DNA of 64,000 nucleotides from Acidiphilium sp. PA (GTDB taxonomy: Bacteria > Pseudomonadota > Alphaproteobacteria > Acetobacterales > Acetobacteraceae). The notes below the pieces were generated by a model. The model did not search any database. It was not told where the DNA came from and saw only the letters and a list, made by a program, of their open reading frames with translations. Every line of letters starts with the position of its first letter. Position 1 is the first letter of the stretch. The translations under genes and the position numbers were made by a program. The stretch covers positions 1 through 64,000 of the forward strand of contig NZ_JAIMBY010000003.1 in NCBI RefSeq assembly GCF_026191915.1, given 5' to 3'. Of this stretch, positions 1 through 64,000 are shown in pieces.

Positions 1-123
1 CTCGAAGACGCTATCAAGCGCTACATCAAGGCGCACAACAAGAATTCCAAGCCATTCCTCTGGACCGCAACCCCAGCCTCAATCTTCGAAAAGCTCGCTC
101 AAATCCCTGAACCATCCGAATGA
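1..123 (+). CDS. IS630-family transposase, C-terminal end (partial)
   Basis: The reading frame is open from the first base of the window to TGA at 121-123, giving 40 residues. It contains a HNKNSKPFLWTAT stretch followed by a short acidic tail. This matches the C-terminus of IS630-family DDE transposases, which typically end in an H-N-x(3)-KPF-x-WTA motif after the last catalytic acidic residue. The catalytic core and start lie outside the window, so whether the enzyme is intact cannot be judged. The gene ends only about 11 bases before the inferred element end and lies antisense to the disrupted methylase gene next to it. Confidence 0.8.
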   Translation, partial: LEDAIKRYIKAHNKNSKPFLWTATPASIFEKLAQIPEPSE

Positions 124-135
124 GTCAGTGCACTA
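1..135. mobile_element. Right end of an IS630-family insertion sequence
   Basis: The transposase stops at 123 and a CTAG tetranucleotide lies at 133-136. IS630-family elements insert at TA and duplicate it, so the TA at 134-135 is the likely junction. Bases just inside it would form the terminal inverted repeat. The other end is outside the window, so the inverted repeat and the TA duplication cannot be confirmed here. The methylase reading frame is interpretable up to this point and then enters a stop codon inside the element, which supports the junction. Confidence 0.6.
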
Positions 136-2277
136 GATCAGAGAGCGCCGGCCATCCCTCATAATCTGCCAAAGCCGTCCCCGACCGAAGCAAAAACTTG
201 TTGGACGCCTTCGGATTGAGAACCTCATAACCCGCGTCGAAATCATGGGCATCGAGCGATTCGATCAGCGCCGCGCGTTTATCGACGCCCCAGAATTCGC
301 GAAACTTGACAACGGCTTCCTTCACGACCGCGCCCCCGTGCGCACAAGCATCGCAATCGCCGTCCCGACCCTTATCCCCTCGCGATTACGCTCAGTCGAA
401 AACACCGATGGATCAGGCTCGCCCTCAGGCGTCACCTTGCCCGTCTCACGGCTATCCCCATTCAAATTATCGATCCAAATCCGATCGAACGACTCCAGCA
501 ACCGCTTGCGCATCACCACGAACGACGCACCCGACAGCCACGAATAATTCGAAATATACGCAACAATGCCGCGCCGTGGCGCACCCGCTGCACCAACCGC
601 CCCCTCCGCAATCCGCCGCTCCGCAATCCGGAAAAACCGCACATACAGATCATCGAGGTTGAACTTCTTCACCCCCCACTCGCTCTGCAATCCGGCCTTA
701 TAGGGCGTGACCAGATCACCCTCCGCCTCAGGCGCCGTCCCCGCATACGCATTGTATGGCGGGTTCCCCAGCACCACCAATATCGGTGCCGCCCGCTTCA
801 CCACCCGCGCCGCACTCCGCTCCTGCGTCAGCATCTCGAACCCCGGTATCGGCGGCTTCTCCCCGCTCTCGGACCACCCGGTCAGCGCATTGGTCAAAAA
901 CACCGAAGCCCGTTCCGCCATCCCCAACGGCGCACCCGCCTCCGCCAGCGCCTCGCCGATCTGCCAATGCGCAATCACCAAGGGTGCCGTCATAATCTCG
1001 AACCCATGCACCCGCGTCATCGCCGCCCGCTTCAACTCCGCGCCCACCAGCGACCCCAGCCCCTTGCCCTCAAGGGTTCGCCGTATCCGCGCCAGCACCG
1101 CGACCAGAAAACTCCCGGTCCCGCAACACGGGTCCAGCACCACCACGCTCTCATCGGCCAACCCGTCGGCAATCCCCAACTCGCTCCGCAACAGCCGATC
1201 CACCCGCTCGACCATATAGGTCACAATCTCCGGCGGCGTGTACCAAACCCCCAAATCCCGCCGCAGTTGCGGATCGAAATATTCCAAAAACGGCTCATAA
1301 AAATACTGCACCGCCTCGGTCTCGCGAAACGCGGTGAAAAACGCTGGCTTGTCCACCCGCGCCAGCGCCCCCGCCGCCGCGTCCAGCAACCCCACAATCC
1401 CCAGCGGCGCCAGCGCCTCCGGCGTGGCCACCTGCTGGAACAAAAACCGCGCAATCGGCACCGTCAGCGACCATTGCGCCGAACGCCAGTCGAACCGCCC
1501 CGCCCGCCCCGCCCGCGCCTCGACAATCCAGGCCGAAAACAACCCATAAAACAACGTCTGCACCAGCGTGGAGCGAAACAAATGCTCGCCCTCCTTCGCA
1601 TCGAAACTCAACTCCAGCGTCTGCTCCATGCTCTGCCGCAGCGAAGCCAAAGCCGGCAGCGCCGCCCGCTCGTCGAGCAGCGCCAGCGAATCCCGCGCAT
1701 AGGAGGCCAGAAAAAACGCAAGCTGCGCCGGCGTCGCCAACGGCGCCGCGGTCAGCAGGCAGCGGCTGATAAAATCGGTGAACCGTATCCCCAACGCCTT
1801 CGGCCGCACGCCATGCAGCAGCGCGATGAAATCCGCCGCCGTATCCGCGAGATCGAACCGATCGATCACCCCGTCCCGGCTGATCAGCCGAAACTGAAAC
1901 AAATTCGTCACCAGCACTAACCCGAACGCCGGCAGATACTGCCGTTGCACCTGGTCCGACGCCACCAGCCGATCGATGGTCTGATCAATCCCCTTGACCT
2001 CGATCACCCCGCGGTCAGGCGGCACGCCCTCCCGCCACTCCGGCGTCTCGCCGCGCTTCAGCCGGTTCGGTCGCTCGAACAACCCGAAATCCGGAATCCC
2101 CGCCCGCTTGCCCGAAACATGACTAAGGCAGAACACCGGAGGCGACAGCGTCTTGCCAACCGCATTGAACAACGATGACAACGCCGGATAATACGAAGTC
2201 TCCGGCGTTCCCGCATTCAAACTGCGAACCAGGCTCAATGAATCCAGATAATCAGCAAGCGGATCGGTCTGTGACAT
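136..2277 (-). pseudogene. Type ISP restriction-modification enzyme (N-6 adenine methylase), frameshifted and IS-interrupted
   Basis: A 651-residue frame starts at 2277. It carries a PD-(D/E)xK-like nuclease region (GIPDFG at about 60-65, EVKG at 93-96), SAM motif I DPCCGTGSF at 382-390 and the adenine methylase motif NPPYNAY at 505-511. This is the N-terminal layout of single-chain type ISP (LlaBIII-like) enzymes. The frame stops at 322, but homologous sequence continues in another frame from about 330 down to 136 (FREFWGVDKRAAL and later EGWPALSDL). A one-base loss in the five-C run at 333-337 would explain this. The gene then runs into the IS630 end at 134-135. The family normally continues several hundred residues further with target recognition, so the product is probably inactive. 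Confidence 0.8.
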
Positions 2278-2387
2278 ACCTGCAACCTCGCCGCTTTACC
2301 GCGCCACGGCAACCACCAAACCAACAAAAGTTTTTCGGTTATTTTTTCACGACCGTGCGGCTAAAACGATAGCAGAAGCGAGCCAAG

Positions 2388-2413
2388 GGTGGGGTGCTCT
2401 TCCGCACCCCACC
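2388..2413. repeat. Perfect 10-bp stem-loop
   Basis: GGTGGGGTGC at 2388-2397 pairs exactly with GCACCCCACC at 2404-2413 around the 6-base loop TCTTCC. No T-tract follows on either strand, and the hairpin lies upstream of both flanking genes. An ordinary intrinsic terminator is therefore unlikely. It looks like a dispersed extragenic palindrome. Confidence 0.6.
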
Positions 2414-2466
2414 ACTTAAATCACGCATCACCTCTACGGTCTTGCACCAAGCCCCCAACCCCATCC

Positions 2467-2496
2467 CGTCATTGCGAGCGCAGCGCGGCAATCCAG
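2467..2496. repeat. REP-like extragenic palindrome
   Basis: The segment begins CGTCATTGCGAGCG and ends GCGGCAATCCAG, with the arms ATTGC and GCAAT facing each other. This CATTGCGAG...CAATCC pattern is a widespread dispersed palindrome in alphaproteobacterial intergenic DNA. Only one copy is visible in this window. Confidence 0.6.
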
Positions 2497-2582
2497 CTCC
2501 ACCACACCCCACAACCCAAATTCTAACGCACCCCTAACAAAACGCTTTCTCACCCCCCACCAATCATGGTTTACACTTACCC

Positions 2583-3299
2583 ATGATCGCAAACGCGCCG
2601 TTCATGCCTGCCGATCCGACCGAGCGCTTCACGGTGATCTTCCGCGCCCTGCAGCGCTCGGTCGCGGACAACGGCTACCGCCTCAAAATCCACGGCCCGC
2701 TCATCGTCCTGATCTGGAACTACCTCGCCCGCCAGATCGCCCGCTTCGCCAAAATCGCCGCCAGCCCGCCACGAACCCCGCGCGCTCCCTCAACGGTCGA
2801 GCGCAAACCCAACCCCAAACCCAAACCACCCGTCACCCTGCCGCGCGGCTTCGCCTGGCTGATCCGCCTGCTGCCCAACGGCCCCGCCACCGTCGTCGCC
2901 GGTGCCGCCGCCCGCGCCGATCTCCAGTGCTTCATGGAAGACCCCATCGTGCTGGACCTGCTGGCCACCCACCCCAGCCTCGGCCGCATCCTCCGCCCCC
3001 TCCACACCATGCTCGGCCTGCGTCCCCCCCAAATCATCAAACGCCCCAGAAAACCCCGGAGCGAACCCACAGGCGAACCCACCAACCCCGCCACCCCCCG
3101 CCCCAAACGCCCCCGCCCCAAGCGCCAGCCCGACTTCATGGCCCAATACAAAGTCAACCCCGACGGCAGCATCGACTTCACCCCCGAACAACTGCGCGAC
3201 ATCCTCGGCCCACCCCCACCACCCGTCCCGCCCTGGCACCACCCCTTCGTGCCCTCGTTCGACGCCAAAAAAATGTGGCGCAAAGGCCCGCGGGGCTGA
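2583..3299 (+). CDS. Hypothetical Pro-rich protein
   Basis: This is a 238-residue protein I do not recognise. The first 60 residues or so look folded and include an aromatic/aliphatic stretch, LIVLIWNYLARQIARF. A Pro/Arg/Lys-rich linker follows, then a second ordered block (FAWLIRLLPNGPATVVAGAAA, about 89-109), and a long Pro/Arg tail with a PDGSIDFTPEQLRDILG segment near the end. No signal peptide or catalytic motif is evident. Third-position GC agrees with neighbouring genes, which supports coding. It may be a lineage-restricted Acetobacteraceae protein. The real boundaries of the ordered domains are uncertain. Confidence 0.6.
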   Translation: MIANAPFMPADPTERFTVIFRALQRSVADNGYRLKIHGPLIVLIWNYLARQIARFAKIAASPPRTPRAPSTVERKPNPKPKPPVTLPRGFAWLIRLLPNGPATVVAGAAARADLQCFMEDPIVLDLLATHPSLGRILRPLHTMLGLRPPQIIKRPRKPRSEPTGEPTNPATPRPKRPRPKRQPDFMAQYKVNPDGSIDFTPEQLRDILGPPPPPVPPWHHPFVPSFDAKKMWRKGPRG

Positions 3300-3312
3300 T
3301 GCACGCCTAAAT

Positions 3313-3330
3313 CGTTACGATATCATAACG
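3313..3330. repeat. Near-perfect 18-bp palindrome after the hypothetical gene
   Basis: CGTTACGATATCATAACG matches its own reverse complement at 16 of 18 positions. It lies 13 bases after the stop of the Pro-rich hypothetical gene and just ahead of the 121-bp repeat. It could be a protein-binding dyad or part of the transcription stop. No second copy was seen. Confidence 0.4.
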
Positions 3331-3356
3331 AAAAAGGCAAAGAAGCAAGGGAAGCT

Positions 3357-3477
3357 CTTCTTTTTTGTGAACAAAAAAGAAGCAAAAAAAACTTTGTTAA
3401 TCTGGGCCCGTGCCGGTGAAAACGCCCGTGCCTCAGGGTCAGAAAGTTTTTTGCTTCTTTTTTACAAAAAAGAAGCC
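3357..3477. repeat. 121-bp nested palindromic repeat, copy 1
   Basis: Each end of the element is a small hairpin: CTTCTTTTTT...AAAAAAGAAG on the left, with loop GTGAAC, and GCTTCTTTTTT...AAAAAAGAAGC on the right. The two ends are also inverted repeats of each other, so the unit can fold as two hairpins or one long one. A conserved CTGGGCCC-containing core lies between them. The second copy at 9063-9183 has the same length and orientation, differing at about 10 positions. It sits between convergent genes and would work as a bidirectional terminator. Confidence 0.85.
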
Positions 3478-3494
3478 TTCCCTTCCTCCCGCCC

Positions 3495-4481
3495 TCAGCT
3501 CGCCGTCTTCGGCACCGTAAAATGCTGACCAGGATAGATCAGGTTCGGATCACGAATGCTCCGTTCATTCGCCCGGTAGATCAGCGAATAATCCACGCCA
3601 TGCCCATACAATTTGCGCGCGATCAGCCACAGGCACTGCCCCCGCGCGATCACCACCTCCCCGGGCATCACTTTGCCGACTTTATGCGGGGCATAGGCGG
3701 TCTGCATCGTCTGGACGCTTTTGCCATGCGGCCCGGTCGCTTCCAGGCGGAACGTCCCGGGCTTGGCGGGCAGGTGGCTGGTTCGCATGGTCCAGCGGCC
3801 CTTCTGGTCGGCAACCGCGGTGCCGAGCTTCGTGTGCCCGATGAACAGCGAAACCGTCGCACCCGGCTGGGCCGTCCCGGCCATCACCGCTTTGCCCGAA
3901 CCGTCGTAATCGACCGAACCAAGACCCAGCGTCCCCGGTTTCGGCCCTTGTCCGCTCAACACCTGCGACGGCGTCTTGCCGGTCCCGCCCAGCACCGCGA
4001 GAGCCCCTTCGTTCGGTGCGTTCGGCACCGAAACGGTCACGTCGCGCGCGCTCGCGAGTTGCTGGCCATTTTTCGAGAGCTCGGACAAAGCCAGTTGCTG
4101 CCCGCCCGCCGGCAACGGCACCGAGGTCACGAACGCGAAACTGCCGGTATCATCCGCCTTCGCCGTGCCGATCGTCTTGCCATTGGCCGTAATGGTCACC
4201 GTCGCGCCCGGCGTCGCATGCCCCGCGATCACCGCATTCCCCCCCGCATCGACCCGCACGGTATCGAAACTCGGACCGCTCGGCTTCGCCGGCGTACTCA
4301 CCGTGGTCTGCGCCGCCGGCGCAATCGGCTTGGTCGGTTCGAAATGCTGCTTGCCGCCCAGGAACACCAGACCCAGCAACGCCGCCACCCCCAGCCCGCC
4401 GATCGCCGCAGGCGCGAGCCATCCGGGAACCGCAGGCCGAGCCGATTTATCGCCGTCCGTATGTTGTGCGTCGAGTGCCAT
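3495..4481 (-). CDS. Membrane-anchored LysM-domain protein
   Basis: The protein is 328 residues. A short cytoplasmic N-terminus precedes one hydrophobic segment (about 20-42, WLAPAAIGGLGVAALLGLVF). Two Ig-like/bacterial surface repeats follow, each with an AVxAGxAxPGATV pattern (around 84-95 and 202-214). A C-terminal LysM domain covers about 275-325, marked by IARGQCLWLIARKLYGHG, IYRAN and PNLIYPGQ. LysM domains bind N-acetylglucosamine chains, so this is probably a peptidoglycan-associated periplasmic protein. I see no catalytic domain. It is divergent from the LOG-family gene, with about 90 bases between them, and its 3' end lies just beyond the 121-bp repeat. Confidence 0.8.
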   Translation of the reverse strand: MALDAQHTDGDKSARPAVPGWLAPAAIGGLGVAALLGLVFLGGKQHFEPTKPIAPAAQTTVSTPAKPSGPSFDTVRVDAGGNAVIAGHATPGATVTITANGKTIGTAKADDTGSFAFVTSVPLPAGGQQLALSELSKNGQQLASARDVTVSVPNAPNEGALAVLGGTGKTPSQVLSGQGPKPGTLGLGSVDYDGSGKAVMAGTAQPGATVSLFIGHTKLGTAVADQKGRWTMRTSHLPAKPGTFRLEATGPHGKSVQTMQTAYAPHKVGKVMPGEVVIARGQCLWLIARKLYGHGVDYSLIYRANERSIRDPNLIYPGQHFTVPKTAS

Positions 4482-4570
4482 GAAAATGACTTTGCCAATA
4501 ACTTGCTTCGATTTGATTACCCTGCCACGAAGTTGAGCTTCTCGATAGGTTCATGAGGCAATTCTGGAAT

Positions 4571-5155
4571 ATGAGTCACATTTCGGTCACGGTATTTTGC
4601 GGATCATCCCCGGGCATGTCCCCCGATTATCTGGCGGCGGCCCACGCCCTCGGTGAAGGCATCGCCCGGCACGGCATGAAACTCGTGTTCGGCGGCGGCA
4701 ATGTCGGCCTGATGGGCGCGGTCGCCGGTGCGGCGCGCGGTGCCGGCGGCCATGTCACCGGCATCATCCCCGATTTCCTGCGCGCCCGCGAAATCGAGTT
4801 CCCCGGCCTGTCGGAACTGATCGTCACCGACTCGATGCACACCCGCAAACGCCGCATGTTCGCCCGGGCCGATGCCTTCGTGGTCCTGCCCGGCGGCCTC
4901 GGCACGCTCGACGAGCTGATGGAAATCCTCACCTGGAAACAGCTCGAACGCCACGCCAAGCCGATCATCCTGATCGACATCCTCGGCTGGGCAACCCAGG
5001 TCGCTGCCCTGCTCGATGCCGTCATCACCGCCGGCTTCGCAAAACCCTCGGCCCGCGACCTGTTCGAAATCGTGGCCGACGTGCCGGCAACCCTCGCCCG
5101 GCTCGAAGCCTATTCGCCCTCCTCGGCCGCCGGTTCCTCGGTCGAGACCTTGTAA
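4571..5155 (+). CDS. LOG-family protein (TIGR00730), putative nucleoside-5'-monophosphate phosphoribohydrolase
   Basis: The Rossmann-like fold has FCGSSPG near the N-terminus, FGGGNVGLMG at about 40-49, and the diagnostic PGGxGTxxE signature (PGGLGTLDE) in the middle. Family members cleave the base from cytokinin riboside monophosphates or AMP-like nucleotides. The length of 194 residues is normal. I chose ATG at 4571 because MSHISVTVFCGSS matches the usual family N-terminus; an ATG at 4553 in the same frame would add six residues. The 3' end overlaps the convergent yacG gene by 46 bases. Confidence 0.85.
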   Translation: MSHISVTVFCGSSPGMSPDYLAAAHALGEGIARHGMKLVFGGGNVGLMGAVAGAARGAGGHVTGIIPDFLRAREIEFPGLSELIVTDSMHTRKRRMFARADAFVVLPGGLGTLDELMEILTWKQLERHAKPIILIDILGWATQVAALLDAVITAGFAKPSARDLFEIVADVPATLARLEAYSPSSAAGSSVETL

Positions 5156-5265
5156 TCCTCGCCGAACCACCGCCCGAGATCGACCGTGCGGCACCGGCGC
5201 GAACAGAACGGCGCCTGGTCGGGAATGCTGGGTTTGCCGCAGATCGGGCAGGGCTTGGCTGTCAT
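5110..5265 (-). CDS. yacG: DNA gyrase inhibitor YacG, zinc-finger protein
   Basis: This 51-residue protein begins MTAKPCPICGKP and has the second zinc half-site FCSRRC, followed by DLGRWFGEDY and an acidic tail. That CxxC...CxxxC arrangement with the LGRW motif defines YacG, a small inhibitor of DNA gyrase. Its ATG overlaps the stop of the RNase E/G gene (ATGA at 5262-5265), so the two are translationally coupled. Its 3' end runs 46 bases into the convergent LOG-family gene. The infA-maf-rng-yacG order is common in alphaproteobacteria. Confidence 0.9.
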   Translation of the reverse strand: MTAKPCPICGKPSIPDQAPFCSRRCRTVDLGRWFGEDYKVSTEEPAAEEGE

Positions 5266-6122
5266 GGCAGGCTCTCATGCAAAGGCGGGCGGATGCGCGG
5301 GCGCAGCACCTCCGCGAACCCCAGTGACGTAAAACCAAGCAGCCGCGGTTTCAACGGGTCGCGCGCCAGCGCCGCCGTCAGATCAGGGGCCAGGCTCGGC
5401 CGCGCGCTCGCCTTCATCCCGGCAAAATCGATCAGGATCGCCCCACCCAGATTGCGCAACCGGATCTGACGCGCGAGGCCCGGGATGATCGCGCGGTTGA
5501 GCCGCGCCTGTTCCCCGGCTTTCTCCCCCCGCGCACCGCTCGCCGCCCCGCCATCGATATCGATCGCGGTCAACGCCGGCGTCGGGCTGAAAATCGCCCG
5601 CGCCCCATGCGCCAGTGCCGCGACCGGCTCGGCCAGCGCCGCCACCTCATCCTCGATCGGCGCGAAACAATCCGGCCGGTGCTCGACCCCGTCAAAATCC
5701 GACCGCAGCCGGGCAACCAGTTCGAAACGGTCCGCCAGAATCGGCGCATCAGGGTGCCGCGCCCGGAAATCCCCGATCGGCCCGGACCCAGGCGCGCGCA
5801 GCCCCACCTTGCCGCCCGCCTCACCGCCCGCCAGCACCAGCCGCGGCCCCTTGCCGCCCTGCGCCGCGCGGGTGATCCGCACATCGACCAGATCCCCTTC
5901 GCCCCGCGCCCTGCCGCCGGCGCTGTCCGGCAGAAAGCCGACCGTGTCACCCAGATCGACGAACACCCCGCCAAGCGCATGGGCCCGCGCGGTGATCCGC
6001 CCGGTATAGCGATCGCCCACGCCATCCGGCGCGTCCGGCCGCCAGATCGTGTAATCCGCCAGCACCATGTCTTCGAGCAGCGCCAGATGCACCACGCCCG
6101 CCCGCAGGGTCGCGAGGATCAT
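5262..6122 (-). CDS. rng: Ribonuclease E/G family protein
   Basis: The protein is 286 residues if started at ATG 6122 (MILATLRAG). An S1-like RNA-binding region occupies the N-terminal third (YTGRITARAHALGGVFVDLG), followed by RNase E/G core elements. These include GGAILIDFAGM around residue 235 and the closing DPLKPRLLGFTSLGFAEVLRPR segment. It is much shorter than E. coli RNase G (about 490 residues), but short versions are usual beside maf and yacG in alphaproteobacteria. A longer in-frame start exists but reads antisense-like sequence inside maf. The ATG overlaps the maf stop by 4 bases. The expected role is rRNA 5'-end maturation or RNA decay. Confidence 0.8.
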   Translation of the reverse strand: MILATLRAGVVHLALLEDMVLADYTIWRPDAPDGVGDRYTGRITARAHALGGVFVDLGDTVGFLPDSAGGRARGEGDLVDVRITRAAQGGKGPRLVLAGGEAGGKVGLRAPGSGPIGDFRARHPDAPILADRFELVARLRSDFDGVEHRPDCFAPIEDEVAALAEPVAALAHGARAIFSPTPALTAIDIDGGAASGARGEKAGEQARLNRAIIPGLARQIRLRNLGGAILIDFAGMKASARPSLAPDLTAALARDPLKPRLLGFTSLGFAEVLRPRIRPPLHESLP

Positions 6123-6688
6123 GCCGCCCGCCAGCCCAGACCGCGCAGCAGGTTCAGCGTCTCGTGCAGCGGCAGCCCGACCACGCCGGAATAGGAACCC
6201 GACAGAAAATCGACAAACCCCGCCGCCCGCCCCTGGATGGCATAACCCCCGGCCTTGCCCTGCCATTCGCCGCTCGCCAGATACGCCTCGATCGCGGCGG
6301 GTTCGATCCGCGCGAACGCCACCACCGTCGCGACGGTGCGGGCGGCGATCCGCCCATCCGGCGCGCGCACCGCAACGGCGGAATAAACCTTGTGCCGCCT
6401 CCCGGCGAGGCGAAGGAGGCAGGCGCGCGCCTCGGCCTCGGTCTCGGCTTTCGGCAAAACGCGGCTGCCCAGCCCGACCACGGTATCCGCCGCGATGATG
6501 AACGCATCCTCAAGCGGCACCGCCGCCAGCTTGGCGCGGGCGAGTCGCGCGGCGAGCGCCCGTGGCGTCTCATCGCGCAACGGCGTTTCATCGATTTCGG
6601 GGCTGACGATGGCGTGCGGAATAATGCCGATCTGGGCGAGCAGGTCGCGCCGGCGCGGGCTCGACGAGGCGAGGATCAGGCGCGTTAC
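6119..6688 (-). CDS. maf: Maf-family nucleotide pyrophosphatase
   Basis: The product is about 189 residues with the family N-terminal motif [14 protein letters not shown], then SPEIDE, AADTVV and QGRAAGFVD. Maf proteins hydrolyse non-canonical or modified nucleoside triphosphates, and the SPRR arginines contact the phosphates. The start is unusual. In this frame no ATG, GTG or TTG occurs between the upstream stop (inside infA) and the conserved motif. By alignment the initiator position falls on GTA at 6688-6686; nearby near-cognates are ATT at 6694 and CTG at 6679. The start overlaps the infA stop, so translation probably re-initiates there. The first canonical codon, TTG at about 6580, would remove the active-site motif. 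Confidence 0.8.
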
Positions 6689-6903
6689 TTGAATCGGAAC
6701 GTGATCCGGCCCTTGGTGAGGTCGTAGGGCGTCATCTCGACATTAACCCGGTCGCCGGCCAGGACACGAATCCGGTTCTTGCGCATCTTGCCGCTGGTGT
6801 GCGCCAGAATGACGTGCTCATTGTCCAGCTTGACGCGGAACATGGCGTTGGGAAGCAGTTCGGCGACCGTGCCGCTGAACTCGATCATGTCTTCTTTCGA
6901 CAT
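6685..6903 (-). CDS. infA: Translation initiation factor IF-1
   Basis: This is a 72-residue single OB-fold protein with the classical IF-1 sequence: [13 protein letters not shown] at the start, [36 protein letters not shown] and GRITFRFK at the end. It occupies the A site of the 30S subunit during initiation. It is the first gene of infA-maf-rng-yacG and ends inside the maf start region. A 121-base gap separates it from hisD and probably holds its promoter. Confidence 0.97.
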
Positions 6904-7024
6904 CTATCCTCGATATAAGGTCGTTACGTGCGGGCCTCACATGAGCCGTGAGGGCCGCGAGGTCAAGGTTTGCGGCGGGCTTGGCTGGCAAGCGCCGCCG
7001 TTTTGCAGCCGGCGAACCCCGCCG

Positions 7025-8311
7025 CTAACCGATCCGCGCCGTGATCGACCTGCCATGACCCGCCAGATCCTCCGCCTCCGCCAGGACCGCCGCCGCCGGC
7101 CCGATCGCGGCGAGCCCGTCGCGGGTGAGCGATGTCGTGCTGGTCCGCTTGAGAAAATCGAACACCGAAAGCCCCGAAGAAAACCGCGCCGTGCCCGCGG
7201 TCGGCAGCACATGGTTGGGTCCCGCCGCGTAATCGCCGATCGCGGTGGGCGCGTACCGGCCGAGAAACACCGACCCGGCATGGCGGATTTCAGCGAAATC
7301 GCCCGCCGGGTCCGCCGTCATGATCTGCAGATGCTCGGGCGCGATCCGGTTGGTCAGCGCGATCGCCTCGGCGCGGTCGCGCACCAGAATGATCGCGCCG
7401 TGCGATGCCAGCGACGCCGCGGCGATCGCGGCACGCGGCAAGGTCTCCAGCGCGGCGCCGATCGCGGCGGCCACGGCATCGGCGAGATCGGCGCTGTCGG
7501 TGACCAGGATGGACTGGCTGTCTTCGGCGTGTTCCGCCTGGGCGATCAGGTCGAGCGCGATATGCCGGGCATCGTTATCGGCATCCGCGATGATCAGCAC
7601 TTCCGAAGGGCCGGCGATCGAATCGATCCCGACCCGGCCGAACACCTGGCGTTTGGCCTCGGCCACGAAGGCGTTGCCCGGCCCGACGATACGGTCGACC
7701 GGCGCGATCGTCGCGGTGCCATAGGCCAGCGCCGCCACCGCCTGCGCCCCGCCGATCCGGTAAATCTCGCTCACCCCGGCGCGGCGCGCGGCGGCGAGAA
7801 CCAGCGGGTTCATCACGCCCTCCGGCGTCGGCACCACCATCGCGATGCGGGCCACTCCGGCGACACGGGCGGGGATGGCGTTCATCAGCACGGACGACGG
7901 ATAGCTCGCCTTGCCGCCCGGCACGTAAAGCCCGACGGCATCGAGCGGCCCCCAGCGCAGGCCGAGCGTGACCCCTTCGGCATCGGTGAAGGTAAAATCG
8001 GCCGGCCGCTGCGCGCGGTGGAACGCCTCGATCCGGGTTGCGGCCAGATCGATCGCGGCGCGCTGGGCTTCCGGCAGGGCGTTCACCGCCGCGTCGATCG
8101 CGGCGGCGCTCACCCGCAGGGTTTCGCTGGTGAGCGCGAACCGGTCGAACCGCGCCGTCAGGTCGATCAGCGCGGCATCGCCCTCGGCGCGGACGCGGGC
8201 GATGATGGCGGCGACCGGTGCCGTAACATCGGTCGCGCTGGCGCGGTCCGCGATCAGCGCGTCGAGCCGGGCGTCGAACCCCGCCTCGGTGGTCGTGAGC
8301 CGGTTGATCAT
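7025..8311 (-). CDS. hisD: Histidinol dehydrogenase
   Basis: HisD catalyses the last two steps of histidine biosynthesis, L-histidinol to histidine, with NAD and zinc. The 428-residue product has the family landmarks GLYVPGGKASYPSSVLMNAIPARVAGV (quoted in part), GGAQAVAALAYGT, DRIVGPGNAFVAEAKR, GPSEVLIIAD, and the SVFLG...GDYAAGPNHVLPT region holding metal and catalytic residues. I chose ATG 8311 because its ATGA overlaps the hisG stop. Upstream in-frame codons would sit inside hisG. Length is normal. Confidence 0.95.
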   Translation of the reverse strand: MINRLTTTEAGFDARLDALIADRASATDVTAPVAAIIARVRAEGDAALIDLTARFDRFALTSETLRVSAAAIDAAVNALPEAQRAAIDLAATRIEAFHRAQRPADFTFTDAEGVTLGLRWGPLDAVGLYVPGGKASYPSSVLMNAIPARVAGVARIAMVVPTPEGVMNPLVLAAARRAGVSEIYRIGGAQAVAALAYGTATIAPVDRIVGPGNAFVAEAKRQVFGRVGIDSIAGPSEVLIIADADNDARHIALDLIAQAEHAEDSQSILVTDSADLADAVAAAIGAALETLPRAAIAAASLASHGAIILVRDRAEAIALTNRIAPEHLQIMTADPAGDFAEIRHAGSVFLGRYAPTAIGDYAAGPNHVLPTAGTARFSSGLSVFDFLKRTSTTSLTRDGLAAIGPAAAVLAEAEDLAGHGRSITARIG

Positions 8312-9003
8312 GGCGCGGCGAGCGCCGCGCGGAACCGGGCGATCCAACCGGAAATCGCTTCGGGTCGGGTTTTCAGGGCGGTGCGGTTGACGATCAGGCG
8401 CGAAGTGACATGCGCGATCACCTCGGTCTCGACCAGGCCGTTGGCCACCAGCGTCGAGCCGGTCTGCACCAGATCGACGATCAGGCGCGACAGGCCGAGC
8501 CCGGGGGCGAGTTCCATTGCGCCATTGAGCGCGACGATCTCGGCCTGGATGCCGCGGGCGGCGAAATGCCGGCGCGTCGTGTTGGGATATTTGCTGGCGA
8601 CCCGCACCCGCGACAGCCGCGTGAAATCGGTGGTGCCGGCTTCATCGGCCGGTTCGGCGACGGCGATGCGGCAGGCGCCGATGTTAAGATCGAGCGGGGC
8701 GTAGATTTCCGGATAGTCGAACTCCATTAGCACATCGCCGCCGCAGATGCCGATGTCGGCCGCGCCGAACGCGACGAAGGTGGCGACATCGAAACTGCGG
8801 ACGCGAATGACATCGAGATCCGGCGCGCTGGTGTGAAACCGCAGGCGCCGGCTGTTTTCATCGGTGTAGTCCGCTTCCGGCACAATCCCGGCGCGGGTCA
8901 GCAGCGGGGCGCATTCGGCCAGGATGCGGCCCTTGGGCAGGGCGAGCACCAGCGGGGCGCTGATCGCATCCGGCGCGGGATGATGGGGTGTGAGCGCGGT
9001 CAT
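8308..9003 (-). CDS. hisG: ATP phosphoribosyltransferase, short form
   Basis: HisG condenses ATP and PRPP in the first step of histidine synthesis. The 231-residue product begins with LVLALPKGRI and has DIGICGGDVLMEF and the phosphate-binding DLVQTGSTLVANGL motif. It lacks the roughly 80-residue C-terminal regulatory domain. Short HisG enzymes need HisZ as a regulatory subunit, and no hisZ is present in this window. ATG 9003 is preferred over an in-frame TTG at 9039. It is coupled to hisD by a 4-base overlap. The 121-bp repeat lies immediately upstream. Confidence 0.93.
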   Translation of the reverse strand: MTALTPHHPAPDAISAPLVLALPKGRILAECAPLLTRAGIVPEADYTDENSRRLRFHTSAPDLDVIRVRSFDVATFVAFGAADIGICGGDVLMEFDYPEIYAPLDLNIGACRIAVAEPADEAGTTDFTRLSRVRVASKYPNTTRRHFAARGIQAEIVALNGAMELAPGLGLSRLIVDLVQTGSTLVANGLVETEVIAHVTSRLIVNRTALKTRPEAISGWIARFRAALAAP

Positions 9004-9062
9004 GGCGGAGCGGTTTAACACCGCAGGGGGAAAGCTCAAGCGCAGGGAGGGAAGGGGAGAGC

Positions 9063-9183
9063 CTTCTTTTTTGTGAACAAAAAAGAAGCAAAAAAAACTT
9101 CATTCATCTGGGCCCATGCCCGTGAAACCGCCCGTGCCCCGGAGTCAAAAAGTTTTTTGCTTCTTTTTTACAAAAAAGAAGCC
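9063..9183. repeat. 121-bp nested palindromic repeat, copy 2
   Basis: This has the same length, orientation and hairpin ends as the copy at 3357-3477, with about 92% identity. The substitutions lie in the central CTGGGCCC-containing part, while both T/A-rich hairpin ends are unchanged. It lies between the 3' end of the peptidase-Hint gene and the start of hisG. It actually overlaps the last codons and stop of the peptidase gene. It should terminate peptidase transcription and leaves little room for an independent hisG promoter downstream of it. Confidence 0.85.
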
Positions 9184-11342
9184 CTGCCCTTCATCCTTTC
9201 GCCGCCCCGCTCGACCGGATACTGCACAGTAGCGGCAAGGCCGACCTCAAGCCGCGCCCCTGCGAGCAGTTCAGCCGGTACGAGCGCGTCTCCATCGGTC
9301 CAGCGGCCATCGGGTTCGGGATCGTGCCAGCCGTGGCGCAACGCCGGGTGATCGAGCGGGATGGGGGTTCCGCCGGCGCTGAGGCTGGCGATTTTCACGC
9401 CGAGGCGGCGGCGGTCGCGCGGGTCGGGCGTGAGGTGGCCGGGGATGGCGCTGCGGCTGGCGATGATCGCCGCACCCCCCGTGTGGCGGATCGCCAAGCC
9501 AGGATCGGCGGTGGTGACGATGCAGGCGCGCGCGAGGATTCCGGTCCGCACCGCCTCGACCACCGGGCCGGCCTCGGCGAAGGGGGCGCAGCCGGACTGT
9601 TCGCGGCGCTGTTGCGCGAACGCCGGGTGCAGCGCGACCGGGCCACTGGCATTGGAAAATCCGGTGCGGTTGCCGGTGTCGAGGTAGCTTTCCGCCGGTG
9701 CGGCTTCGGCGAGCAGCACGGCGTGCCGGGGCAGTTCGACATGGTAATAGGTGATGCTGGCCCGCTCGATTTGGCGGATGGTGGTGCCGTTGATCAGCGC
9801 TTTAGCAGGGATCAGATGGCCCGCGCAGAACAGGGCGTGATCGGGCGAGACCAGCAGCGGCCGCGCCGGGATGCCATCCGCGAGCGCGCCCGGTTCGATG
9901 CGGATGGGTTGGACGAGGTCGGGTGCCGGGTGATGCGCAAGATCGACCACGCGGTGGCCGATCCAGACGATCGGCAGGCTGCCGCCGGTGGCGAGCACGA
10001 CGCGATCGCCGATGGCGAGCTGTTCGACCGCGACCGGCCCGGCTTCGGTTGCGATGCGCGTGGCAGCAGCGAAGCAGGCGAGGGTGGCGGCGAGCACCGA
10101 GCGGTCGCTGAACTGCAAGGTGGTGACGCCGCTGAGCGTATCGGTCACGCCGAGGCCTGACACATCGAGAGACCCGCCGCTGCGGCTGAACGAATAATCG
10201 GCGAACGGGTCGGCGAAGGTGACGATGTCGTTGCCGGACCCGCCGATGATCGTGTCGGCCTGGCTGTTGACGAAAATGACGTCGTTGCCGCTGCCCGCGA
10301 TGAACCGGTCGATCGCGGTGCCGTATTCGATGAAGATGTTATCGACATAGCCGTTCACGCTGCTGAACGAACCGGGGTTGAGGTTGACGCGGTCGTTGCT
10401 GCTGTAGCCGGACAGGTCGAGCGTGTTGCCGGTGCCGTAGTCGTAGAGCGTGATGACCGGGTTGGTATTGACCGCGAAATTGTACATCTCGACGGCGGCC
10501 CTGGTGCCGGCGGGCGTGGTGTAGGTGATGTTGCTGTTGAAGCCGAAAATCTGGCCGCCGGCGAACATGGTGCTGGTCGGCGCACCGTACAGGCGCTGCA
10601 CGGCATAGATGTCGAGCCCCATCGGGCCGGTGCCGGTGTTGCCGTTGTAATCGGCGCCCGGCGTTGCCGATTGGGCGTAGTATTTCGCCGCCGGATCATT
10701 GGGATCGACATAGGACATCACGGACCATGCGCGGGTGTCGTAGGCGTTGGTCTGTGCTGCATCGGCGCCCCCGCCGTTATAGGCGCCGGTGTGACCCAGG
10801 CCGAGCACATGGCCGAGTTCGTGCAGGATCGCGCCCTGGCCGTAGCCGCCGGTCGCGTAATCGCCGAGCGTGCCGTAGCTGCCGCCCAGATCGGTGACGA
10901 TTTCCTCCTGGGTCGATTGATAGACGCCGGGTTGCCCGGCCGGGACGGACCGGATCGTCTGGTCGTACTCGCCGCCCGGGTTGTTGTTCATGTTGATCAG
11001 CGAAAGCGCGGCGGTGGTCGAAAGCCCGGTCGCCGGGTTCGCCGCGTAGTTCGGCTGGTAGACCCAGGTGACGTTGCAGACGCCGGACCACGCCGCCATC
11101 GCCTGTTCGATATCGGCCTGCTGGGCGGCGGTGTAGGAACCGGGCGAGAATGCATAGGTGATGGTGGCGCCGGCCTGGAGGGTTGCCTCCGGCGTCTGGA
11201 TTTCGGCGCTGCCGAGCAGATAGGTGTTGAACGAGGGGTTGGCCGGCGTGAGGTTCGGGTTGGCATTGCTCTCGAAACTGACGATCGCCTGCTGATCGGC
11301 GCTCAAGGTCCCGAGACTGTCGTTGAGATTGGTGGCGGTCAT
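9168..11342 (-). CDS. M10-type (serralysin-like) zinc metallopeptidase fused to a Hint domain
   Basis: The 724-residue protein has a metzincin zinc site HELGHVLGLGH (His174, His178, His184) and a Met-turn SVMSY at 207-211. Short RTX-like calcium repeats follow (AGSGNDVI, GGSGNDIV at about 349-373). A Hint domain of the Hint_2 kind starts at Cys423 (CFAAATRIAT...GD, later SPDHALF). Serralysins are secreted by type I systems without an N-terminal signal, and none is seen here. Hint domains self-cleave before their first Cys, so the peptidase could be released or altered by autoprocessing. The combination is uncommon. The last codons and the stop lie in repeat copy 2. No secretion genes adjoin. 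It is divergent from the TonB receptor gene. Confidence 0.85.
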   Translation of the reverse strand: MTATNLNDSLGTLSADQQAIVSFESNANPNLTPANPSFNTYLLGSAEIQTPEATLQAGATITYAFSPGSYTAAQQADIEQAMAAWSGVCNVTWVYQPNYAANPATGLSTTAALSLINMNNNPGGEYDQTIRSVPAGQPGVYQSTQEEIVTDLGGSYGTLGDYATGGYGQGAILHELGHVLGLGHTGAYNGGGADAAQTNAYDTRAWSVMSYVDPNDPAAKYYAQSATPGADYNGNTGTGPMGLDIYAVQRLYGAPTSTMFAGGQIFGFNSNITYTTPAGTRAAVEMYNFAVNTNPVITLYDYGTGNTLDLSGYSSNDRVNLNPGSFSSVNGYVDNIFIEYGTAIDRFIAGSGNDVIFVNSQADTIIGGSGNDIVTFADPFADYSFSRSGGSLDVSGLGVTDTLSGVTTLQFSDRSVLAATLACFAAATRIATEAGPVAVEQLAIGDRVVLATGGSLPIVWIGHRVVDLAHHPAPDLVQPIRIEPGALADGIPARPLLVSPDHALFCAGHLIPAKALINGTTIRQIERASITYYHVELPRHAVLLAEAAPAESYLDTGNRTGFSNASGPVALHPAFAQQRREQSGCAPFAEAGPVVEAVRTGILARACIVTTADPGLAIRHTGGAAIIASRSAIPGHLTPDPRDRRRLGVKIASLSAGGTPIPLDHPALRHGWHDPEPDGRWTDGDALVPAELLAGARLEVGLAATVQYPVERGGERMKGRASFL

Positions 11343-11588
11343 CCGATCCTGCTCCTGCGCGCGCTAACCCTGTGTCATGTGAGCGTGTCGGAAAACGGCG
11401 CGGCTGTAAATCGTTTTGGCGCGGTATCGGCGGGATGGGCAGACCAGTGCGAGCTGCGCTGTCGCCAAACTGACGCAAAACCGTCGTGTAATCTTAACAC
11501 CATCCATGGGCCGTTCCGGCTACGCCCCGCAGCGTGAGCGACCGTCGTCAACGATGGTTGCCGGTATATGACAGAGGGATGCTTTGCA

Positions 11589-13907
11589 ATGAACCATGGT
11601 CGGGTTGCGCCACGACGGCGCATGCGGACGATTCTGTTGGGCGCGGCCAGTGCGCTGGCGGTGATGGCGCAGGGACATGCTCAGGCGGTGAACGCCGGAA
11701 CGGTTTCGGCACAGGGCGCGGCGGCGACGCCGGGCGGCTATGCCGATCGGGTCCTGACGCGCAAGGCGGTGAAGCAGCAGGCGCAATCGGTTTCGGTGGT
11801 AAAGAAAAGCACGATCGAGTTGCTGGCGCCGATCGCCTCGGGCACCCAGGCAATCTCGACCCTGCCGGGCGTGGTGATTTCGGGGTATTCGTCGAGTGCG
11901 GGCACGGCGCGGTCGACCATTTCGATCCGCGGCATCAAGGTGGGGTTCAACTCGGTACCCGGTGACATCGAAACCAACGGCATCACCAATCTGTTCGACG
12001 GTATTCCGCTGAACAGCCTGATCCAGGGCACCGGGTTCCATTCGGTGCAGATCCCGTTCGGCGCGCTGCTGGCCGGTGTGAACGTGATCTACGGGCCGGG
12101 CAATCCGCGTGATCGCTGGTTCGACAGTCTGGGCGGGACGGTGAATTTCATTCCCGTCCAGCCCAGTGCTAAGGCATCCGCGACCGCTTCGGCCTCCTAC
12201 GGTAGTTTCGACAGTCAGGTGTACAGCCTGGTCGCGCAAACCGGGCTGCACGACGGCTGGGAGGGCGTGATCGGGTTGAACCACGCCTTCAACCACACGT
12301 TCCGCCAGGGGCCGTACGACTGGCCGGCGCGCAACGATCAGGTCTATTTCAAGATCACCAGGCGGTTCGATGGCGGGCACGTCAGCCTGGGTGGCTATTA
12401 CATCCACAACCGCGAGTTCCGGCCGAATCAGATCCCGGTCGCACCGCAGGCGGGTGTCACGCTCGGCGGGCTCAACGCCAACGCGCCGCTGTACAGTCAG
12501 CAGACTTCGGGGTTCTATTCCGATCTGCCGAACAATGTCTGGTTCAAGGAGAACCAGATCATCGATTACATCGGCTACGCCAAGCTGACCAAGCGGCTTT
12601 CCGACAATACCACGCTGCATGATCTGTTCTGGTACCGGCACGGCGATGTGATCCATTACCGGTTGAACTACGGTTTCATCGGCGCGTCGTCGCAGGACAC
12701 TGAATACTATGCGCCGTATTCGGATACGATCGGCGACAAGCTCGATTTCGATACCAAGCTGAAATACAACACGATCAGCTACGGCGCCTATGTCATCAAT
12801 GCGCATACGCATGACATTTACGACGGCTACAACACCAACCTCGGCACGACGCGGCAGAACCCGGCCTCGATCACGCGCGATGTCTATAACAATCTGTACC
12901 TGGCGGCATTTTTGCAGGACAAGATCGAACCGATCGCGGGGCTGCGGATCGTGCCGGGCGTGCAGCTGGTCAATTACGAAACCCGCTATGTCAATCAATC
13001 GCCGATCGCCGCGATCAATCTGCCGGGGACGGGGTTCAACACCTATCCCAACACCAGCAAGGATTTCAACCGGGTGCAGCCCTCGCTCGGGGCGAGCTAC
13101 GACGTGCTGCCCTGGGCGACGCTGTACGGCAATTTCGCGGTGACCTATCAGAACCCGACCGGCGGCAATTTCGCGAACAATCAGATCAACCTGCCGGCGT
13201 TGAAACCGGTCAAGAGCACCGATTACGAAATCGGTGTGCGGATGTTCCAGCGCGGCTTCCTCGGGCTCGACAGCGCATCGGCCGACATCAACTATTTCCG
13301 CGACGATCTCGAGGATGAAACCGTCGGCATCGCCAACCCGAACAACCCGACGCAGACCACTTTCGGCTTCGGTTCCGGGCGCCTGCAAGGGGTGAACGCC
13401 AGCCTGCGCGCGAATTTCAATTTCCACTGGATGGCGTTCGCCAATCTTGGCTATCTCGATGCACGCTACCTGACCTACACCGCGCCCTCGGGCAATGTGT
13501 ATCAGAACCTGCCGGACCCGGCCTCGCCGCGCGATACCGCCAATATCGGCGTGCGGTATCAGGTGTTCGCGGGTACCAACCTGATCGGCGCCAATCTGTG
13601 GGATCAGTATGTCGGCAAGCGCTATCTGTTCAACAACGCGATCGGCGCGCCGACGCATACAGCCATCGTGCCGTATAACCTGCTGAACGCCTCGATCACG
13701 CTGAAGACACCGTATTTCAACCGGTATGTCTCGCAGCTCGGCGAGGTCGATGTGAGCTTCTTTGTGACCAACCTGCTGGGGCGGAAATATAACGCGACCG
13801 AGTACATCTCGGCAGGCGGCTATTTCAATACGCCGACCGGCGGCTACGCCATTGCCAATCCGGGTGCGCCGCGCGCGTTCTACGGCACGGTGACGGTGAA
13901 GTTCTGA
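11589..13907 (+). CDS. TonB-dependent outer membrane receptor
   Basis: A basic N-terminus and hydrophobic stretch (RRRMRTILLGAASALAVMAQGHA) form a signal peptide. A plug domain follows, with STLPGVVISGY, SIRGI, and IYGPGNPRDRWFDSLGGTVNF (in part), then a long beta-strand-rich barrel ending in Phe (VTVKF), the usual C-terminal outer-membrane signature. The mature size of about 740 residues is normal. The ligand cannot be read from the sequence; iron siderophores, cobalamin or oligosaccharides are all possible. I chose ATG 11589, with a GAGGG element upstream; an in-frame ATG at 11568 adds seven residues. No periplasmic binding or ABC genes adjoin. The peptidase-Hint gene is divergent, with about 250 bases shared between them. 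Confidence 0.88.
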   Translation: MNHGRVAPRRRMRTILLGAASALAVMAQGHAQAVNAGTVSAQGAAATPGGYADRVLTRKAVKQQAQSVSVVKKSTIELLAPIASGTQAISTLPGVVISGYSSSAGTARSTISIRGIKVGFNSVPGDIETNGITNLFDGIPLNSLIQGTGFHSVQIPFGALLAGVNVIYGPGNPRDRWFDSLGGTVNFIPVQPSAKASATASASYGSFDSQVYSLVAQTGLHDGWEGVIGLNHAFNHTFRQGPYDWPARNDQVYFKITRRFDGGHVSLGGYYIHNREFRPNQIPVAPQAGVTLGGLNANAPLYSQQTSGFYSDLPNNVWFKENQIIDYIGYAKLTKRLSDNTTLHDLFWYRHGDVIHYRLNYGFIGASSQDTEYYAPYSDTIGDKLDFDTKLKYNTISYGAYVINAHTHDIYDGYNTNLGTTRQNPASITRDVYNNLYLAAFLQDKIEPIAGLRIVPGVQLVNYETRYVNQSPIAAINLPGTGFNTYPNTSKDFNRVQPSLGASYDVLPWATLYGNFAVTYQNPTGGNFANNQINLPALKPVKSTDYEIGVRMFQRGFLGLDSASADINYFRDDLEDETVGIANPNNPTQTTFGFGSGRLQGVNASLRANFNFHWMAFANLGYLDARYLTYTAPSGNVYQNLPDPASPRDTANIGVRYQVFAGTNLIGANLWDQYVGKRYLFNNAIGAPTHTAIVPYNLLNASITLKTPYFNRYVSQLGEVDVSFFVTNLLGRKYNATEYISAGGYFNTPTGGYAIANPGAPRAFYGTVTVKF

Positions 13908-14011
13908 ACGCGGCGTCCTCCGGGCGGTCGCAAAAGGAACCGCGGCCGGCGTTCCGGCAGCGGGCGCCGCGTGCCCTTGCCTGGTTCGCCGGGCGGGGGC
14001 AAACTGGCCCG

Positions 14012-14932
14012 ATGAGGGAAATAGTGACGGTTTGCGAGGTCGGCCCGCGCGACGGGTTGCAGATGGCGAAGTCCATCATGACCACCGAGGCAAAATGCGC
14101 CTGGATTGCTGGGCTGGCGGCGGCCGGGGTGCGGGAAATCGAGGTCGGCAGCTTCGTGCCGGCTAGGCTGATCCCGCAGATGGCCGATACCGATGCGGTG
14201 GTGCGCTTCGCCAAAGGGATCGCCGGGCTCACCGTGGTCGCCCTGGCGCCCAATCTGCGCGGCGCGCAGGCGGCGGTGGCGGCGGGGGCGCACCGGGTCA
14301 GTGTGCCGGTTTCGGTGAGCGAGGGGCATTCGCGGGCGAATTTGAACCGCTCGCCGGACGAGCAGGTCGCGGTGGTGGGCGGGATCGTCGCGTGGATGCG
14401 CGACAATGCGCCGGGGGTCGAGCTGGAAGTGGCGTGTTCGACCGCGTTCGGTTGCTCGATCGATGGTGTGGTGCCGGAGGCCGAGGTGGTGCGGATCGCC
14501 GCGGCGCTGGCGGCGCATGGGGTGTCGCAGATCGGGCTGGCCGATACCGTGGGCTATGCCAACCCCGCGCAGATCCGCTCGGTGGTGCGGGCGGTGCGGG
14601 CCGAGGTGGGGCCTGCGCTGGTCGGGCTGCATCTGCACGACACCATGGGCCTCGGCATTGCCAATGCGCTGGCGGGGCTGGAGGTCGGGATCCGCGATTT
14701 CGACGCGGCTCTGGCGGGGCTGGGCGGCTGCCCGTTCGCGCCGGGGGCTTCGGGCAATATCGTGACCGAGGATCTGGTCTTCATGCTGGAGAGCATGGGG
14801 TTTGCGACCGGCATCGATCTCGATGGGCTGATCGCGGCGCGCGCACTGCTGCATCAGGGACTGCCGGATGAGGCGATGCACGGGCAGTTGGCCAAGGCCG
14901 GCATTCCCCGGATATTCCAGCGCGCCGCATGA
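14012..14932 (+). CDS. Hydroxymethylglutaryl-CoA lyase family protein
   Basis: This 306-residue HMGL-like TIM barrel opens with VCEVGPRDGLQ (substrate and metal-binding Asp/Arg). It has SFVPARLIPQMAD, LADTVGYANP and HLHDTMG (metal His-x-His). The signature loop GGCPFAPGASGNIVTED carries the catalytic Cys. Known members cleave HMG-CoA in leucine degradation or related 3-hydroxy-3-methyl acyl-CoAs such as citramalyl-CoA. Its stop overlaps the CoA-transferase start (ATGA). The pairing suggests the transferase activates an acid which this enzyme then cleaves. The exact substrate is not determined by sequence. Confidence 0.85.
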   Translation: MREIVTVCEVGPRDGLQMAKSIMTTEAKCAWIAGLAAAGVREIEVGSFVPARLIPQMADTDAVVRFAKGIAGLTVVALAPNLRGAQAAVAAGAHRVSVPVSVSEGHSRANLNRSPDEQVAVVGGIVAWMRDNAPGVELEVACSTAFGCSIDGVVPEAEVVRIAAALAAHGVSQIGLADTVGYANPAQIRSVVRAVRAEVGPALVGLHLHDTMGLGIANALAGLEVGIRDFDAALAGLGGCPFAPGASGNIVTEDLVFMLESMGFATGIDLDGLIAARALLHQGLPDEAMHGQLAKAGIPRIFQRAA

Positions 14933-16110
14933 GTGCGACCCCGCTGGCTGGGCTGCGCGTCGTCGAATTCGCGCATATGGTGATGGGGCCGACCACCGGA
15001 TTGATCCTGGCCGATCTCGGCGCCGATGTGGTGAAGATCGAACCGGCGCCGGCGGGGGATAACACGCGGCGGCTGACCGGCTCGGGCATCGGGTTTTTCA
15101 CCATGACCAGCCGCAACAAGCGCAGCGTCGTGCTCGACCTGAAATCAGCCGCGGGGCTCGATGTGGCGCGGCGGTTGATCGCGCGGGCCGATGTGATGAC
15201 CGAGAATTTCCGGCCCGGCGCGCTCGACAAGCTCGGTCTGGGCTATGCCGATTGCGCGGCGGCCAATCCGCGGTTGATCTATTGTTCGCTGAAAGGGTTT
15301 CTGCCCGGCCCGTATGAGAATCGCACCGCCCTCGATGAGGTGGTGCAGATGATGGGCGGGCTTGCCTACATGACCGGGCCGATCGGCCAGCCGCTGCGGG
15401 CCGGATCGTCGGTGATCGACATCATGGGCGGCACCTATGGCGCGGTTGCGGTGCTCGCGGCACTGGCCGAGCGCGAGCGGACCGGCAAGGGGCAGCTGGT
15501 GCAATCGGGTCTGTTCGAATCGGTCGCGATGCTGATGGCGCAGCATATGGCGCAGGCGGCGATCACCGGCATCGAACCCAAGCCGATGAGCGCGCGGGAC
15601 GTCGCCTGGCCGGTGTATGATATTTTCGCAACCGCCGATGACGCGCAGATTTTCATCGGCGTGGTGACCGATACGCAATGGCAGGTATTATGCACCGAAT
15701 TCGGGCTCGAGGCGCTCGCGCGCGACCCTGAACTGACCACCCAGGCGGAACGGCGGGCGGCACGGCCGCGCACGCTGCCGGTGATCGCCGCCGCGTTCGC
15801 GCAATTCACCAAGGCGGAGCTTGCGGCGCGCTGCGAGCGGTTGGGCCTGCCGTTCGCGCCGATCGCGCGGCCGGTGGAATTGTTCGACGATGCGCATCTG
15901 CGGGCCTCGGGCGGACTGGTGGATGTCAGCCTGCCGGATGGCCGCATGGTCGGGCTGCCGGCGCTGCCGATCAGCATGGCTGGCCAGCGGCCCGGCGTGC
16001 GGCGCGACGTGCCGCGGCCGGGCGCGGATACGCAGGAGGTGCTGACCGAACTCGGCTATGGCGAGGCCGAGATCAGCGCGATGTATGCAAGCCGGAGCGT
16101 GCTCGATTAG
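14929..16110 (+). CDS. CaiB/BaiF family (class III) CoA transferase
   Basis: The 393-residue protein has the family opening LAGLRVVEFAHMVMGPTTGLIL, DLGADVVKIE, SRNKRSVVLDLK, ADVMTENFRPGALDKLGLGY, and the CoA-binding C-terminal part with LGLPFAPI. The catalytic Asp of the family (Asp169 in formyl-CoA transferase) should fall in the AGSSVIDIMGG region. The gene starts 4 bases inside the lyase gene, so the two form a coupled unit. It probably transfers CoA to a dicarboxylic or hydroxy acid feeding the lyase. Its stop overlaps that of the convergent 101-residue gene by three bases. Confidence 0.88.
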   Translation: MSATPLAGLRVVEFAHMVMGPTTGLILADLGADVVKIEPAPAGDNTRRLTGSGIGFFTMTSRNKRSVVLDLKSAAGLDVARRLIARADVMTENFRPGALDKLGLGYADCAAANPRLIYCSLKGFLPGPYENRTALDEVVQMMGGLAYMTGPIGQPLRAGSSVIDIMGGTYGAVAVLAALAERERTGKGQLVQSGLFESVAMLMAQHMAQAAITGIEPKPMSARDVAWPVYDIFATADDAQIFIGVVTDTQWQVLCTEFGLEALARDPELTTQAERRAARPRTLPVIAAAFAQFTKAELAARCERLGLPFAPIARPVELFDDAHLRASGGLVDVSLPDGRMVGLPALPISMAGQRPGVRRDVPRPGADTQEVLTELGYGEAEISAMYASRSVLD

Positions 16111-16412
16111 GCTTTCGTGAGCCGCTTGCGGTTGGCGGCGAGTTTTCGCTGATAGAGGCGGGTGATGCGCGCGGCGCCGCCATCCGGCGTGCCGAGGGCG
16201 CGCAGCGCGATCATTTGGCTTTCGCCGAGCGCGCGGAGTTTTTCATTGACCATCAGGCTCGCTTCCGCCTGCCCGGCGGCACCGCCGGTGGCGATTTTGG
16301 CGAGGCGCAGGGCGATGATCGCCTGGGCATCGAGCGTCATCCTGGTGGTTTGCCACATGAGGTTGAGGCTGTAGGCCGGGTTCATCCAAGGCGCCGGGAA
16401 CTGTTTTGTCAT
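16107..16412 (-). CDS. Small helical hypothetical protein
   Basis: The 101-residue protein begins MTKQFPAPWMNPAYSLNLMW. A long Ala/Leu-rich region predicted helical follows (DAQAIIALRLAKIATGGAAG onward), then a basic tail ending KRLTKA. A CAGGAG sequence 12 bases before ATG 16412 supports the start. The amphipathic helical character and size recall phasin-like or granule-associated proteins, but no diagnostic motif is present and I do not assign a function. It lies downstream of comM on the same strand with about 30 bases between them, so it may be the last gene of radC-comM. Confidence 0.6.
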   Translation of the reverse strand: MTKQFPAPWMNPAYSLNLMWQTTRMTLDAQAIIALRLAKIATGGAAGQAEASLMVNEKLRALGESQMIALRALGTPDGGAARITRLYQRKLAANRKRLTKA

Positions 16413-16443
16413 GGCAAGAACATGCTCCTGCCAGTGGGCGCTT

Positions 16444-17991
16444 TCAACCGGCATCACGCGAGGCGACCAGTTTGATGGTGGGACTGGCGAGCGGATTGCG
16501 GCCGGGGATGCGGTGGCGATAGGCAAGGGCTTCGGCAATATCGGCACGCCGGACCAGCGGGGCGCCGGCGAGATCGGCGATGCTGCGGGCGACGCGGAGG
16601 ATGCGGGTGAAGCCGCGCGCCGAGAGGCGGAGTTTTTCGGCGGCCTGTTCGACGAAGGCTTTGGCATCCGGCATCAGATCGATCGCATCGCCGGCGGCTT
16701 CGGCGTTGTTGGCGGCGGTATCGCCGTAGCGGGCGCGCTGCAGGGCGCGCGCGGCGGTAACGCGGGCGGCGACATGCGGGGTTGGTTCGCCGGGCGGTGC
16801 GTGCAGCAGCTCGGCCGGAGTGACCGGGCTGATTTCGATCACGATGTCGATCCGGTCCATCAGCGGGCCGCTGATCTTGCTCTGGTAGTCTTCGCCGCAG
16901 CGGGGTGCGCGGCCGCAGGCGCGGGCAGGGTCGAACAGGTAGCCGCAGCGGCAGGGGTTCATGGCGGCGACCAGTTGGAACCGGGCGGGGTAGGTCACGT
17001 GGGCGGCGGCGCGGGCGACGGTGGTGCGGCCGGATTCGAGGGGCTGGCGCAGGGCTTCGAGCGCGGCGCGGGGGAATTCGGGAAATTCGTCGAGGAACAG
17101 GATGCCGCGATGGGCGAGCGAGATTTCGCCGGGTTTGGCGCGATTGCCGCCGCCGGCGATCGCCGCCATGCTGGCGGAATGGTGCGGTTCGCGGAACGGC
17201 GGGCGGGTGACGAGCCTGCCTTCGTTCAGCATGCCGGCGACGCTGTGAACCATGCTGACCTCGAGCGCCTCGCGCGGCGTGAGGTCCGGCAGCAGGCCGG
17301 GGATGCGCGCGGCGAGCATGGATTTGCCGCCGCCGGGCGGGCCGATCATCAGCAGGTTATGACCGCCGGCGGCCGCGATTTCAACGGCGCGCCGGGCGGT
17401 GGCCATGCCGCGGACATCGGCGAGGTCGGGGCCGTCGTCGGTGCGGTCGAGCGTGCCGCGCGGCGGCGGGGTGAGGATGCCGTCGCCTTTGAAGTGATTG
17501 ATCAGCGACAGCAGGTCGGGCGGTGCCAGCACGCCGATTTCGCCGGCCCAGCCGGCTTCGGCACCCTGGGATTCCGGGCAGATCAGGCCGAGGTCGCGCG
17601 CCCCGGCGGCGATGGCCGCGGGCAGGACGCCAGCGACCGGGGCGAGGCGGCCATCGAGCGATAGTTCACCGAGGGCTGCGAAGCGGGCCATTTCCTCGGC
17701 GGGCAGGATGTCCATCGCGGTGAGCACGCCGAGGGCGATCGGCAGGTCGAAATGGCTGCCTTCCTTGAGCAGGTCGGCGGGGGCGAGGTTGACCAGGATG
17801 CGTTTGGGCGGCAGGGCGAGGCCCATGGCGGTCAGCGCCGCGCGCACCCGTTCCCGCGATTCACCGACGGCTTTGTCGGCGAGGCCGACGATCAGGAACA
17901 GCGGCAGGCCGGGGGCGATCTGCACCTGGACCTCGACCGGCAGGGCTTCGATGCCGGAGAACGAGAAGGTCTGGACCCGGGCGATGCTCAT
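16444..17991 (-). CDS. comM: ComM/YifB-family Mg-chelatase-like AAA+ ATPase
   Basis: The product is 515 residues from ATG 17991 (MSIARVQTFSFSGIEALPV). The N-terminal ChlI-like Lon-fold domain is followed by the AAA+ module: Walker A GPPGGGKS near residue 225, Walker B ILFLDEFPEF, and a zinc-ribbon CRCGYLFDPARACGRAPRCGEDY (quoted in part). The C-terminal Mg-chelatase subdomain ends with VRRADIAEALAYR. In naturally transformable bacteria ComM is a hexameric helicase that extends branch migration during uptake of DNA; elsewhere its role is less clear. Its start overlaps the radC stop (ATGA). Confidence 0.92.
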   Translation of the reverse strand: MSIARVQTFSFSGIEALPVEVQVQIAPGLPLFLIVGLADKAVGESRERVRAALTAMGLALPPKRILVNLAPADLLKEGSHFDLPIALGVLTAMDILPAEEMARFAALGELSLDGRLAPVAGVLPAAIAAGARDLGLICPESQGAEAGWAGEIGVLAPPDLLSLINHFKGDGILTPPPRGTLDRTDDGPDLADVRGMATARRAVEIAAAGGHNLLMIGPPGGGKSMLAARIPGLLPDLTPREALEVSMVHSVAGMLNEGRLVTRPPFREPHHSASMAAIAGGGNRAKPGEISLAHRGILFLDEFPEFPRAALEALRQPLESGRTTVARAAAHVTYPARFQLVAAMNPCRCGYLFDPARACGRAPRCGEDYQSKISGPLMDRIDIVIEISPVTPAELLHAPPGEPTPHVAARVTAARALQRARYGDTAANNAEAAGDAIDLMPDAKAFVEQAAEKLRLSARGFTRILRVARSIADLAGAPLVRRADIAEALAYRHRIPGRNPLASPTIKLVASRDAG

Positions 17992-18926
17992 GCGGCGCGC
18001 AACAGGCCTTCGCGGCGGAAACTGAGCCACGCGCCTTTGCCGATGATGATGTGGTCGTGCAGCGTCACTTCGAGCAGGGCGATGGCGCGCTGGATTTCCT
18101 TGGTCATTTCGATATCGTCGCGCGAGGGGGTGGGGTCGCCGCTTGGGTGGTTGTGCACCAGGATCAGGGCGGTCGCATGGTTCTGCAAGGCGCGGGTGAC
18201 CAGTTCGCGGACGTAGACCTGCGTGTGATTGACCGTGCCGCGCGAGGCGATTTCATCAGCGATCAGGCGGTTGCGGTTGTCGAGATAGAGGACGCGGAAT
18301 TGTTCGATGGATTCGCGCGCCATGGCGATGGTCAGGTAGTCGATCAGCCGGTCCCAATTGTTCAGCACCGGCTGGTCGGCAAGCTCGGTGCGGGCGAGGC
18401 GGAGTGCCGAGGCGTGGATAAGTTTGATGGCGGCGACGCTGTGGATGCCGACGCCCTCGTGCGCGAACAGCGACTCGATCGGCGCGGCGAGGACGCCGGC
18501 GTAGGAGCCGAACCGGTTGATCAGCGATTTGGCGAGCGGTTTGGTGTCGCCCTTCTTGAAGGCGAGGAACAGCAGCATTTCGAGCAATTCGTAGTCGGCC
18601 AGGGCGTCGGCGCCGCGGTCGAGCAGTTTGTCGCGCATGCGGCCGCGGTGGCCGTGGGGTCCGGTGCTGGCGAAGGGCAGCGCGGCCGTGCTGGCCGCAT
18701 CGAACTGGTCACGTTCGGCGAAGCCTTTGCGGGCTGGCCGCGTGGGCGCTTCCGGGAAATCGTGGTCCGGGGCCTTGCGGATGCCGCGTAGCAGTTTCTC
18801 CCACAATCGCGCCGGACCTTTCGGAAAAATATCGCGCCTAGGTTGCAGAATAGGGACTGAGTCTGGCGTTTGTCCAGCGCAATCGTGCGACCATGGGTTG
18901 CGTGACGGCGCGGCGGTTCGATACAA
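17988..18926 (-). CDS. radC: RadC-family JAB-domain protein
   Basis: The conserved part begins HGHRGRMRDKLLDRG with a helix-hairpin-helix region. The JAB/MPN metal site follows as HNHPSGDPTPSRDD near residue 265. RadC proteins were once tied to repair, but their biochemical role is unsettled. The N-terminal 90 residues are poorly conserved and the start is unclear. Position 18926 is a TTG only 27 bases from the divergent ridA start, so a shorter product from a TTG near 18816 (LWEKLLRG) may be more realistic. It is coupled to comM by a 4-base overlap. Confidence 0.85.
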   Translation of the reverse strand: MYRTAAPSRNPWSHDCAGQTPDSVPILQPRRDIFPKGPARLWEKLLRGIRKAPDHDFPEAPTRPARKGFAERDQFDAASTAALPFASTGPHGHRGRMRDKLLDRGADALADYELLEMLLFLAFKKGDTKPLAKSLINRFGSYAGVLAAPIESLFAHEGVGIHSVAAIKLIHASALRLARTELADQPVLNNWDRLIDYLTIAMARESIEQFRVLYLDNRNRLIADEIASRGTVNHTQVYVRELVTRALQNHATALILVHNHPSGDPTPSRDDIEMTKEIQRAIALLEVTLHDHIIIGKGAWLSFRREGLLRAA

Positions 18927-18952
18927 GGCGGGCTCAATCAGGAGGATCCGTG

Positions 18953-19303
18953 ATGAGCCGTATCATTCGCACCGAAGCCAACGACGTTCTCGCGAAAGTC
19001 GTCGAATATCACGGCTTCATCTATACGCAGGGCGTGGTCGCGACCGATCTGGAAGGCGATGTGGCGGCGCAGACGCGGAATGTGCTCGATCAGATCGACG
19101 CGCTGCTGGAATTGCACGGGACGGACAAGACCCGCCTGCTGCAGGCGCAGATCTGGTTGAAATCGATCGATGATCGCGCGGCACTCAATGCGGTGTGGAG
19201 CGCGTGGCTGCCCGCGGGTGGTGCGCCGGCGCGGGCCTGTGTGGAAGCGAAACTGGCCGATCCGCGGTATCTGGTCGAGATCATGGTGACGGCGTGCCGC
19301 TGA
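18953..19303 (+). CDS. RidA-family (YjgF/Rid) protein
   Basis: This 116-residue protein has the Rid fold markers HGFIYTQGVVATD, QTRNVLDQIDALLELHG, LQAQIWLKSI and PARACVEAKLADP, with the conserved Arg in the PARACVE motif. RidA proteins hydrolyse reactive enamine/imine intermediates. The CAGGAGGA element at 18939-18946 fixes ATG 18953; the upstream in-frame codon is not needed. The gene stands alone, divergent from radC. Confidence 0.88.
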   Translation: MSRIIRTEANDVLAKVVEYHGFIYTQGVVATDLEGDVAAQTRNVLDQIDALLELHGTDKTRLLQAQIWLKSIDDRAALNAVWSAWLPAGGAPARACVEAKLADPRYLVEIMVTACR

Positions 19304-19615
19304 GTTTTCCGATCAGCACATAATGCGCAGCCCTTAATAAAATTTTAGGAAATTGATCTTAATTTACGCCAATCGAGACGGTGGAAGATTAGAATTTTCT
19401 ACCTCGTGACATTTTTGTCAGCATCGAGGGTTGCAGATTTTGCAGTGCCCCCGTAACAAGAATGCAGATGTCGAGTGGGTCGGAGATAGAGTCGCTGCGT
19501 TGAAAACAGCGGGTTTTGTTAAAATTGTACCGGAACATTCCGGGTTAAGGGCTTGTTTGGCGGGCGTTTTGCTGCGTAAGAACTGGTTTCGGGACGGATT
19601 GGGGACGAGCAGGGC
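19304..19615. other. AT-rich intergenic region with a short dyad
   Basis: These 312 bases between ridA and the CHAP gene are distinctly more AT-rich than their surroundings (for example CCCTTAATAAAATTTTAGGA and AGAATTTTCTACC). This suggests a promoter for the CHAP gene. A perfect dyad, TGACA-TTTT-TGTCA, lies at 19407-19420. I could not fix a -35/-10 pair and found no convincing reading frame or RNA gene. Confidence 0.5.
19407..19420. promoter_or_regulatory. TGACA-TTTT-TGTCA dyad, possible operator
   Basis: A perfect 5-bp inverted repeat with a four-T spacer lies about 196 bases upstream of the CHAP gene in the AT-rich gap. Its size and symmetry fit a site for a dimeric regulator. There is no direct evidence of binding and only one copy is seen. 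Confidence 0.3.
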
Positions 19616-20458
19616 ATGAGGCAGGGTGGCAATAAGATCAAAGGCGCGGTCCGTATTTTTGGATGCCTTTCTGCCCTGTTTGGTTTCTCACAAATCAGTC
19701 ATGCGAATTCCACCCATAAAACCATCCACGTCGCGCCCCATCGCCCGGTCGTAGCCCATAAAGCGGTGTTTCATGACCGCGCCGTGAGCCACAAGGTTTC
19801 TATCCGGCGGCCGGTCCTGCGTCACATCGTCGAACATCATGCGGTGATCCGGCACGATATCGTCCGCCATCCTGAAGTTCGCGTGGCCGCTTATCATCAT
19901 GCCGTCTATCGCCGGGTAGCGGCGCGGCGCCCGGATTACCGGCATGGCTACGTGGTGCATCATGCCCTGTATCATTACGTCCGCCGCGCCGATTATCTGT
20001 GGTGTGTGCCCTATGCGCGCGACGTGTCGCATATCGATCTGACCGGCGATGCCTTCCTGTGGTGGGCCGAGGCGGCGGGGCGGTATGGCCGAGGCGAGCG
20101 GCCGGAGGCGGGCGCGGTGCTCAACTTCCGCTCGAGCCGTCGGATACCGATGGGTCATGTCGCCGTGGTCGCCCGGGTGATCAACAGCCGGGAAATTCTG
20201 GTCAACCAGGCGAACTGGGTGCCGGACCAGGTCAGTCACGACGTGCCGGTGATCGATGTGTCACCGAACAACAACTGGTCGGAGGTTCAGGTGTCTATCG
20301 GGGACGGCCGGTTCGGGTCCACCTATCCCACCTACGGATTTATCTATCCCAAACAATCCAACGGGTTGGTCTATGCCAACAGTGGCGGCACCGAGGTCGC
20401 GGAAGCGCCGGTTGCGCATAAAATCCGCCTGATCGCACCCAATCGTACGCTTCGCTGA
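19616..20458 (+). CDS. Secreted His-rich CHAP-domain protein (putative peptidoglycan hydrolase)
   Basis: The 280-residue protein has a hydrophobic signal-like stretch (VRIFGCLSALFGFSQISHA). A remarkably His/Arg/Val-rich region covers about 32-125 (HHAVIRHDIVRHP, YVVHHALYHYVRR). A CHAP domain then begins at LWCVPYAR. The likely catalytic pair is Cys130 and His181 (MGHVAVV), with a downstream polar residue in VNQANW. CHAP enzymes are amidases or endopeptidases acting on peptidoglycan. The His-rich segment could bind metal or respond to pH, which is inference. It is convergent with nuoN, only 25 bases apart. Confidence 0.8.
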   Translation: MRQGGNKIKGAVRIFGCLSALFGFSQISHANSTHKTIHVAPHRPVVAHKAVFHDRAVSHKVSIRRPVLRHIVEHHAVIRHDIVRHPEVRVAAYHHAVYRRVAARRPDYRHGYVVHHALYHYVRRADYLWCVPYARDVSHIDLTGDAFLWWAEAAGRYGRGERPEAGAVLNFRSSRRIPMGHVAVVARVINSREILVNQANWVPDQVSHDVPVIDVSPNNNWSEVQVSIGDGRFGSTYPTYGFIYPKQSNGLVYANSGGTEVAEAPVAHKIRLIAPNRTLR

Positions 20459-20483
20459 GCGCCGCCGCGGCGGTGTGCCGTGG

Positions 20484-21908
20484 TCATTTGAACACGGCGT
20501 GCAGCAGCGACATCAATGATTGCGGCGCGATGCCGAAGCCGAGAATCAGGGCCCCGAGGCTGGCCATGGTGAGCCAGCCGCCGAGCGGAATGGCGAGCGT
20601 GCCGGTCGCGGGTTCGGTGCGGTCGGCAGGCTTCAGCGCCATCACCATGATGATTCGCAGATAATAGAACAGGCCGATCACGCTGCTCAGCACCAGCGTC
20701 GCGGTGAGCACGCGCAGATCGGCGCTGACGCCGGCGGCCATGATGTAGAGCTTGGCCATGAAGCCGATCGCAGGCGGGATGCCGGCAAGCGAGAGCAGGA
20801 TCAGCGTCATGACGGTGGCAAGCAGCGGGCGGTGCCAGAACAGACCGTGCAGATCGTCGATCCGATCCGCATCGCGCGCTGAGCCGGCGCGCGACAGGAC
20901 GCCGATGACGCCGAATGCGCCGATCACGGTGATCGTGTAGGTCACGAGATAGAAGATCACGCCGGCACGGCCGATGGAGCCTGCCGCGAGCAGGGCGACC
21001 AGCAGGTAGCCGAGATGCGCGATCGAGGAATAGCCGAGCACACGCTTGAGGTTTTCCTGCATCAGGGCGAGCAGGTTACCCACCAGCATCGACAGGATGG
21101 CCACGACCGCAACCGCGCTGGCGAGGAGGGGCGAGACGGCGCTGCCCGGCATCGCGAGCAGGTGCAGGATGACGGCGATCACCGCGATTTTGGGGATGAC
21201 CGCGACATAGGCGGCGCTGGGCGCCGGTGCGCCGGCGTAGATGTCGGGTACCCAGAGGTGGAAGGGGACCACCGACAGTTTGAACCCGGCGCCGGCGCCG
21301 ATCAGCGCCAGGGCGGTCAGGACGATGGGGTTCGGGCCGGCGGCCAGCAGCGGGGCGTAGGTGAGATGGCCGGTGGCGAGAGCGGCGAGGCCGATGCCGA
21401 ACAGCACGAGCGCCGAAGACATGCCGGACAGTACCAGGTATTTCAGCGCGGCTTCCTCGGCCTCCGGTCGGTCGCGCGGGTAGGCGATCATGCCGATCAT
21501 CGCGATCGTCATGGTCTCGAGGCCGAGAAACAGGGTGATGAACCCGGCGCTGGTCGCCATGGTGACGGCACCGAGCGTCGCGAGCACGAGGAGCAGTGGA
21601 TATTCCTCGCGCGGCAATGCAAGGTCGCGGGTCAGATAGAGTGTCGCGAAGGTCAGGGTGGCCAGGCCGGCGAGCAGGATCAGCCCGGCGAAGCCGAGCG
21701 CATCCGGGGTGAGATTGAACAGGCTTGGGGACGGGCTGGCACGGGCGGCGAGCGCCCAGGGGATGCCGGCGGCGGCAAGGAAGAGGCCGGTTGCGGCGAT
21801 GATCGTTGTGGTGGCGAAGGAGCGGCGGATCGCGAGTGCGGTGAGCATCGCGGTGACGGTGAGGCCGAGGACGACCAACGGGGCGGCGGCCTGCATCGGG
21901 GTGATCAT
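20484..21908 (-). CDS. nuoN: NADH-quinone oxidoreductase subunit N
   Basis: The 474-residue antiporter-like membrane subunit is the last gene of the nuo operon. It has about 13-14 hydrophobic segments and the family core with the Lys/Glu residues of the proton channel (SGMSSALVLFGIGLAAL, KLSVVPFHLWVPDIYAGAP in part, SSIAHLGYLL). It forms part of the proton-pumping arm of complex I. ATG 21908 overlaps the nuoM stop by 4 bases. A GC-rich hairpin-like sequence sits between its stop and the convergent CHAP gene. Confidence 0.95.
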   Translation of the reverse strand: MITPMQAAAPLVVLGLTVTAMLTALAIRRSFATTTIIAATGLFLAAAGIPWALAARASPSPSLFNLTPDALGFAGLILLAGLATLTFATLYLTRDLALPREEYPLLLVLATLGAVTMATSAGFITLFLGLETMTIAMIGMIAYPRDRPEAEEAALKYLVLSGMSSALVLFGIGLAALATGHLTYAPLLAAGPNPIVLTALALIGAGAGFKLSVVPFHLWVPDIYAGAPAPSAAYVAVIPKIAVIAVILHLLAMPGSAVSPLLASAVAVVAILSMLVGNLLALMQENLKRVLGYSSIAHLGYLLVALLAAGSIGRAGVIFYLVTYTITVIGAFGVIGVLSRAGSARDADRIDDLHGLFWHRPLLATVMTLILLSLAGIPPAIGFMAKLYIMAAGVSADLRVLTATLVLSSVIGLFYYLRIIMVMALKPADRTEPATGTLAIPLGGWLTMASLGALILGFGIAPQSLMSLLHAVFK

Positions 21909-23428
21909 GTGCCGCGCCTAGTGGCGGGGATTGCCGCGGCATGGGTGATCGGCAGAAGTGCAGCGATGCTGGGTGCGGCGATTTTCAGGACCGGCTGGGG
22001 ATCGACGCCGAGCCAGATGACGGCGGTGCCCAGCGCGAGCATCAGGGCGGTTTCGCGCGCGCTGAGATCATGCGTGTGGCGCGCGGCACTCGCCCCGCCG
22101 TGAAAGGCGCGCTGGATCGCGATCAGGGAATAGAGCGCTGCCGGGATCAGGCCGATCGCGGCGAGGACGGCGATGGCGGGAGACGCTGCATAGACGCCGC
22201 GCAGGATGAGGAACTCGCCCACGAAATTCGCAAGGCCAGGCAGACCCATCGAGGCGATGACGAAGAACGTGCCGAACGAGGACAGGCGGGGCAGGTCGGT
22301 CCAGAGCCCGCCCATCCGCGTGAGGTCGCGGGTGTGCAGGCGGTGCTGGATGCTGCCGACCGTGATGAACAGCGCCCCGGTGCTGACGCCGTGCGCGATC
22401 ATCAGGATCACCGCGCCCTGCCAGGCGATGGCGTTGAAACTGTAGATGCCGATCAGCACGAAGCCCATGTGGCCGATGCTGGAATAGGCGACCAGTTTTT
22501 TCAGATCCGACTGGCCGTAGGCAAGGATGGCGCCATAGAAAATACTGATCGTGCCGAGCGCCATCGCCAGGGGGGCGATGTGATGCGCGACGGTGACGAA
22601 CAGTGGCACGGCGAAGCGCATCAGCCCGTAGCCGGCGGTTTTCAGCAGGATGCTGGCAAGGATGACGGAGCCGGCGGTGGGGGCTTGGGTATGCGTGTCC
22701 GGCAGCCAGCTGTGCACCGGGAACGAGGGCAGTTTCACCAGAAAGGCGATGAAGAAGCCGAGCATGATGAGCATGCCGAGGCGGCCGGTCGGCTGGCTGG
22801 CCAGCAGGGCGACATAATCGAAGGTCAGCACGCCGGTCTGCTGCTGGTGGCGGAAGGCGAGCGCCAGGATCGATAGCAGCATCAGCAGCCCGCTGCCCTG
22901 GGTGAACAGGAAGAATTTGATCGCGGCGCGGCGGCGGTGTTCGTGGCCCCAGATGGCGATGATGAAATACATCGGCACCAGCATCACTTCCCAGAAGAAG
23001 AAGAACAGGAATAGATCGAGCGCGAGGAACACGCCGATTGATCCGGCCAGGGACCATAGCAGGTTGGCATGGAAAAAGCCGGTGCCGTGATCGATCTCGC
23101 GCCAGGACACGATGACGGCGAACAGGCCGATGAGGATGGTCAGCACGATCAGCAGCCAGCTCAACCCATCGAGATCGAGGCGGATGCCGATGCCGAAGGT
23201 GGGAATCCAGCGTGCGTCGAAGGTGGCGAGCCAGTGGCCCGATTGGATCGGGCTGGGTGTGCTGAGGATGGCGGTGCCCGAACCATGGACCAGGGGCAGG
23301 ATGAGGGCGAGTTCGAGCAGCAGGGTGGCGAGGCTGATGGCGCGCGGCAGCATCGGGGCGATGCGGTCGGCCGGCCAGGCAAGCAGGCCGCCGAGCAGGG
23401 GGATGATCAGGAGCCAGGCCAGGATCAT
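21905..23428 (-). CDS. nuoM: NADH-quinone oxidoreductase subunit M
   Basis: This 507-residue membrane subunit is related to Mrp antiporters. Landmarks are the FFFFWEVMLVPMYFIIAIWG segment with the key Glu, KLPSFPVHSWLPDTHTQAP (channel Lys/His region), SSIGHMGFVLIGI and GLPGLANFVGEF. It contributes one of the three antiporter-like channels. Its start overlaps the nuoL stop (ATGA), and its stop overlaps the nuoN start. Confidence 0.96.
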   Translation of the reverse strand: MILAWLLIIPLLGGLLAWPADRIAPMLPRAISLATLLLELALILPLVHGSGTAILSTPSPIQSGHWLATFDARWIPTFGIGIRLDLDGLSWLLIVLTILIGLFAVIVSWREIDHGTGFFHANLLWSLAGSIGVFLALDLFLFFFFWEVMLVPMYFIIAIWGHEHRRRAAIKFFLFTQGSGLLMLLSILALAFRHQQQTGVLTFDYVALLASQPTGRLGMLIMLGFFIAFLVKLPSFPVHSWLPDTHTQAPTAGSVILASILLKTAGYGLMRFAVPLFVTVAHHIAPLAMALGTISIFYGAILAYGQSDLKKLVAYSSIGHMGFVLIGIYSFNAIAWQGAVILMIAHGVSTGALFITVGSIQHRLHTRDLTRMGGLWTDLPRLSSFGTFFVIASMGLPGLANFVGEFLILRGVYAASPAIAVLAAIGLIPAALYSLIAIQRAFHGGASAARHTHDLSARETALMLALGTAVIWLGVDPQPVLKIAAPSIAALLPITHAAAIPATRRGT

Positions 23429-25299
23429 GCGAACACCAACAGGGCGATGGTTGCGATCGAGCCGGCCATCAGCCAGGCAGCGTAGCGGCGGAGCTGGCCG
23501 ATCTGGCTGCGGCGGAGGGTCTGGTGCAGCTGCAGCGTCGTGGCGCTGATCAGGGTAACGACATGGTCGACCGGGTCGTGCCGGAGCGCGCCCACCAGCG
23601 CCATGAACGGGCGGACCAGCAGGATTTCATAGAGCGCATCGAAACCGAAACCAGAGCGCAGCAGGCGGCGGAGCGCGCCCGGTTGGGCGGCGGCGGCGCG
23701 CTGCCAATGGCCGCTGCGATACAGCGTGTAGGCGATGGCGATGCCGAGCAGCGGGACGATGAAACCGGCGGCCTCGATCAGGATCGTCAACGCCGATCGG
23801 GATGCGGGGCTGCCGAGCACGGGGTGCAGCAGGGTCATCACCAGACGATCGCCGCCGAGGAACGACGGTGTTTCGAGCCAGCCGATCAGCAGCGATCCGG
23901 CGGCGAGCAGCACGAGCGGTACGGCGATCGGCGCGCCGGACCGGCCGGTGACCGGGGTATGGGTCGGGCCGAAAAACACCAGGAAGACCACCCGGAAACT
24001 ATAGGTCGCGGTGATCAGCGCGCCGAGCAGCCCGGCCGCCCATAAGCCGGGGCCGATGCCGGGGGCGAACCAGACGGCGCCGAGGATCATTTCCTTGCTG
24101 AACGAGCCTGCGCTGACGATCGGCACCGCGGCGAGCGAGGCGGCGCCGATCAGGAAGCTCCAGAAGGCGAGCGGGAGGCTTGTGCGCAGGCCGCCCATTT
24201 TGAAGATGTCCTGCTCATGGTCGAGCCGCATGGCGATGGCGCCGGCCGAGAGGAACAGCAGCGCCTTGAAGACGGCGTGGGTGAGGAAATGGAACATCGC
24301 GGCCGACCAGGCGCCGACGCCGAGGGCGAGGAACATGTAGCCGATCTGGCTGATCGTGGAGTAGGCGAGTACGCGTTTGATGTCGGACTGCACCAGGGCG
24401 GCCAGCGCCGCGAGCAGGATGGTGATGCCGGCGCCGATCGATATCGTGAGCAGCACGTCCGGCGCGAGCAGGTACAGCACGTGGAGCCGCACCACGAGAT
24501 AGACGCCGGCGGTGACCATAGTCGCGGCATGGATCAGCGCGCTGACCGGCGTTGGCCCGGCCATGGCGTCGGGCAGCCAGGTCTGGAACGGGAATTGGGC
24601 GGATTTGCCGAGACCGCCGATCAGCAGCAGGCCTGCGGCGAGGGTTGGCCATGTGCCACCGTGCGGCCAGAGTTCGGTTGCGCGCGCGAGCATCGGCTGG
24701 ATCGCGAGCGTGCCGAGTTTGACGGCCAGCAGCAGAATGCCGGCCAGCATCGCGATGTCGGCGATGCGGGTGACGATGAAGGATTTGCGCGCGGCATAGC
24801 CGTTGGCGGCGTCCTGAAACCAGAAGCCGACCAGCAGGTAGCTGCAGACGCCGACGCCTTCCCAGCCGACGAACAGGACCAGCAGATCGCTTGCCAGGAT
24901 CAGCAGCAGCATCGCGGCGACGAACAGGTTGAGATAGGCGAAATAGCGGCTGTAGCCGTCCTCCCCCGCCATATAGGCGGTCGAGAACAGATGGATCAGC
25001 GTGCCGATGATGGTGATGACGAGCATCATCAGCAGGGAGACGGGATCGAGATAGAGGCCGATATCGACCGTGAGGCCGGGCAGGGTCAGCCAGGTCCAGA
25101 GATGTTGGATGAAGATGTGCGATGGCGGTGCGGCTGCATACCAGTGGAGCCCGATCAGGATTGCGATGAGGGCGGCGATGCCGACGCTTGCGGTGCCGAT
25201 GAGGGCTGTGGCGCGGGCTGGCAGCATTGTGCCGCACAGGCCGAGGATGACGGCGCCGAGGAGTGGGCTTGCGGGGACCAGCCAGAGGAGATGGTTCAT
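23425..25299 (-). CDS. nuoL: NADH-quinone oxidoreductase subunit L
   Basis: The product is 624 residues, normal for NuoL. It includes LFVGWEGVGVCSYLLVGFW, SAQFPFQTWLPDAMAGPTPVSALIHAATMV (quoted in part), YSTISQIGYMFLALG and FFGPTHTPVTG. The C-terminal region carries the long lateral helix that bridges the antiporter subunits. It is at the distal end of the membrane arm. It overlaps nuoK upstream and nuoM downstream by 4 bases each. Confidence 0.96.
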   Translation of the reverse strand: MNHLLWLVPASPLLGAVILGLCGTMLPARATALIGTASVGIAALIAILIGLHWYAAAPPSHIFIQHLWTWLTLPGLTVDIGLYLDPVSLLMMLVITIIGTLIHLFSTAYMAGEDGYSRYFAYLNLFVAAMLLLILASDLLVLFVGWEGVGVCSYLLVGFWFQDAANGYAARKSFIVTRIADIAMLAGILLLAVKLGTLAIQPMLARATELWPHGGTWPTLAAGLLLIGGLGKSAQFPFQTWLPDAMAGPTPVSALIHAATMVTAGVYLVVRLHVLYLLAPDVLLTISIGAGITILLAALAALVQSDIKRVLAYSTISQIGYMFLALGVGAWSAAMFHFLTHAVFKALLFLSAGAIAMRLDHEQDIFKMGGLRTSLPLAFWSFLIGAASLAAVPIVSAGSFSKEMILGAVWFAPGIGPGLWAAGLLGALITATYSFRVVFLVFFGPTHTPVTGRSGAPIAVPLVLLAAGSLLIGWLETPSFLGGDRLVMTLLHPVLGSPASRSALTILIEAAGFIVPLLGIAIAYTLYRSGHWQRAAAAQPGALRRLLRSGFGFDALYEILLVRPFMALVGALRHDPVDHVVTLISATTLQLHQTLRRSQIGQLRRYAAWLMAGSIATIALLVFA

Positions 25300-25613
25300 G
25301 CCTCGACATCCCGCAGGCGGTTGGCGGCATCGCCGTCGAGCGTGGTGAGGAGGTTGCGCAGGCGGAGCAGCAGGATCAGGCCGAGGGCGAGCTCGGCGCC
25401 AGCGAGGTTGATCACGAAGATGAACATGATCTGGCCCTGCGGGTTGCCCCAGCGCATGCCGGCGGTGATGAACAGCAGGCCGGTGGCGTTCAGCATGATT
25501 TCGATCGACATCAGCACGAAGATCAGGCTGCGGCGGGCGAGCAGGCCGATCAGGCCGATGATCAACAGCATGGCGGCAAGGACAGCCGGGGCGTGCCAGG
25601 AGAGGCTGACCAT
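25296..25613 (-). CDS. nuoK: NADH-quinone oxidoreductase subunit K
   Basis: The 105-residue protein has three membrane segments and two buried glutamates of the E-channel, in LMSIEIMLNATGLLF and NLAGAELALGLILLLRLR. Length and sequence are typical. It overlaps nuoL by 4 bases and is separated from nuoJ by only four bases. Confidence 0.96.
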   Translation of the reverse strand: MVSLSWHAPAVLAAMLLIIGLIGLLARRSLIFVLMSIEIMLNATGLLFITAGMRWGNPQGQIMFIFVINLAGAELALGLILLLRLRNLLTTLDGDAANRLRDVEA

Positions 25614-25617
25614 TGCG

Positions 25618-26133
25618 CTAGTCCCGCGCCCTGGCCGGGCGGCCGAGGTGGTAGGCGCCGATCAGCCCGGCGAGCAGCAGCATCGAGGCGAGTTCGACCG
25701 CGGCGATATCGGAGGTGAACAATTCGAGGCCGACCGCCTGCGGCGAGACGATGTGGTGCGCGTGGGTGGGGCCGGTGCCGCGGAGCAGGCCGTAGAGCAA
25801 TTCGCCGCCGAGTGCGGCGCCGGCCAGGATGGGGATGATCCAGATCGTGCGTGTCAGCCAGCCGGATTCGCGCGCGATGGCGGTGCGGTCGAGCCGGAGC
25901 ATCATCACGACGAACAGGAACAGGACCATGATGGCGCCGGCGTAGACGATGACTTCGAGCGCGGCCGCGAACGGCGCGCCGAGCGTGTAGAACACCACGG
26001 CCATGCCGAGCAGCGACAGGACGAAATTGAGCAGGCCGTAGAGCGGGTTGGCGCGGGTGATCGCGATGGCCGTGGTGAGCAGGGCGAAGGCGGCGGCAGC
26101 GTAGAAGACGATGTCGTAACCCGAGAGGTTCAT
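25618..26133 (-). CDS. nuoJ: NADH-quinone oxidoreductase subunit J
   Basis: This 171-residue protein has five hydrophobic segments and the characteristic [19 protein letters not shown] stretch, whose conserved TM3 contains the pi-bulge Tyr/Gly region. It is part of the proximal proton channel with NuoH and NuoK. It starts 4 bases inside the nuoI gene. Confidence 0.95.
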
Positions 26134-26648
26134 GGCAGCAGCCCCCGAGGGTCGACCGGCGGGCTTTCGTTGAGCCCGGCACCTTTGGGCTTGCCGGCGG
26201 TTGCGACGCCGGCGATGCGGTAGAAATTGTAGTCGGGGACTTTGCCGGTGCCCGCGATCAGCAGATGCTCTTTTTCATAGACCAGGCTCTGGCGGGAGAT
26301 TTCGCTCATTTCGAAATCGGGGATGAGCTGGATGGCGGATGTTGGACAGGCTTCCTCGCAGAAGCCGCAGAAGATGCAGCGGGAAAAATTGATCCGGAAA
26401 TGCTCGGGGGTCCACTGGCCAGGCGCCGCCGTCCTTTGCAGGCTGATGCAGTCGCAGGGGCAGACCGCCGCACAGAGATAGCAGGAGACGCATCGTTCCT
26501 CGCCGTCCGGATCGCGGGTGAGGACGATACGGCCGCGGTAGCGCGGTGCGAGATAGGGTTTTTGTTCCGGATATTGAACGGTTTCGGTCTTGTGGAAGAG
26601 GTGCAGGAAGGTGAGCCACATCGTGCGGATGGCGCTGGTGATGAACAT
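26130..26648 (-). CDS. nuoI: NADH-quinone oxidoreductase subunit I (2x[4Fe-4S])
   Basis: The 172-residue ferredoxin-like subunit carries clusters N6a and N6b. Two CxxCxxCxxxC motifs are seen, [15 protein letters not shown] and [12 protein letters not shown]. It passes electrons towards N2 and the quinone site. An amphipathic N-terminal region ([14 protein letters not shown]) contacts the membrane arm. It lies 6 bases after nuoH and overlaps nuoJ. The C-terminal segment rich in Gly/Pro is slightly extended. Confidence 0.95.
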
Positions 26649-26654
26649 GCGGGG

Positions 26655-27614
26655 TTACTCGATGCCGCCGAGCATCAGCGCGCCGGTGATCGCGAGATTG
26701 GCGATGGTGAGCGGCAGCATCAGCTTCCAGCCGTATGACATCAATTGATCGTAGCGCGGGCGGGGCAGGGCGGCGCGCAGCAGGATGAAGAAGGCGATGA
26801 ATGCGCCGATTTTCAGGGCGAACCAGACGGCGGGCGGCAGCCACGGGCCGTGCCAGCCGCCGAAATAGAGCACGACGGTGATCGAGGAGATCAGCACGAT
26901 GCTGGCGTATTCGGCGATGAAGAACATGCCGAATTTCATGCTGGAATATTCAGTGTGAAATCCGGCACCCAGCTCGTTTTCGCCTTCCGGCAGGTCGAAT
27001 GGCAGGCGGTGCGCTTCCGCGATGCCGGCGATCAGGAAGGGCAGAAAGCCGAAGAATTGCGGGATCACGAACCAGACGCGGGTTTGCGCCGCGACGATGG
27101 TTTCAAGGTTGAACGACCCGGTCAGCATGACCACGCCGACCACGGCGAGGCCCATGAACACTTCGTAGCTGATGGTTTGCGCCGCCGCGCGCATGCCGCC
27201 GAGCAGCGCGAATTTGCTGTTCGACGACCAGCCCGCGAGGATGACGCCATAGACCGACAGCGACGTCATGCCGAGGAAGAACAGCAGGCCGATGTTGAGG
27301 TTGGGCATGATGCCGGCGAGCGGGCCGAGCGGGATGACGGCAAAGGCGAGCACCACCGTGGTCAGCACGATGATGGGTGCCGCGGTGAAGATGATTTTGT
27401 CGGCGAAGGGCGGCGTCCAATCCTGCTTGAAGAAAATCTTGATCATGTCGGCGACGATTTGCAGCGTGCCCTGCCAGCCGACCCGATTGGGCCCGAGCCG
27501 GTCCTGCCAGAAGCCGAGCAGGCGGCGCTCGGCGAAGGTGAGGCCGGCGGCGAGGAGGGTGATGCCGAGCAGGACGGCGACAGCCTGGATCAGGGATAGC
27601 AGGATGGCGTTCAT
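26655..27614 (-). CDS. nuoH: NADH-quinone oxidoreductase subunit H
   Basis: The 319-residue subunit has eight membrane segments and forms the quinone chamber with NuoB and NuoD. Conserved parts are DRLGPNRVGWQGTLQIVADMIK (in part), EAHRLPFDLPEGENELGAGFHTEYSS (in part) and LRAALPRPRYDQLM. I chose ATG 27614 (MNAILLSLIQ), whose ATGA overlaps the nuoG stop. The frame is open upstream but only as antisense-like sequence in nuoG. Confidence 0.95.
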   Translation of the reverse strand: MNAILLSLIQAVAVLLGITLLAAGLTFAERRLLGFWQDRLGPNRVGWQGTLQIVADMIKIFFKQDWTPPFADKIIFTAAPIIVLTTVVLAFAVIPLGPLAGIMPNLNIGLLFFLGMTSLSVYGVILAGWSSNSKFALLGGMRAAAQTISYEVFMGLAVVGVVMLTGSFNLETIVAAQTRVWFVIPQFFGFLPFLIAGIAEAHRLPFDLPEGENELGAGFHTEYSSMKFGMFFIAEYASIVLISSITVVLYFGGWHGPWLPPAVWFALKIGAFIAFFILLRAALPRPRYDQLMSYGWKLMLPLTIANLAITGALMLGGIE

Positions 27615-30268
27615 GACGGTTCGCCGGGGTGGATTGCGGTGATCGTGAGGCTGCCGGGTAGGGGCAGGCCCGGTTCGCCCTGCACGCCGATGGTAAGGCC
27701 GGCGACGCCTGCGGCCATGGCCGGGTCGAGCGCGATGGCGCGGCGGACCGTGGTTGTGCCGATCGTGCAATCGACCCTCGTGCCGGCGGACAGGCCGTGC
27801 GTTGCGGCATCGGCGGGGTTCACGCGGAGGATGGGGCCGCCCACGCGTGATGCGACCGCTTGTGCGAGATTGCTCAGCTCATCCGAGCCGAATACGCGCC
27901 GAATCGGCAGGGCGAGTATACCCGGCGCTGGTGGTGGCGGATGGGGGAGCGGCAGTTCGGTGGGGATGCATGCGCTGGTCGGGAAGAGCATGACGCCCGG
28001 CTCGGCTGCCGAGGGGAATTTGAGGTTTGCCTGCACGGAGTTCCAGCCGGGTGACCAGACATGGGGCATCAGGCCGCTGCGCGGCATGAGGCCCTCCATC
28101 GTCGGGCCGAGCGGGGAATCGGGGTTTGTGAAGGGCGGAGGTTCGCGCACATTGGCGGCTGCATTGACGGCGGTGCGGCTGCTGTAGCGGTGCGGCAGTG
28201 TGGCGGGGCGCTGCATAATGTTGTCATGCGTATGCGGCCAGAGGGCGCGGCAGGCGGCGAGGTCGGGGATGTTTGCAGCCATGGCATCGATCAGCTCGCG
28301 GTGGGTAGCCCAGGCGGTTGCGTCGAGCCGGCCGGCGGCGATGCCGGCGTTGCGCAGGACGTGCCAGGAAGGCGGGGCGTCGTCGGTGCTGAAGATCGCC
28401 TTGAAGCTGCGCTGGGCGCGGCCTTCCTGGTTGACGGTCGTGCCATCGGCGTCGGCGAAGCTGCCGACCGCGATGGCGAGATCGGCTGTCGCGGTGGTCG
28501 GGGTTTCAATGCAGTCGAGTACGCTGAGTGAGGCGATGCGGTGGAAGGTGCCTTCCAGTGGACCCGTTTCGCAGCGGCGGTGCAGGTCGTTTTCCAGCAC
28601 GATGACATGTGGTGCCGTCCCGGTTTGGATTGCGGCCAGGGCGGCGGATAACGGGGGTGCGCCGAACAAGCCGAGGCCGAGGCTGTTGGCTTCGGGCAGC
28701 AGGATCGACAGGCGCGCGGCGATACCTTTGCGGCGCAGGGTTGTGACGATGTTGGCGGCGGCGCGCATCAGGGCGCTGTCGCCTCCGACCACGATGACCG
28801 GGGCGGAGGCGCGGCGCAGGGTGGCGGCGATGGCGGTTGGATCCGCGGGTGACGGGTGTTCGAGTTGGGTTTTGATGGCAGCGGCGAGGGTGAGCAGTGC
28901 GGCCGGGGCGATGCGGTGGCAGGTTGTTGCGCAATCATCGAGCCTCGTGCTCATCGGTGTCGCGATGATCAGCGGTGTTGGCGACCCGAATGCGCTGCGG
29001 CGGGCGGCGCTGTCGTTCCAGGCGGGGATCTGCCGGATCGCCAGGGCCTCGCTGGTTGGGCGCTGGGCGGACTGGCGGAGCGACAAGGCGAGGATGGGTG
29101 CGATGTCGGACGGGTCTTCGCCGAGGATCAGCACGGCATCGGATTGCGCGGCATCGGCCGGTGTTGCGATCGGGACCGCCGCATCGCGCAGGATGGTGAT
29201 GGCGGTGGCGATGATATCGGCATCGTGATCCGACACGCCGGCGTAGAAATGCGCGGGCCCGACCAGAAGGCGCAGAGCCGCGTTGGCTTCGAGCGAGGCG
29301 CGCGGCGATCCGATGCCGATGACGTTGTTTGTTCGTAACAGTTCAGCGAGTGCGGCGGTCGCGGCTGGGATAGCGACGGGCGTTCCGGGGCCTTGCGCGT
29401 CCCGCTGGGTGGATCTGCGAAGTCGTGCCGGCGAGCGGATGAAATCGATGCCGAACCGTCCGCGGTCGCAAAGGAAATACCCGTTCAGCGCCGCGTTATG
29501 ACGATTGACGACGCGCCTGAATTCGCCTTCGCGTTCCTGCACCGTGATGTTGCAGCCGACGGCGCAGTGCGGGCAGATCGAGGGGGTGGCGCGCATGTCC
29601 CATTTGCGGCGAAACCGGGTTGCGAAGGGTTTGTCGACGAACACGCCGGTCGGGCACACTTCCACGAGATTGCCGGCGAATTCGCTTTCCAGCGTGCCTG
29701 GGGTGGCGCGGCCGAAATAGATGTTGCGGTTGGCGCCGAATACGCCGAAATCATCGCCGCCGGCATAGTCGCGGTAGAACCTGACGCAGCGGTAGCAGCC
29801 GATGCAGCGGTTCATTTCATGGCGGATGAACGGGCCAAGATCCTGGTTGAGATGGGTGCGCTTGGTAAAGCGGTAGCGTCGTTGTGTATGTTTGACGAGA
29901 GCGGTCATGTCCTGCAAATGGCATTCGCCGCCGACGTCGCAGACCGGGCAATCATGCGGATGATTGGTCAGGACAAATTCGATCACCCGGTCGCGAAATT
30001 GCGCGGTGGCTGGATCGGTGATCGACAGACGCATGCCCGACGTCGCCGGGGTCATGCAGGCCATGACGATCTGGCCGGTGTGATCCTCCGGGCCGTTGAA
30101 CAGTTTGACGGCGCATTGCCGGCAGGCGCCGACCGCGCCGAGCGCGGGGTGCCAGCAGAAATAGGGGAGGTCGAGTTGGGCCGACAAGCAGGCTTCGAGG
30201 ACAGTCTGGCCGGGTTGGGCCGTGATGATCGTGCGATCGACATCGAGGTGGAGATGGTTCAGGTCCAT
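27611..30268 (-). CDS. nuoG: NADH-quinone oxidoreductase subunit G, with N7-cluster motif
   Basis: The product is 885 residues. The 2Fe-2S region has CWHPALGAVGACRQC. The HPHDCPVCDVGGEC motif gives the His-ligated N5 site, and CIGCYRCVRF...CPTGVF gives N4. The molybdopterin-like domain contains CPHCAVGCN...CDRGRFG, the four Cys of the off-pathway N7 cluster. N7 is typical of E. coli-type complex I and is missing from most mitochondrial-type alphaproteobacterial enzymes. The long C-terminal part is less conserved. It overlaps nuoF by 10 bases. Confidence 0.94.
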   Translation of the reverse strand: MDLNHLHLDVDRTIITAQPGQTVLEACLSAQLDLPYFCWHPALGAVGACRQCAVKLFNGPEDHTGQIVMACMTPATSGMRLSITDPATAQFRDRVIEFVLTNHPHDCPVCDVGGECHLQDMTALVKHTQRRYRFTKRTHLNQDLGPFIRHEMNRCIGCYRCVRFYRDYAGGDDFGVFGANRNIYFGRATPGTLESEFAGNLVEVCPTGVFVDKPFATRFRRKWDMRATPSICPHCAVGCNITVQEREGEFRRVVNRHNAALNGYFLCDRGRFGIDFIRSPARLRRSTQRDAQGPGTPVAIPAATAALAELLRTNNVIGIGSPRASLEANAALRLLVGPAHFYAGVSDHDADIIATAITILRDAAVPIATPADAAQSDAVLILGEDPSDIAPILALSLRQSAQRPTSEALAIRQIPAWNDSAARRSAFGSPTPLIIATPMSTRLDDCATTCHRIAPAALLTLAAAIKTQLEHPSPADPTAIAATLRRASAPVIVVGGDSALMRAAANIVTTLRRKGIAARLSILLPEANSLGLGLFGAPPLSAALAAIQTGTAPHVIVLENDLHRRCETGPLEGTFHRIASLSVLDCIETPTTATADLAIAVGSFADADGTTVNQEGRAQRSFKAIFSTDDAPPSWHVLRNAGIAAGRLDATAWATHRELIDAMAANIPDLAACRALWPHTHDNIMQRPATLPHRYSSRTAVNAAANVREPPPFTNPDSPLGPTMEGLMPRSGLMPHVWSPGWNSVQANLKFPSAAEPGVMLFPTSACIPTELPLPHPPPPAPGILALPIRRVFGSDELSNLAQAVASRVGGPILRVNPADAATHGLSAGTRVDCTIGTTTVRRAIALDPAMAAGVAGLTIGVQGEPGLPLPGSLTITAIHPGEPS

Positions 30269-31545
30269 GCGCAGGTCCTGGTTTCGATGTGCCGGGTGAA
30301 TTCGGCGCTGAAATAGCGCAGGCCGGTTTGCAGCGATGCCATCGCACCGGGTGCGAGGGCACAGAAGGTGCGGCCCGGACCGAGATTGCCGGTCATGTCT
30401 TCAAGCGTATCGAGATCATCCGCTACACCGGTACCGGCCTCGATCGATTTCAGGATGCGTTCGACCCAGGGCAGACCATCGCGGCACGGGGCGCACCAGC
30501 CACAGGATTCGCGGGCAAAAAACTGTTGAAGATTAGCAATGAATCCGATCGGGCAGGTGTGATCGTCGAGTACGATGGCCGTGCCGGTGCCGAGCCTGGT
30601 GCCGTGGGCGGCCATGGTTTGCGCGGTCATGCTGACGTCGAGCTGATCGGCTGGGAGAAACCCGGTCGAAGCACCGCCGGGCAGGACGGCGCGCAGTTCA
30701 TAGCCGGGTTTCATGCCGCCGGCATGGTGTTCGATCATGTCACGGAGTGTCGTGCCCATCGGCAGTTCGAAGGCGCCCGGGTGGTTCACCCGCCCGCTGA
30801 CGCCGTAGATTTTGGTGCCGAGGCCGCCATTGATGCCGAGGCTGCGGTACCACGCTGCACCGTAGCGGACGATATGCGGAATGTTGCAGATGGTCTCGAC
30901 GTTGTTGACGATGGTCGGGCAGCCCCAGAGGCCGCTGATCTGCGGAAATGGCGGCTTGGCGCGGGGGATGGCGCGATGGCCTTCCAGCGCGTTCAGCAGC
31001 GCGGTTTCCTCGCCGCAGATGTAGCGCCCGGCGCCGGCGTGCACATGGATCGAAAGATTATAGCCGGAGCCCAGGATATTCTGACCGAGCAGGCCTGCGG
31101 CCGTCGCTTCGGCGATTGCGGTGTTCAGGCGCTCGATGGCGGTGACGTATTCGCCGCGCACGAAGATATAGGAAAGGTTCGCTTCGAGAGCGTAGGCGCT
31201 CAGGATGATGCCCTCGATCATCTGGTGGGGGTCGCCTTCGAGCAGCAGGCGGTCCTTGAAGGTGCCGGGTTCCATTTCATCGGCATTGACGACGAAGTAG
31301 CGGGGGCCGGGCCGTTGTGCGGCGCCTGGCATCAACTGCCATTTGCGCCCGGTTGGAAAGCCGCCGCCGCCGCAGCCGGCGAGGCCGGACTCGGCGACCA
31401 TGTGTACGATCGCGGCGGGCTCGGTCTTGCCGAGCGTATCGCGGACCGCGCGATAGCCATCGGCCCGTTCGTAGGCGGCGATATCGAAATGTGGTGCGCC
31501 GCGATGGATGTTGCGCGTCAACGGGCGGTCGGGCGGGGTCTTCAT
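30259..31545 (-). CDS. nuoF: NADH-quinone oxidoreductase subunit F (NADH/FMN site)
   Basis: This 428-residue subunit binds NADH, FMN and cluster N3. It has the glycine-rich nucleotide loop GCGGGGFPTGRKW, VVNADEMEPGTFKDR, GAGRYICGEETALLNALEG and the N3 motif ESCGWCAPCRDG. ATG 31545 overlaps the nuoE stop (ATGA). The frame is open further upstream but reads the reverse phase of nuoE. Length agrees with E. coli NuoF (445). Confidence 0.96.
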   Translation of the reverse strand: MKTPPDRPLTRNIHRGAPHFDIAAYERADGYRAVRDTLGKTEPAAIVHMVAESGLAGCGGGGFPTGRKWQLMPGAAQRPGPRYFVVNADEMEPGTFKDRLLLEGDPHQMIEGIILSAYALEANLSYIFVRGEYVTAIERLNTAIAEATAAGLLGQNILGSGYNLSIHVHAGAGRYICGEETALLNALEGHRAIPRAKPPFPQISGLWGCPTIVNNVETICNIPHIVRYGAAWYRSLGINGGLGTKIYGVSGRVNHPGAFELPMGTTLRDMIEHHAGGMKPGYELRAVLPGGASTGFLPADQLDVSMTAQTMAAHGTRLGTGTAIVLDDHTCPIGFIANLQQFFARESCGWCAPCRDGLPWVERILKSIEAGTGVADDLDTLEDMTGNLGPGRTFCALAPGAMASLQTGLRYFSAEFTRHIETRTCAWT

Positions 31546-32036
31546 GGGAGCGGCGTGGTGTCGAACATTGCATCGAGCGTGGCGGGATCGACGTCGCCGT
31601 GCAGGACATCGTTCGCCATCATCGCCGGGGCGTGATCGCAATGGCCGAGGCATACGATGGGCAGAAGTGTGAACCGGCCGTCGGTCGAGGTCTCGCCTGG
31701 CTTGATGCCGATGCGGCGTTCGATGTGCTGTGCCAGATGATCGCGCCCGGTGATCCAGCAGGTAATGCTGTCGCACAACAGGATAACGGTCTGGCCGACG
31801 GGTTTGCGGTAGATCAGATTGTAGAATGTCGCGATGCCGTCGAGTTCGGCGACGGGAAGGCCGAGCAGATGGGCGATTTCGGTCAGGATGTCGTCGGCGA
31901 TGTAGCGCCGCCTTTGCTGGACGAGTTTCAGTGCATCGATCGCGGCGGCACGCGCGGTCGGGGAGTGGCGGAGCAGATTGCGGATTTCGGTGCGCTCGGC
32001 CGGATCGAGCGGGGGCTGGGTCTCAACGATCGACAT
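31542..32036 (-). CDS. nuoE: NADH-quinone oxidoreductase subunit E (2Fe-2S)
   Basis: The 164-residue protein carries cluster N1a. Four Cys ligands appear as CDSITC and CLGHC, in the same spacing as in E. coli Nuo[11 protein letters not shown] and the thioredoxin-like core are conserved. It overlaps the end of nuoCD by 14 bases and is coupled to nuoF. Confidence 0.95.
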
Positions 32037-33801
32037 CGGCCATTACGAAATCGATGCTGCCGATGATCGCGATGAGGTCGGCGAGATAGGCGCCGCGGCT
32101 GATCGCGGGGATGATCTGCAGATGGGCGAAGGAGGGGGTGCGGATGCGCACCCGGTAGGGCTGGGTAGTGCCGTCGCTGACCAGGTGATAGGTGTTGAGG
32201 CCCTTGGTCGCTTCGATCGTGCTCGATACCTCGCCGGGGGGAATCACGGCGCCCCAGGTCGCGTTGAGGAAATGCGGGATCAGCGTGTCGATGTCATGCA
32301 GCACGGCTTCGCGCGGCATCGGCATGGCGAGCGGATGGTTCGATTTGACAGGGCCTGGCGGCATTTGTTTCAGGCACTGGGCGATGATTCGCAGGCTCTC
32401 GCGCATTTCATCGAGCCGCAGTTGAACGCGGTTGTAGCAATCGCCGCGCTGGGCGATCGGGATGTCGAACGCGAGCTGGTCATAGCCGGAATAGGGATGG
32501 ATTTTGCGATAGTCGAACGCGATGCCTGTAGCGCGCAGGCCCGGGCCGGTGACGCCCCAGTCGAGCGCTTCGGCTGCGCTGTATTCACCGATGCCGATGG
32601 TGCGGGCTTTGAATATGCGGTTGCGCATCACCATCGATTGATATTCGTCGAGCCGCCGGGGCAGATAGGCGAGAAATGCGCGGACCCTGGCATCCCAGCC
32701 CTGGGGCAGATCGGCGGCGACGCCGCCGATCCGGAAGAACGAGGGGTGCATGCGAAAGCCGCAGATCATTTCGATCAGTTCGAGGGCGCGTTCACGGTCG
32801 GTAAAGACGTAGAACACGGGCGATAACTGGCCGACGTCCTGGACCATGGTGCCGAAGAAGACGAGATGGCTGATGATCCGGAAAATCTCGGCCAGCATGA
32901 TGCGGATCATCTGCGCCCGGGCTGGGACGGTGATGCCGGCCAGTTGCTCCACGCCCATCACGTAGGGGAAATTATTCATCACGCCGGCAACATAATCGAT
33001 GCGGTCGGTGTAGGGGATGAAGCTGTGCCAGGACTGACGTTCGCCGATTTTTTCGGCGCCCCGATGATGAAAGCCGATTTCGGGGACGACATCGATGATT
33101 TCTTCGCCACGCAGCTTGACCACCAGCCGCAGGACGCCGTGCAGGCTGGGGTGGTTGGGGCCGAGGTTGATGATCATGGTTTCGGGATCATCGTCGGTAT
33201 CGTCGATCATGCCGGCGAGCGCTGGAATGTCGCGGAGGGCATGCTGTTCGGCCTGTTCGGTCGAGGCTGGCAAGACGAACGGGCCGCGTTCCGTCGCACG
33301 GCTGTAGTGGTCCTTGCGGAGCGGGTGACCCTGCCAGCTTTCGGGCATCAGGATGCGACGGAGATTGTCATGCCCAGCGAAGCGGATGCCGAACATGTCC
33401 CATATTTCGCGCTCGTACCAATTTGCGTTCGGAAACACCGGGCACAGGGTCGGGGCGATCAGCGCATCCTGCGTCAGGGGAATTTTCACCCGCAGCTGCC
33501 TGCCGTCGGTCGGGCGAAGCACGTGGTATAGCAGGGTGAAATCGGCACAATTTGGATGCGGGCGGTGGGTGCGCTGCCGTTCGTCGATCGCCGTGATATC
33601 GAGCAGGAGCCGATAATTCTGGGTCTGGTCGGTTTTGAGGTACTGCATCTGGTGGATCAGATGATCGGCGTCGCACCAGATGGTTTCGATGGCATCGGTG
33701 GTGGCTTGCGGCGATGGCGGCACGGGTTGCCCCGGTTGGGCGGCGGGCGGGCAGGATTTCAGAGCCGGCGGGGCAATGGCGTCGGACAAGGTTACGCTCA
33801 T
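32023..33801 (-). CDS. nuoCD: NADH-quinone oxidoreductase, fused subunits C and D
   Basis: The single 592-residue chain joins NuoC (about 30-190, with [21 protein letters not shown] in part and GHPLRKDH) and NuoD (about 200-592, with [22 protein letters not shown] in part, HRGAEKIGE and [11 protein letters not shown]). The NuoD His and Tyr of the quinone pocket lie in the HPSLHG region and in the [14 protein letters not shown] stretch. Fusion is typical of the E. coli-type operon, whereas most alphaproteobacteria have separate nuoC and nuoD. It overlaps the start of nuoE. Its ATG touches the nuoB stop. Confidence 0.96.
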
Positions 33802-34397
33802 TACAGGCGATCCGGCAGCGGTGATGTCCGCATGGCCATGCGGGCGTCGGTCTTGAGGTCGCGCTGGCTGGGCGGGGTGTAGGGAACCGGTCCGGTGTCG
33901 CCGATCATCCAGCTCAACGGGCGTTTTGTGGCGCTGATCGCGTTCTGGAGCAGTAGCAGGCCCTCGAACAGCGCTTCGGGCCGGGGTGGGCAGCCTGGCA
34001 CATAGACATCGACCGGCAGGATGCTGTCGACGCCCTGGACGACGCTATAGACGTCGTACATGCCGCCGGAATTGGCGCAGGAGCCCATCGAGATGACCCA
34101 GCGCGGCTCGAGCATCTGATCGTAGAGATATTTCACCACCGGCGCCATTTTCAGGAATACGGTGCCGGCGATGACGATGACGTCCGCCTGGCGGGGCGTC
34201 GCGCGCAGAACCTCGGCACCGTAGCGTGCGATGTCGAATTTGGAGGTGAACGAAGTTGCCATTTCGACGTAGCAGCAGGACAGGCCGAAATTGAACGGCC
34301 AGAGCGAGTGTTTCTGACCCCAGGAGACGAGATCCTCCAGCTTGCCGAGCATGAACTTCTGGTTGGCGCCGGTCGGGTCCGGCGCTGGGTGGTTCAC
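33801..34397 (-). CDS. nuoB: NADH-quinone oxidoreductase subunit B (cluster N2)
   Basis: NuoB holds terminal cluster N2. Its ligands are seen in [18 protein letters not shown] and [10 protein letters not shown] prefer GTG 34397, giving 198 residues, because it forms a GTGA overlap with the nuoA stop, matching the coupling elsewhere in the operon. An ATG at 34445 in the same frame would overlap nuoA by 52 bases. The C-terminal tail after PYTPPSQRD is slightly extended. Confidence 0.94.
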
Positions 34398-34801
34398 AGC
34401 GCCCGATTCCGGGCCGGCAAAGGCATCCGCGCCCGTGGCCGCCAATCCAGCGCGCCGGAGCGCCAGAGATAGGCCAGTGCAATCAAGAGCAAGGTGAGGA
34501 ATGACATGATGCCGCCATAGGCCGGCCAGCCGGCACGACGGGCGGCGATTGCCCAGGCGAAAACGAAGACCGTTTCAAGGTCGAAAACGACGAACAGCAT
34601 GGCGACCAAGTAGAACTGGCTGGGAAACCTGATTTTCGCATCGTGGATCGGCATGATGCCGGATTCGAACGGGTTTGGGTCGGCCGGACCGCGTCTGCGG
34701 GGACCGAGCAGATAAGAGCCGCCGACCATGACGCATGTCATTGCGATGATGGCAATGATGTAGACCCCAAGCCCGAAGAACTGGGGGAGCGCTGGCGTCA
34801 T
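34394..34801 (-). CDS. nuoA: NADH-quinone oxidoreductase subunit A
   Basis: The 135-residue protein is the first gene of the 13-gene nuo operon. It has three membrane segments and the conserved loop NPFESGI...[27 protein letters not shown] (quoted in part), which borders the quinone channel. The operon runs A-B-CD-E-F-G-H-I-J-K-L-M-N without any accessory gene. Transcription must start in the roughly 400-base gap upstream. Confidence 0.95.
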
Positions 34802-35217
34802 GCCGTGTTGCCACGGATTGGATGGATTTCGAGTCCGGCGTGGGCGAACATCGCGTTTCCTCTCGTGACAGCACCACCTTCAAGGCTCGTGCGGTTTTCC
34901 CTGCGATGCTCTGCGGCATCGGCCCCGGCACGATGACAGGGTTGGATTAACTCAGTAAAGATAAAAAAATTTTTAAAGCATTTAGAAAAACTTAATATCG
35001 CGCACAGGGCATGGATCAGGACGCGCCGGGAGCGGTGAATTGGCATGGAGTTGTCGCGACCAGGAGTGGTAACGCAGTGATGGTGATTGGCCAATGCGCT
35101 GCCGGTCGCGATCGACGTGGGGCTGGATGTTCGCGTGCGCACTGTTTTCGTTGGCGCGGTAGCGATCCGCACGCCATGAAATCAACGTCGGAAGCGATGC
35201 AAGCTGTTTGGAAACCT
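34802..35217. other. Non-coding region upstream of nuoA
   Basis: These 416 bases lie between nuoA and tRNA-Asn. A marked A/T-rich tract occurs at about 34945-35000 (AAAGATAAAAAAATTTTTAAAG) and is the best place for the nuo promoter on the minus strand. No clean -35/-10 pair, riboswitch or small gene could be recognised. Confidence 0.4.
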
Positions 35218-35293
35218 TGGCTCCCGGAGCAGGACTCGAACCTGCGACAAAGCGGTTAACAGCCGCTTGCTCTACCAACTGAGCTATCCGGGA
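35218..35293 (-). tRNA. tRNA-Asn (GTT)
   Basis: The minus strand folds into a cloverleaf: acceptor TCCCGGA with TCCGGGA, D-arm AGCTCAGTTGGTAGAGC, anticodon loop CTGTTAA giving anticodon GTT, T-arm CAGGTTCGAGTCCTG, discriminator G and encoded CCA. Length is 76 bases including CCA. It lies upstream of and on the same strand as nuoA. Confidence 0.97.
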
Positions 35294-35418
35294 ACCGTGG
35301 TGCGCCTCTTAGCCAAGCCGACGGCGATTGGCAACAGGGGGGTGGCGGTATGCGGCGCACCGGTTGTTTTCGGCCTCTTTTGGGATGGGATGAGTTGTGC
35401 TAAGCGCCGGACTTGGCT

Positions 35419-35503
35419 GCGGGCGTGGTGGAACTGGTAGACGCGCCGGACTCAAAATCCGGTTCCGAGAGGAGTGTCGGTTCGATTCCGACCGCCCGCA
35501 CCA
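35419..35503 (+). tRNA. tRNA-Leu (CAA)
   Basis: This is an 85-base class II tRNA with acceptor GCGGGCG/CGCCCGC, D-arm starting TGGTGGAACTGGTAGAC, anticodon loop CTCAAAA (anticodon CAA), a variable arm, and T-arm GTCGGTTCGATTCCGAC. The discriminator is A and CCA is encoded. It reads UUG codons. It lies opposite the glycosyltransferase gene, whose stop is 48 bases further on. Confidence 0.97.
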
Positions 35504-35550
35504 TTCAATTTCAGACCTTTCGCGCGGGAGCGGTCGTTATCGTGGCAGCG

Positions 35551-38277
35551 CTAGTCCACTACAGTGTGGGACCGTGGCTTTGACTTTGCCGGTGCGGTGA
35601 CTTTGGCGGGTTTGCCGCGTGCGACAGGGAGCTTCGCCGCTCCGTTCAGTGCCTTGCCGGCCGACGCCTTCGGTGCGGGCCTTGTGGCATGGACCGGCGC
35701 GATCGGGTGGGTTTGCGGGGCGGGTCGGCCGAGTTTCTGCTCGTCCTCGGGGTCGAGCCGGCGGAGATCGCGGTACAAGCCGCCTTCGCGCGCGAAATGG
35801 CGATTGTAGAACGGATCGTTCGGCAGCACGTGCTCCCAGCGTAGCCGCATCGCCTCGTTCTCGCGCATGAAGCGCGACAATTTGTCTTCATCGAGGTCAT
35901 CGCCGCGGCTCATGCTTTCCCGATGTTCGCAGACGACGTCCGGCGTGAAGATGATCCGGTAGCCCGCCTCGCGGATTTTGATGCAAAGATCGACATCGTT
36001 GAATGCGACGCCTAGCTCCGTCGCATCGAAACCGCCGGCGGCTTCGAATGCGCTGCGCCGGACCAGCATGCAGGCGGCGGTGACGGCTGCGACTTCGCGT
36101 GCCGCGATGGCGTGGGCAATATAACCGGGAGCGGTGCCGGACAGGCCACGAAATGCATGGTCGGCGACGCCACCGACGCCGAGGACCACGCCTGCATGCT
36201 GGATCGTGCCGTTCGGGTATAGCAGCTTGGCGCCGACCGCGCCGACCTGCGGGTCGGCCAGGGCTTCGTTCAGCATGGTGCGCAACCAATCTGGATCGCT
36301 CACGATGACGTCGTTGTTCATGAATAAAAGGAACGGGTGCGATGCGGTGGCGACGCCACGATTGTTGATCAGGGAGTAATTGAACGGCTCGGCGATGCGC
36401 AGGATCCTGGTATCGGGATAGTTGCCTTGTTCGGTGCAGAACGCCTCGACCTCGCTGCCTTGGGACCAATTGTCGAGCAGGATGATTTCGATCGTCAGGC
36501 CTTCAGAGTGGGTGCGGATCGCTTCGACGCATTGACGGGTCAGGTCGATATGATTTCGGAATGGGATCAGGATCGAGATACCCGGATCGCCATCGAGTGC
36601 AAAGCTGGTGCGGTAGCAGGTGAGCGCGCCGCGCCGCTCGGTTTTCGCGGGCAGATTGCGTCGCTTGAGGTGTTCGGCGACCGCAACTTCGCCTGCAAGC
36701 GCGGCGCGGGGCTTGGCAGCGGCACCGCCGGCGGTCGAAGCCGGCGTAATGCGCCAGTGGTAGAGGATTTCTGCCACGTGATGGATCTCGTGCGCCAGCA
36801 GGCGCTCGCTCATGCGAAGCAATAAATCGTGGTCCTGTGCACCATCGAACCGCGGGTCGAGACCGCCGAGTTCGCGCACCAGCGCGGTTTCGGCGACGAC
36901 GAGGTGGCAGATGTAATTGAGGTCGAGCAGGAAGCGGTAATTGAAATCGGGCTTGAAATTAGGTTCGGAGAGATGGCCGTTACGGTCGATCTTGTCCTCG
37001 TCAGAATACAGCAAGCGCGCACCGGTGGCGGATCGGGCCCGCAGCATGACATCGAGCGCGCACGGCTCCAGCACATCGTCGTGGTCGAAAAATGCGACCA
37101 GCCCGCCGCGGGCGGCGGCGAGGGCCTGGTTGGTCGCGGCGGCGATGCCGAGGTTTTTGGGCAGGACGATCACTTTTATCCGGTGATCGACGCGGCCGAG
37201 GCGCTCCAGCGTTTCGCTCAGGGCTTCGTCCCGGCTGGCATCATCGACGAGGATCAACTCCCAGTTCTGATAGGTCTGGGCGCGCACCGAGTCGATCGCG
37301 GCGAGGAACTCGCCCTGGTTGGGCCGGAACACCGGGCAGAGGACCGAAACCAGCGGGGCATCGGTGATCGCACCGTATCGCGCGATCGCGCGCTGGGTGA
37401 TCAGCGGCTGGTTTTGGCGTGCCCAGGACGCATAACTCGCAAGCGACAGCCGTTCGGCCGGCATGGCCGCCTTGAGTTCGCGCCGCAGATGGTACGCATA
37501 GCGGAACAATTCATCCGCACGGTCGATCAGATTGGCGATGCGGGTGCGCTCGGCCTCTGCCGGGATCGCAATTTCCATTGGGCTGCCACGCAGCAGAATC
37601 CGGTCCGGCATCGCGTGGAAATCCAGCACGATGGTCTTGCCGTTCCTGAGCTCCGGCGGCAATGCATAGGAAAAGCCGCAGCTTGGGTCGGCCCCCAGCG
37701 CCTCCCCGACATCGGCGCGGAATTCGTTGGCCTGCAATTCGGCCAGGGGCTGGCCTTTGGTGGAGATGAGTACCCGGATGCCGCCGGTCTTGGCGTTGGT
37801 GCGTTCATCGACGCGCAATGCCCAGCCTTGGATCATGCCATCGATCAACCCATCGAGCACGCCTTCGATATGCGTGCGCTGCGTAAGGCAGAAGTGCAGT
37901 TCAGGCAGCATCAGGCCACCGCGGCCGGGCAGATGGATTGGATCACCATCCAGCGTCGCGAAGGACAGCACGTGGCGAAGACCATCCTGAAAGCGGGAGG
38001 GGATGGCGTATTCAAATCCGACCCGCGTCGATGGCAGGTTGAGCGGCCCGGTATCGGGGCGGTTCACGTCGCATTTGATGACGTCGGCGATCTGGCCATC
38101 GACCAGCACGCGCATGGTCAGGGCTTGGTCGGCGGCCATCGGGTCGACCGCCCAGCCGGCCAATGCGGCATCTTCGATCCGGTCGAGAAATCCGAGAATG
38201 ACGCGCCCGGGTCGCGCGGGCATCATCCGCTTTTTCGTATCTGCGCCAATCATGCCCGCCTCAGGCCGTAACACCAT
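35551..38277 (-). CDS. Large protein with two GT2 glycosyltransferase domains
   Basis: The 908-residue protein has three parts. Residues 1 to about 300 are an unassigned region with two repeat-like blocks (AGWAVD, QGWALRVDE), similar to accessory regions in other bacterial glycosyltransferases. The first GT2 domain starts at about 306 (VSVLCPVFRPN, ELILVDDASRDE, FFDHDDVLEP). The second starts at about 570 (SILIPFRN, IILLDNWS, LLFMNNDVIVSDPDW). It ends in a Pro/Ala/Lys-rich tail of about 60 residues. DDAS, DHDD and NNDV supply the expected metal and nucleotide-sugar contacts. It probably builds a surface polysaccharide. No partner genes adjoin. The start could also be ATG 38253. Confidence 0.85.
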   Translation of the reverse strand: MVLRPEAGMIGADTKKRMMPARPGRVILGFLDRIEDAALAGWAVDPMAADQALTMRVLVDGQIADVIKCDVNRPDTGPLNLPSTRVGFEYAIPSRFQDGLRHVLSFATLDGDPIHLPGRGGLMLPELHFCLTQRTHIEGVLDGLIDGMIQGWALRVDERTNAKTGGIRVLISTKGQPLAELQANEFRADVGEALGADPSCGFSYALPPELRNGKTIVLDFHAMPDRILLRGSPMEIAIPAEAERTRIANLIDRADELFRYAYHLRRELKAAMPAERLSLASYASWARQNQPLITQRAIARYGAITDAPLVSVLCPVFRPNQGEFLAAIDSVRAQTYQNWELILVDDASRDEALSETLERLGRVDHRIKVIVLPKNLGIAAATNQALAAARGGLVAFFDHDDVLEPCALDVMLRARSATGARLLYSDEDKIDRNGHLSEPNFKPDFNYRFLLDLNYICHLVVAETALVRELGGLDPRFDGAQDHDLLLRMSERLLAHEIHHVAEILYHWRITPASTAGGAAAKPRAALAGEVAVAEHLKRRNLPAKTERRGALTCYRTSFALDGDPGISILIPFRNHIDLTRQCVEAIRTHSEGLTIEIILLDNWSQGSEVEAFCTEQGNYPDTRILRIAEPFNYSLINNRGVATASHPFLLFMNNDVIVSDPDWLRTMLNEALADPQVGAVGAKLLYPNGTIQHAGVVLGVGGVADHAFRGLSGTAPGYIAHAIAAREVAAVTAACMLVRRSAFEAAGGFDATELGVAFNDVDLCIKIREAGYRIIFTPDVVCEHRESMSRGDDLDEDKLSRFMRENEAMRLRWEHVLPNDPFYNRHFAREGGLYRDLRRLDPEDEQKLGRPAPQTHPIAPVHATRPAPKASAGKALNGAAKLPVARGKPAKVTAPAKSKPRSHTVVD

Positions 38278-38592
38278 TCTGCTGTCCTTTTTTGATCTGC
38301 CCCGGTCGACCGTTCGCCATCGGCTTTGCCAAAATAGACTACCTCACGTTGATTCGTCTTGCACTGCAAAAAATTTTAAAATTGTTGGAGGCGATGAGTT
38401 TTGTCAGGGCGCGCCGATGAGGCGGGGGCGTGGCCATCATTGTCCGGCGAGCGGTTGCATCTGCCCGGCAATGTGCCTATACGCCGCACTCCAGCGCGAT
38501 CCTGTCGCGAGCCCGGGCGTTTTGGCATGCCCGGCCGCACAACGCGCACCCGGAGCCGCGTGGCTGTGGGCATGGACTTGAAGGAGATGAAA
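38278..38592. other. Non-coding region upstream of rpmI with leader-like stem-loop
   Basis: These 315 bases separate the divergent glycosyltransferase and rpmI genes. An AT-rich segment near 38365-38385 may carry the rpmI promoter. A stem-loop at 38526-38574, listed separately, sits just before the ribosome-binding site. No additional gene is seen; infC, which often precedes rpmI, is not here. Confidence 0.5.
38526..38574 (+). promoter_or_regulatory. Possible L20-type autoregulatory leader hairpin
   Basis: CATGCCC at 38526-38532 pairs with GGGCATG at 38568-38574, and inner GGCC/GGCT extends the stem after a 2-base bulge. The hairpin ends 6 bases before the AAGGAG of rpmI. Ribosomal protein L20 represses its own rpmI-rplT operon through leader structures in several bacteria, so this is a candidate. 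The pairing itself is seen; the function is inference. Confidence 0.3.
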
Positions 38593-38796
38593 ATGCCGAA
38601 GATGAAGACCAAGTCGTCGGTCAAGAAGCGGTTCAAGATTACCGCGACCGGCAAAGTTCTGTGTGGCCATGGTAATAAGCGCCACGGCCTGATCAATCGT
38701 TCCACCAAAATGAAGCGCACCAATCGTGGCACGATGGCGCTGCCTGAGCAGGACGGTAAAACCGTCAAGCAATGGGCTCCCTACGGTCTCGGTTAA
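38593..38796 (+). CDS. rpmI: Large ribosomal subunit protein bL35
   Basis: The 67-residue basic protein begins [20 protein letters not shown] and ends with KQWAPYGLG, fully typical of bL35. AAGGAG at 38581-38586 is well placed before ATG 38593. It forms a two-gene unit with rplT, 12 bases downstream. Confidence 0.97.
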
Positions 38797-38808
38797 GGAA
38801 AACGCATC

Positions 38809-39165
38809 ATGGCACGCGTCAAACGGGGTGTTACCACCCACGCACGGCACAAAAAAGTTCTCAAACAGTCGAAGGGCTTCGTCGGCCGCTCTTCGACCAG
38901 CTATCGGATTGCGCTCGAACGGCTCGAAAAGTCGCTTCAATACGCATATCGCGATCGCCGGGTTAAGAAGCGTGAGTTCCGCGCGCTGTGGATTCAGCGG
39001 ATCAACGCCGCGGTCCGCGAGCACGGCATGACCTACAGCCAGTTTATCGCGGCGTTGAAAGCCGCGAATATCGAACTGGACCGCAAGGTGCTTTCGGCAA
39101 TGGCGTTCGATGATCCGGCTGGGTTTGCCGCGGTGGTCGAGGCCGCGAAGGCGGTTGCAGCATAA
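38809..39165 (+). CDS. rplT: Large ribosomal subunit protein bL20
   Basis: The 118-residue protein has the bL20 hallmarks [43 protein letters not shown] (in part) and [14 protein letters not shown]. It binds 23S rRNA early in 50S assembly and often represses its own operon. pheST, a frequent neighbour, is not downstream here; a convergent glycosyltransferase gene follows. Confidence 0.97.
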
Positions 39166-39215
39166 TATGGGCTAACGCAGTCACAGCGACACTGCGGAGT
39201 TGAATACCTGGTGTT

Positions 39216-39239
39216 CCCCGGGAGCTTTGGCGCCCGGGG
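39216..39239. terminator. GC-rich hairpin after rplT
   Basis: CCCCGGG at 39216-39222 pairs with CCCGGGG at 39233-39239 around a 10-base loop. It lies between the convergent rplT and glycosyltransferase genes, as expected for a shared terminator. No T-tract follows, so its strength is doubtful. Confidence 0.45.
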
Positions 39240-39242
39240 GCG

Positions 39243-40280
39243 TCAGTTCGGCCCGATCGGGACCAGATTTTTTATAAATAGGGTGGCGCAGGCCTCCCAT
39301 GAGAATTGCTCGGCGAACCGGCGGCAATCCTGCCGATCGATCTTCAGAGCGGCCATCGCGGCCGCGCGCAGATCATCGTCGAGTATGCCGACGCGGGGGA
39401 ACGCGCCGCCAAAAATGTCCCTTGGACCGCAGACCGGAAAGGCCGCCACCGGCGTACCCGCGGCGAGCGATTCGAGCACGACCAGCCCGAATGTGTCGGT
39501 ACGGCTGGGAAATACGAAGACATCCGCGCTCGCGAACAGGGTGGCAAGCTCGCGGCCCTGGCGGGTGCCGAGAAACAGCGTGCGTTCGCCGGCGTAGCGC
39601 TGTTCCAGCCGTTTGCGTTCCGGCCCATCGCCGACGATCAGTTTGGTGCCCGGCAGATCGAGATCCAGAAACGCCGTCAGGTTCTTTTCAACCGCCAAAC
39701 GTCCGACCGATAGAAAGATCGGGCCGGGGTATGGCAGGGCCGTGGCGCGGTCTGGGTTGAACAGGGCGGCATCGACGCCGCGCGACCATAACAAGGTGTT
39801 GGCGAACCCATGCCCGCGCAATTCCGCCGCCAGCGATCGTGTTGCGACCATGGTTCCCGAGCCACGATCGTGAAAGCGGCGCAGCCAGGCATAGGCAATG
39901 CGATGGGGCAATGCAGTGCGGGCGGCCAGATAATCGGGGAAGCGCGTATGATATGCCGTGGTGAATTGCCAACCGAGCCTTCGGGCCAGGCGCGACGCCG
40001 CGATGCCGAGCGGGCCTTCGGTTGCGATATGCAGGGCATCGGGCTGGAACTCATCGAACAGGCGCGCCATGCGCCGGCGCGGAAATAGCGACAATCGGAC
40101 TTCGGGGTAGCTGGGACACGGCAGCGTATGGAAGCGATCCGGCCCGACCACCAGCACGCGTTGGCCGAGGCGCTCAAGCTGCGTCGTCAGCATCGACAAC
40201 GTCCGCACCACGCCGTTGACCTGGCTGTGCCATGCATCCGTGACGATCAGGATGCGGGACGGCTCAGGCAGGCGCTGCAT
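39243..40280 (-). CDS. GT4-family glycosyltransferase (MgtA-like alpha-mannosyltransferase)
   Basis: The 345-residue GT-B fold enzyme has the N-terminal acceptor motif DAWHSQVNGVVRTL, FLSVGRLAVEKNL, and the donor site ending SRTDTFGLVVLESLAAGTPVAAF (in part). That E-x(7)-E region is typical of GT4. The closest recognisable relatives are GDP-mannose-dependent alpha-mannosyltransferases acting on diglucosyl or glucuronosyl lipids. It overlaps the upstream phosphoesterase gene by 17 bases. This glycosyltransferase/LpxH-like pair is common in alphaproteobacteria and points to membrane glycolipid synthesis. Confidence 0.83.
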   Translation of the reverse strand: MQRLPEPSRILIVTDAWHSQVNGVVRTLSMLTTQLERLGQRVLVVGPDRFHTLPCPSYPEVRLSLFPRRRMARLFDEFQPDALHIATEGPLGIAASRLARRLGWQFTTAYHTRFPDYLAARTALPHRIAYAWLRRFHDRGSGTMVATRSLAAELRGHGFANTLLWSRGVDAALFNPDRATALPYPGPIFLSVGRLAVEKNLTAFLDLDLPGTKLIVGDGPERKRLEQRYAGERTLFLGTRQGRELATLFASADVFVFPSRTDTFGLVVLESLAAGTPVAAFPVCGPRDIFGGAFPRVGILDDDLRAAAMAALKIDRQDCRRFAEQFSWEACATLFIKNLVPIGPN

Positions 40281-41091
40281 CCAACGCGCCTTGCACGGGC
40301 ATGGCTTTGCGCGGAGCGAGGAACGATAGTCGGTTCAACACTGCCCAGTCGAGCAGTTCCAGCCGCCCATCCCAATGTTCGACCAGAGCGGTGCAGCTTT
40401 CCACCCAATCGCCATCGTTGATGTACAGTACGCCATCCACCATGCGCATTTCAGGGTGGTGGATGTGGCCGCACACCACGCCATCGAAGCCACGGCCCCG
40501 GGCATCGGCCGCGAGCGCGGTCTCGAACCGATCGATCGCCTTCACGGCTTCCTTGACCTGCCGCTTGAGATAGGCCGACAGCGACCAATACGGGTAGCCC
40601 AGGTAGGATCGGGCCATGTTGAAGTAACGGTTCAGCACCAGAGCGGCGGTGTAGGCCCAGTCGCCGAGCAGCGCGAGGGTTTTGGCGTAGCAGACGACCG
40701 AGTCGAACTGGTCGCCATGGGTAATCAAAAGCCGCTGGCCGGCCGCGGTGGTATGTTCGGCCTCGGCCTGGAAGGTGACGCCTGCCATTTCCAGCCCCAG
40801 CGGCAGGAAGCGGCGCACCACTTCGTCGTGATTGCCTGGCACGTAAATGATTTTCGATCCGTTCCTGGCGTGGCGGAGAATGGATGTCAGGACGTCGTCG
40901 TGATGACTGTCCCAATACCAGCCGCGCTTGAGGCGCCAGCCATCAATGATGTCGCCGACCAGGTAAATGTGATCGGCTGTGTTCCGCCGCAGAAAATCGG
41001 CCAGAAAATCAGCCCGGCAGCCCCGCGTGCCGAGATGAGTGTCGGAGATGAACACGCTGCGATAGCGTGTGATCGCGGCTGCTGCTGTCAT
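40264..41091 (-). CDS. Calcineurin-like phosphoesterase (UDP-2,3-diacylglucosamine diphosphatase family)
   Basis: The 275-residue metallophosphoesterase has all five motif blocks: SDTHLG, GDIIDGW, GNHDE, THGDQFD and GHIHHPE. The family (LpxH/LpxI-like, YbbF) hydrolyses UDP-2,3-diacylglucosamine in lipid A synthesis. However, members paired with a GT4 enzyme may act on another membrane precursor. The C-terminal part has SLSAYLKRQVKEAV, probably a membrane-associated helix. It is coupled to the glycosyltransferase gene by overlap. Confidence 0.8.
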   Translation of the reverse strand: MTAAAAITRYRSVFISDTHLGTRGCRADFLADFLRRNTADHIYLVGDIIDGWRLKRGWYWDSHHDDVLTSILRHARNGSKIIYVPGNHDEVVRRFLPLGLEMAGVTFQAEAEHTTAAGQRLLITHGDQFDSVVCYAKTLALLGDWAYTAALVLNRYFNMARSYLGYPYWSLSAYLKRQVKEAVKAIDRFETALAADARGRGFDGVVCGHIHHPEMRMVDGVLYINDGDWVESCTALVEHWDGRLELLDWAVLNRLSFLAPRKAMPVQGALDAAPA

Positions 41092-41164
41092 GCGCGCTCG
41101 TTACGCGATCCGACCGCGTCTCACCTAATGAAACTCTGATGACAAGGATTGGATATTTACAAAT

Positions 41165-41713
41165 TCATGACGAGTTTCGCGCGCGCCACTCGTCCCGCGT
41201 GATCGCCCAGGTTTCGGATGGGTGGCGGCCGGAGACGTAATCCGTCTCGCCCCTGCCGATCATGCGCATGCCCTGGCGTGCCGACAGACGGGATGACGCG
41301 AGGTTAGCGACCGCCTTGGAGACGCGCAAAACGGGTTGATCGAGCGTGTTGAAATAAAATTCGGTGACGGCATGTGCCGCTTCGCTCGCGAACCCCTGGC
41401 CCTGATGGGCGCGCGCGATCCAGAAGCCGCGGTTTTCGGTCGAACCGATCCGAAGGTTGATCAAGCCGACCCTGCTGTCAGGTGCGGTGCGCAGCCGGAT
41501 ACTCCACGCATAGGCCTCGCCGCGGGCAATCTGCGGCAGTAGAAGATCATGCAGAAACAGCCGTGCCCCGTCAGCTGGGTAGGGCCAGGGCACGCGGGCA
41601 TTCATGAATTTCACGATGTCCCAGTGGGGAAACTCGGACTGAATGAAATCAGCGTCGTCAAGCGTAACGGGTATCAAGCATAGTCGTGCTGTGGTCAACA
41701 CCGGAGAGTTCAT
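41165..41713 (-). CDS. GNAT-family N-acetyltransferase (RimJ/RimL-like)
   Basis: The 182-residue protein starts MNSPVLTTARLCLIPVTLDDA. It has GFWIARAHQGQGFASEA, where R-x-x-G-x-G/A forms the acetyl-CoA pyrophosphate loop, then NLASSRLSARQGMRMIGRGE (in part) near the end. It resembles ribosomal-protein or generic GNAT acetyltransferases; the substrate is unknown. ATG 41713 overlaps the stop of the SnoaL-like gene (ATGA). Confidence 0.85.
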   Translation of the reverse strand: MNSPVLTTARLCLIPVTLDDADFIQSEFPHWDIVKFMNARVPWPYPADGARLFLHDLLLPQIARGEAYAWSIRLRTAPDSRVGLINLRIGSTENRGFWIARAHQGQGFASEAAHAVTEFYFNTLDQPVLRVSKAVANLASSRLSARQGMRMIGRGETDYVSGRHPSETWAITRDEWRARNSS

Positions 41714-42120
41714 TTGGCGCCGACTTGATTGAGCCAGTCCTCGAGATTGTAATAGTTGGTCACGCGTGTGATCAGCCCGTCCCGGATTTCGAAAAAGGCG
41801 CCGGCGGGGAGCACGTATTTCTGGCCGTGGGCTACGGGCAGGCCAGGATCGGTGCGCAGATATGCGCCATGCACGATAAATTCGGCAGCGGCGCGCGTCC
41901 CATCGGCGGCGGTCATCACCACAATATCGGTCAACCGCTCCCGATACGAAATATTCATGTGATCGAGAAAGGCCGCGAAGGCGTCCTTGCCGATTTCGCG
42001 CTTGCCCTGATTGATGTCGTGGACGACGTCCCTGCTGAGCAAATCGAGCATCGCCTGGGGCTGGCCCGCATTGAACGCAGCATAGTATGATTCGATAAGA
42101 ATTTTGGCGTTGGCAGGCAT
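41710..42120 (-). CDS. SnoaL-like / nuclear transport factor 2 fold protein
   Basis: This 136-residue single-domain protein shows the cone-shaped NTF2-like fold pattern: YYAAFNAGQPQAMLDLLSRDVVHDINQG (in part), ISYRERLTDIVVM and GAFFEIRDGLITRVTNYYNLEDWL (in part). Such proteins include ketosteroid-isomerase-like enzymes and ligand-binding proteins; the function here is open. ATG 42120 is preferred to an in-frame codon at 42153. It is divergent from the MDR oxidoreductase. Confidence 0.75.
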   Translation of the reverse strand: MPANAKILIESYYAAFNAGQPQAMLDLLSRDVVHDINQGKREIGKDAFAAFLDHMNISYRERLTDIVVMTAADGTRAAAEFIVHGAYLRTDPGLPVAHGQKYVLPAGAFFEIRDGLITRVTNYYNLEDWLNQVGAK

Positions 42121-42281
42121 GGCTAAGTTCCCCTGAGATCGACAGACCTTCAATCTGCGAATTCATGATTGAGTTCAAGACCTATGGCGCGGGTGCTGCA
42201 ACGAAATCTGATCGGCGACAGCGGCGGCTTGCTCCTTGCGGCTGCAACCCCTACCGTGTCGGTCAAACGAGGAGCAATGCC

Positions 42282-43286
42282 ATGAGCCAACCAGAAAACC
42301 GACAGTTTCGCCTGATCCGTCGTCCGGTCGGGCACGTCAAGCGCGAGGATTTCGAGTTCCGCACCGAGCCTGCGCGCGCACCCGAGGCTGGCGAAATCAT
42401 GGTCGGGGTCGAATATCTGTCGCTCGATCCGGCGATGCGCGGATGGATGAACGAAGGCAAATCCTACATTGCGCCAGTCAAGTTGGGCGACGTGATGCGA
42501 GCCGGTGGTGTTGGCACCATCATCGAGAGCAAGGCTGATGGCTTCATGCCCGGTGATGTGGTGACCGGAGCGCTGGGTATACAGACGGTTGCGACGCTGG
42601 CGGCCAAGGACTGCGTCAAGGTCGATCCAAGTCTTGCGCCCAAGCCTTTGTTCATCTCCGCACTGGGCATGCCGGGCATGACCGCGTATTTCGGACTGCT
42701 GGTGGTCGGGGAGCCTAAATCCGGCGAGACGGTTGTGGTGTCAGGTGCGGCTGGCGCGGTTGGTGCGCTGGTGGGGCAGATCGCGAAAATTCACGGGTGC
42801 CGGGTGGTCGGGATTGCCGGTGGCGCGGAGAAATGCCGGTATATTGTCGATGATCTGGGATTTGATGCTGCGATCGATTACAAATTGGATAGCGTGGCCG
42901 CCAAGCTGAGAGAGTTTTGTCCCAAGGGCATCGATGTGTATTTCGACAATGTCGGTGGCCAGATTCTTGACGACTGCCTGGCGCAGATCAATCTGCGCGC
43001 GCGGATCGTGATCTGCGGCGCGATTTCGCAATATAACAATACGACACCGGTGAAAGGGCCATCGAACTACTTGGCGTTGTTGGTCAATCGGGCCCGGATG
43101 CAAGGTATGATTGTATTTGACTATGCCGACCGGTACCCGGAAGGTGTGCGCGCGATGGCGGGGTGGATGAAGGAAGGCCGGCTGAAAAGCCGCGAGGATA
43201 TCGTCGACGGGATTGAGACCTTCCCGGAAACCTTGCAGAAGCTTTTCACCGGCGGGAATTTTGGCAAGCTGATCCTCAAGGTTTGA
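42282..43286 (+). CDS. NADP-dependent MDR oxidoreductase (CurA/leukotriene B4 dehydrogenase-like)
   Basis: The 334-residue medium-chain reductase lacks the zinc ligands of alcohol dehydrogenases. It has EYLSLDPAMRGWM near residue 45, the nucleotide loop VVSGAAGAVGALVGQIAK and DVYFDNVGGQILD. This matches the PTGR/CurA group, which reduces enones with NADPH. GAGGAG before ATG 42282 fixes the start. It is followed by a hairpin and stands as a single gene. Confidence 0.85.
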   Translation: MSQPENRQFRLIRRPVGHVKREDFEFRTEPARAPEAGEIMVGVEYLSLDPAMRGWMNEGKSYIAPVKLGDVMRAGGVGTIIESKADGFMPGDVVTGALGIQTVATLAAKDCVKVDPSLAPKPLFISALGMPGMTAYFGLLVVGEPKSGETVVVSGAAGAVGALVGQIAKIHGCRVVGIAGGAEKCRYIVDDLGFDAAIDYKLDSVAAKLREFCPKGIDVYFDNVGGQILDDCLAQINLRARIVICGAISQYNNTTPVKGPSNYLALLVNRARMQGMIVFDYADRYPEGVRAMAGWMKEGRLKSREDIVDGIETFPETLQKLFTGGNFGKLILKV

Positions 43287-43296
43287 CGGGGCGCAC

Positions 43297-43328
43297 CTGA
43301 GGCAGGCTTCGGCAAAGGTTTGCCTCAG
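43297..43328 (+). terminator. Hairpin after the MDR oxidoreductase
   Basis: CTGAGGCA at 43297-43304 pairs with TGCCTCAG at 43321-43328. It lies 11 bases after the oxidoreductase stop. The 16-base loop includes GGCTTCGGC. There is only a weak T-rich stretch afterwards, so this is a probable but not strong terminator. Confidence 0.5.
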
Positions 43329-43540
43329 AGATGAATTGTATCGTTGCCGTACTTATATGAGTTTGCCGTATGCGGTCCGTCCCTGGACAGCGCAGGTGCG
43401 CCATATTCGGTCAAACTGGTATCGGATACTGGCGTGATCCTTTGAAAGGTGGGGTCCAGGGATTGCGCCACATCTCTCGGTATGTCACATTCATGAACAA
43501 TAAATTATGGCGCTGTCATGTGTTGCGCCGGATTGGGGAA

Positions 43541-44299
43541 ATGAGCGAGTACATCCTGCAGGCGCGTGGTTTATCCAAAGGTTTTCGCGGCTTCATGGCC
43601 GTCCAGGATGTCGATCTTTCCATCGAAAAAGACAGTATTCATGCCCTGATTGGTCCAAACGGGGCCGGCAAGACGACGTGCTTCAATCTCTTGTCGAAAT
43701 TTCTGGCGCCGAGCTCCGGGAGCATCAGTTTTGAAGGTGAGGATATCACCTCGCTTTCGCCTGCGGCGGTGGCGCGGCGGGGTATGGTGCGGAGCTTTCA
43801 GATATCCGCGGTGTTCGGTCATATGACGGCACTTGAAAATGTCCGGATCGCGTTGGCCCGGGCGCGCGGCGGCAATTTTGATTTCTGGCGTGGTGAGCGC
43901 GTCCTGACGCGATATAACGACCGGGCCCATGCGTTGCTTCACGATGTCGGTCTATCGGACAGTGTCGATGTTCCGGCAGCGGAGCTTTCATATGGCCGAA
44001 AGCGTGCACTGGAAATTGCAACGACTCTGGCATTGGACCCGCGGCTGATGCTGCTCGATGAACCGACTGCGGGCATGACCGAATCGGATGTTGCGCGGAT
44101 TGTTGAGCTGATCCGGCAAATTCGCGGCGGACGAACGATTTTGATGGTGGAACATAATTTATCCGTCGTGTCCGGATTGTCGGACCGGATTACGGTACTG
44201 GCCCGTGGACGTGTTCTGGCGGAGGGCGACTACGCAAGCGTGTCGGCCAACGAGGCGGTGGTGACCGCATATCTGGGGTCGGATCACGCCGATGCTTGA
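43541..44299 (+). CDS. livG: Branched-chain-amino-acid-type ABC transporter ATPase (LivG-like)
   Basis: The 252-residue ATPase has Walker A GPNGAGKTT, Q-loop in RSFQISAVFGH, signature LSYGRKRALEIA (a variant of LSGGQ) and Walker B LMLLDEPTAGM with H-loop EHNL. It is the first gene of an apparent livGFKHM-amidase unit. ATG 43541 matches the family N-terminus; the longer frame from 43370 is not supported. Its stop overlaps livF by 8 bases. Confidence 0.9.
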   Translation: MSEYILQARGLSKGFRGFMAVQDVDLSIEKDSIHALIGPNGAGKTTCFNLLSKFLAPSSGSISFEGEDITSLSPAAVARRGMVRSFQISAVFGHMTALENVRIALARARGGNFDFWRGERVLTRYNDRAHALLHDVGLSDSVDVPAAELSYGRKRALEIATTLALDPRLMLLDEPTAGMTESDVARIVELIRQIRGGRTILMVEHNLSVVSGLSDRITVLARGRVLAEGDYASVSANEAVVTAYLGSDHADA

Positions 44300-44984
44300 G
44301 GTCCGCGGGCTGAACGCCTGGTACGATGAGAGCCATGTGCTCCATGGCATGGATTTCGAGGTGCGCGAGGGTGAATGCGTAACCTTGTTGGGCCGTAACG
44401 GTGCCGGTAAATCGACCACGCTTAAATCGATCATGGGGCTGATTCAAAAACGAACCGGCAGCGTCCGGTTTCGGGGCGCCGAGCTGATCGCTGCGCGACC
44501 CGATATCGTCGGTCGGGCGGGCATAGGGTTTTGCCCTGAAGATCGCGGGATTTTCGCCGGATTGAGTGTGTCGGAGAATTTGATGCTGCCACCGGTAGTT
44601 GCGCCTGGTGGCATGAGTGTCGCTGATATTCACGCGCTGTTTCCCAATCTTGCCGAACGGGCCAAAAGTCCTGGTACAAAATTATCGGGTGGGGAGCAGC
44701 AGATGCTCGCGATAGCACGCATTCTGCGGACGGGAGCAAAGCTGCTGCTGCTCGATGAACCGACCGAGGGGCTGGCCCCGGTAATCGTGCAACAGATCGG
44801 CGAGATGATCCTCGAAATAAAGCGGCGCGGGTTTACTGTGTTGCTGGTCGAACAGAATTTTCGTTTCGCATCCAAACTGGCGGATCGCCACTACCTGGTC
44901 GAGCACGGGCAGGTGGTGGATATGATCCCCAATCACGAACTCGCTGCGCGCGCGGAGGGGCTGCATCGCCGCCTCGGCATCTGA
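44292..44984 (+). CDS. livF: Branched-chain-amino-acid-type ABC transporter ATPase (LivF-like)
   Basis: The 230-residue ATPase has Walker A GRNGAGKST, signature LSGGEQQMLAIAR and Walker B LLLLDEPTEGLAP. LivF is the second ATPase of the HAAT family transporters. It overlaps livG. The substrate is probably not a branched-chain amino acid itself, because the cluster ends with an amidase. Confidence 0.92.
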   Translation: MLEVRGLNAWYDESHVLHGMDFEVREGECVTLLGRNGAGKSTTLKSIMGLIQKRTGSVRFRGAELIAARPDIVGRAGIGFCPEDRGIFAGLSVSENLMLPPVVAPGGMSVADIHALFPNLAERAKSPGTKLSGGEQQMLAIARILRTGAKLLLLDEPTEGLAPVIVQQIGEMILEIKRRGFTVLLVEQNFRFASKLADRHYLVEHGQVVDMIPNHELAARAEGLHRRLGI

Positions 44985-45004
44985 CCATAACCGGAGGAAC
45001 TTTC

Positions 45005-46237
45005 ATGACGATTTCCAGACGTACCCTGCTCGGCACTGCCGCAACCGGCGTTGCGGCCGCCGCTCTGCCGTTTGGCCGCGCCCGCGCGGCCAGCAAATCA
45101 CTCAAGATTGCAGTGATCAGTGATTTTTCCGGGCCCTATCGTGATATCGGCGGGCCGACCTCGGTTGCTTGCGTTCATCAGGCACTGGCCGATTTCGGCG
45201 CCAAGGACAAAGGCTACGATGTTACGGTACTGCAAGGAGATCATCAGGAGAGCCCAGCGGTTGGCACGGCGCTGGCCCAGCGGTTTTATGATCAAGGTGT
45301 CGATCTGGTGATCGACGTGCCGAATTCGGCGATCGGGATCGCGATTGAAGGCGTCGCCCATGACAAAAACCGGGCTTATATCAACACCAATTCGGCGTCT
45401 TCGGAAATTACCGGTAAATTCTGCAATGCGCAGACCGTGCACTGGACGTATGATACCTATATGCTCTCGCACTCCACCGGTGGCGCAATGGTGAAGGGCG
45501 GTGGCAAGAAGTGGTTTTTCATCACGGCCGATTACGCGTTCGGCCATCTGCTGCACGACCAGACGGCGGCGGTCGTCAAGCAGATGGGCGGCCAGGAGAT
45601 GGGCAACGTCAATTTTCCGTTTCCACAGACAACCGATTTCTCCTCGTTCCTGATCCAGGCGCAATCATCGGGTGCGGACGTGCTCGGGCTGGCCAGTGCA
45701 GGCAAGGATACCGTTAACCTGGTGAAGCAGGCGCATCAGTTTGGCATCAACAAGACAATGAAAATTGCCGGTCTGCTGGTGTTCATCAATGATGTGCATG
45801 GCATGGGACTTGACATCGCGCAGGGCTTGACGCTGACTGAAAGTTTCTACTGGGATATGAACGATCGCACGCGCGCATTCATGGCACGGGTCAAGCCGCG
45901 TACGCCGAATAACTATCCTTCGATGGGTCAGGCCGGTTGCTATTCCGGCGTGCTGCATTTCATGAAGGCGGTCGAGGCGATGAACAATATGGCCGACGTG
46001 AAGAACGGCGCCGCCGTGGTGGCACAGATGAAGAAGATGCCGACGGATGATGACGCCTATGGCAAGGCGTCGATCCGCGAGGATGGGCGGTTCATGTGCA
46101 ACGCGTATCTATTCCGCGTGAAAACACCGGCCGAAAGCAAGGGGCCTTGGGATTATTATGATTTGCTCGCGACGACCCCGGCCGATCAGGCATTCATGCC
46201 TATGGCGGCAGAAGGGTGCCCGTTGATCAAGACGTGA
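45005..46237 (+). CDS. Periplasmic substrate-binding protein of a HAAT-type ABC transporter
   Basis: The 410-residue protein has a Tat-type signal (SRRTLLG, then a hydrophobic stretch and the AxA-like RARAA site). A two-lobed type I periplasmic binding fold follows (IAVISDFSGPYRDIGGP, TSGGDVVLQGD-like region, ADVLGLASAGKDTVNLVKQA in part). Relatives bind amino acids, amides or urea. AGGAGG 5' of ATG 45005 supports the start. It follows livF by 20 bases. Confidence 0.87.
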   Translation: MTISRRTLLGTAATGVAAAALPFGRARAASKSLKIAVISDFSGPYRDIGGPTSVACVHQALADFGAKDKGYDVTVLQGDHQESPAVGTALAQRFYDQGVDLVIDVPNSAIGIAIEGVAHDKNRAYINTNSASSEITGKFCNAQTVHWTYDTYMLSHSTGGAMVKGGGKKWFFITADYAFGHLLHDQTAAVVKQMGGQEMGNVNFPFPQTTDFSSFLIQAQSSGADVLGLASAGKDTVNLVKQAHQFGINKTMKIAGLLVFINDVHGMGLDIAQGLTLTESFYWDMNDRTRAFMARVKPRTPNNYPSMGQAGCYSGVLHFMKAVEAMNNMADVKNGAAVVAQMKKMPTDDDAYGKASIREDGRFMCNAYLFRVKTPAESKGPWDYYDLLATTPADQAFMPMAAEGCPLIKT

Positions 46238-46398
46238 GGTGACGAGGGCGGAGGGTCGTTATTGTATCGTAACTTATATTGGCGATCCTTCGTCGATCCG
46301 ACAGATCGAATTTTGCACCGAACGAGCAGAAAGTTTTTGCCTTATTCTCTGACGAGGTGCGCAACCCTCGCTCTACCAGACAGGATGTTACCCGTGCC

Positions 46399-47286
46399 AT
46401 GATGATGATTCTCGGAAAGCCAGCGCCGTTGTTGTTCGGGCAATTGTTACTGGGGATCATCAACGGGTCGTTCTATGCGATGCTGTCACTCGGTCTTGCG
46501 ATCATTTTCGGATTACTGAACGTGATCAATTTTGCCCATGGCGCCTTGTTCATGGTCGGCGCGTTCGTCACTTGGGGCTTACTCCATTATTTGGGAATCG
46601 GTTTTTGGCCTGCCCTGATTATTGCACCGCTGATGGTGGGTGCATTCGGGTTGCTGATCGAGCGGACGCTGATCCGTTTCACCTATAAGCTCGATATCCT
46701 GTACGGGTTGCTGTTAACGTTCGGGCTGGCGCTGGTGTTGGAGGGAATTTTCACCAATGGTTTCGGCAGCTCGGGCGTATCATATGGCGGGCCGAACATC
46801 TTGTCGGGAACGTTGAATCTGGGCTTCATGTATTTGCCGGTCTATCGGGCGTTCGTGGTGTTCGCGGCGATCGTGATTTGTTTTGGCGTATGGTTCACGA
46901 TCGAAAAAACCTCGCTCGGGGCATTGCTGCGCGCCGCAACTGAAAATCCGGCCTTGGTGCAATCGTTCGGCGTGAATGTGCCGCGGTTGATCTCATTGAC
47001 CTTCGCAGGCGGGGTGGCGCTTGCGGGTTTGGCGGGGGTGCTGGCGGCGCCGTTGTATTCCGTCAATCCGGGCATGGGCACCAGCCTGATCAACACCGTG
47101 TTCGCGGTGGTGGTGATCGGCGGCATGGGTTCGATCGGCGGGGCGATCCTGACCGGGTTCGGACTTGGCATTATCCAAGGCTTCACCGAAGTGTTCTATC
47201 CGGCGGCATCGTCAGTCGTGGTGTTTGCGGTGATGGCGGTCGTGCTGCTGGCCAGGCCGGCCGGCCTGTTCGGCCGGGTGGCATGA
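46399..47286 (+). CDS. livH: Branched-chain-type ABC transporter permease (LivH-like)
   Basis: The 295-residue permease has about eight hydrophobic segments, with INGSFYAMLSLGLAIIFGL, the family VINFAHGALFMVGAF element, and the EAA-like coupling loop region (RAATENPALVQSFGVNV). GGMGSIGGAILTGFGLGI is also typical. ATG 46399 is chosen; 161 bases separate it from the binding-protein gene. It is coupled to livM by ATGA. Confidence 0.9.
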   Translation: MMMILGKPAPLLFGQLLLGIINGSFYAMLSLGLAIIFGLLNVINFAHGALFMVGAFVTWGLLHYLGIGFWPALIIAPLMVGAFGLLIERTLIRFTYKLDILYGLLLTFGLALVLEGIFTNGFGSSGVSYGGPNILSGTLNLGFMYLPVYRAFVVFAAIVICFGVWFTIEKTSLGALLRAATENPALVQSFGVNVPRLISLTFAGGVALAGLAGVLAAPLYSVNPGMGTSLINTVFAVVVIGGMGSIGGAILTGFGLGIIQGFTEVFYPAASSVVVFAVMAVVLLARPAGLFGRVA

Positions 47287-48221
47287 TGTTCGGGTTCACG
47301 CGCGCGCAGGCGGTCGGGTTTTTCGTGATGCTGGGGCTCCTGATCGTGGCTCCGTTCGTTGCTTATCCCATTTTCGTGATGCAGGTAATGTGCTTCGCAT
47401 TATTCGCGATGGGTGCCAATTTGTTGATGGGTTATACGGGGCTGCTCTCACTTGGCCAGGCAGCTTACTTCGGCATGGGTGGATATATTGCTGGCTATAG
47501 TGTGCAGACGCTGCATCTGACTCCAGAAGTGGGAATTCTGCTCGGCGGCTTGGTGGGTGGCGCGATTGGCGTGGTGTTCGGTTGGTTATCGATCCGGCGG
47601 CAGACCATCTATTTCGCGATGGTGACCCTTGCGCTCGCGCAGTTGGTGGAGTTTTTCGCGGTGCAGGATACATCCTTTACCGGGGGGGAAAACGGCATTC
47701 AGAACATTCACCGGGGCCGGTTGTTCGGCGCGTTGCCGCTTGGACATGACCTGCAGATGTACTGGCTGGTGTTGGCGGTGTTCATGATCGGCTTCATCTT
47801 CGTACACCGGGTGATCCATTCGCCGTTCGGGCAGGTGGTCAAGGCAATCCGCGAGAACGAGAATCGCGCGATCTCGCTGGGGTACAAGGTCGAGCACTAT
47901 AAGTGGATCATCTTCATCCTGGCCGCTGTGCTGGCCGGGGTTGCTGGCGCGATGAAGGCGTTGGTGATGGGGATCGCGACCTTGTCTGACGTCAGCAATT
48001 CGACGTCGGGCATTGTGGTGCTGATGGTGCTGGTCGGCGGTATCGGCACGGTTTATGGCCCTTTGATCGGCGCTGCGATCATTATCGCGATGCAATATTA
48101 CCTGGCAGGCTTCAGCGATTGGGTTACTGTGATCCAGGGTGTGATCTTCATCGCCTGCGTGCTCATGTTCCGCCGTGGGGTGATCGGCGAATTGGGGGCG
48201 AAGCTCAAACTGTCGCTGTAG
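47283..48221 (+). CDS. livM: Branched-chain-type ABC transporter permease (LivM-like)
   Basis: The 312-residue permease has LLMGYTGLLSLGQAAYFGMGGY near residue 40, KAIRENENRAISLGY (coupling loop) and GGIGTVYGPLIGAAI. This is standard LivM architecture. It overlaps livH by 4 bases and precedes the amidase by 11 bases. Confidence 0.92.
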   Translation: MMFGFTRAQAVGFFVMLGLLIVAPFVAYPIFVMQVMCFALFAMGANLLMGYTGLLSLGQAAYFGMGGYIAGYSVQTLHLTPEVGILLGGLVGGAIGVVFGWLSIRRQTIYFAMVTLALAQLVEFFAVQDTSFTGGENGIQNIHRGRLFGALPLGHDLQMYWLVLAVFMIGFIFVHRVIHSPFGQVVKAIRENENRAISLGYKVEHYKWIIFILAAVLAGVAGAMKALVMGIATLSDVSNSTSGIVVLMVLVGGIGTVYGPLIGAAIIIAMQYYLAGFSDWVTVIQGVIFIACVLMFRRGVIGELGAKLKLSL

Positions 48222-48232
48222 GAGGCGCCGAC

Positions 48233-49711
48233 ATGGCCGTCGCGTTGCAGGATTACGATGCCACCGGCCTTGCGGCGTTGATTGCCGATGGCAGCCTATC
48301 GGCGGCGGAAGTGCTGGACGCAACTCTCGCGCGGATCGATGCGGCGGAACCACGCCTCAACGCCATTGCGGTTGATCTGCGTGAGCGTGGGCGCGAACAG
48401 ATTGCCGGGCCGATCGCTGGACCGTTTGCCGGCGTGCCGTTTCTGCTCAAGGACATTTTTCAGGAATACGCCGGCGCACGCATGACCATGGGGGCCCTGC
48501 CCCTTAAGAATCATGTCGCCAAGACGACATCCGCTTACGTTGAGCGTTGTCGGCGCGCGGGCCTCGTGATTATCGGCGCGACCACGACGCCCGAATTGGG
48601 CCTGAAGGCCACCACCGAGACCATGCTGCATGGGGCCACGCGCAATCCTTGGGATCTCGATCGTACCCCGGGTGGTTCCTCCGGCGGGGCGGCCGCGGCG
48701 GTTGCGGCCGGCTATGTGCCGATGGCCGGTGCTTCGGACGGTGGTGGATCGATCCGGATTCCAGCGGCCTATTGCGGGCTGTTCGGCCTCAAACCTTCAC
48801 GCGGCCGGGTTTCTGAAGGGCCGGCGCTGGGTGAGGGGTGGGAGGGCGCGGTATGCACCCATGTGCTGACCCGGTCCGTGCGCGATTCCGCAGCAATGCT
48901 CGATGTGCTGGCCGGTGCGGAGCCAGGCGATCCGTTCGTGATTACCCCGCCGGCGCGTCCCTTTGCAGCGGAACTTGGCCATGATCCCGGCCGGCTGCGT
49001 ATCGGATTTTCCGTGCGTTCGCCGGTGGGTGGCCGCGTCGAGTCGGATATGATCGAGGGCGTTCACAAAACCGCTCTTCTACTGGAATCACTCGGGCATC
49101 ATGTTGAGGAAGCCGAGCCGTCGATAGACGGGGGCTTGCTGGCGCGCTGCTACATGGGGCTGTATTTCGGCCACGTTGCTGCAATGACCGCGCGGATTTG
49201 CCGCGAAACTTCATGTTCAGCCTCATCGTTTCACCCTGATACCAGGGCGCTCGCTTCGCTCGGCCGGGCAATGTCGGCCGGTGCTTTCGTCGAGTTGCGG
49301 GCGCATTGGAACGGATTTGCTCGCGCTCTGGCTGAGTTCCACGCCACCTACGATCTGTTCCTGACCCCCACAACGGCACTTGGCCCTGCCCGCATCGGTG
49401 CGCTCGATACGCCACGCCCCCTTCAGCTGTTGTCTGCCGTGATCGACCGGCTCGGGGCAGGCCGTCTGCTGCTGAAATCTGGTATTATCGATGAACTTTC
49501 ATTCAAAAATCTGGAACGCACCCCGTTCACCCAGCTTGCCAATCTGACGTTCGTGCCAGCCATGTCGATGCCGTTGCACCAAGGATCGGATGGGCTGCCG
49601 GTGGGGGTGCAGTTCGTTGCCCGGTTCGGCGGCGAAGCGACTTTATTGCGTCTGGCAGCCCAATTGGAACAGGCGGCACCCTGGGCGGTGCGCGGAGCCT
49701 TTTGCCTCTAA
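48233..49711 (+). CDS. Amidase-signature family hydrolase
   Basis: The 492-residue protein has the Ser-cisSer-Lys triad of the amidase signature family: Lys73 (LLKDIF), cis-Ser149 (PGGSSGGAAAA) and nucleophile Ser173 (DGGGSIRIPA). It hydrolyses an amide or ester bond. A GGAGG element before ATG 48233 supports the start, and it is the last gene of the liv-type unit. The transporter probably imports the amide or acyl-amide substrate which this enzyme splits. The substrate cannot be read. Confidence 0.88.
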   Translation: MAVALQDYDATGLAALIADGSLSAAEVLDATLARIDAAEPRLNAIAVDLRERGREQIAGPIAGPFAGVPFLLKDIFQEYAGARMTMGALPLKNHVAKTTSAYVERCRRAGLVIIGATTTPELGLKATTETMLHGATRNPWDLDRTPGGSSGGAAAAVAAGYVPMAGASDGGGSIRIPAAYCGLFGLKPSRGRVSEGPALGEGWEGAVCTHVLTRSVRDSAAMLDVLAGAEPGDPFVITPPARPFAAELGHDPGRLRIGFSVRSPVGGRVESDMIEGVHKTALLLESLGHHVEEAEPSIDGGLLARCYMGLYFGHVAAMTARICRETSCSASSFHPDTRALASLGRAMSAGAFVELRAHWNGFARALAEFHATYDLFLTPTTALGPARIGALDTPRPLQLLSAVIDRLGAGRLLLKSGIIDELSFKNLERTPFTQLANLTFVPAMSMPLHQGSDGLPVGVQFVARFGGEATLLRLAAQLEQAAPWAVRGAFCL

Positions 49712-49764
49712 CCCCGGTCGCGCAGCGTCCGGTCAATATGCGAGGTCTATGCCGGCCGCTTGCG

Positions 49765-51129
49765 CTAAATTCGCATCATTTCCTGGGGGTGTTCGAATTT
49801 GGCCGCGCCTTGGTTGGAGGTGGTCAGGGCCAGATATGCGATGCCTGCGACCAGGGCCGAAACCAGGAATGAGATATCGCCGAAACCCGGGTGGGCTGCG
49901 GCGAACGCACCCACGAACAGCGGGTACTGGTTAAAGAAGGGCACGCTCGCGGCGAAGCCGACGATCCAGGCGACGAAGCCGGCGCTGATGGTGCCGAGCC
50001 GTGAGTGGCGCCGCCCGAAGTGGCCGAGCAGCGTGACAACGATCCAGGGTGCAGTCCAGTAGCCGAGGAAGAACAGGAAATCCTCGTAATTCTTGATGAA
50101 ATTGGTCGCGGCGAGCACGGAGATAATGGTGCCGATGACCCCGCACATCAGTGCAGCCTGGCTTTGTCTCAGCCGGATGCCGAGCGCAAGCGAAGAGAGT
50201 GTGGCGGAGTAAATGTTCAGGATATTCGCGCTGATCGTGCCAATCACGATCGCGATAATGAGCGGTGCATGAAACCAGTGTGGCATCCAAGCGGTGAACA
50301 GATCGGACGGCTTGCTAAGGGCGACGGTCGCGCCAATGATGGCGCCGAGCACCTCCATCCAGATGCACGAGATCAGTGTGCCCCAGAATGTATTAATGAA
50401 CACGGCACGTTTGGTGGCGCCGTTATCGCCATGCTGGCGGAGGTAACGGGTGTAGTCCGACGAGTAGGGGATCCACCCCATCACATAAGCGGCGACGACC
50501 GACGTGGTCAGGATGAAAGCACCGGAGGTGCCACCGACGTTCTTGAGCAGTTTCGGCTGCGCAGCGGGCAGATGTCCAATATGTGCCGCCGCGATCACGC
50601 TCAGGACGATGAAAATGGCGACCAGCAAATAGAAAAAATATTTCTCTGCCGCATGGATCAGGTCATGCCCGACGGCGGCAATCGCCACCTGCACGGCGCA
50701 CAGCACGAGGATGTTCAGGATCAGCCCGGTACCGAGCATGTATTGCAGCGCGTAGCCGCCGATGATCGTATTGACCCCGAACCATGAAAAACCGCCAAAA
50801 AAATTCAGGAACGAGGGTAGTTTATTGCCCTTGCGCCCGAACCAGGCGGCGCCCTGGATCATCTGCGGCAGTCCGTACTCGACCCCAAGGGTTGAAAATG
50901 ACGCCAGCAGGACCGCACCGATTACATTGCCCAGCACGATCGCGATGATCGCATCGGTCGCGGAAAGCCCGAACGCGCCGGTTGCGAGTGCGCCGGTGGT
51001 GATTGTCGCGAATTCGACGTTTGCCGCCATCCAGAGCCCGAACAATGCCCGGGGCCGCCCGTGCGCTTCCGCCGGCGTGACCGGCATGATCCCTTTGTTT
51101 TCGATTGTCAGCGGTGCCGCTTCAGCCAT
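49765..51129 (-). CDS. NCS1-family nucleobase permease (cytosine/purine type)
   Basis: The 454-residue protein has about 12 membrane segments. ANVEFATITTGALA in the first helix and the QMIQGAAWFGRKGNKLPSFLNF element (in part), with GVNTIIGGYALQYMLG after it, are family markers. NCS1 permeases import cytosine, purines, allantoin or thiamine precursors with H+ or Na+. It lies downstream of mtnP, which releases adenine, on the same strand with a 165-base gap; a functional link is plausible. It converges with the amidase gene, 53 bases apart. Confidence 0.85.
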   Translation of the reverse strand: MAEAAPLTIENKGIMPVTPAEAHGRPRALFGLWMAANVEFATITTGALATGAFGLSATDAIIAIVLGNVIGAVLLASFSTLGVEYGLPQMIQGAAWFGRKGNKLPSFLNFFGGFSWFGVNTIIGGYALQYMLGTGLILNILVLCAVQVAIAAVGHDLIHAAEKYFFYLLVAIFIVLSVIAAAHIGHLPAAQPKLLKNVGGTSGAFILTTSVVAAYVMGWIPYSSDYTRYLRQHGDNGATKRAVFINTFWGTLISCIWMEVLGAIIGATVALSKPSDLFTAWMPHWFHAPLIIAIVIGTISANILNIYSATLSSLALGIRLRQSQAALMCGVIGTIISVLAATNFIKNYEDFLFFLGYWTAPWIVVTLLGHFGRRHSRLGTISAGFVAWIVGFAASVPFFNQYPLFVGAFAAAHPGFGDISFLVSALVAGIAYLALTTSNQGAAKFEHPQEMMRI

Positions 51130-51294
51130 TTTGACGCTCCTGCATTCGAACGATCCTATCCCTGGAAAGCAAGATTTATGCCGGTGCAGATCCCCGGTTT
51201 GGGTGCGGTTCTTCCCATTTCTGCCTCAAACTTGGGCAGATAAAGATCAAGAAAGCGTTCTTGACCGGAAAACAGGATCAGGACCGTTTCGAAA

Positions 51295-52179
51295 TCAAGC
51301 GAGCATCCGGCCGGCTATCGCGTCCAATCGGGCAACCACCTCGGGATCGCGCGCGGCGGGCGGCGTAATGATCGCATAATCGAGCGCGTGATCGCATCCG
51401 GCCCCGCACACATGCCGTTCACCGCCCAGGCCCGGCACTACGGCGCGCACCAACCCTCGGGCTTTATCGGCATTGCCGAGCAGCACCTTCACGACCTGTT
51501 CCACCGTCACCGCCTCGTGTTCGGTGTGCCAACAGTCGAAGTCGGTCACCATTGCTACGGTCGCATAACAAATCTCCGCCTCGCGTGCGAGCTTCGCCTC
51601 CGGCATGTTGGTCATGCCGATCACTGAACAGCCCCAGCTGCGATACAAATTGCTCTCGGCCCGTGTCGAAAACTGCGGTCCTTCCATCGCCAGATAGGTC
51701 CCGCCGCGCGTCACCGGCAGGCCCAAATCAGTCGCCGCACGCTCCAGCGCATCGCCGAGCCGCCGGCAGACCGGGTCCGCCATCGACACATGCGCGACAC
51801 AGCCGGTGCCGAAAAAACTCTTGGCCCGCGCGAAGGTCCGGTCGATAAATTGATCCACGATCACGAAATGTCCAGGCGGCAACTCGCCCTTCAGGCTCCC
51901 CACTGCCGAGAGCGACAGAATGTCCGTCACGCCGGCCCGCTTCATCACGTCGATGTTCGCGCGGTAATTCAGATCGGTCGGCGACAGTTTATGCCCCCGC
52001 CCATGGCGCGGCAGAAACACGACGGACACGCCCTCCAGCGTGCCGAACAGCAGCTCGTCCGAAGCCTCGCCCCAGGGGCTCGAAACCCGCTGCCAGCGCT
52101 GATCCGCCAGCCCTTCGATGTCATACAGGCCTGAGCCGCCGATGATCCCGATCACCGGCGCCCGTACGTCATCGCTCAT
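51295..52179 (-). CDS. mtnP: S-methyl-5'-thioadenosine phosphorylase
   Basis: The 294-residue purine phosphorylase starts MSDDVRAPVIGIIGGSGLYDIEGL (in part) and has FLPRHGRGHKLSPTDLNYRANI (in part), LSAVGSLKGELPPGHFVIVDQFIDRT (in part), and MEGPQFSTRAESNLYRSWGC (in part). It converts methylthioadenosine and phosphate to adenine and methylthioribose-1-phosphate in methionine salvage. ATG 52179 overlaps the cytochrome c1 stop (ATGA), an unexpected coupling to respiratory genes. Confidence 0.93.
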   Translation of the reverse strand: MSDDVRAPVIGIIGGSGLYDIEGLADQRWQRVSSPWGEASDELLFGTLEGVSVVFLPRHGRGHKLSPTDLNYRANIDVMKRAGVTDILSLSAVGSLKGELPPGHFVIVDQFIDRTFARAKSFFGTGCVAHVSMADPVCRRLGDALERAATDLGLPVTRGGTYLAMEGPQFSTRAESNLYRSWGCSVIGMTNMPEAKLAREAEICYATVAMVTDFDCWHTEHEAVTVEQVVKVLLGNADKARGLVRAVVPGLGGERHVCGAGCDHALDYAIITPPAARDPEVVARLDAIAGRMLA

Positions 52180-52811
52180 CGCGTCATCCTCGTCGCCATC
52201 ACCAGAAACCCGACCACGCCGAGCACCAGTAGAAATAAAATTGCCCGCAGCCCGGTTGCCTTGCGCTCATCGAGCGTCGGGTCCGCCGTCCAGGCGAGAA
52301 ACGCCGCGACGTCATGCGCCATCACCGGCACGCTCGCCGCCTTGCCATCAGCCAGCATGACGGACCCCGGCTTTAAAGACGGTGCCATCGCAATCTGGCC
52401 GCCGGGATAGGCGATATTGTAATAATGTCCCGGCAGCATCGTCATGTTCGGCAAAGCGGTTCGATAGCCGGTCATCAAATCGAACACCGCCGATGCGCCA
52501 TGCCGATGCCCGGCTTCGTACAGCGACAGATCCCCGGCAACCGCGCCGCCCGCTTCCGGCTTGGTAACCGGCTTGCCCTTGGCCAGAAGCGCGGTCACCT
52601 GCGCAGGCGTCAGTCCCAGCGTCTGTAATTCATTAGGCGAAACCAGATTCAAACTATGGCAACGCGCGCAATTTGCCTGATAGGTGGCAAACCCGATTTG
52701 CAGTTCGGCCTTGTCGAACCCGCCGAACCAGGACTGGAAGCCGAACTGCGGCGCACCCGCAAACGCCACCGCCGGCAGCAACACCGCCAACGCCAACAGG
52801 ATCGCCCGCAT
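52176..52811 (-). CDS. petC: Cytochrome c1-like protein (short)
   Basis: The 211-residue product from ATG 52811 has a signal peptide (LLALAVLLPAVAFA), heme c motif CARCH at 48-52, axial Met142 in IAMAPSL, and PGHYYNIAYPGGQ. The C-terminal anchor follows ERKATGLRAILFLLVLGVVGFLVM (in part). These match cytochrome c1 of the bc1 complex, although the canonical protein is about 40-50 residues longer. ATG touches the cytochrome b stop (TGATG). Confidence 0.88.
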   Translation of the reverse strand: MRAILLALAVLLPAVAFAGAPQFGFQSWFGGFDKAELQIGFATYQANCARCHSLNLVSPNELQTLGLTPAQVTALLAKGKPVTKPEAGGAVAGDLSLYEAGHRHGASAVFDLMTGYRTALPNMTMLPGHYYNIAYPGGQIAMAPSLKPGSVMLADGKAASVPVMAHDVAAFLAWTADPTLDERKATGLRAILFLLVLGVVGFLVMATRMTR

Positions 52812-53989
52812 CACGCGACCCCCATTGTCGTTACCGCACGCGGCCGTTCGAACATCGTCACCAACGGCGTCACCACCAGAAAATGGATGAAAAACCAAAT
52901 CGTCGTCAGATCCACCACCACCGACCATATGCCGCCCGCGGGCGCCGCCGCAGCGATCGCCAGCACCGCCACGTCCAGCGCCAGTGCCACGACGAACGCG
53001 GCATAAACCGGTCGCGCGCCACCGGCCGCGCCCGCACCGCGATCGAGCCAGGGCAGGGCGCCCATCAGCACCAACGCCAGAATTGTCAGAAACGCGCCGC
53101 CACCGGGCGTCACCCCGGCCCGCGCAAATCCATGAAACACCAGCAAATACCATGGCGGTACGGCTTGCAACGGCACTGCCAGCGGGTCCGGCAGGATCGG
53201 ACCTACCGGATAACCCAGACCTGGATCGACCGTAACGATCAACGCGAAGATCAGCGCGAACAGCAGAAACGCGCCGAACAACTGCGGTGCATAGGCAGCG
53301 CGCGGCACCAGTCGCCCCGGTTGGGGCGGTGCGACCCGCACGGCGGTGTAGCCCAGCGCTGCGATCAGCAGCACCAAAAACCCGATCGCGACATGCGCCA
53401 TTGTCATATGCGCGATGCTGGTTGCCCTCAGCCCATCGCCGCCCAGAAAATCTTGCGCCGCCGATGCCCCGATCACCGGGACAGCCGCGACATGCGCCGC
53501 CATCGCCAGCATTGCCGCCTGTGCATCCGGCCCGCCGGTCATGGCAAATCCGTAGAACCCGACCACCAGGAACGCGGCGAAGCGCACGATCTCGATCACC
53601 CAGGCCAGTTCGCGGCGGTTTCGATATGCCGCGTGATAAATCCCGTGAAACAGCGTCCAATACACGACGATGAACAGCATCGTTGCGCCATCGCGGTGCA
53701 GATCGACCATCAACCACCCGAACGGCACATTGCGCGCGTATTCGACCATCGACAACGCCGCCCCCCCCGGCGTCGGCACATAGGCCAGACCGAGCCAGAT
53801 GCCGCTCAGCGTCAGCACCGCCAGCGCCACGCCCACCATCGCGCCGAATGAACACGCAAACGGCAGATTGTCGGGCACCTGATGCTCCTGCCACAGCGTG
53901 CGATACCACGCTGTGACCGGCAATCGTGTCTCCAGCCATCCCGACGACGGCCGTGCGGCACCGCTCAGGCCTGATTGCGCATCACTCAT
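52811..53989 (-). CDS. petB: Aberrant cytochrome b (bc1-type) lacking bH ligands
   Basis: The 392-residue protein aligns without gaps to helix B of cytochrome b (LHRDGATMLFIVVYWTLFHG). His98 and His199 (MAH) correspond to the heme bL ligands. The positions 14 residues further on, which hold the bH ligands in the family, are Thr112 and Gly213. The Qo motif PEWY is PPWY (278-281) and LPWGQMS is lost, but the C-terminal domain (FFIHFLVVTPL) is intact. This suggests a cytochrome b with one b heme at most. It is overlapped by a 73-residue gene upstream. No Rieske gene is adjacent. Confidence 0.85.
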   Translation of the reverse strand: MSDAQSGLSGAARPSSGWLETRLPVTAWYRTLWQEHQVPDNLPFACSFGAMVGVALAVLTLSGIWLGLAYVPTPGGAALSMVEYARNVPFGWLMVDLHRDGATMLFIVVYWTLFHGIYHAAYRNRRELAWVIEIVRFAAFLVVGFYGFAMTGGPDAQAAMLAMAAHVAAVPVIGASAAQDFLGGDGLRATSIAHMTMAHVAIGFLVLLIAALGYTAVRVAPPQPGRLVPRAAYAPQLFGAFLLFALIFALIVTVDPGLGYPVGPILPDPLAVPLQAVPPWYLLVFHGFARAGVTPGGGAFLTILALVLMGALPWLDRGAGAAGGARPVYAAFVVALALDVAVLAIAAAAPAGGIWSVVVDLTTIWFFIHFLVVTPLVTMFERPRAVTTMGVA

Positions 53990-54207
53990 GAATGCAACCC
54001 TTTCAGCATCGCGGCCGGCCCTTTGGCCACCGGTGCCGCGCTCATCGCTGCGGCCGGCGGTCGCAGCGCCGCCGCGAATCCCCAAACCAGCGCCAACACG
54101 CCCACCAGCACCAGCCCGCCGAACAGGATCGGCAGAAACGGTCGCCGCTCCTCATCCAAATGTGCTCCGTGTCCAGGCCCACCCGCGCCCGCGCCGATTT
54201 CAGCCAT
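53986..54207 (-). CDS. 73-residue single-span membrane protein in the place of Rieske
   Basis: The Gly/His-rich N-terminus (AGAGGPGHGAHLDEERR) precedes one membrane segment (PILFGGLVLVGVLALVWGFAAAL), then a Pro/Ala tail. It has no Cys, so it cannot be a Rieske protein. It is the first gene of the operon and overlaps the cytochrome b start by 4 bases (ATGA). It is probably a small subunit or assembly factor. I recognise no family. Confidence 0.7.
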   Translation of the reverse strand: MAEIGAGAGGPGHGAHLDEERRPFLPILFGGLVLVGVLALVWGFAAALRPPAAAMSAAPVAKGPAAMLKGLHS

Positions 54208-54309
54208 CGATACCCTCGTTCATTCCATTGTATTGCGCCGCGATAGCTCCTCGCATGACCCCAAACGGCCGAAATTTCAATACCGCGCGAATCGGCTATA
54301 ACGGCAGGC

Positions 54310-55203
54310 ATGACCGCAGCACGCCCCGCCATCCCCCACGAATCCCTCAAACCCGCCGCCGCGGCCTGGTTCGCCGAACTGCGCAACCGCATCTGCGCCG
54401 CCTTCGAATCGATCGAAGCCGACTATGCCGGCCCCTTGGCCGACCGCCCCGCCGGCCGCTTCACCATCACGCCCTGGACGCGCGAGCCCGACGGCAGAAA
54501 CCACCTCGAAGGTGGCGGCGAAATGGGCGTCATGCGCGGCCGTGTATTCGAAAAAGTCGGTGTCAACATCTCGATCGTCGGCGGCACCTTCAGCCCCGAA
54601 TTCGCAAAATCCATCCCCGGCGCCGCGGAAGACCCCCGCTTCTGGGCGGCCGGTATCAGCCTGGTTTCGCACATGCACAGCCCGCGCGTGCCCGCCGCCC
54701 ACATGAACACCCGCATGATCGTCACCTCCAAAGGCTGGTTCGGCGGCGGCGGCGACCTTACCCCCCTCCAGCCCGGCACCGAAGCCGCCCGGTCCGATGC
54801 CGCCACCTTCCACGCCGCTTTCCAGCACGCTTGCGATGCCCACAACCCCGAATATTATCCAAAATTCAAAAAATGGTGCGACGAGTACTTCTTCCTTCCC
54901 CACCGCAACGAAACCCGCGGTGCCGGCGGTATTTTCTACGACTATCTCGAATCCAACCCCGAAGCCGATTTCGCCTTCACGCGTGACGTCGGCCTGGCCT
55001 TCCTGCAATCCTACCCCACCATCATCCGCCGCCGCATGAACGAGGCCTGGACCGCCGAAGAACGCGAAGCCCAACTCATCCGCCGCGGCCGCTACGTCGA
55101 ATTCAACCTCCTCTACGATCGCGGCACCACCTTCGGCCTTAAAACCGGCGGCAACACCGAAGCCATCCTCATGAGCATGCCACCCGAGGTGAAGTGGCCT
55201 TAG
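54310..55203 (+). CDS. hemF: Oxygen-dependent coproporphyrinogen III oxidase, C-terminally truncated
   Basis: The 297-residue protein has the HemF core: [27 protein letters not shown] (in part), [18 protein letters not shown] (catalytic His), [34 protein letters not shown] (in part) and [18 protein letters not shown]. Normal HemF continues about 24 residues past this SMPPxVxW motif. Here the frame ends in Pro and a TAG directly where IS630 remnant sequence begins. It oxidises coproporphyrinogen III to protoporphyrinogen IX with O2. Whether the truncated enzyme works is uncertain. It is divergent from the cytochrome operon. Confidence 0.88.
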
Positions 55204-55995
55204 TTTAGGGGCGGAAAGGTTGAGAAAGTCCCTATTGGCATAAACCGTCTCCGGCCAGAGCTCGGCGAAGACGTGGTCGATGGGATTGAGCTCGCGGCCA
55301 TAGGGCGGCAATACCGGCAGCGTGGTACGTTTGGCGTGAGTGACGCCATTAATGGCGGGTTTTTTGTGGCTGGATGTATTGCACCACGATGTTGCCCGGC
55401 CTGACCGTTGGGCATAGCTGCCGTTTGATCCAGATGGTGCAACTAGCAAGGTTGATCGGCTGTCCGAAAACGAACGGCGCATCGACCCGATCGCAGCATG
55501 ATGATGCGCTGAAAATCATCGTGTTACAGTGGCCATAAGGCACCTTTGCATTCAGACGCTGCCCGGCCACACCCAGCCGGGCGAGGGCGCCATATTGTTT
55601 TTGCCCAGGTCTCATCGACAAAAATCAAAACTGCCGGATCAACCCGCTTTTGATATTTTTGCCACCGCTCGCGATGTCGTGCGACCCTGGAGGGCGCGGC
55701 TCCGCCGGCAGAACACCTTTGCATAAAGCGAAGCCATTCCTGGTGAACAAAGCGCCAGAGCCTAACATAGTCCACGTTCACGCCAAATTTGGCGGACAGT
55801 TCTGTGACAAGCCCGCGAAGCGTACAGTCAGGCGCGGCCTGGGCAATCAGTCAGGCGCGCACCGTACAGGTTAATATACGAGGCTTGCGGCCATCGATTT
55901 GTGAGGGCGCAACACTGCCGATCTCGCGCTGGTGGCCGCACCAAAAACGCGTTCACGTAAGTCCATCGAATAGGACTTCGCCACCCAGTGCGGGT
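55200..55995 (-). pseudogene. Decayed IS630-family transposase
   Basis: On the minus strand, pieces of one IS630 transposase appear in order but in different frames. These are SYSMDLRERVF (about 55975-55945), VRLWRFVHQEW, LIFVDETWAKT (first catalytic Asp), DRVDAPFVFGQPIN and LNPIDHVFAELWP (near 55250). The second catalytic Asp region reads VVQYI in place of the usual VVMDN, so the element is dead. Several frameshifts and stops separate the pieces. It has removed the end of hemF. Terminal repeats could not be recognised. Confidence 0.8.
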
Positions 55996-56163
55996 TTCGA
56001 AATCCAGGAGTGAGCTTGAATTACCGTTCAAACCACGCCCGAATCCCCCCAATCGAACCAGATCGAGGTCATCGTGCTCTGGTGGGTCCAAAGCAGAGCC
56101 GCCGGTTCCACTCACGGAAGTGCCCGCCGCGCCCGGCACTTAGCCGCTCGTCCCCGCAGCGGG

Positions 56164-57627
56164 TCATGCAACGTCTTGAAAGCCTGGGGAGGTGCTGAGT
56201 GCGGGCGCCGTGGTCAGTTTGGCGATGTCAGGGGTGGGGCGGGCGAGGTTTGGGTTATCGGCGCACAAGGTTTCAATCGCGCTGGCCACGGCAAGAGTTC
56301 TGGCATCGGTATGGCGGGCGGTGATGATTTGTACGCCGAACGGCATGCCATCGGCATCGCGCCCCAGTGGCAGCGACAGCGAGGGGTGGCCGGTCAGTGT
56401 TACGGCGTAGGCCAGGGCCAACCAGTGATAGTAGGATTGGGTTGCGACGCCGTCGATCTGGGCGGGGAACAATTCGCTCCAGGGGCGTGGCGTGATGGTT
56501 ACGCTGGGTGCGATCAACACGTCGTATTGGCCGAAAAACTGTTGCCATGCCTGGTACATCCGGGTCTGGATCACCATTGCCCGCGCGACATCGGTCGCGC
56601 TGTAGCGCAAGCCCTCCTCGACATTGGTGCGCACGTTCGGCCCCAGCCGATCCGGGTTGGTGTGGTAGGTCGCACCGAATCCGGCGAGGAAATTGACAGC
56701 CCGTAGAATGGCGAAGGCCTCATCCGCGCCGGCGCAATCGGGTGTTGCGGCCTCGGCTGCGCCGAAGAGCGGCGCCAGCAGGGCCGTCTTGGCAGCGAAG
56801 GCCTCGCGGACCGCCTTTGCAGTCGGCGCGAAACCGAAATCCGGCGTGAACGCAACGCGCAGCGTGCCGAGGTCGACCGCTTGCCGTTGCAGCGCTGCGT
56901 CGGGAAACGCCAGCATGTCACGCGTGTCGTAATGCGTGATTGCGCCGAGCATCAAAGCCAGATCCGGCACGTTACGCGCCATTGGCCCCAGGACCGACAG
57001 GGCGGATGAGCCGAGCAGCCGTTTTTCGGACGGCACCAGCCCCGCCGAAGGCCGCATGCCGACGATGCCGCAGAACGAGGCCGGGTTGCGCAAGCTGCCG
57101 CCCATGTCCGAACCGGTCGCGAGCGGCACCATTCCAGTCGCCAGCGCCACCGCCGATCCACCGGATGAACCGGCCGCCGATTTCATCGGATCGAACGGGT
57201 TCCCGGTCGCGCCATAGACGGCATTGCGCGTATTGGCACCGGCACCGAACTCCGGCGTGTTAGTCTTGCCCAGCACGATGCCGCCGGCCCGGCGGATATT
57301 TGCCACCAGTTGCTGATCCGCCTTCGGCACATGATCGCGGAACATTACGCTGCCGTAGGTGGTGCGCAACCCTTCGGTGTCTTCGAGGTCCTTTACGCCG
57401 ATCGGCAGGCCGTGCAGCGGACCGATCGCTCCGCCCGCCATGACCGCTGCCGCGGCCGCGATCGCCGCCGACCGGGCACGCTCGAAATCGCGCGCGACCA
57501 TTGCGTTCACCGCGTGATCAACCGCCTCGATCCGCGCGATGCAACTGTCCACAAGCTCAACCGGCGAAAGCCGCCGCCCGCCGATCAGGTGCCGCGCTTC
57601 GGTCGCTGTCAGGTCACACGCTTGCAT
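56164..57627 (-). CDS. Amidase-signature family hydrolase (second copy)
   Basis: The 487-residue protein has the full amidase triad: Lys79 (IGVKD), cis-Ser154 (AGSSGG) and nucleophile Ser178 (DMGGSLRNP). It ends in a low-complexity TTAPALSTSPG tail. It is distinct in sequence from the amidase at 48.2 kb and has no transporter next to it. It lies between two blocks of decayed mobile elements. Substrate unknown. ATG 57627 is preferred. Confidence 0.87.
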   Translation of the reverse strand: MQACDLTATEARHLIGGRRLSPVELVDSCIARIEAVDHAVNAMVARDFERARSAAIAAAAAVMAGGAIGPLHGLPIGVKDLEDTEGLRTTYGSVMFRDHVPKADQQLVANIRRAGGIVLGKTNTPEFGAGANTRNAVYGATGNPFDPMKSAAGSSGGSAVALATGMVPLATGSDMGGSLRNPASFCGIVGMRPSAGLVPSEKRLLGSSALSVLGPMARNVPDLALMLGAITHYDTRDMLAFPDAALQRQAVDLGTLRVAFTPDFGFAPTAKAVREAFAAKTALLAPLFGAAEAATPDCAGADEAFAILRAVNFLAGFGATYHTNPDRLGPNVRTNVEEGLRYSATDVARAMVIQTRMYQAWQQFFGQYDVLIAPSVTITPRPWSELFPAQIDGVATQSYYHWLALAYAVTLTGHPSLSLPLGRDADGMPFGVQIITARHTDARTLAVASAIETLCADNPNLARPTPDIAKLTTAPALSTSPGFQDVA

Positions 57628-57959
57628 GGATAAGTCCTCGGTTGGGTGATGAAGAAGACCAGAGGCTCTGCCCCTTGACCCCGCCAGAGGCGGAGTCTTT
57701 AAGTTCCGTCAGAGCATGAACGAAAACGATAGTTAAACGATTTCAGTGTGTTGTCATTCAGTCGGTCTCAACAACGGAGGGATTCACGATGGCCTCGATG
57801 AAAACCGCTCGCAAGCGATACTGCCGGGTCGAGCTTCGCTATGCAAGCAATCTCACCAACGCGGATTAGTCATTGCCCGATCGGTTCATGCCGGCGCCAT
57901 GCGCTGGGGCGTGTCGTCAATTGAGGCAGATGGCTATAAAGGCCGAGTAGAGGGCGGCG

Positions 57960-58115
57960 GGGAAGTTTCGGGCCGTTTTGCCGGCGGCGTGCGGCAGTTC
58001 GATAACGCTGCCGTTCCACGAACAGGCGATTAGCCGCCGCCCTGACACGACATGGCCCTCCAGGCCCGGCAGCGGATCGCGAATGCGGTCCCATTGCTCA
58101 TCACGCAGGGCGTCG
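57960..58115 (-). pseudogene. IS5-family transposase N-terminal fragment
   Basis: The minus strand reads ALRDEQWDRIRDPLPG at about 58113-58065, then in another frame AANRLFVE (58040-58013) and a degenerate continuation. The D-E-Q-W and (A)DNRLFVE motifs are the N-terminal signature of IS5-family transposases. Frameshift and loss of the catalytic part make it a remnant. Confidence 0.65.
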
Positions 58116-58254
58116 CGGCGCTCGGGTCAACCTGGGCATTGGTTGACCGGCCCGCAATCACGCCAGCGCTTTCATGGGAATCCCCTGAATGACGCCACGC
58201 CCTGGCTCCCGCAAGGCTGAGCAACAGACTTGCAGCCTTCAAGAGACCTTTTGA

Positions 58255-58480
58255 TCAACTGCGCGGTTGCGGATCAGACCTGGCGCTTTTTGCTTCGGCG
58301 AGCACACGATCGAACATGGCCGCAAAAATGTGCGTATCGCCCGGCCAGCGCGCCGAGATATATTTACCGTAGCGCACCACCCACGCGGGGGCTTCATCGC
58401 GCAATCTGTCGCGGGGCAGCTCAGTCGTCTTTTTCGCCAACGCGGGTGCGCCCTTCGGAACAGCGATAAAATCGCCCGCA
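58255..58480 (-). pseudogene. C-terminal fragment of a DJ-1/PfpI-type glutamine amidotransferase-like protein
   Basis: The minus strand reads ASAGDFIAVPKGAP, then DEAPAWVVRYGKYISARWPG and DTHIFAAMFDRVLAE before the stop at 58255. The AWVVR-G-YxSARWPGDxHxFA ending is typical of a group of DJ-1/PfpI family proteins. The upstream part, including the nucleophilic Cys elbow, is not recognisable, so only the 3' end of a gene is left. Confidence 0.55.
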
Positions 58481-58624
58481 CTCGCGAGCGCGCGCAAACA
58501 CGGGCGCGACGTCGTCGACCAGAGTCGTTCGCGGCTGCCCAAACTCGCCGGCCCATTCGATGAAGCCGAAGCCGATGTGCGCGCCGACATGGACTCCCCC
58601 CCCCGGCACCGGGCCAAAATCCAT

Positions 58625-58790
58625 TCAGCCGACGCGTTGTACAGGTTAAATGGCGAAATCAAACCCCGCGCCGATGCCGTTAGAATCGCCTCCAACGCAG
58701 CCCCCGTCGTCAGGCTTATCGGAGCGCTTTTGCTCGAACAAAACGAGGAATGGGCGGAGCTGGCGAAGGTTTTAACGGTGAAGCCGGTGG
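58625..58790 (+). pseudogene. IS256-family transposase C-terminal fragment
   Basis: The plus strand reads ALYRLNGEIKPRADAVRIAS followed by AAPVVRLIGALLLEQNEEW. This matches the C-terminus of IS256-family transposases (LERLNGEIKRR-D-VGIFPN...RLVGA-LLEQN-EW). The rest of the gene is absent. No terminal repeat was found. Confidence 0.75.
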
Positions 58791-58900
58791 AAAGCCAGCG
58801 GAGGGAAAATAGGACGCCCGACACATGACACGGGAAACCACCTCCGTCGCTGGAATGGCTCCGTAGAGATAGCCCCTCGCCTCACTTGCTTTTCAACTCA

Positions 58901-60103
58901 TCAAGCCCGCAACAGCCCCCCCATGGGGGGCGCGTCGCTGCTGTTGGGAAACACGCGGGCGAGGGCGGCGGGCGTGAGGTGGAACTGGGCCTGGATGACG
59001 CCTTTGGCGAGGCTGCGGATGTCGGCGGTGGGGGCAAGGTCGCGGTTCTGGAAGAGTTTGGTGGGGTTGAGGCCGGGCCAGGTGGTGCGGATTTTGCCGC
59101 CGGCGACGCGGCCGCCGGCAAGGAAGGCGACGGTTGCGGTACCATGATCGGTACCGTGGGTGCCGTTGATGCGGGCGGTGCGGCCGAACTCGGTCATGAC
59201 CAGGATCGTGGTGCTGGCCCAGGCCGGGCCCAGGGCGGTGCGCAGGGTTGCGATACCGGCATCGAGATCGGCGAGCGGGGCGTGGAGCAGGTTCATCTGG
59301 TTGCCGTGGGTATCCCAGCCTTCGAGCTGGAAGGCGGCGATGCGCGGGCCGCCGGGGGCGGCGAGCAAGGTGCCAGCGGCGCGCGCAAGGGTGGGGAAGC
59401 CGTGGGCCTGGGGAGGCGGCGCCATGGTGTGGTCGGTATCGTCATCCATGGATGGAGCATCGAGGGTGGCGTGATCGAAGCGGGCGGCGCGCAGACCTTC
59501 CGCGATGGCGGGGCCGAATGCCGGATCGGGCCGGTTGAGGGCGGCGATATTGGCGTAGAGCGCGGGTGAGGGTTTGGCGAAGCCGGCCGGGGCGTAGGAG
59601 GCGACAGGCGTGGCGCCGCGCAACAGTAAGGGCATGCCCATACCGACCGCGAGGCCTTGGCCGGTGACGCCGCCAGACGGAAGTTCCGCGATCAGGCGGT
59701 TGAGCCAGCCGGAGGTGATGCCGACCTGATCGATGCCGGTCTGCAGGAAGTCCTGGGCTTCGAAATGACTGCGCGTGCGGTAGGGGCCGGCGATGGCGTG
59801 GACCGGCAGGACTTCGTTTTTCTGATAGAGCGCGTGCAGGTTTTTCAGCGCGGGGTGGAAGGCGAAGAAACCGCCGAGGTCGAGCAGGGCGGATTGCGGC
59901 GGCACCAGGGCGGCGCGCAGGGATTGCAGGTTGGGATCGCCGTAGGGCACGACGGCGGCCATGCCATCGAGCGCGCCGCGCAGCAGCACGACGACGAGGC
60001 GTTGCTCGGTCGGGGCACTGGCGAGGGCGAGTTTGGCGCGGCCGGCGGCGGCGATCGTGGCGAGGCCGAGCAGGCTGGCGCGGCGGGTGAGGGCGATGTT
60101 CAT
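58901..60103 (-). CDS. DUF1501-domain protein
   Basis: The 400-residue protein has a Tat-like N-terminus (TRRASLLGLATIAAA), then LVVVLLRGALDGMAAVVPYGDPN (in part), SHFEAQDFLQTG, GWDTHGNQ, VMTEFGRTARINGTHGTDHGTAT (in part) and FLAGGRVAGG. This is the DUF1501 signature, related to the alkaline phosphatase/sulfatase fold. Proteins of this family are exported and nearly always paired with a DUF1800 gene. Its exact function is not known. The DUF1800 gene precedes it by 6 bases. Confidence 0.88.
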   Translation of the reverse strand: MNIALTRRASLLGLATIAAAGRAKLALASAPTEQRLVVVLLRGALDGMAAVVPYGDPNLQSLRAALVPPQSALLDLGGFFAFHPALKNLHALYQKNEVLPVHAIAGPYRTRSHFEAQDFLQTGIDQVGITSGWLNRLIAELPSGGVTGQGLAVGMGMPLLLRGATPVASYAPAGFAKPSPALYANIAALNRPDPAFGPAIAEGLRAARFDHATLDAPSMDDDTDHTMAPPPQAHGFPTLARAAGTLLAAPGGPRIAAFQLEGWDTHGNQMNLLHAPLADLDAGIATLRTALGPAWASTTILVMTEFGRTARINGTHGTDHGTATVAFLAGGRVAGGKIRTTWPGLNPTKLFQNRDLAPTADIRSLAKGVIQAQFHLTPAALARVFPNSSDAPPMGGLLRA

Positions 60104-60109
60104 CGCAAC

Positions 60110-61441
60110 CTATCTCCTTTGGAATTCGGGGGCGGCGAACAGCATGGCCAAGGCTTCGCGCGGCGAGCCGGCGGTGGCGATGGCGGTTTCGGTGGCCGGG
60201 CGCAGCAGGGGGCCGAGCGTTGAGCGGGCAATATCCATCGGTGGCGTGCTGTTGGCGCGGGCGGCGGCGGTGAAGCCGAAATCGACCCGGGCGAGCACCG
60301 CGTCCGACCCGGTCCAGTCGGCCCCGTGATCGGACCAGCCGTTCGGCAGCGGGGCGGCCCAGAGCGGTTGGCCGAGTTTGCGGAGCGTGCCGAGGTAAAA
60401 GCCGACCGGGGCGTTGGTGATGCGGGCGGCGCGGGCGAGCGAGATCGTGTAGTCGAATGGTGTTTTGATTTTGGTGAGCGGCTGCCAGGCGGCGGGCAGG
60501 TCGATCAAAGCGGCGGAGGCGGCGCCGAGGTCGCCTTTGGTGTCGGTGAGGACTGCGGCGAGGTGGTCGACCGTGGCCTGGGGCGGATGATCGCCGCAGA
60601 AATGCCAGGCGAGTTTCGTCGCGAGGGATTGGTAGGTGGTGGGGTGGGTGGCCAGGAAGCGCAGTGCCGCGATGCCGCCTGCCTCGCCGGGCGGGAATTG
60701 ATGACCGAGCACGGTTTGCGGGCCGGGTTCGTGCGCGAAGGGGCGGAACATGAACCCGGTCGGTTGGTTTTGCGGGTTGACCGACCAGCCGGTGAGCAGC
60801 TTGGCCATGTTGGTCACGTCGGTCTGGGTGTAACGGGCGCGCAGGCTCACGGTGTGGAGTTCCATGCATTCGCGGCCGAGGTTCTCGTTCAGGCCCCGAT
60901 GAAAGCGCAGGCCGGCGCGGCTGTTCGGGCCGACCGAGAAAGCGTTGGCGAGGTAGAGCAGCATGGCGGGATGGCGTTCGGCGGCGAGCACCATGTCGGT
61001 GAAGTTGCCGGTTACGTGCGGGCGGATCGCTTCACGCATGAACGGGCCGACCAGGGCTTCGACGCCGCCCTGGCGGATCGAGGTGGTGAAGTGATTGGCC
61101 CAGAACCAGACCAGGCGTTCGCGGAACGGGGCGGATGTGTTGATCGTCCAGTCGAGCTGGGCCTTGGCATCGCCGAGGAACATCGCGCGGCTTAGCGGTT
61201 TGAAATTGCCCTTGAGGGGTTTGCCGGCGGCGAGGATGCGCTTGCGTTGCACCGCGTCCGTGCGGCGGGCTTGCAGCGCATCCGCCCCGCTGGGCAGGTT
61301 GGCGAAGGAAGGGTCGGCGAGGGCCGGGTCCGGCCCCTTGAGCTGGGCGTGCAGCCAGTCGCGCGGATTGGTGCTGGCCGGCGCAGTGCCGCCGGCACCG
61401 AAGCCGAAGCGGATCATGGCGTGGGTGATGTCGCTGTCCAT
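60110..61441 (-). CDS. DUF1800-domain protein
   Basis: The 443-residue helical protein has RFGFGAG near the start, FRERLVWFWANHFTTSI, HPAMLLYLANAFSVGPNSRAG (in part), GLNENLGRECMELHTVS, TDVTNMAKLLTGWSVN and KLAWHFCGDHPPQ. These are the DUF1800 landmarks. No obvious signal peptide is seen. It forms a two-gene unit with DUF1501. Confidence 0.9.
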   Translation of the reverse strand: MDSDITHAMIRFGFGAGGTAPASTNPRDWLHAQLKGPDPALADPSFANLPSGADALQARRTDAVQRKRILAAGKPLKGNFKPLSRAMFLGDAKAQLDWTINTSAPFRERLVWFWANHFTTSIRQGGVEALVGPFMREAIRPHVTGNFTDMVLAAERHPAMLLYLANAFSVGPNSRAGLRFHRGLNENLGRECMELHTVSLRARYTQTDVTNMAKLLTGWSVNPQNQPTGFMFRPFAHEPGPQTVLGHQFPPGEAGGIAALRFLATHPTTYQSLATKLAWHFCGDHPPQATVDHLAAVLTDTKGDLGAASAALIDLPAAWQPLTKIKTPFDYTISLARAARITNAPVGFYLGTLRKLGQPLWAAPLPNGWSDHGADWTGSDAVLARVDFGFTAAARANSTPPMDIARSTLGPLLRPATETAIATAGSPREALAMLFAAPEFQRR

Positions 61442-61619
61442 GGGAGACGCCTAGCACTCGGGTGCGTAGCGAAGTGTTGCAAACTGCGACCGTGCCGTAT
61501 CATCCGCATCGGGTCGTTGACCGCTGGGGAATTTTCCGTCCCGACTTTGAAAGAAGACGGTCTTTGTAAACTTTTCCGAGTCTTTATCAGACGGTACGGA
61601 CAATGATACGAGCTAGCGC

Positions 61620-61988
61620 ATGACGATTGCCCTGGTTTTCCTGCTCCTGGCCGCCGCACTGGGCGGGTATTTGTCGATTGGCTATCTGCGCGGCACACCG
61701 CCGCCGGCCGCGGGGTGGATGTTGGGCCTGGTGCATGGCGTGGTAGGTGCCGCCGGGCTGTTGGAGCTGGTGATCGGGCTCGATCGGCATCCGCCACCGG
61801 CGGCGGATGGGGTGGCGGGGTTTGGCGTCGGCGCGGAAGCGTTGCTCGGGCTTGCGATTTTGCTGGGGCTGCTGGTGATCATGGCGGCGTGGCGGGGCAA
61901 GCGTTTGTCGGGCGTGGTGATTGGCGCACATGCGAGCGTGGCGATCACGGCGATCGTGCTGGTGTCAGCGATCGTGGCCCTGGGCTGA
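61620..61988 (+). CDS. Small integral membrane protein, unknown function
   Basis: The 122-residue protein has four hydrophobic segments (about 3-23, 33-52, 71-89 and 98-120) separated by short Pro/Gly-rich loops. It resembles small uncharacterised membrane proteins of Acetobacteraceae. No conserved motif is evident. It converges with the fatty acid hydroxylase gene, with 37 bases between the stops. Confidence 0.65.
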   Translation: MTIALVFLLLAAALGGYLSIGYLRGTPPPAAGWMLGLVHGVVGAAGLLELVIGLDRHPPPAADGVAGFGVGAEALLGLAILLGLLVIMAAWRGKRLSGVVIGAHASVAITAIVLVSAIVALG

Positions 61989-62025
61989 GGTCTGCGGCGC
62001 GGCTTTGAGGCGAAGCGCTGCTGGC

Positions 62026-62985
62026 TTATCCGCGCAATGCCCGAACGGTGTGGGCGATGCCCGACCATTGCTGGGCCAGATAAGTCCCAGTGGCCATGGC
62101 TTCGGGGGCGGTCGGATCGCCGGTGGGCGTTGGAGGCCGGGCGAAGTCGGCGGTTTTGAAGATGATATCCCAGAGCGGGAAGACGGCGCCGTAGTTGCAG
62201 GATTTCTGGCCGGCGGCGAGGATGCCGTGGTGGGTGCGGTGAAAGCGTGGCGAGACGAGCAGGCGATCGCCGATTTTACCGAAAGACAATGTCGTGTTGG
62301 CGTGGCTGAGGCTTTCGACGAAGCGCAGCATCAGGATCAGCAGCGGGAACTGCAGGGGTGGGATGCCGATCAACAGGCCGATGAGCATGAACCAGAGGAA
62401 GCTCAGGACTTCATCGATGACGTGGTTCCGGTCGTCGGACCAGAAGGTCATCTGGCGCTGGGCGTGATGGACCGCGTGGAGCGCGTACCAGATCGAGAAC
62501 CGGTGCGAGAGACGGTGGCGCCAGTAATCGGTGAAATCGAGGATGAGGGCGTAGAGCGCGAAGGTGACGACGGGGTGGCCGAACAAGGCCGGGATGATGG
62601 TTTCGAGCATCGGCGGCACATAGCCGCGGTCCGCGAGGAAGCCATCGAGTTGAACCTGGGCGGCGTAGAACAGCACGAAGGTCATGATGGGAAGGACGCC
62701 GACACGCGCGAGGAAGGTATAGAACACGTCGACCAGGACGGGTTTGCTCGTGGTCCAGCGTTCCAGCGGGTGGAAGCGTTCGAGCGGGACGCAGACGGCG
62801 TAGGCGAGGATCATCTGCGTGATGCCGTAGACCGCAACGAGGGTCCAGCCGAAGGACAACTCGCTCCATTGCATGAGACCGGCGCGGTAGAGGAGGGGCA
62901 GGACGGCGGTTTGCTCGATCCAGCCCGCGACGTCGTTGAACGGGTGGGCGGGTACGTGCGAGAGAACCTGTGCCATCATTTGCAT
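62026..62985 (-). CDS. Fatty acid hydroxylase / sterol desaturase family protein
   Basis: The 319-residue membrane protein has the di-iron histidine clusters HRLSH (157-161), HAVHH (170-174) and HRTHH (about 250), plus LSHAN. Several membrane segments lie before and between them. Family members hydroxylate or desaturate membrane lipids with O2. The ATG at 62985 shares its last base with the stop of the upstream beta-propeller gene (TGATG), so the two are coupled. The substrate is open; hopanoids or fatty acids are possible. Confidence 0.85.
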   Translation of the reverse strand: MQMMAQVLSHVPAHPFNDVAGWIEQTAVLPLLYRAGLMQWSELSFGWTLVAVYGITQMILAYAVCVPLERFHPLERWTTSKPVLVDVFYTFLARVGVLPIMTFVLFYAAQVQLDGFLADRGYVPPMLETIIPALFGHPVVTFALYALILDFTDYWRHRLSHRFSIWYALHAVHHAQRQMTFWSDDRNHVIDEVLSFLWFMLIGLLIGIPPLQFPLLILMLRFVESLSHANTTLSFGKIGDRLLVSPRFHRTHHGILAAGQKSCNYGAVFPLWDIIFKTADFARPPTPTGDPTAPEAMATGTYLAQQWSGIAHTVRALRG

Positions 62986-63989
62986 CAGGCGAGGCGCATT
63001 GCGGCGAGGGCCGGCCGGTCGGTCAACAGGGTGGAGATGAAAATGCCGTGGGGCGAGCGGCCGACGCTGATGTGGTCGGTGGCGCCGGTGACGGGGTCGT
63101 GGACGGCGACACGCGACGCGAAGCGCAGCGCGATCCAGAGTTTGCCGTCGGGCGCGAAGCACAGATCGTCCGGGCCGCCGGGCATGGCGATACGCTTGAC
63201 GAAGCCGAGGGTCCTGGCATCGAGCACCGTGAGGGAGCCGGCGACGCGGTTGGTGACGTAGAGCTGGGTACGATCGGGCGTGAGGAAGATGTTGTGGGCA
63301 CCCTTGTCGGTCAGGATGGTGCGGGTGATGCGGCCGGTTGCGGGGTCGAGCACGGCGACATGATCGCTGCCCATGATGGCGGTGAGGACGACGCCGTCGT
63401 GCCACATGACGCCGGCGGGGGTTTTGCCGACTTTGGTGGTCCAGCGCGGGGTCATATTCGCAAGATCGATCGCGACCAGGGTGCCGCTGTCCTGCATCGA
63501 GACGAAGACGGTCCTGGAATCGGGCGTGTAGCTGAGGTGCGAGGGCATCGATCCGAGTTTGAAGCGGTGCGCCAGGGTGAGGCTGGCGGCGTGGTAGACA
63601 TCGACGTGGTTGAGGCGGAGGCAGGTGATGGTGAGGTACGTGCCATCCGGGCTGAACCAGAGCTGGTAAGGGTCGGGGATGAGTTTATGGCCGAGTTCCG
63701 TGCCGGTCGCGGGGTCGAGAAAGAAGAGGGCGTTGCCGGAGGAATCGGCGATCAGCAGCTTTTTGTGATCGGGCGTGAGGGCCCAGTGGCTCGGTTCGCG
63801 GAAGGTGGGCTCGTCGCGCAGGATTTTGCGGGTGGTCATGTCGATGACCGAGACGGTCGCGCCGCCGGAATTCAGGACGATGGCAATGGGCGGCTGCGCC
63901 GCCGATGCGGCGCGCGCGCGCGTAGGCAGGGCCAGCAGGGCCGGTGCGGCGAACAGTGTGCGGCGGGGGAGCGAGGCTGGACCGGTCAT
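62985..63989 (-). CDS. YncE-like beta-propeller protein, exported
   Basis: The 334-residue protein has a Tat-type start (LPRRTLFAAPALLALPTRARA). It is followed by about seven YVTN/NHL-like blades with DPATG and TPDxxxLYVTN patterns (TPDRTQLYVTNRVAGSLTVLD is quoted in part). Such propellers are periplasmic binding or scaffold proteins. It ends 1 base into the fatty acid hydroxylase start. Only 11 bases of upstream sequence are in the window. Confidence 0.82.
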   Translation of the reverse strand: MTGPASLPRRTLFAAPALLALPTRARAASAAQPPIAIVLNSGGATVSVIDMTTRKILRDEPTFREPSHWALTPDHKKLLIADSSGNALFFLDPATGTELGHKLIPDPYQLWFSPDGTYLTITCLRLNHVDVYHAASLTLAHRFKLGSMPSHLSYTPDSRTVFVSMQDSGTLVAIDLANMTPRWTTKVGKTPAGVMWHDGVVLTAIMGSDHVAVLDPATGRITRTILTDKGAHNIFLTPDRTQLYVTNRVAGSLTVLDARTLGFVKRIAMPGGPDDLCFAPDGKLWIALRFASRVAVHDPVTGATDHISVGRSPHGIFISTLLTDRPALAAMRLA

Positions 63990-64000
63990 GTGGGCGGCGG

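Follow-up and report, generated by a model that had tools for sequence, protein, structure and literature searches.

Can a bc1 complex persist when it can no longer bifurcate electrons, and in what capacity? This question is raised by an operon of the acidophilic bacterium Acidiphilium sp. PA, which is located in a stretch of 64,000 nucleotides (contig NZ_JAIMBY010000003.1, positions 1 to 64,000; hereafter the window). An earlier sequence-only reading had described it as a bc1 derivative devoid of a Rieske gene and of heme bH ligands. Judged from its sequence, the complex no longer has about half of the parts that carry electrons. It may have been converted to a largely non-catalytic membrane scaffold, a reading to which we give a little short of an even chance.

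The operon and its truncated Rieske gene

Cytochrome b is encoded by petB (52811-53989, reverse strand, 392 aa; PF00033 E 4.3e-21 and PF00032 E 5.7e-14, both computed on an ORF with 32 extra N-terminal residues) and cytochrome c1 by petC (52176-52811, reverse strand, 211 aa; PF02167 E 7.5e-42). The latter overlaps by 4 bases with mtnP, coding for S-methyl-5'-thioadenosine phosphorylase (51295-52179, reverse strand; NF006492 E 2.7e-159). The other flanking gene is the divergent hemF, coding for oxygen-dependent coproporphyrinogen oxidase (54310-55203, forward strand; NF003727 E 4.8e-112). Both flanking genes served as controls.

The petA slot is occupied by an ORF of 73 aa (53986-54207, reverse strand) with a 4-base overlap (ATGA) between its stop and the petB start; its first base, 54207, is the end coordinate given in the sequence-only reading. 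The absence of a Rieske gene from the operon, which had been stated there, is correct for the cluster domain but not for the N-terminal transmembrane anchor. A Pfam search with the ORF gave no match; the Rieske model TIGR01416 (Rieske_proteo) aligned over positions 2-43 of 176 with E 0.0082, under its curated cut-off. When the intact Rieske protein of a related species (G196) was used as query, this ORF was the sole match in the Acidiphilium sp. PA genome at E 0.001 (54% identity to residues 4-51 of the query, E 1.4e-8). An HMM of canonical anchors, seeded with 23 of 25 canonical loci, ranked it first among 585 window ORFs (E 6.8e-5; next 0.29). Compared with A. rubrum, the anchor has 6 nonsynonymous versus 15 synonymous differences (dN/dS 0.13; nonsynonymous deficit, Fisher p 1.5e-5) and, by this measure, is under purifying selection. 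As these alignments indicate, the ORF encodes a Rieske protein reduced to the N-terminal membrane anchor, so that petA is not absent.

Cytochrome b and cytochrome c1

The family alignment bears out the central claim of the sequence-only reading: in the PetB protein of the window, the heme bL ligands H98 and H199 are present and the heme bH positions are occupied by T112 and G213. A HMMER alignment to 8bel_C places a gap in helix D; the ungapped reading is that of the family alignment. Residues 200-285 are devoid of His, hence helix D has no alternative bH ligand to offer. A structural model (pLDDT 83.1, pTM 0.83) predicts an intact bc1 cytochrome b fold.

PetB was compared across 41 derived loci (L035, without a PetB ORF, was dropped; L037, the same protein as L051, was counted once). 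Besides Acidiphilium, these include a second genus (g69), probably Acidocella by its match to a published account (PMC10715153), for which loci were returned from 30 of the 36 matching genomes. The sequence-only reading had taken the loss of both bH His as one concerted change. This agrees with Acidiphilium, where neither His is found in any of 11 loci, but not with the second genus, where a lone bH His lingers in 16 of 30 loci (the first in 8, the second in 8). Overall, each bH His is kept in 8/41 loci. The bL His are kept in 41/41 and 40/41, both together in 40/41, and this retention persists at identities down to about 30%.

For comparison, 111 columns which are invariant across 25 canonical family members were scored in the derived loci, the canonical set being the best-matching 25 loci of a larger list and not a random draw; their mean retention is 0.47. 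Two glycines that we take to pack on heme bL (G61, G145) are each present in 41/41 loci, while G47 is kept in 9/41 and G131 in 5/41. P149, W150, Q152, M153, Y295, and D245, which are presumably among the residues of the quinone (Qo) site, are found in none of the 41. The PEWY motif reads PPWY in the window, as had been noted before, and its Glu is gone in all derived loci; its Trp and Tyr are present in 41/41 and G151 in 39/41.

In the window, cytochrome c1 has CARCH and the Met ligand (QIAM), in agreement with the earlier description, as well as the C-terminal hydrophobic helix. Like the anchor, c1 is retained under constraint. Of 38 aligned c1 sequences from derived loci, 35 have both CXXCH and Met, with the Met ligand in 28/28 loci of the second genus and 7/10 of Acidiphilium; the Met loop is gone in three species (G153, G202, and G204). 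These counts exclude L056, L081, and L019 (no CXXCH row) and L075 (no c1 ORF).

Other respiratory genes in Acidiphilium sp. PA and related genomes

An ordinary bc1 complex could still be formed if the Rieske protein were encoded elsewhere or if heme bH had alternative ligands. Four further Rieske-domain places in the genome might speak for this. One encodes the small subunit of an arsenite oxidase (TIGR02694 E 1.7e-47), two (L002 and L003) resemble ring-hydroxylase large subunits as judged by sequence, and L004 is the fourth. No full-length bc1-type Rieske protein was found in the draft genome, identities having been read for the three places other than L004, and the full-length query described above matches the anchor only. 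Together with the lack of a helix-D His for bH, this largely contradicts an ordinary bc1 complex, to which we assign hardly any probability. A second canonical petABC, for which a search had been suggested, was rejected on the single PF00033 match obtained in this genome. Alternative Complex III was also considered, and no NrfD match was obtained in this genome at E 0.001. Among the 13 genus genomes, NrfD is matched in 7, with 5 above cut-off.

A single petB match per genome was obtained for 11 of the 13 genus genomes and 36 of the 38 from the second genus; the others have none. NuoD-family matches occur in 13/13 genus genomes, and genes of an aa3-type oxidase (COX2 with a CuA-like motif) and of a reaction centre are found as well.

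The sequence-only reading had concluded that the complex cannot bifurcate electrons. This is supported by the missing bH ligands, [2Fe-2S] head, and PEWY Glu, and by the genome search, which gave a single cytochrome b. Its further suggestion of a quinol:cytochrome c route via one b heme did not gain support, given the quinone-site residues absent from all loci and the lack of a bL-c1 shuttle in the window. We consider such a route unlikely because the bH site and several presumed quinone-site residues are gone in the 41 loci.

Electrons might instead enter on the periplasmic side, with a minimal module of bL and c1 passing them from a donor outside the Q cycle to cytochrome c or the reaction centre. 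The joint retention of both bL His and of the c1 ligands would fit this, and the aa3-type oxidase and the reaction centre are possible acceptors. However, the Qo-site losses apply here as well, three species lack the c1 Met, and the mobile Rieske head which bridges the two hemes is absent or ligand-free in all derived loci where petA was read, except in G196. In known structures, the distance between bL and c1 is too long for direct transfer. We regard this module as quite improbable.

Rieske heads and anchors among relatives

Headless anchors occur in the window's group (G000, G096, G201, and G206; G153 by position only). G204 is headless separately, its sister G202 having retained a full-length head without ligands. 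Several of these anchors are short of clear HMM support: the 47-aa ORF of G153 is not significant (E 0.79 with the canonical model, 0.47 with the all-anchor model) and that of G201 is weak (0.049 and 0.0017, respectively). A genus-wide Rieske search at E 0.001 missed the anchors of G153, G201, and G204. The anchor has apparently outlived its head twice, once in the window's group and separately in G204, a fragmented draft (88% complete, 280 contigs) in which 8 kb around the gene were searched.

None of the 33 aligned dead heads has the first Cys ligand or either His ligand, and 19 retain the second Cys ligand; both disulfide Cys are present in 33/33. By this pattern, the cluster is gone and the fold is kept. 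All 29 aligned heads of the second genus are dead. The exception is G196, which has lost the bH ligands and retains all four Rieske ligands. In the Rieske tree, which like the ligand table excludes headless loci, L019, L026, and L084, it clusters with the derived clade (100/99), and horizontal replacement as the source of its intact Rieske protein is not favoured. Its branch is long and the branching order is at odds with the PetB tree. G196 forms an open fork with two headless groups, and there may have been one or several head losses in the window's group.

Relic or scaffold

As a decaying relic, the complex would have lost its function as quinol oxidases took over, and its genes would erode to deletion with the slowest part remaining. 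G208 (99% complete) makes this a strong rival, because the operon is cleanly lost there: petB is missing, hemF is located about 0.1 kb from mtnP, and NuoD and three COX1 matches are present. The complex is therefore dispensable in that species. Ligand losses that differ in position between lineages and the missing c1 Met loops point the same way, as do dN/dS values in part of the pairs: in G206/G201, anchor, petB, and petC reach 0.43-0.49 (petB 0.49, petC 0.47, versus 0.10 for mtnP), the G202/G204 anchor has 0.42 (mtnP 0.10-0.14 in these pairs), and the remaining Acidiphilium pairs, that of the window excepted, have petB values of 0.17-0.37. Against decay, petB is free of internal stops in 11/11 Acidiphilium and 36/36 second-genus matches, and its dN/dS is 0.13 for the window compared with A. 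rubrum; of five pairs in the second genus, four have 0.06-0.18 and the fifth 0.34. The bL His have endured at low identity, and two anchors have outlived their heads. We consider a relic rather unlikely.

As a scaffold, the complex would keep hemes bL and c1 mainly for the folding and assembly of cytochrome b and c1, and the anchor for its packing against cytochrome b. In a respiratory supercomplex, the core could act as a platform together with Complex I, for which the available text of PMC10715153 proposes a structural role, or possibly with the aa3-type oxidase. Quinol oxidation would take place at another enzyme, most likely a bo3-type quinol oxidase. The bL heme is reported as the first to enter cytochrome b (PMC9502982, PMC5730185, as far as the text consulted extends), and thus a structural complex is expected to keep it. 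The contrast between retained bL His and Gly and lost bH His and Gly argues for a scaffold, as do the disulfide Cys of the ligand-free heads, which indicate a kept fold, the predicted intact fold of cytochrome b, the constrained anchor, which apparently outlived its head twice, and the NuoD matches in every genus genome. Other observations count against it, namely the absence of petB from G208, the raised petB and petC values in G206/G201, the retained Trp, Tyr, and G151 around PEWY, and a c1 Met retention which exceeds what a purely structural heme c needs. In addition, according to the accessible portion of PMC5730185, it is the binding of heme bH and not of bL alone by which the cytochrome b6 bundle is closed, and b6f assembly appears to require this binding, which argues against a stable core with bL only.

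A more specific version, which we hold somewhat more tentatively, is a pseudo-enzyme scaffold under selection, with the Rieske protein cut to its anchor at least twice, bL and c1 kept, and the complex dismantled in opposite orders in the two sister genera. Acidiphilium would have lost bH first, because G196 still has an intact Rieske protein, and the second genus the Rieske ligands first, because its heads are all dead while a lone bH His survives in about half of its loci.

Whether bc1 has a structural job besides electron transfer is difficult to establish, as ordinary mutants tend to lose both. Evolution seems to have split the two roles here: many electron-transfer parts are gone, and the bL site, c1, and the anchor stay. 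The culturable A. rubrum ATCC 35905 would thus offer a natural system for the role of a bc1 core toward Complex I or an oxidase. The system also bears on how quinol is re-oxidised without a working bc1 complex in species with reaction-centre genes.

Comparison with known systems

Canonical alphaproteobacterial bc1 structures have been solved from Rhodobacter and Paracoccus. The window shares with canonical petABC the gene order, the cytochrome b fold, the bL ligands, c1, and the Rieske transmembrane anchor; it differs in lacking the bH ligands, the PEWY Glu, several quinone-site residues, and the [2Fe-2S] head.

Complex III of BCS1L-deficient mitochondria, for which the available text reports preserved supercomplexes without Rieske (PMC3899299), is likewise a bc1 core short of its Rieske protein. 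Unlike the window, it represents a disease state with an intact cytochrome b and has not evolved.

The closest counterpart is the "deranged bc1 complex" (Degli Esposti et al. 2023, PMC10715153), under which the loss of bH ligands and Rieske in Acidiphilium and Acidocella has been published. Genus, operon, loss of both bH His, and a retained c1 are shared. According to the text available, Acidiphilium has no Rieske gene, bH loss is "always associated" with Rieske loss, c1 is intact, and the Acidocella Rieske lacks three or four ligands with the disulfide Cys present. In our data, the Acidiphilium Rieske anchor is present, the cluster domain being absent as published; G196 has lost bH with its four Rieske ligands intact; and 3/10 Acidiphilium c1 sequences are without Met. 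Beyond that published text, the sequences thus point to an anchor that is kept under purifying selection and appears to be the remnant of two separate losses of the head, to one species (G196) with bH lost and Rieske intact, and to a bL site which is near-strictly kept in 41 loci without bH and several quinone-site residues.

The pet operon and its headless Rieske ORF

On the minus strand, the window encodes petB (52811-53989) and petC (52176-52811), preceded in the petA position by an ORF of 73 codons (53986-54207) and followed by mtnP (51295-52179, same strand); hemF (54310-55203) is divergent from the pet genes. The stop of the 73-codon ORF and the start of petB overlap by 4 bases (ATGA), the final base of the petB stop codon is also the first of petC, and mtnP and petC overlap by 4 bases. 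The nearest genome is that of A. rubrum (PetB 90% identical), and contig NZ_FTNE01000026.1 of A. rubrum ATCC 35905 carries a 90%-identical gene.

The 73-aa ORF has no match to Pfam, and its match to the proteobacterial Rieske model covers N-terminal positions 2-43 of 176 (E 0.0082, below the curated cut-off). When 13 genomes of the genus were searched (E 0.001) with the intact Rieske protein of Acidiphilium genome G196, this ORF was the sole match in its own genome (query 4-51 of 184, 54% identity, E 1.4e-8). The same ORF was matched in A. rubrum (E 6.7e-8), as was a headless ORF, reduced to the N-terminal transmembrane anchor, in G206 (E 8.4e-5). An HMM built from 23 canonical anchors ranked the 73-aa ORF first among 585 window ORFs (E 6.8e-5; next 0.29).

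Besides the one in G206, headless ORFs were found in G201 and, by position only, in G153. Another, in G204, shares 60% identity with residues 1-50 of the Rieske protein of G202; no remainder of the head was found in the 8 kb searched. Because G202, the sister of G204 in the PetB tree (100/100), has a full-length head with its ligands missing, the head was apparently lost twice, the anchor being retained each time. A Rieske protein of another kind, an arsenite oxidase subunit, is encoded at L005:1375-2921; an ArsR-like and a low-molecular-weight phosphatase-like ORF lie nearby on the opposite strand.

Selective constraint

Between the window and A. rubrum, dN/dS is 0.13 for the anchor (6 nonsynonymous changes at 158 sites, 15 synonymous at 61; p 1.5e-5), 0.13 for petB, 0.12 for petC, 0.05 for mtnP and 0.10 for hemF. 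The values are 0.43, 0.49, 0.47 and 0.10 for anchor, petB, petC and mtnP in G206 versus G201, and 0.42, 0.17, 0.25 and 0.14 in G202 versus G204. For petB they are 0.22-0.37 in G203, G205 and G207; among pairs of the second genus, g69 (probably Acidocella, from its match to a published description), they are 0.06-0.18 in four and 0.34 in one. Constraint on the pet genes is real; it is mostly below that on their neighbours and in one pair comes close to relaxation. A decaying relic, as the weaker values might suggest, is the strongest rival of the reading favoured below, though less likely.

Conservation of PetB

The PetB comparison took in 11 Acidiphilium and 30 g69 loci (derived set), together with 25 canonical ones from the same family. 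With the canonical set as outgroup, the derived proteins are set apart by a branch with full support (100/100); on average they retain 0.47 of the 111 columns invariant in the canonical set. All 25 canonical proteins have the four His residues and PEWY, except for PDWY in one. The sequence-only reading had described the loss of both heme bH ligands in the window; none of the 41 derived proteins has both (8/41 for each His), and the PEWY Glu is absent from all 41. The bL His residues are kept in 41/41 and 40/41; the sole exception, L079 of genome G233, has Leu at the second.

G61 and G145, which we take to pack on heme bL, are each kept in 41/41, and G47 and G131, presumably packing on heme bH, in 9/41 and 5/41; the window retains the former (G49) and has Glu133 for the latter. 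Among presumed Qo or Qi residues, P149, W150, Q152, M153, Y295 and D245 are kept in 0/41 and H216 in 4/41; the W and Y of PEWY persist in 41/41 and G151 in 39/41. This pattern indicates retention of the bL half of PetB and loss of its bH half along with much of the quinone chemistry.

Dead Rieske heads and cytochrome c1

All 29 aligned g69 Rieske proteins have lost the first Cys ligand and both His ligands, and 10 also the second Cys; the disulfide Cys are kept in 29/29. Four of five full-length Acidiphilium Rieske proteins lack all four ligands and keep the disulfide Cys; that of G196 has all four. Both bH His are gone from all 11 Acidiphilium loci, including G196 with its intact Rieske (and PPWY), so that bH seems to have been lost before Rieske in this genus. 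In g69, one bH His persists in 16/30 cytochromes b while every aligned Rieske is dead, and there Rieske seems to have gone first. The Rieske tree has long branches and is in conflict over the attachment point of the dead Acidiphilium heads, so this order is an inference.

CXXCH is present in every derived locus in which a c1 ORF was caught; the c1 alignment took CXXCH-bearing rows only and has no bearing on CXXCH loss. The Met ligand is kept in 28/28 g69 and 7/10 aligned Acidiphilium proteins; those of G153, G202 and G204 (L009, L053, L054) keep CXXCH and lack the Met-ligand loop. A redox module of heme bL and c1 would accommodate the kept bL His and CXXCH; set beside the lost quinone residues and missing Met loops, it appears improbable.

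Respiratory context and interpretation

The own genome has reaction-centre and Complex I genes and three COX1 places: one adjoins a COX2 with a CuA-like C-x3-C-x3-H-x2-M motif (aa3-type), one is a bo3-like 695-codon frame, and one is of a third type. NrfD had no match in this genome. Contig C34 (L107) carries reaction-centre L/M-type genes and a PufC-like frame with four CXXCH motifs, though no working bc1 was found. A putative minus-strand Complex I (nuo) cluster occupies 20484-34801, some 17-18 kb away from petABC. The NuoD match in this cluster (32026-32838) falls within a frame of 673 codons, which would suit a fused NuoCD; another contig carries a second NuoD.

Genome G208 (99% complete) has no petB; NuoD and three COX1 matches are present. 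As hemF and mtnP are direct neighbours there, about 0.1 kb apart (L141:5432-7325), the whole petABC cassette is gone. The complex is thus not strictly needed for keeping Complex I or oxidases in every species. G200 also lacks petB, but is 83% complete and lacks mtnP too.

Heme bL is described, in the accessible parts of two papers, as entering cytochrome b before bH (PMC9502982, PMC5730185). The retained set, cytochrome b with the first-inserted heme, c1 and the Rieske anchor, resembles the assembly requirements of a complex. We tentatively favour a structural scaffold, at somewhat under even chances; against it, according to excerpts of PMC5730185, it is heme bH that on binding closes the b6 bundle, a step that seems to be required before b6f can assemble.

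Comparison with the published deranged bc1 complex

The core of the sequence-only reading is already in print: the accessible text of Degli Esposti et al. 2023 (PMC10715153) reports a deranged bc1 complex, for which Acidiphilium and Acidocella have lost the bH ligands and Acidocella the Rieske ligands, and suggests, citing Paracoccus work, that it helps to stabilise Complex I structurally. In the accessible parts of that paper, PMC7677001, PMC8790237 and PMC12654162, and in listings from literature searches (subscription papers and supplements being outside this scope), we found nothing on a Rieske anchor being retained. Our data differ from the text seen of PMC10715153 in three respects. There, bH loss is said to be always tied to Rieske loss, whereas G196 has lost bH and kept all Rieske ligands; c1 is said to be intact, whereas 3 of 10 aligned Acidiphilium proteins lack the Met; and Acidiphilium is said to be without a Rieske gene, whereas a Rieske anchor ORF is present here.
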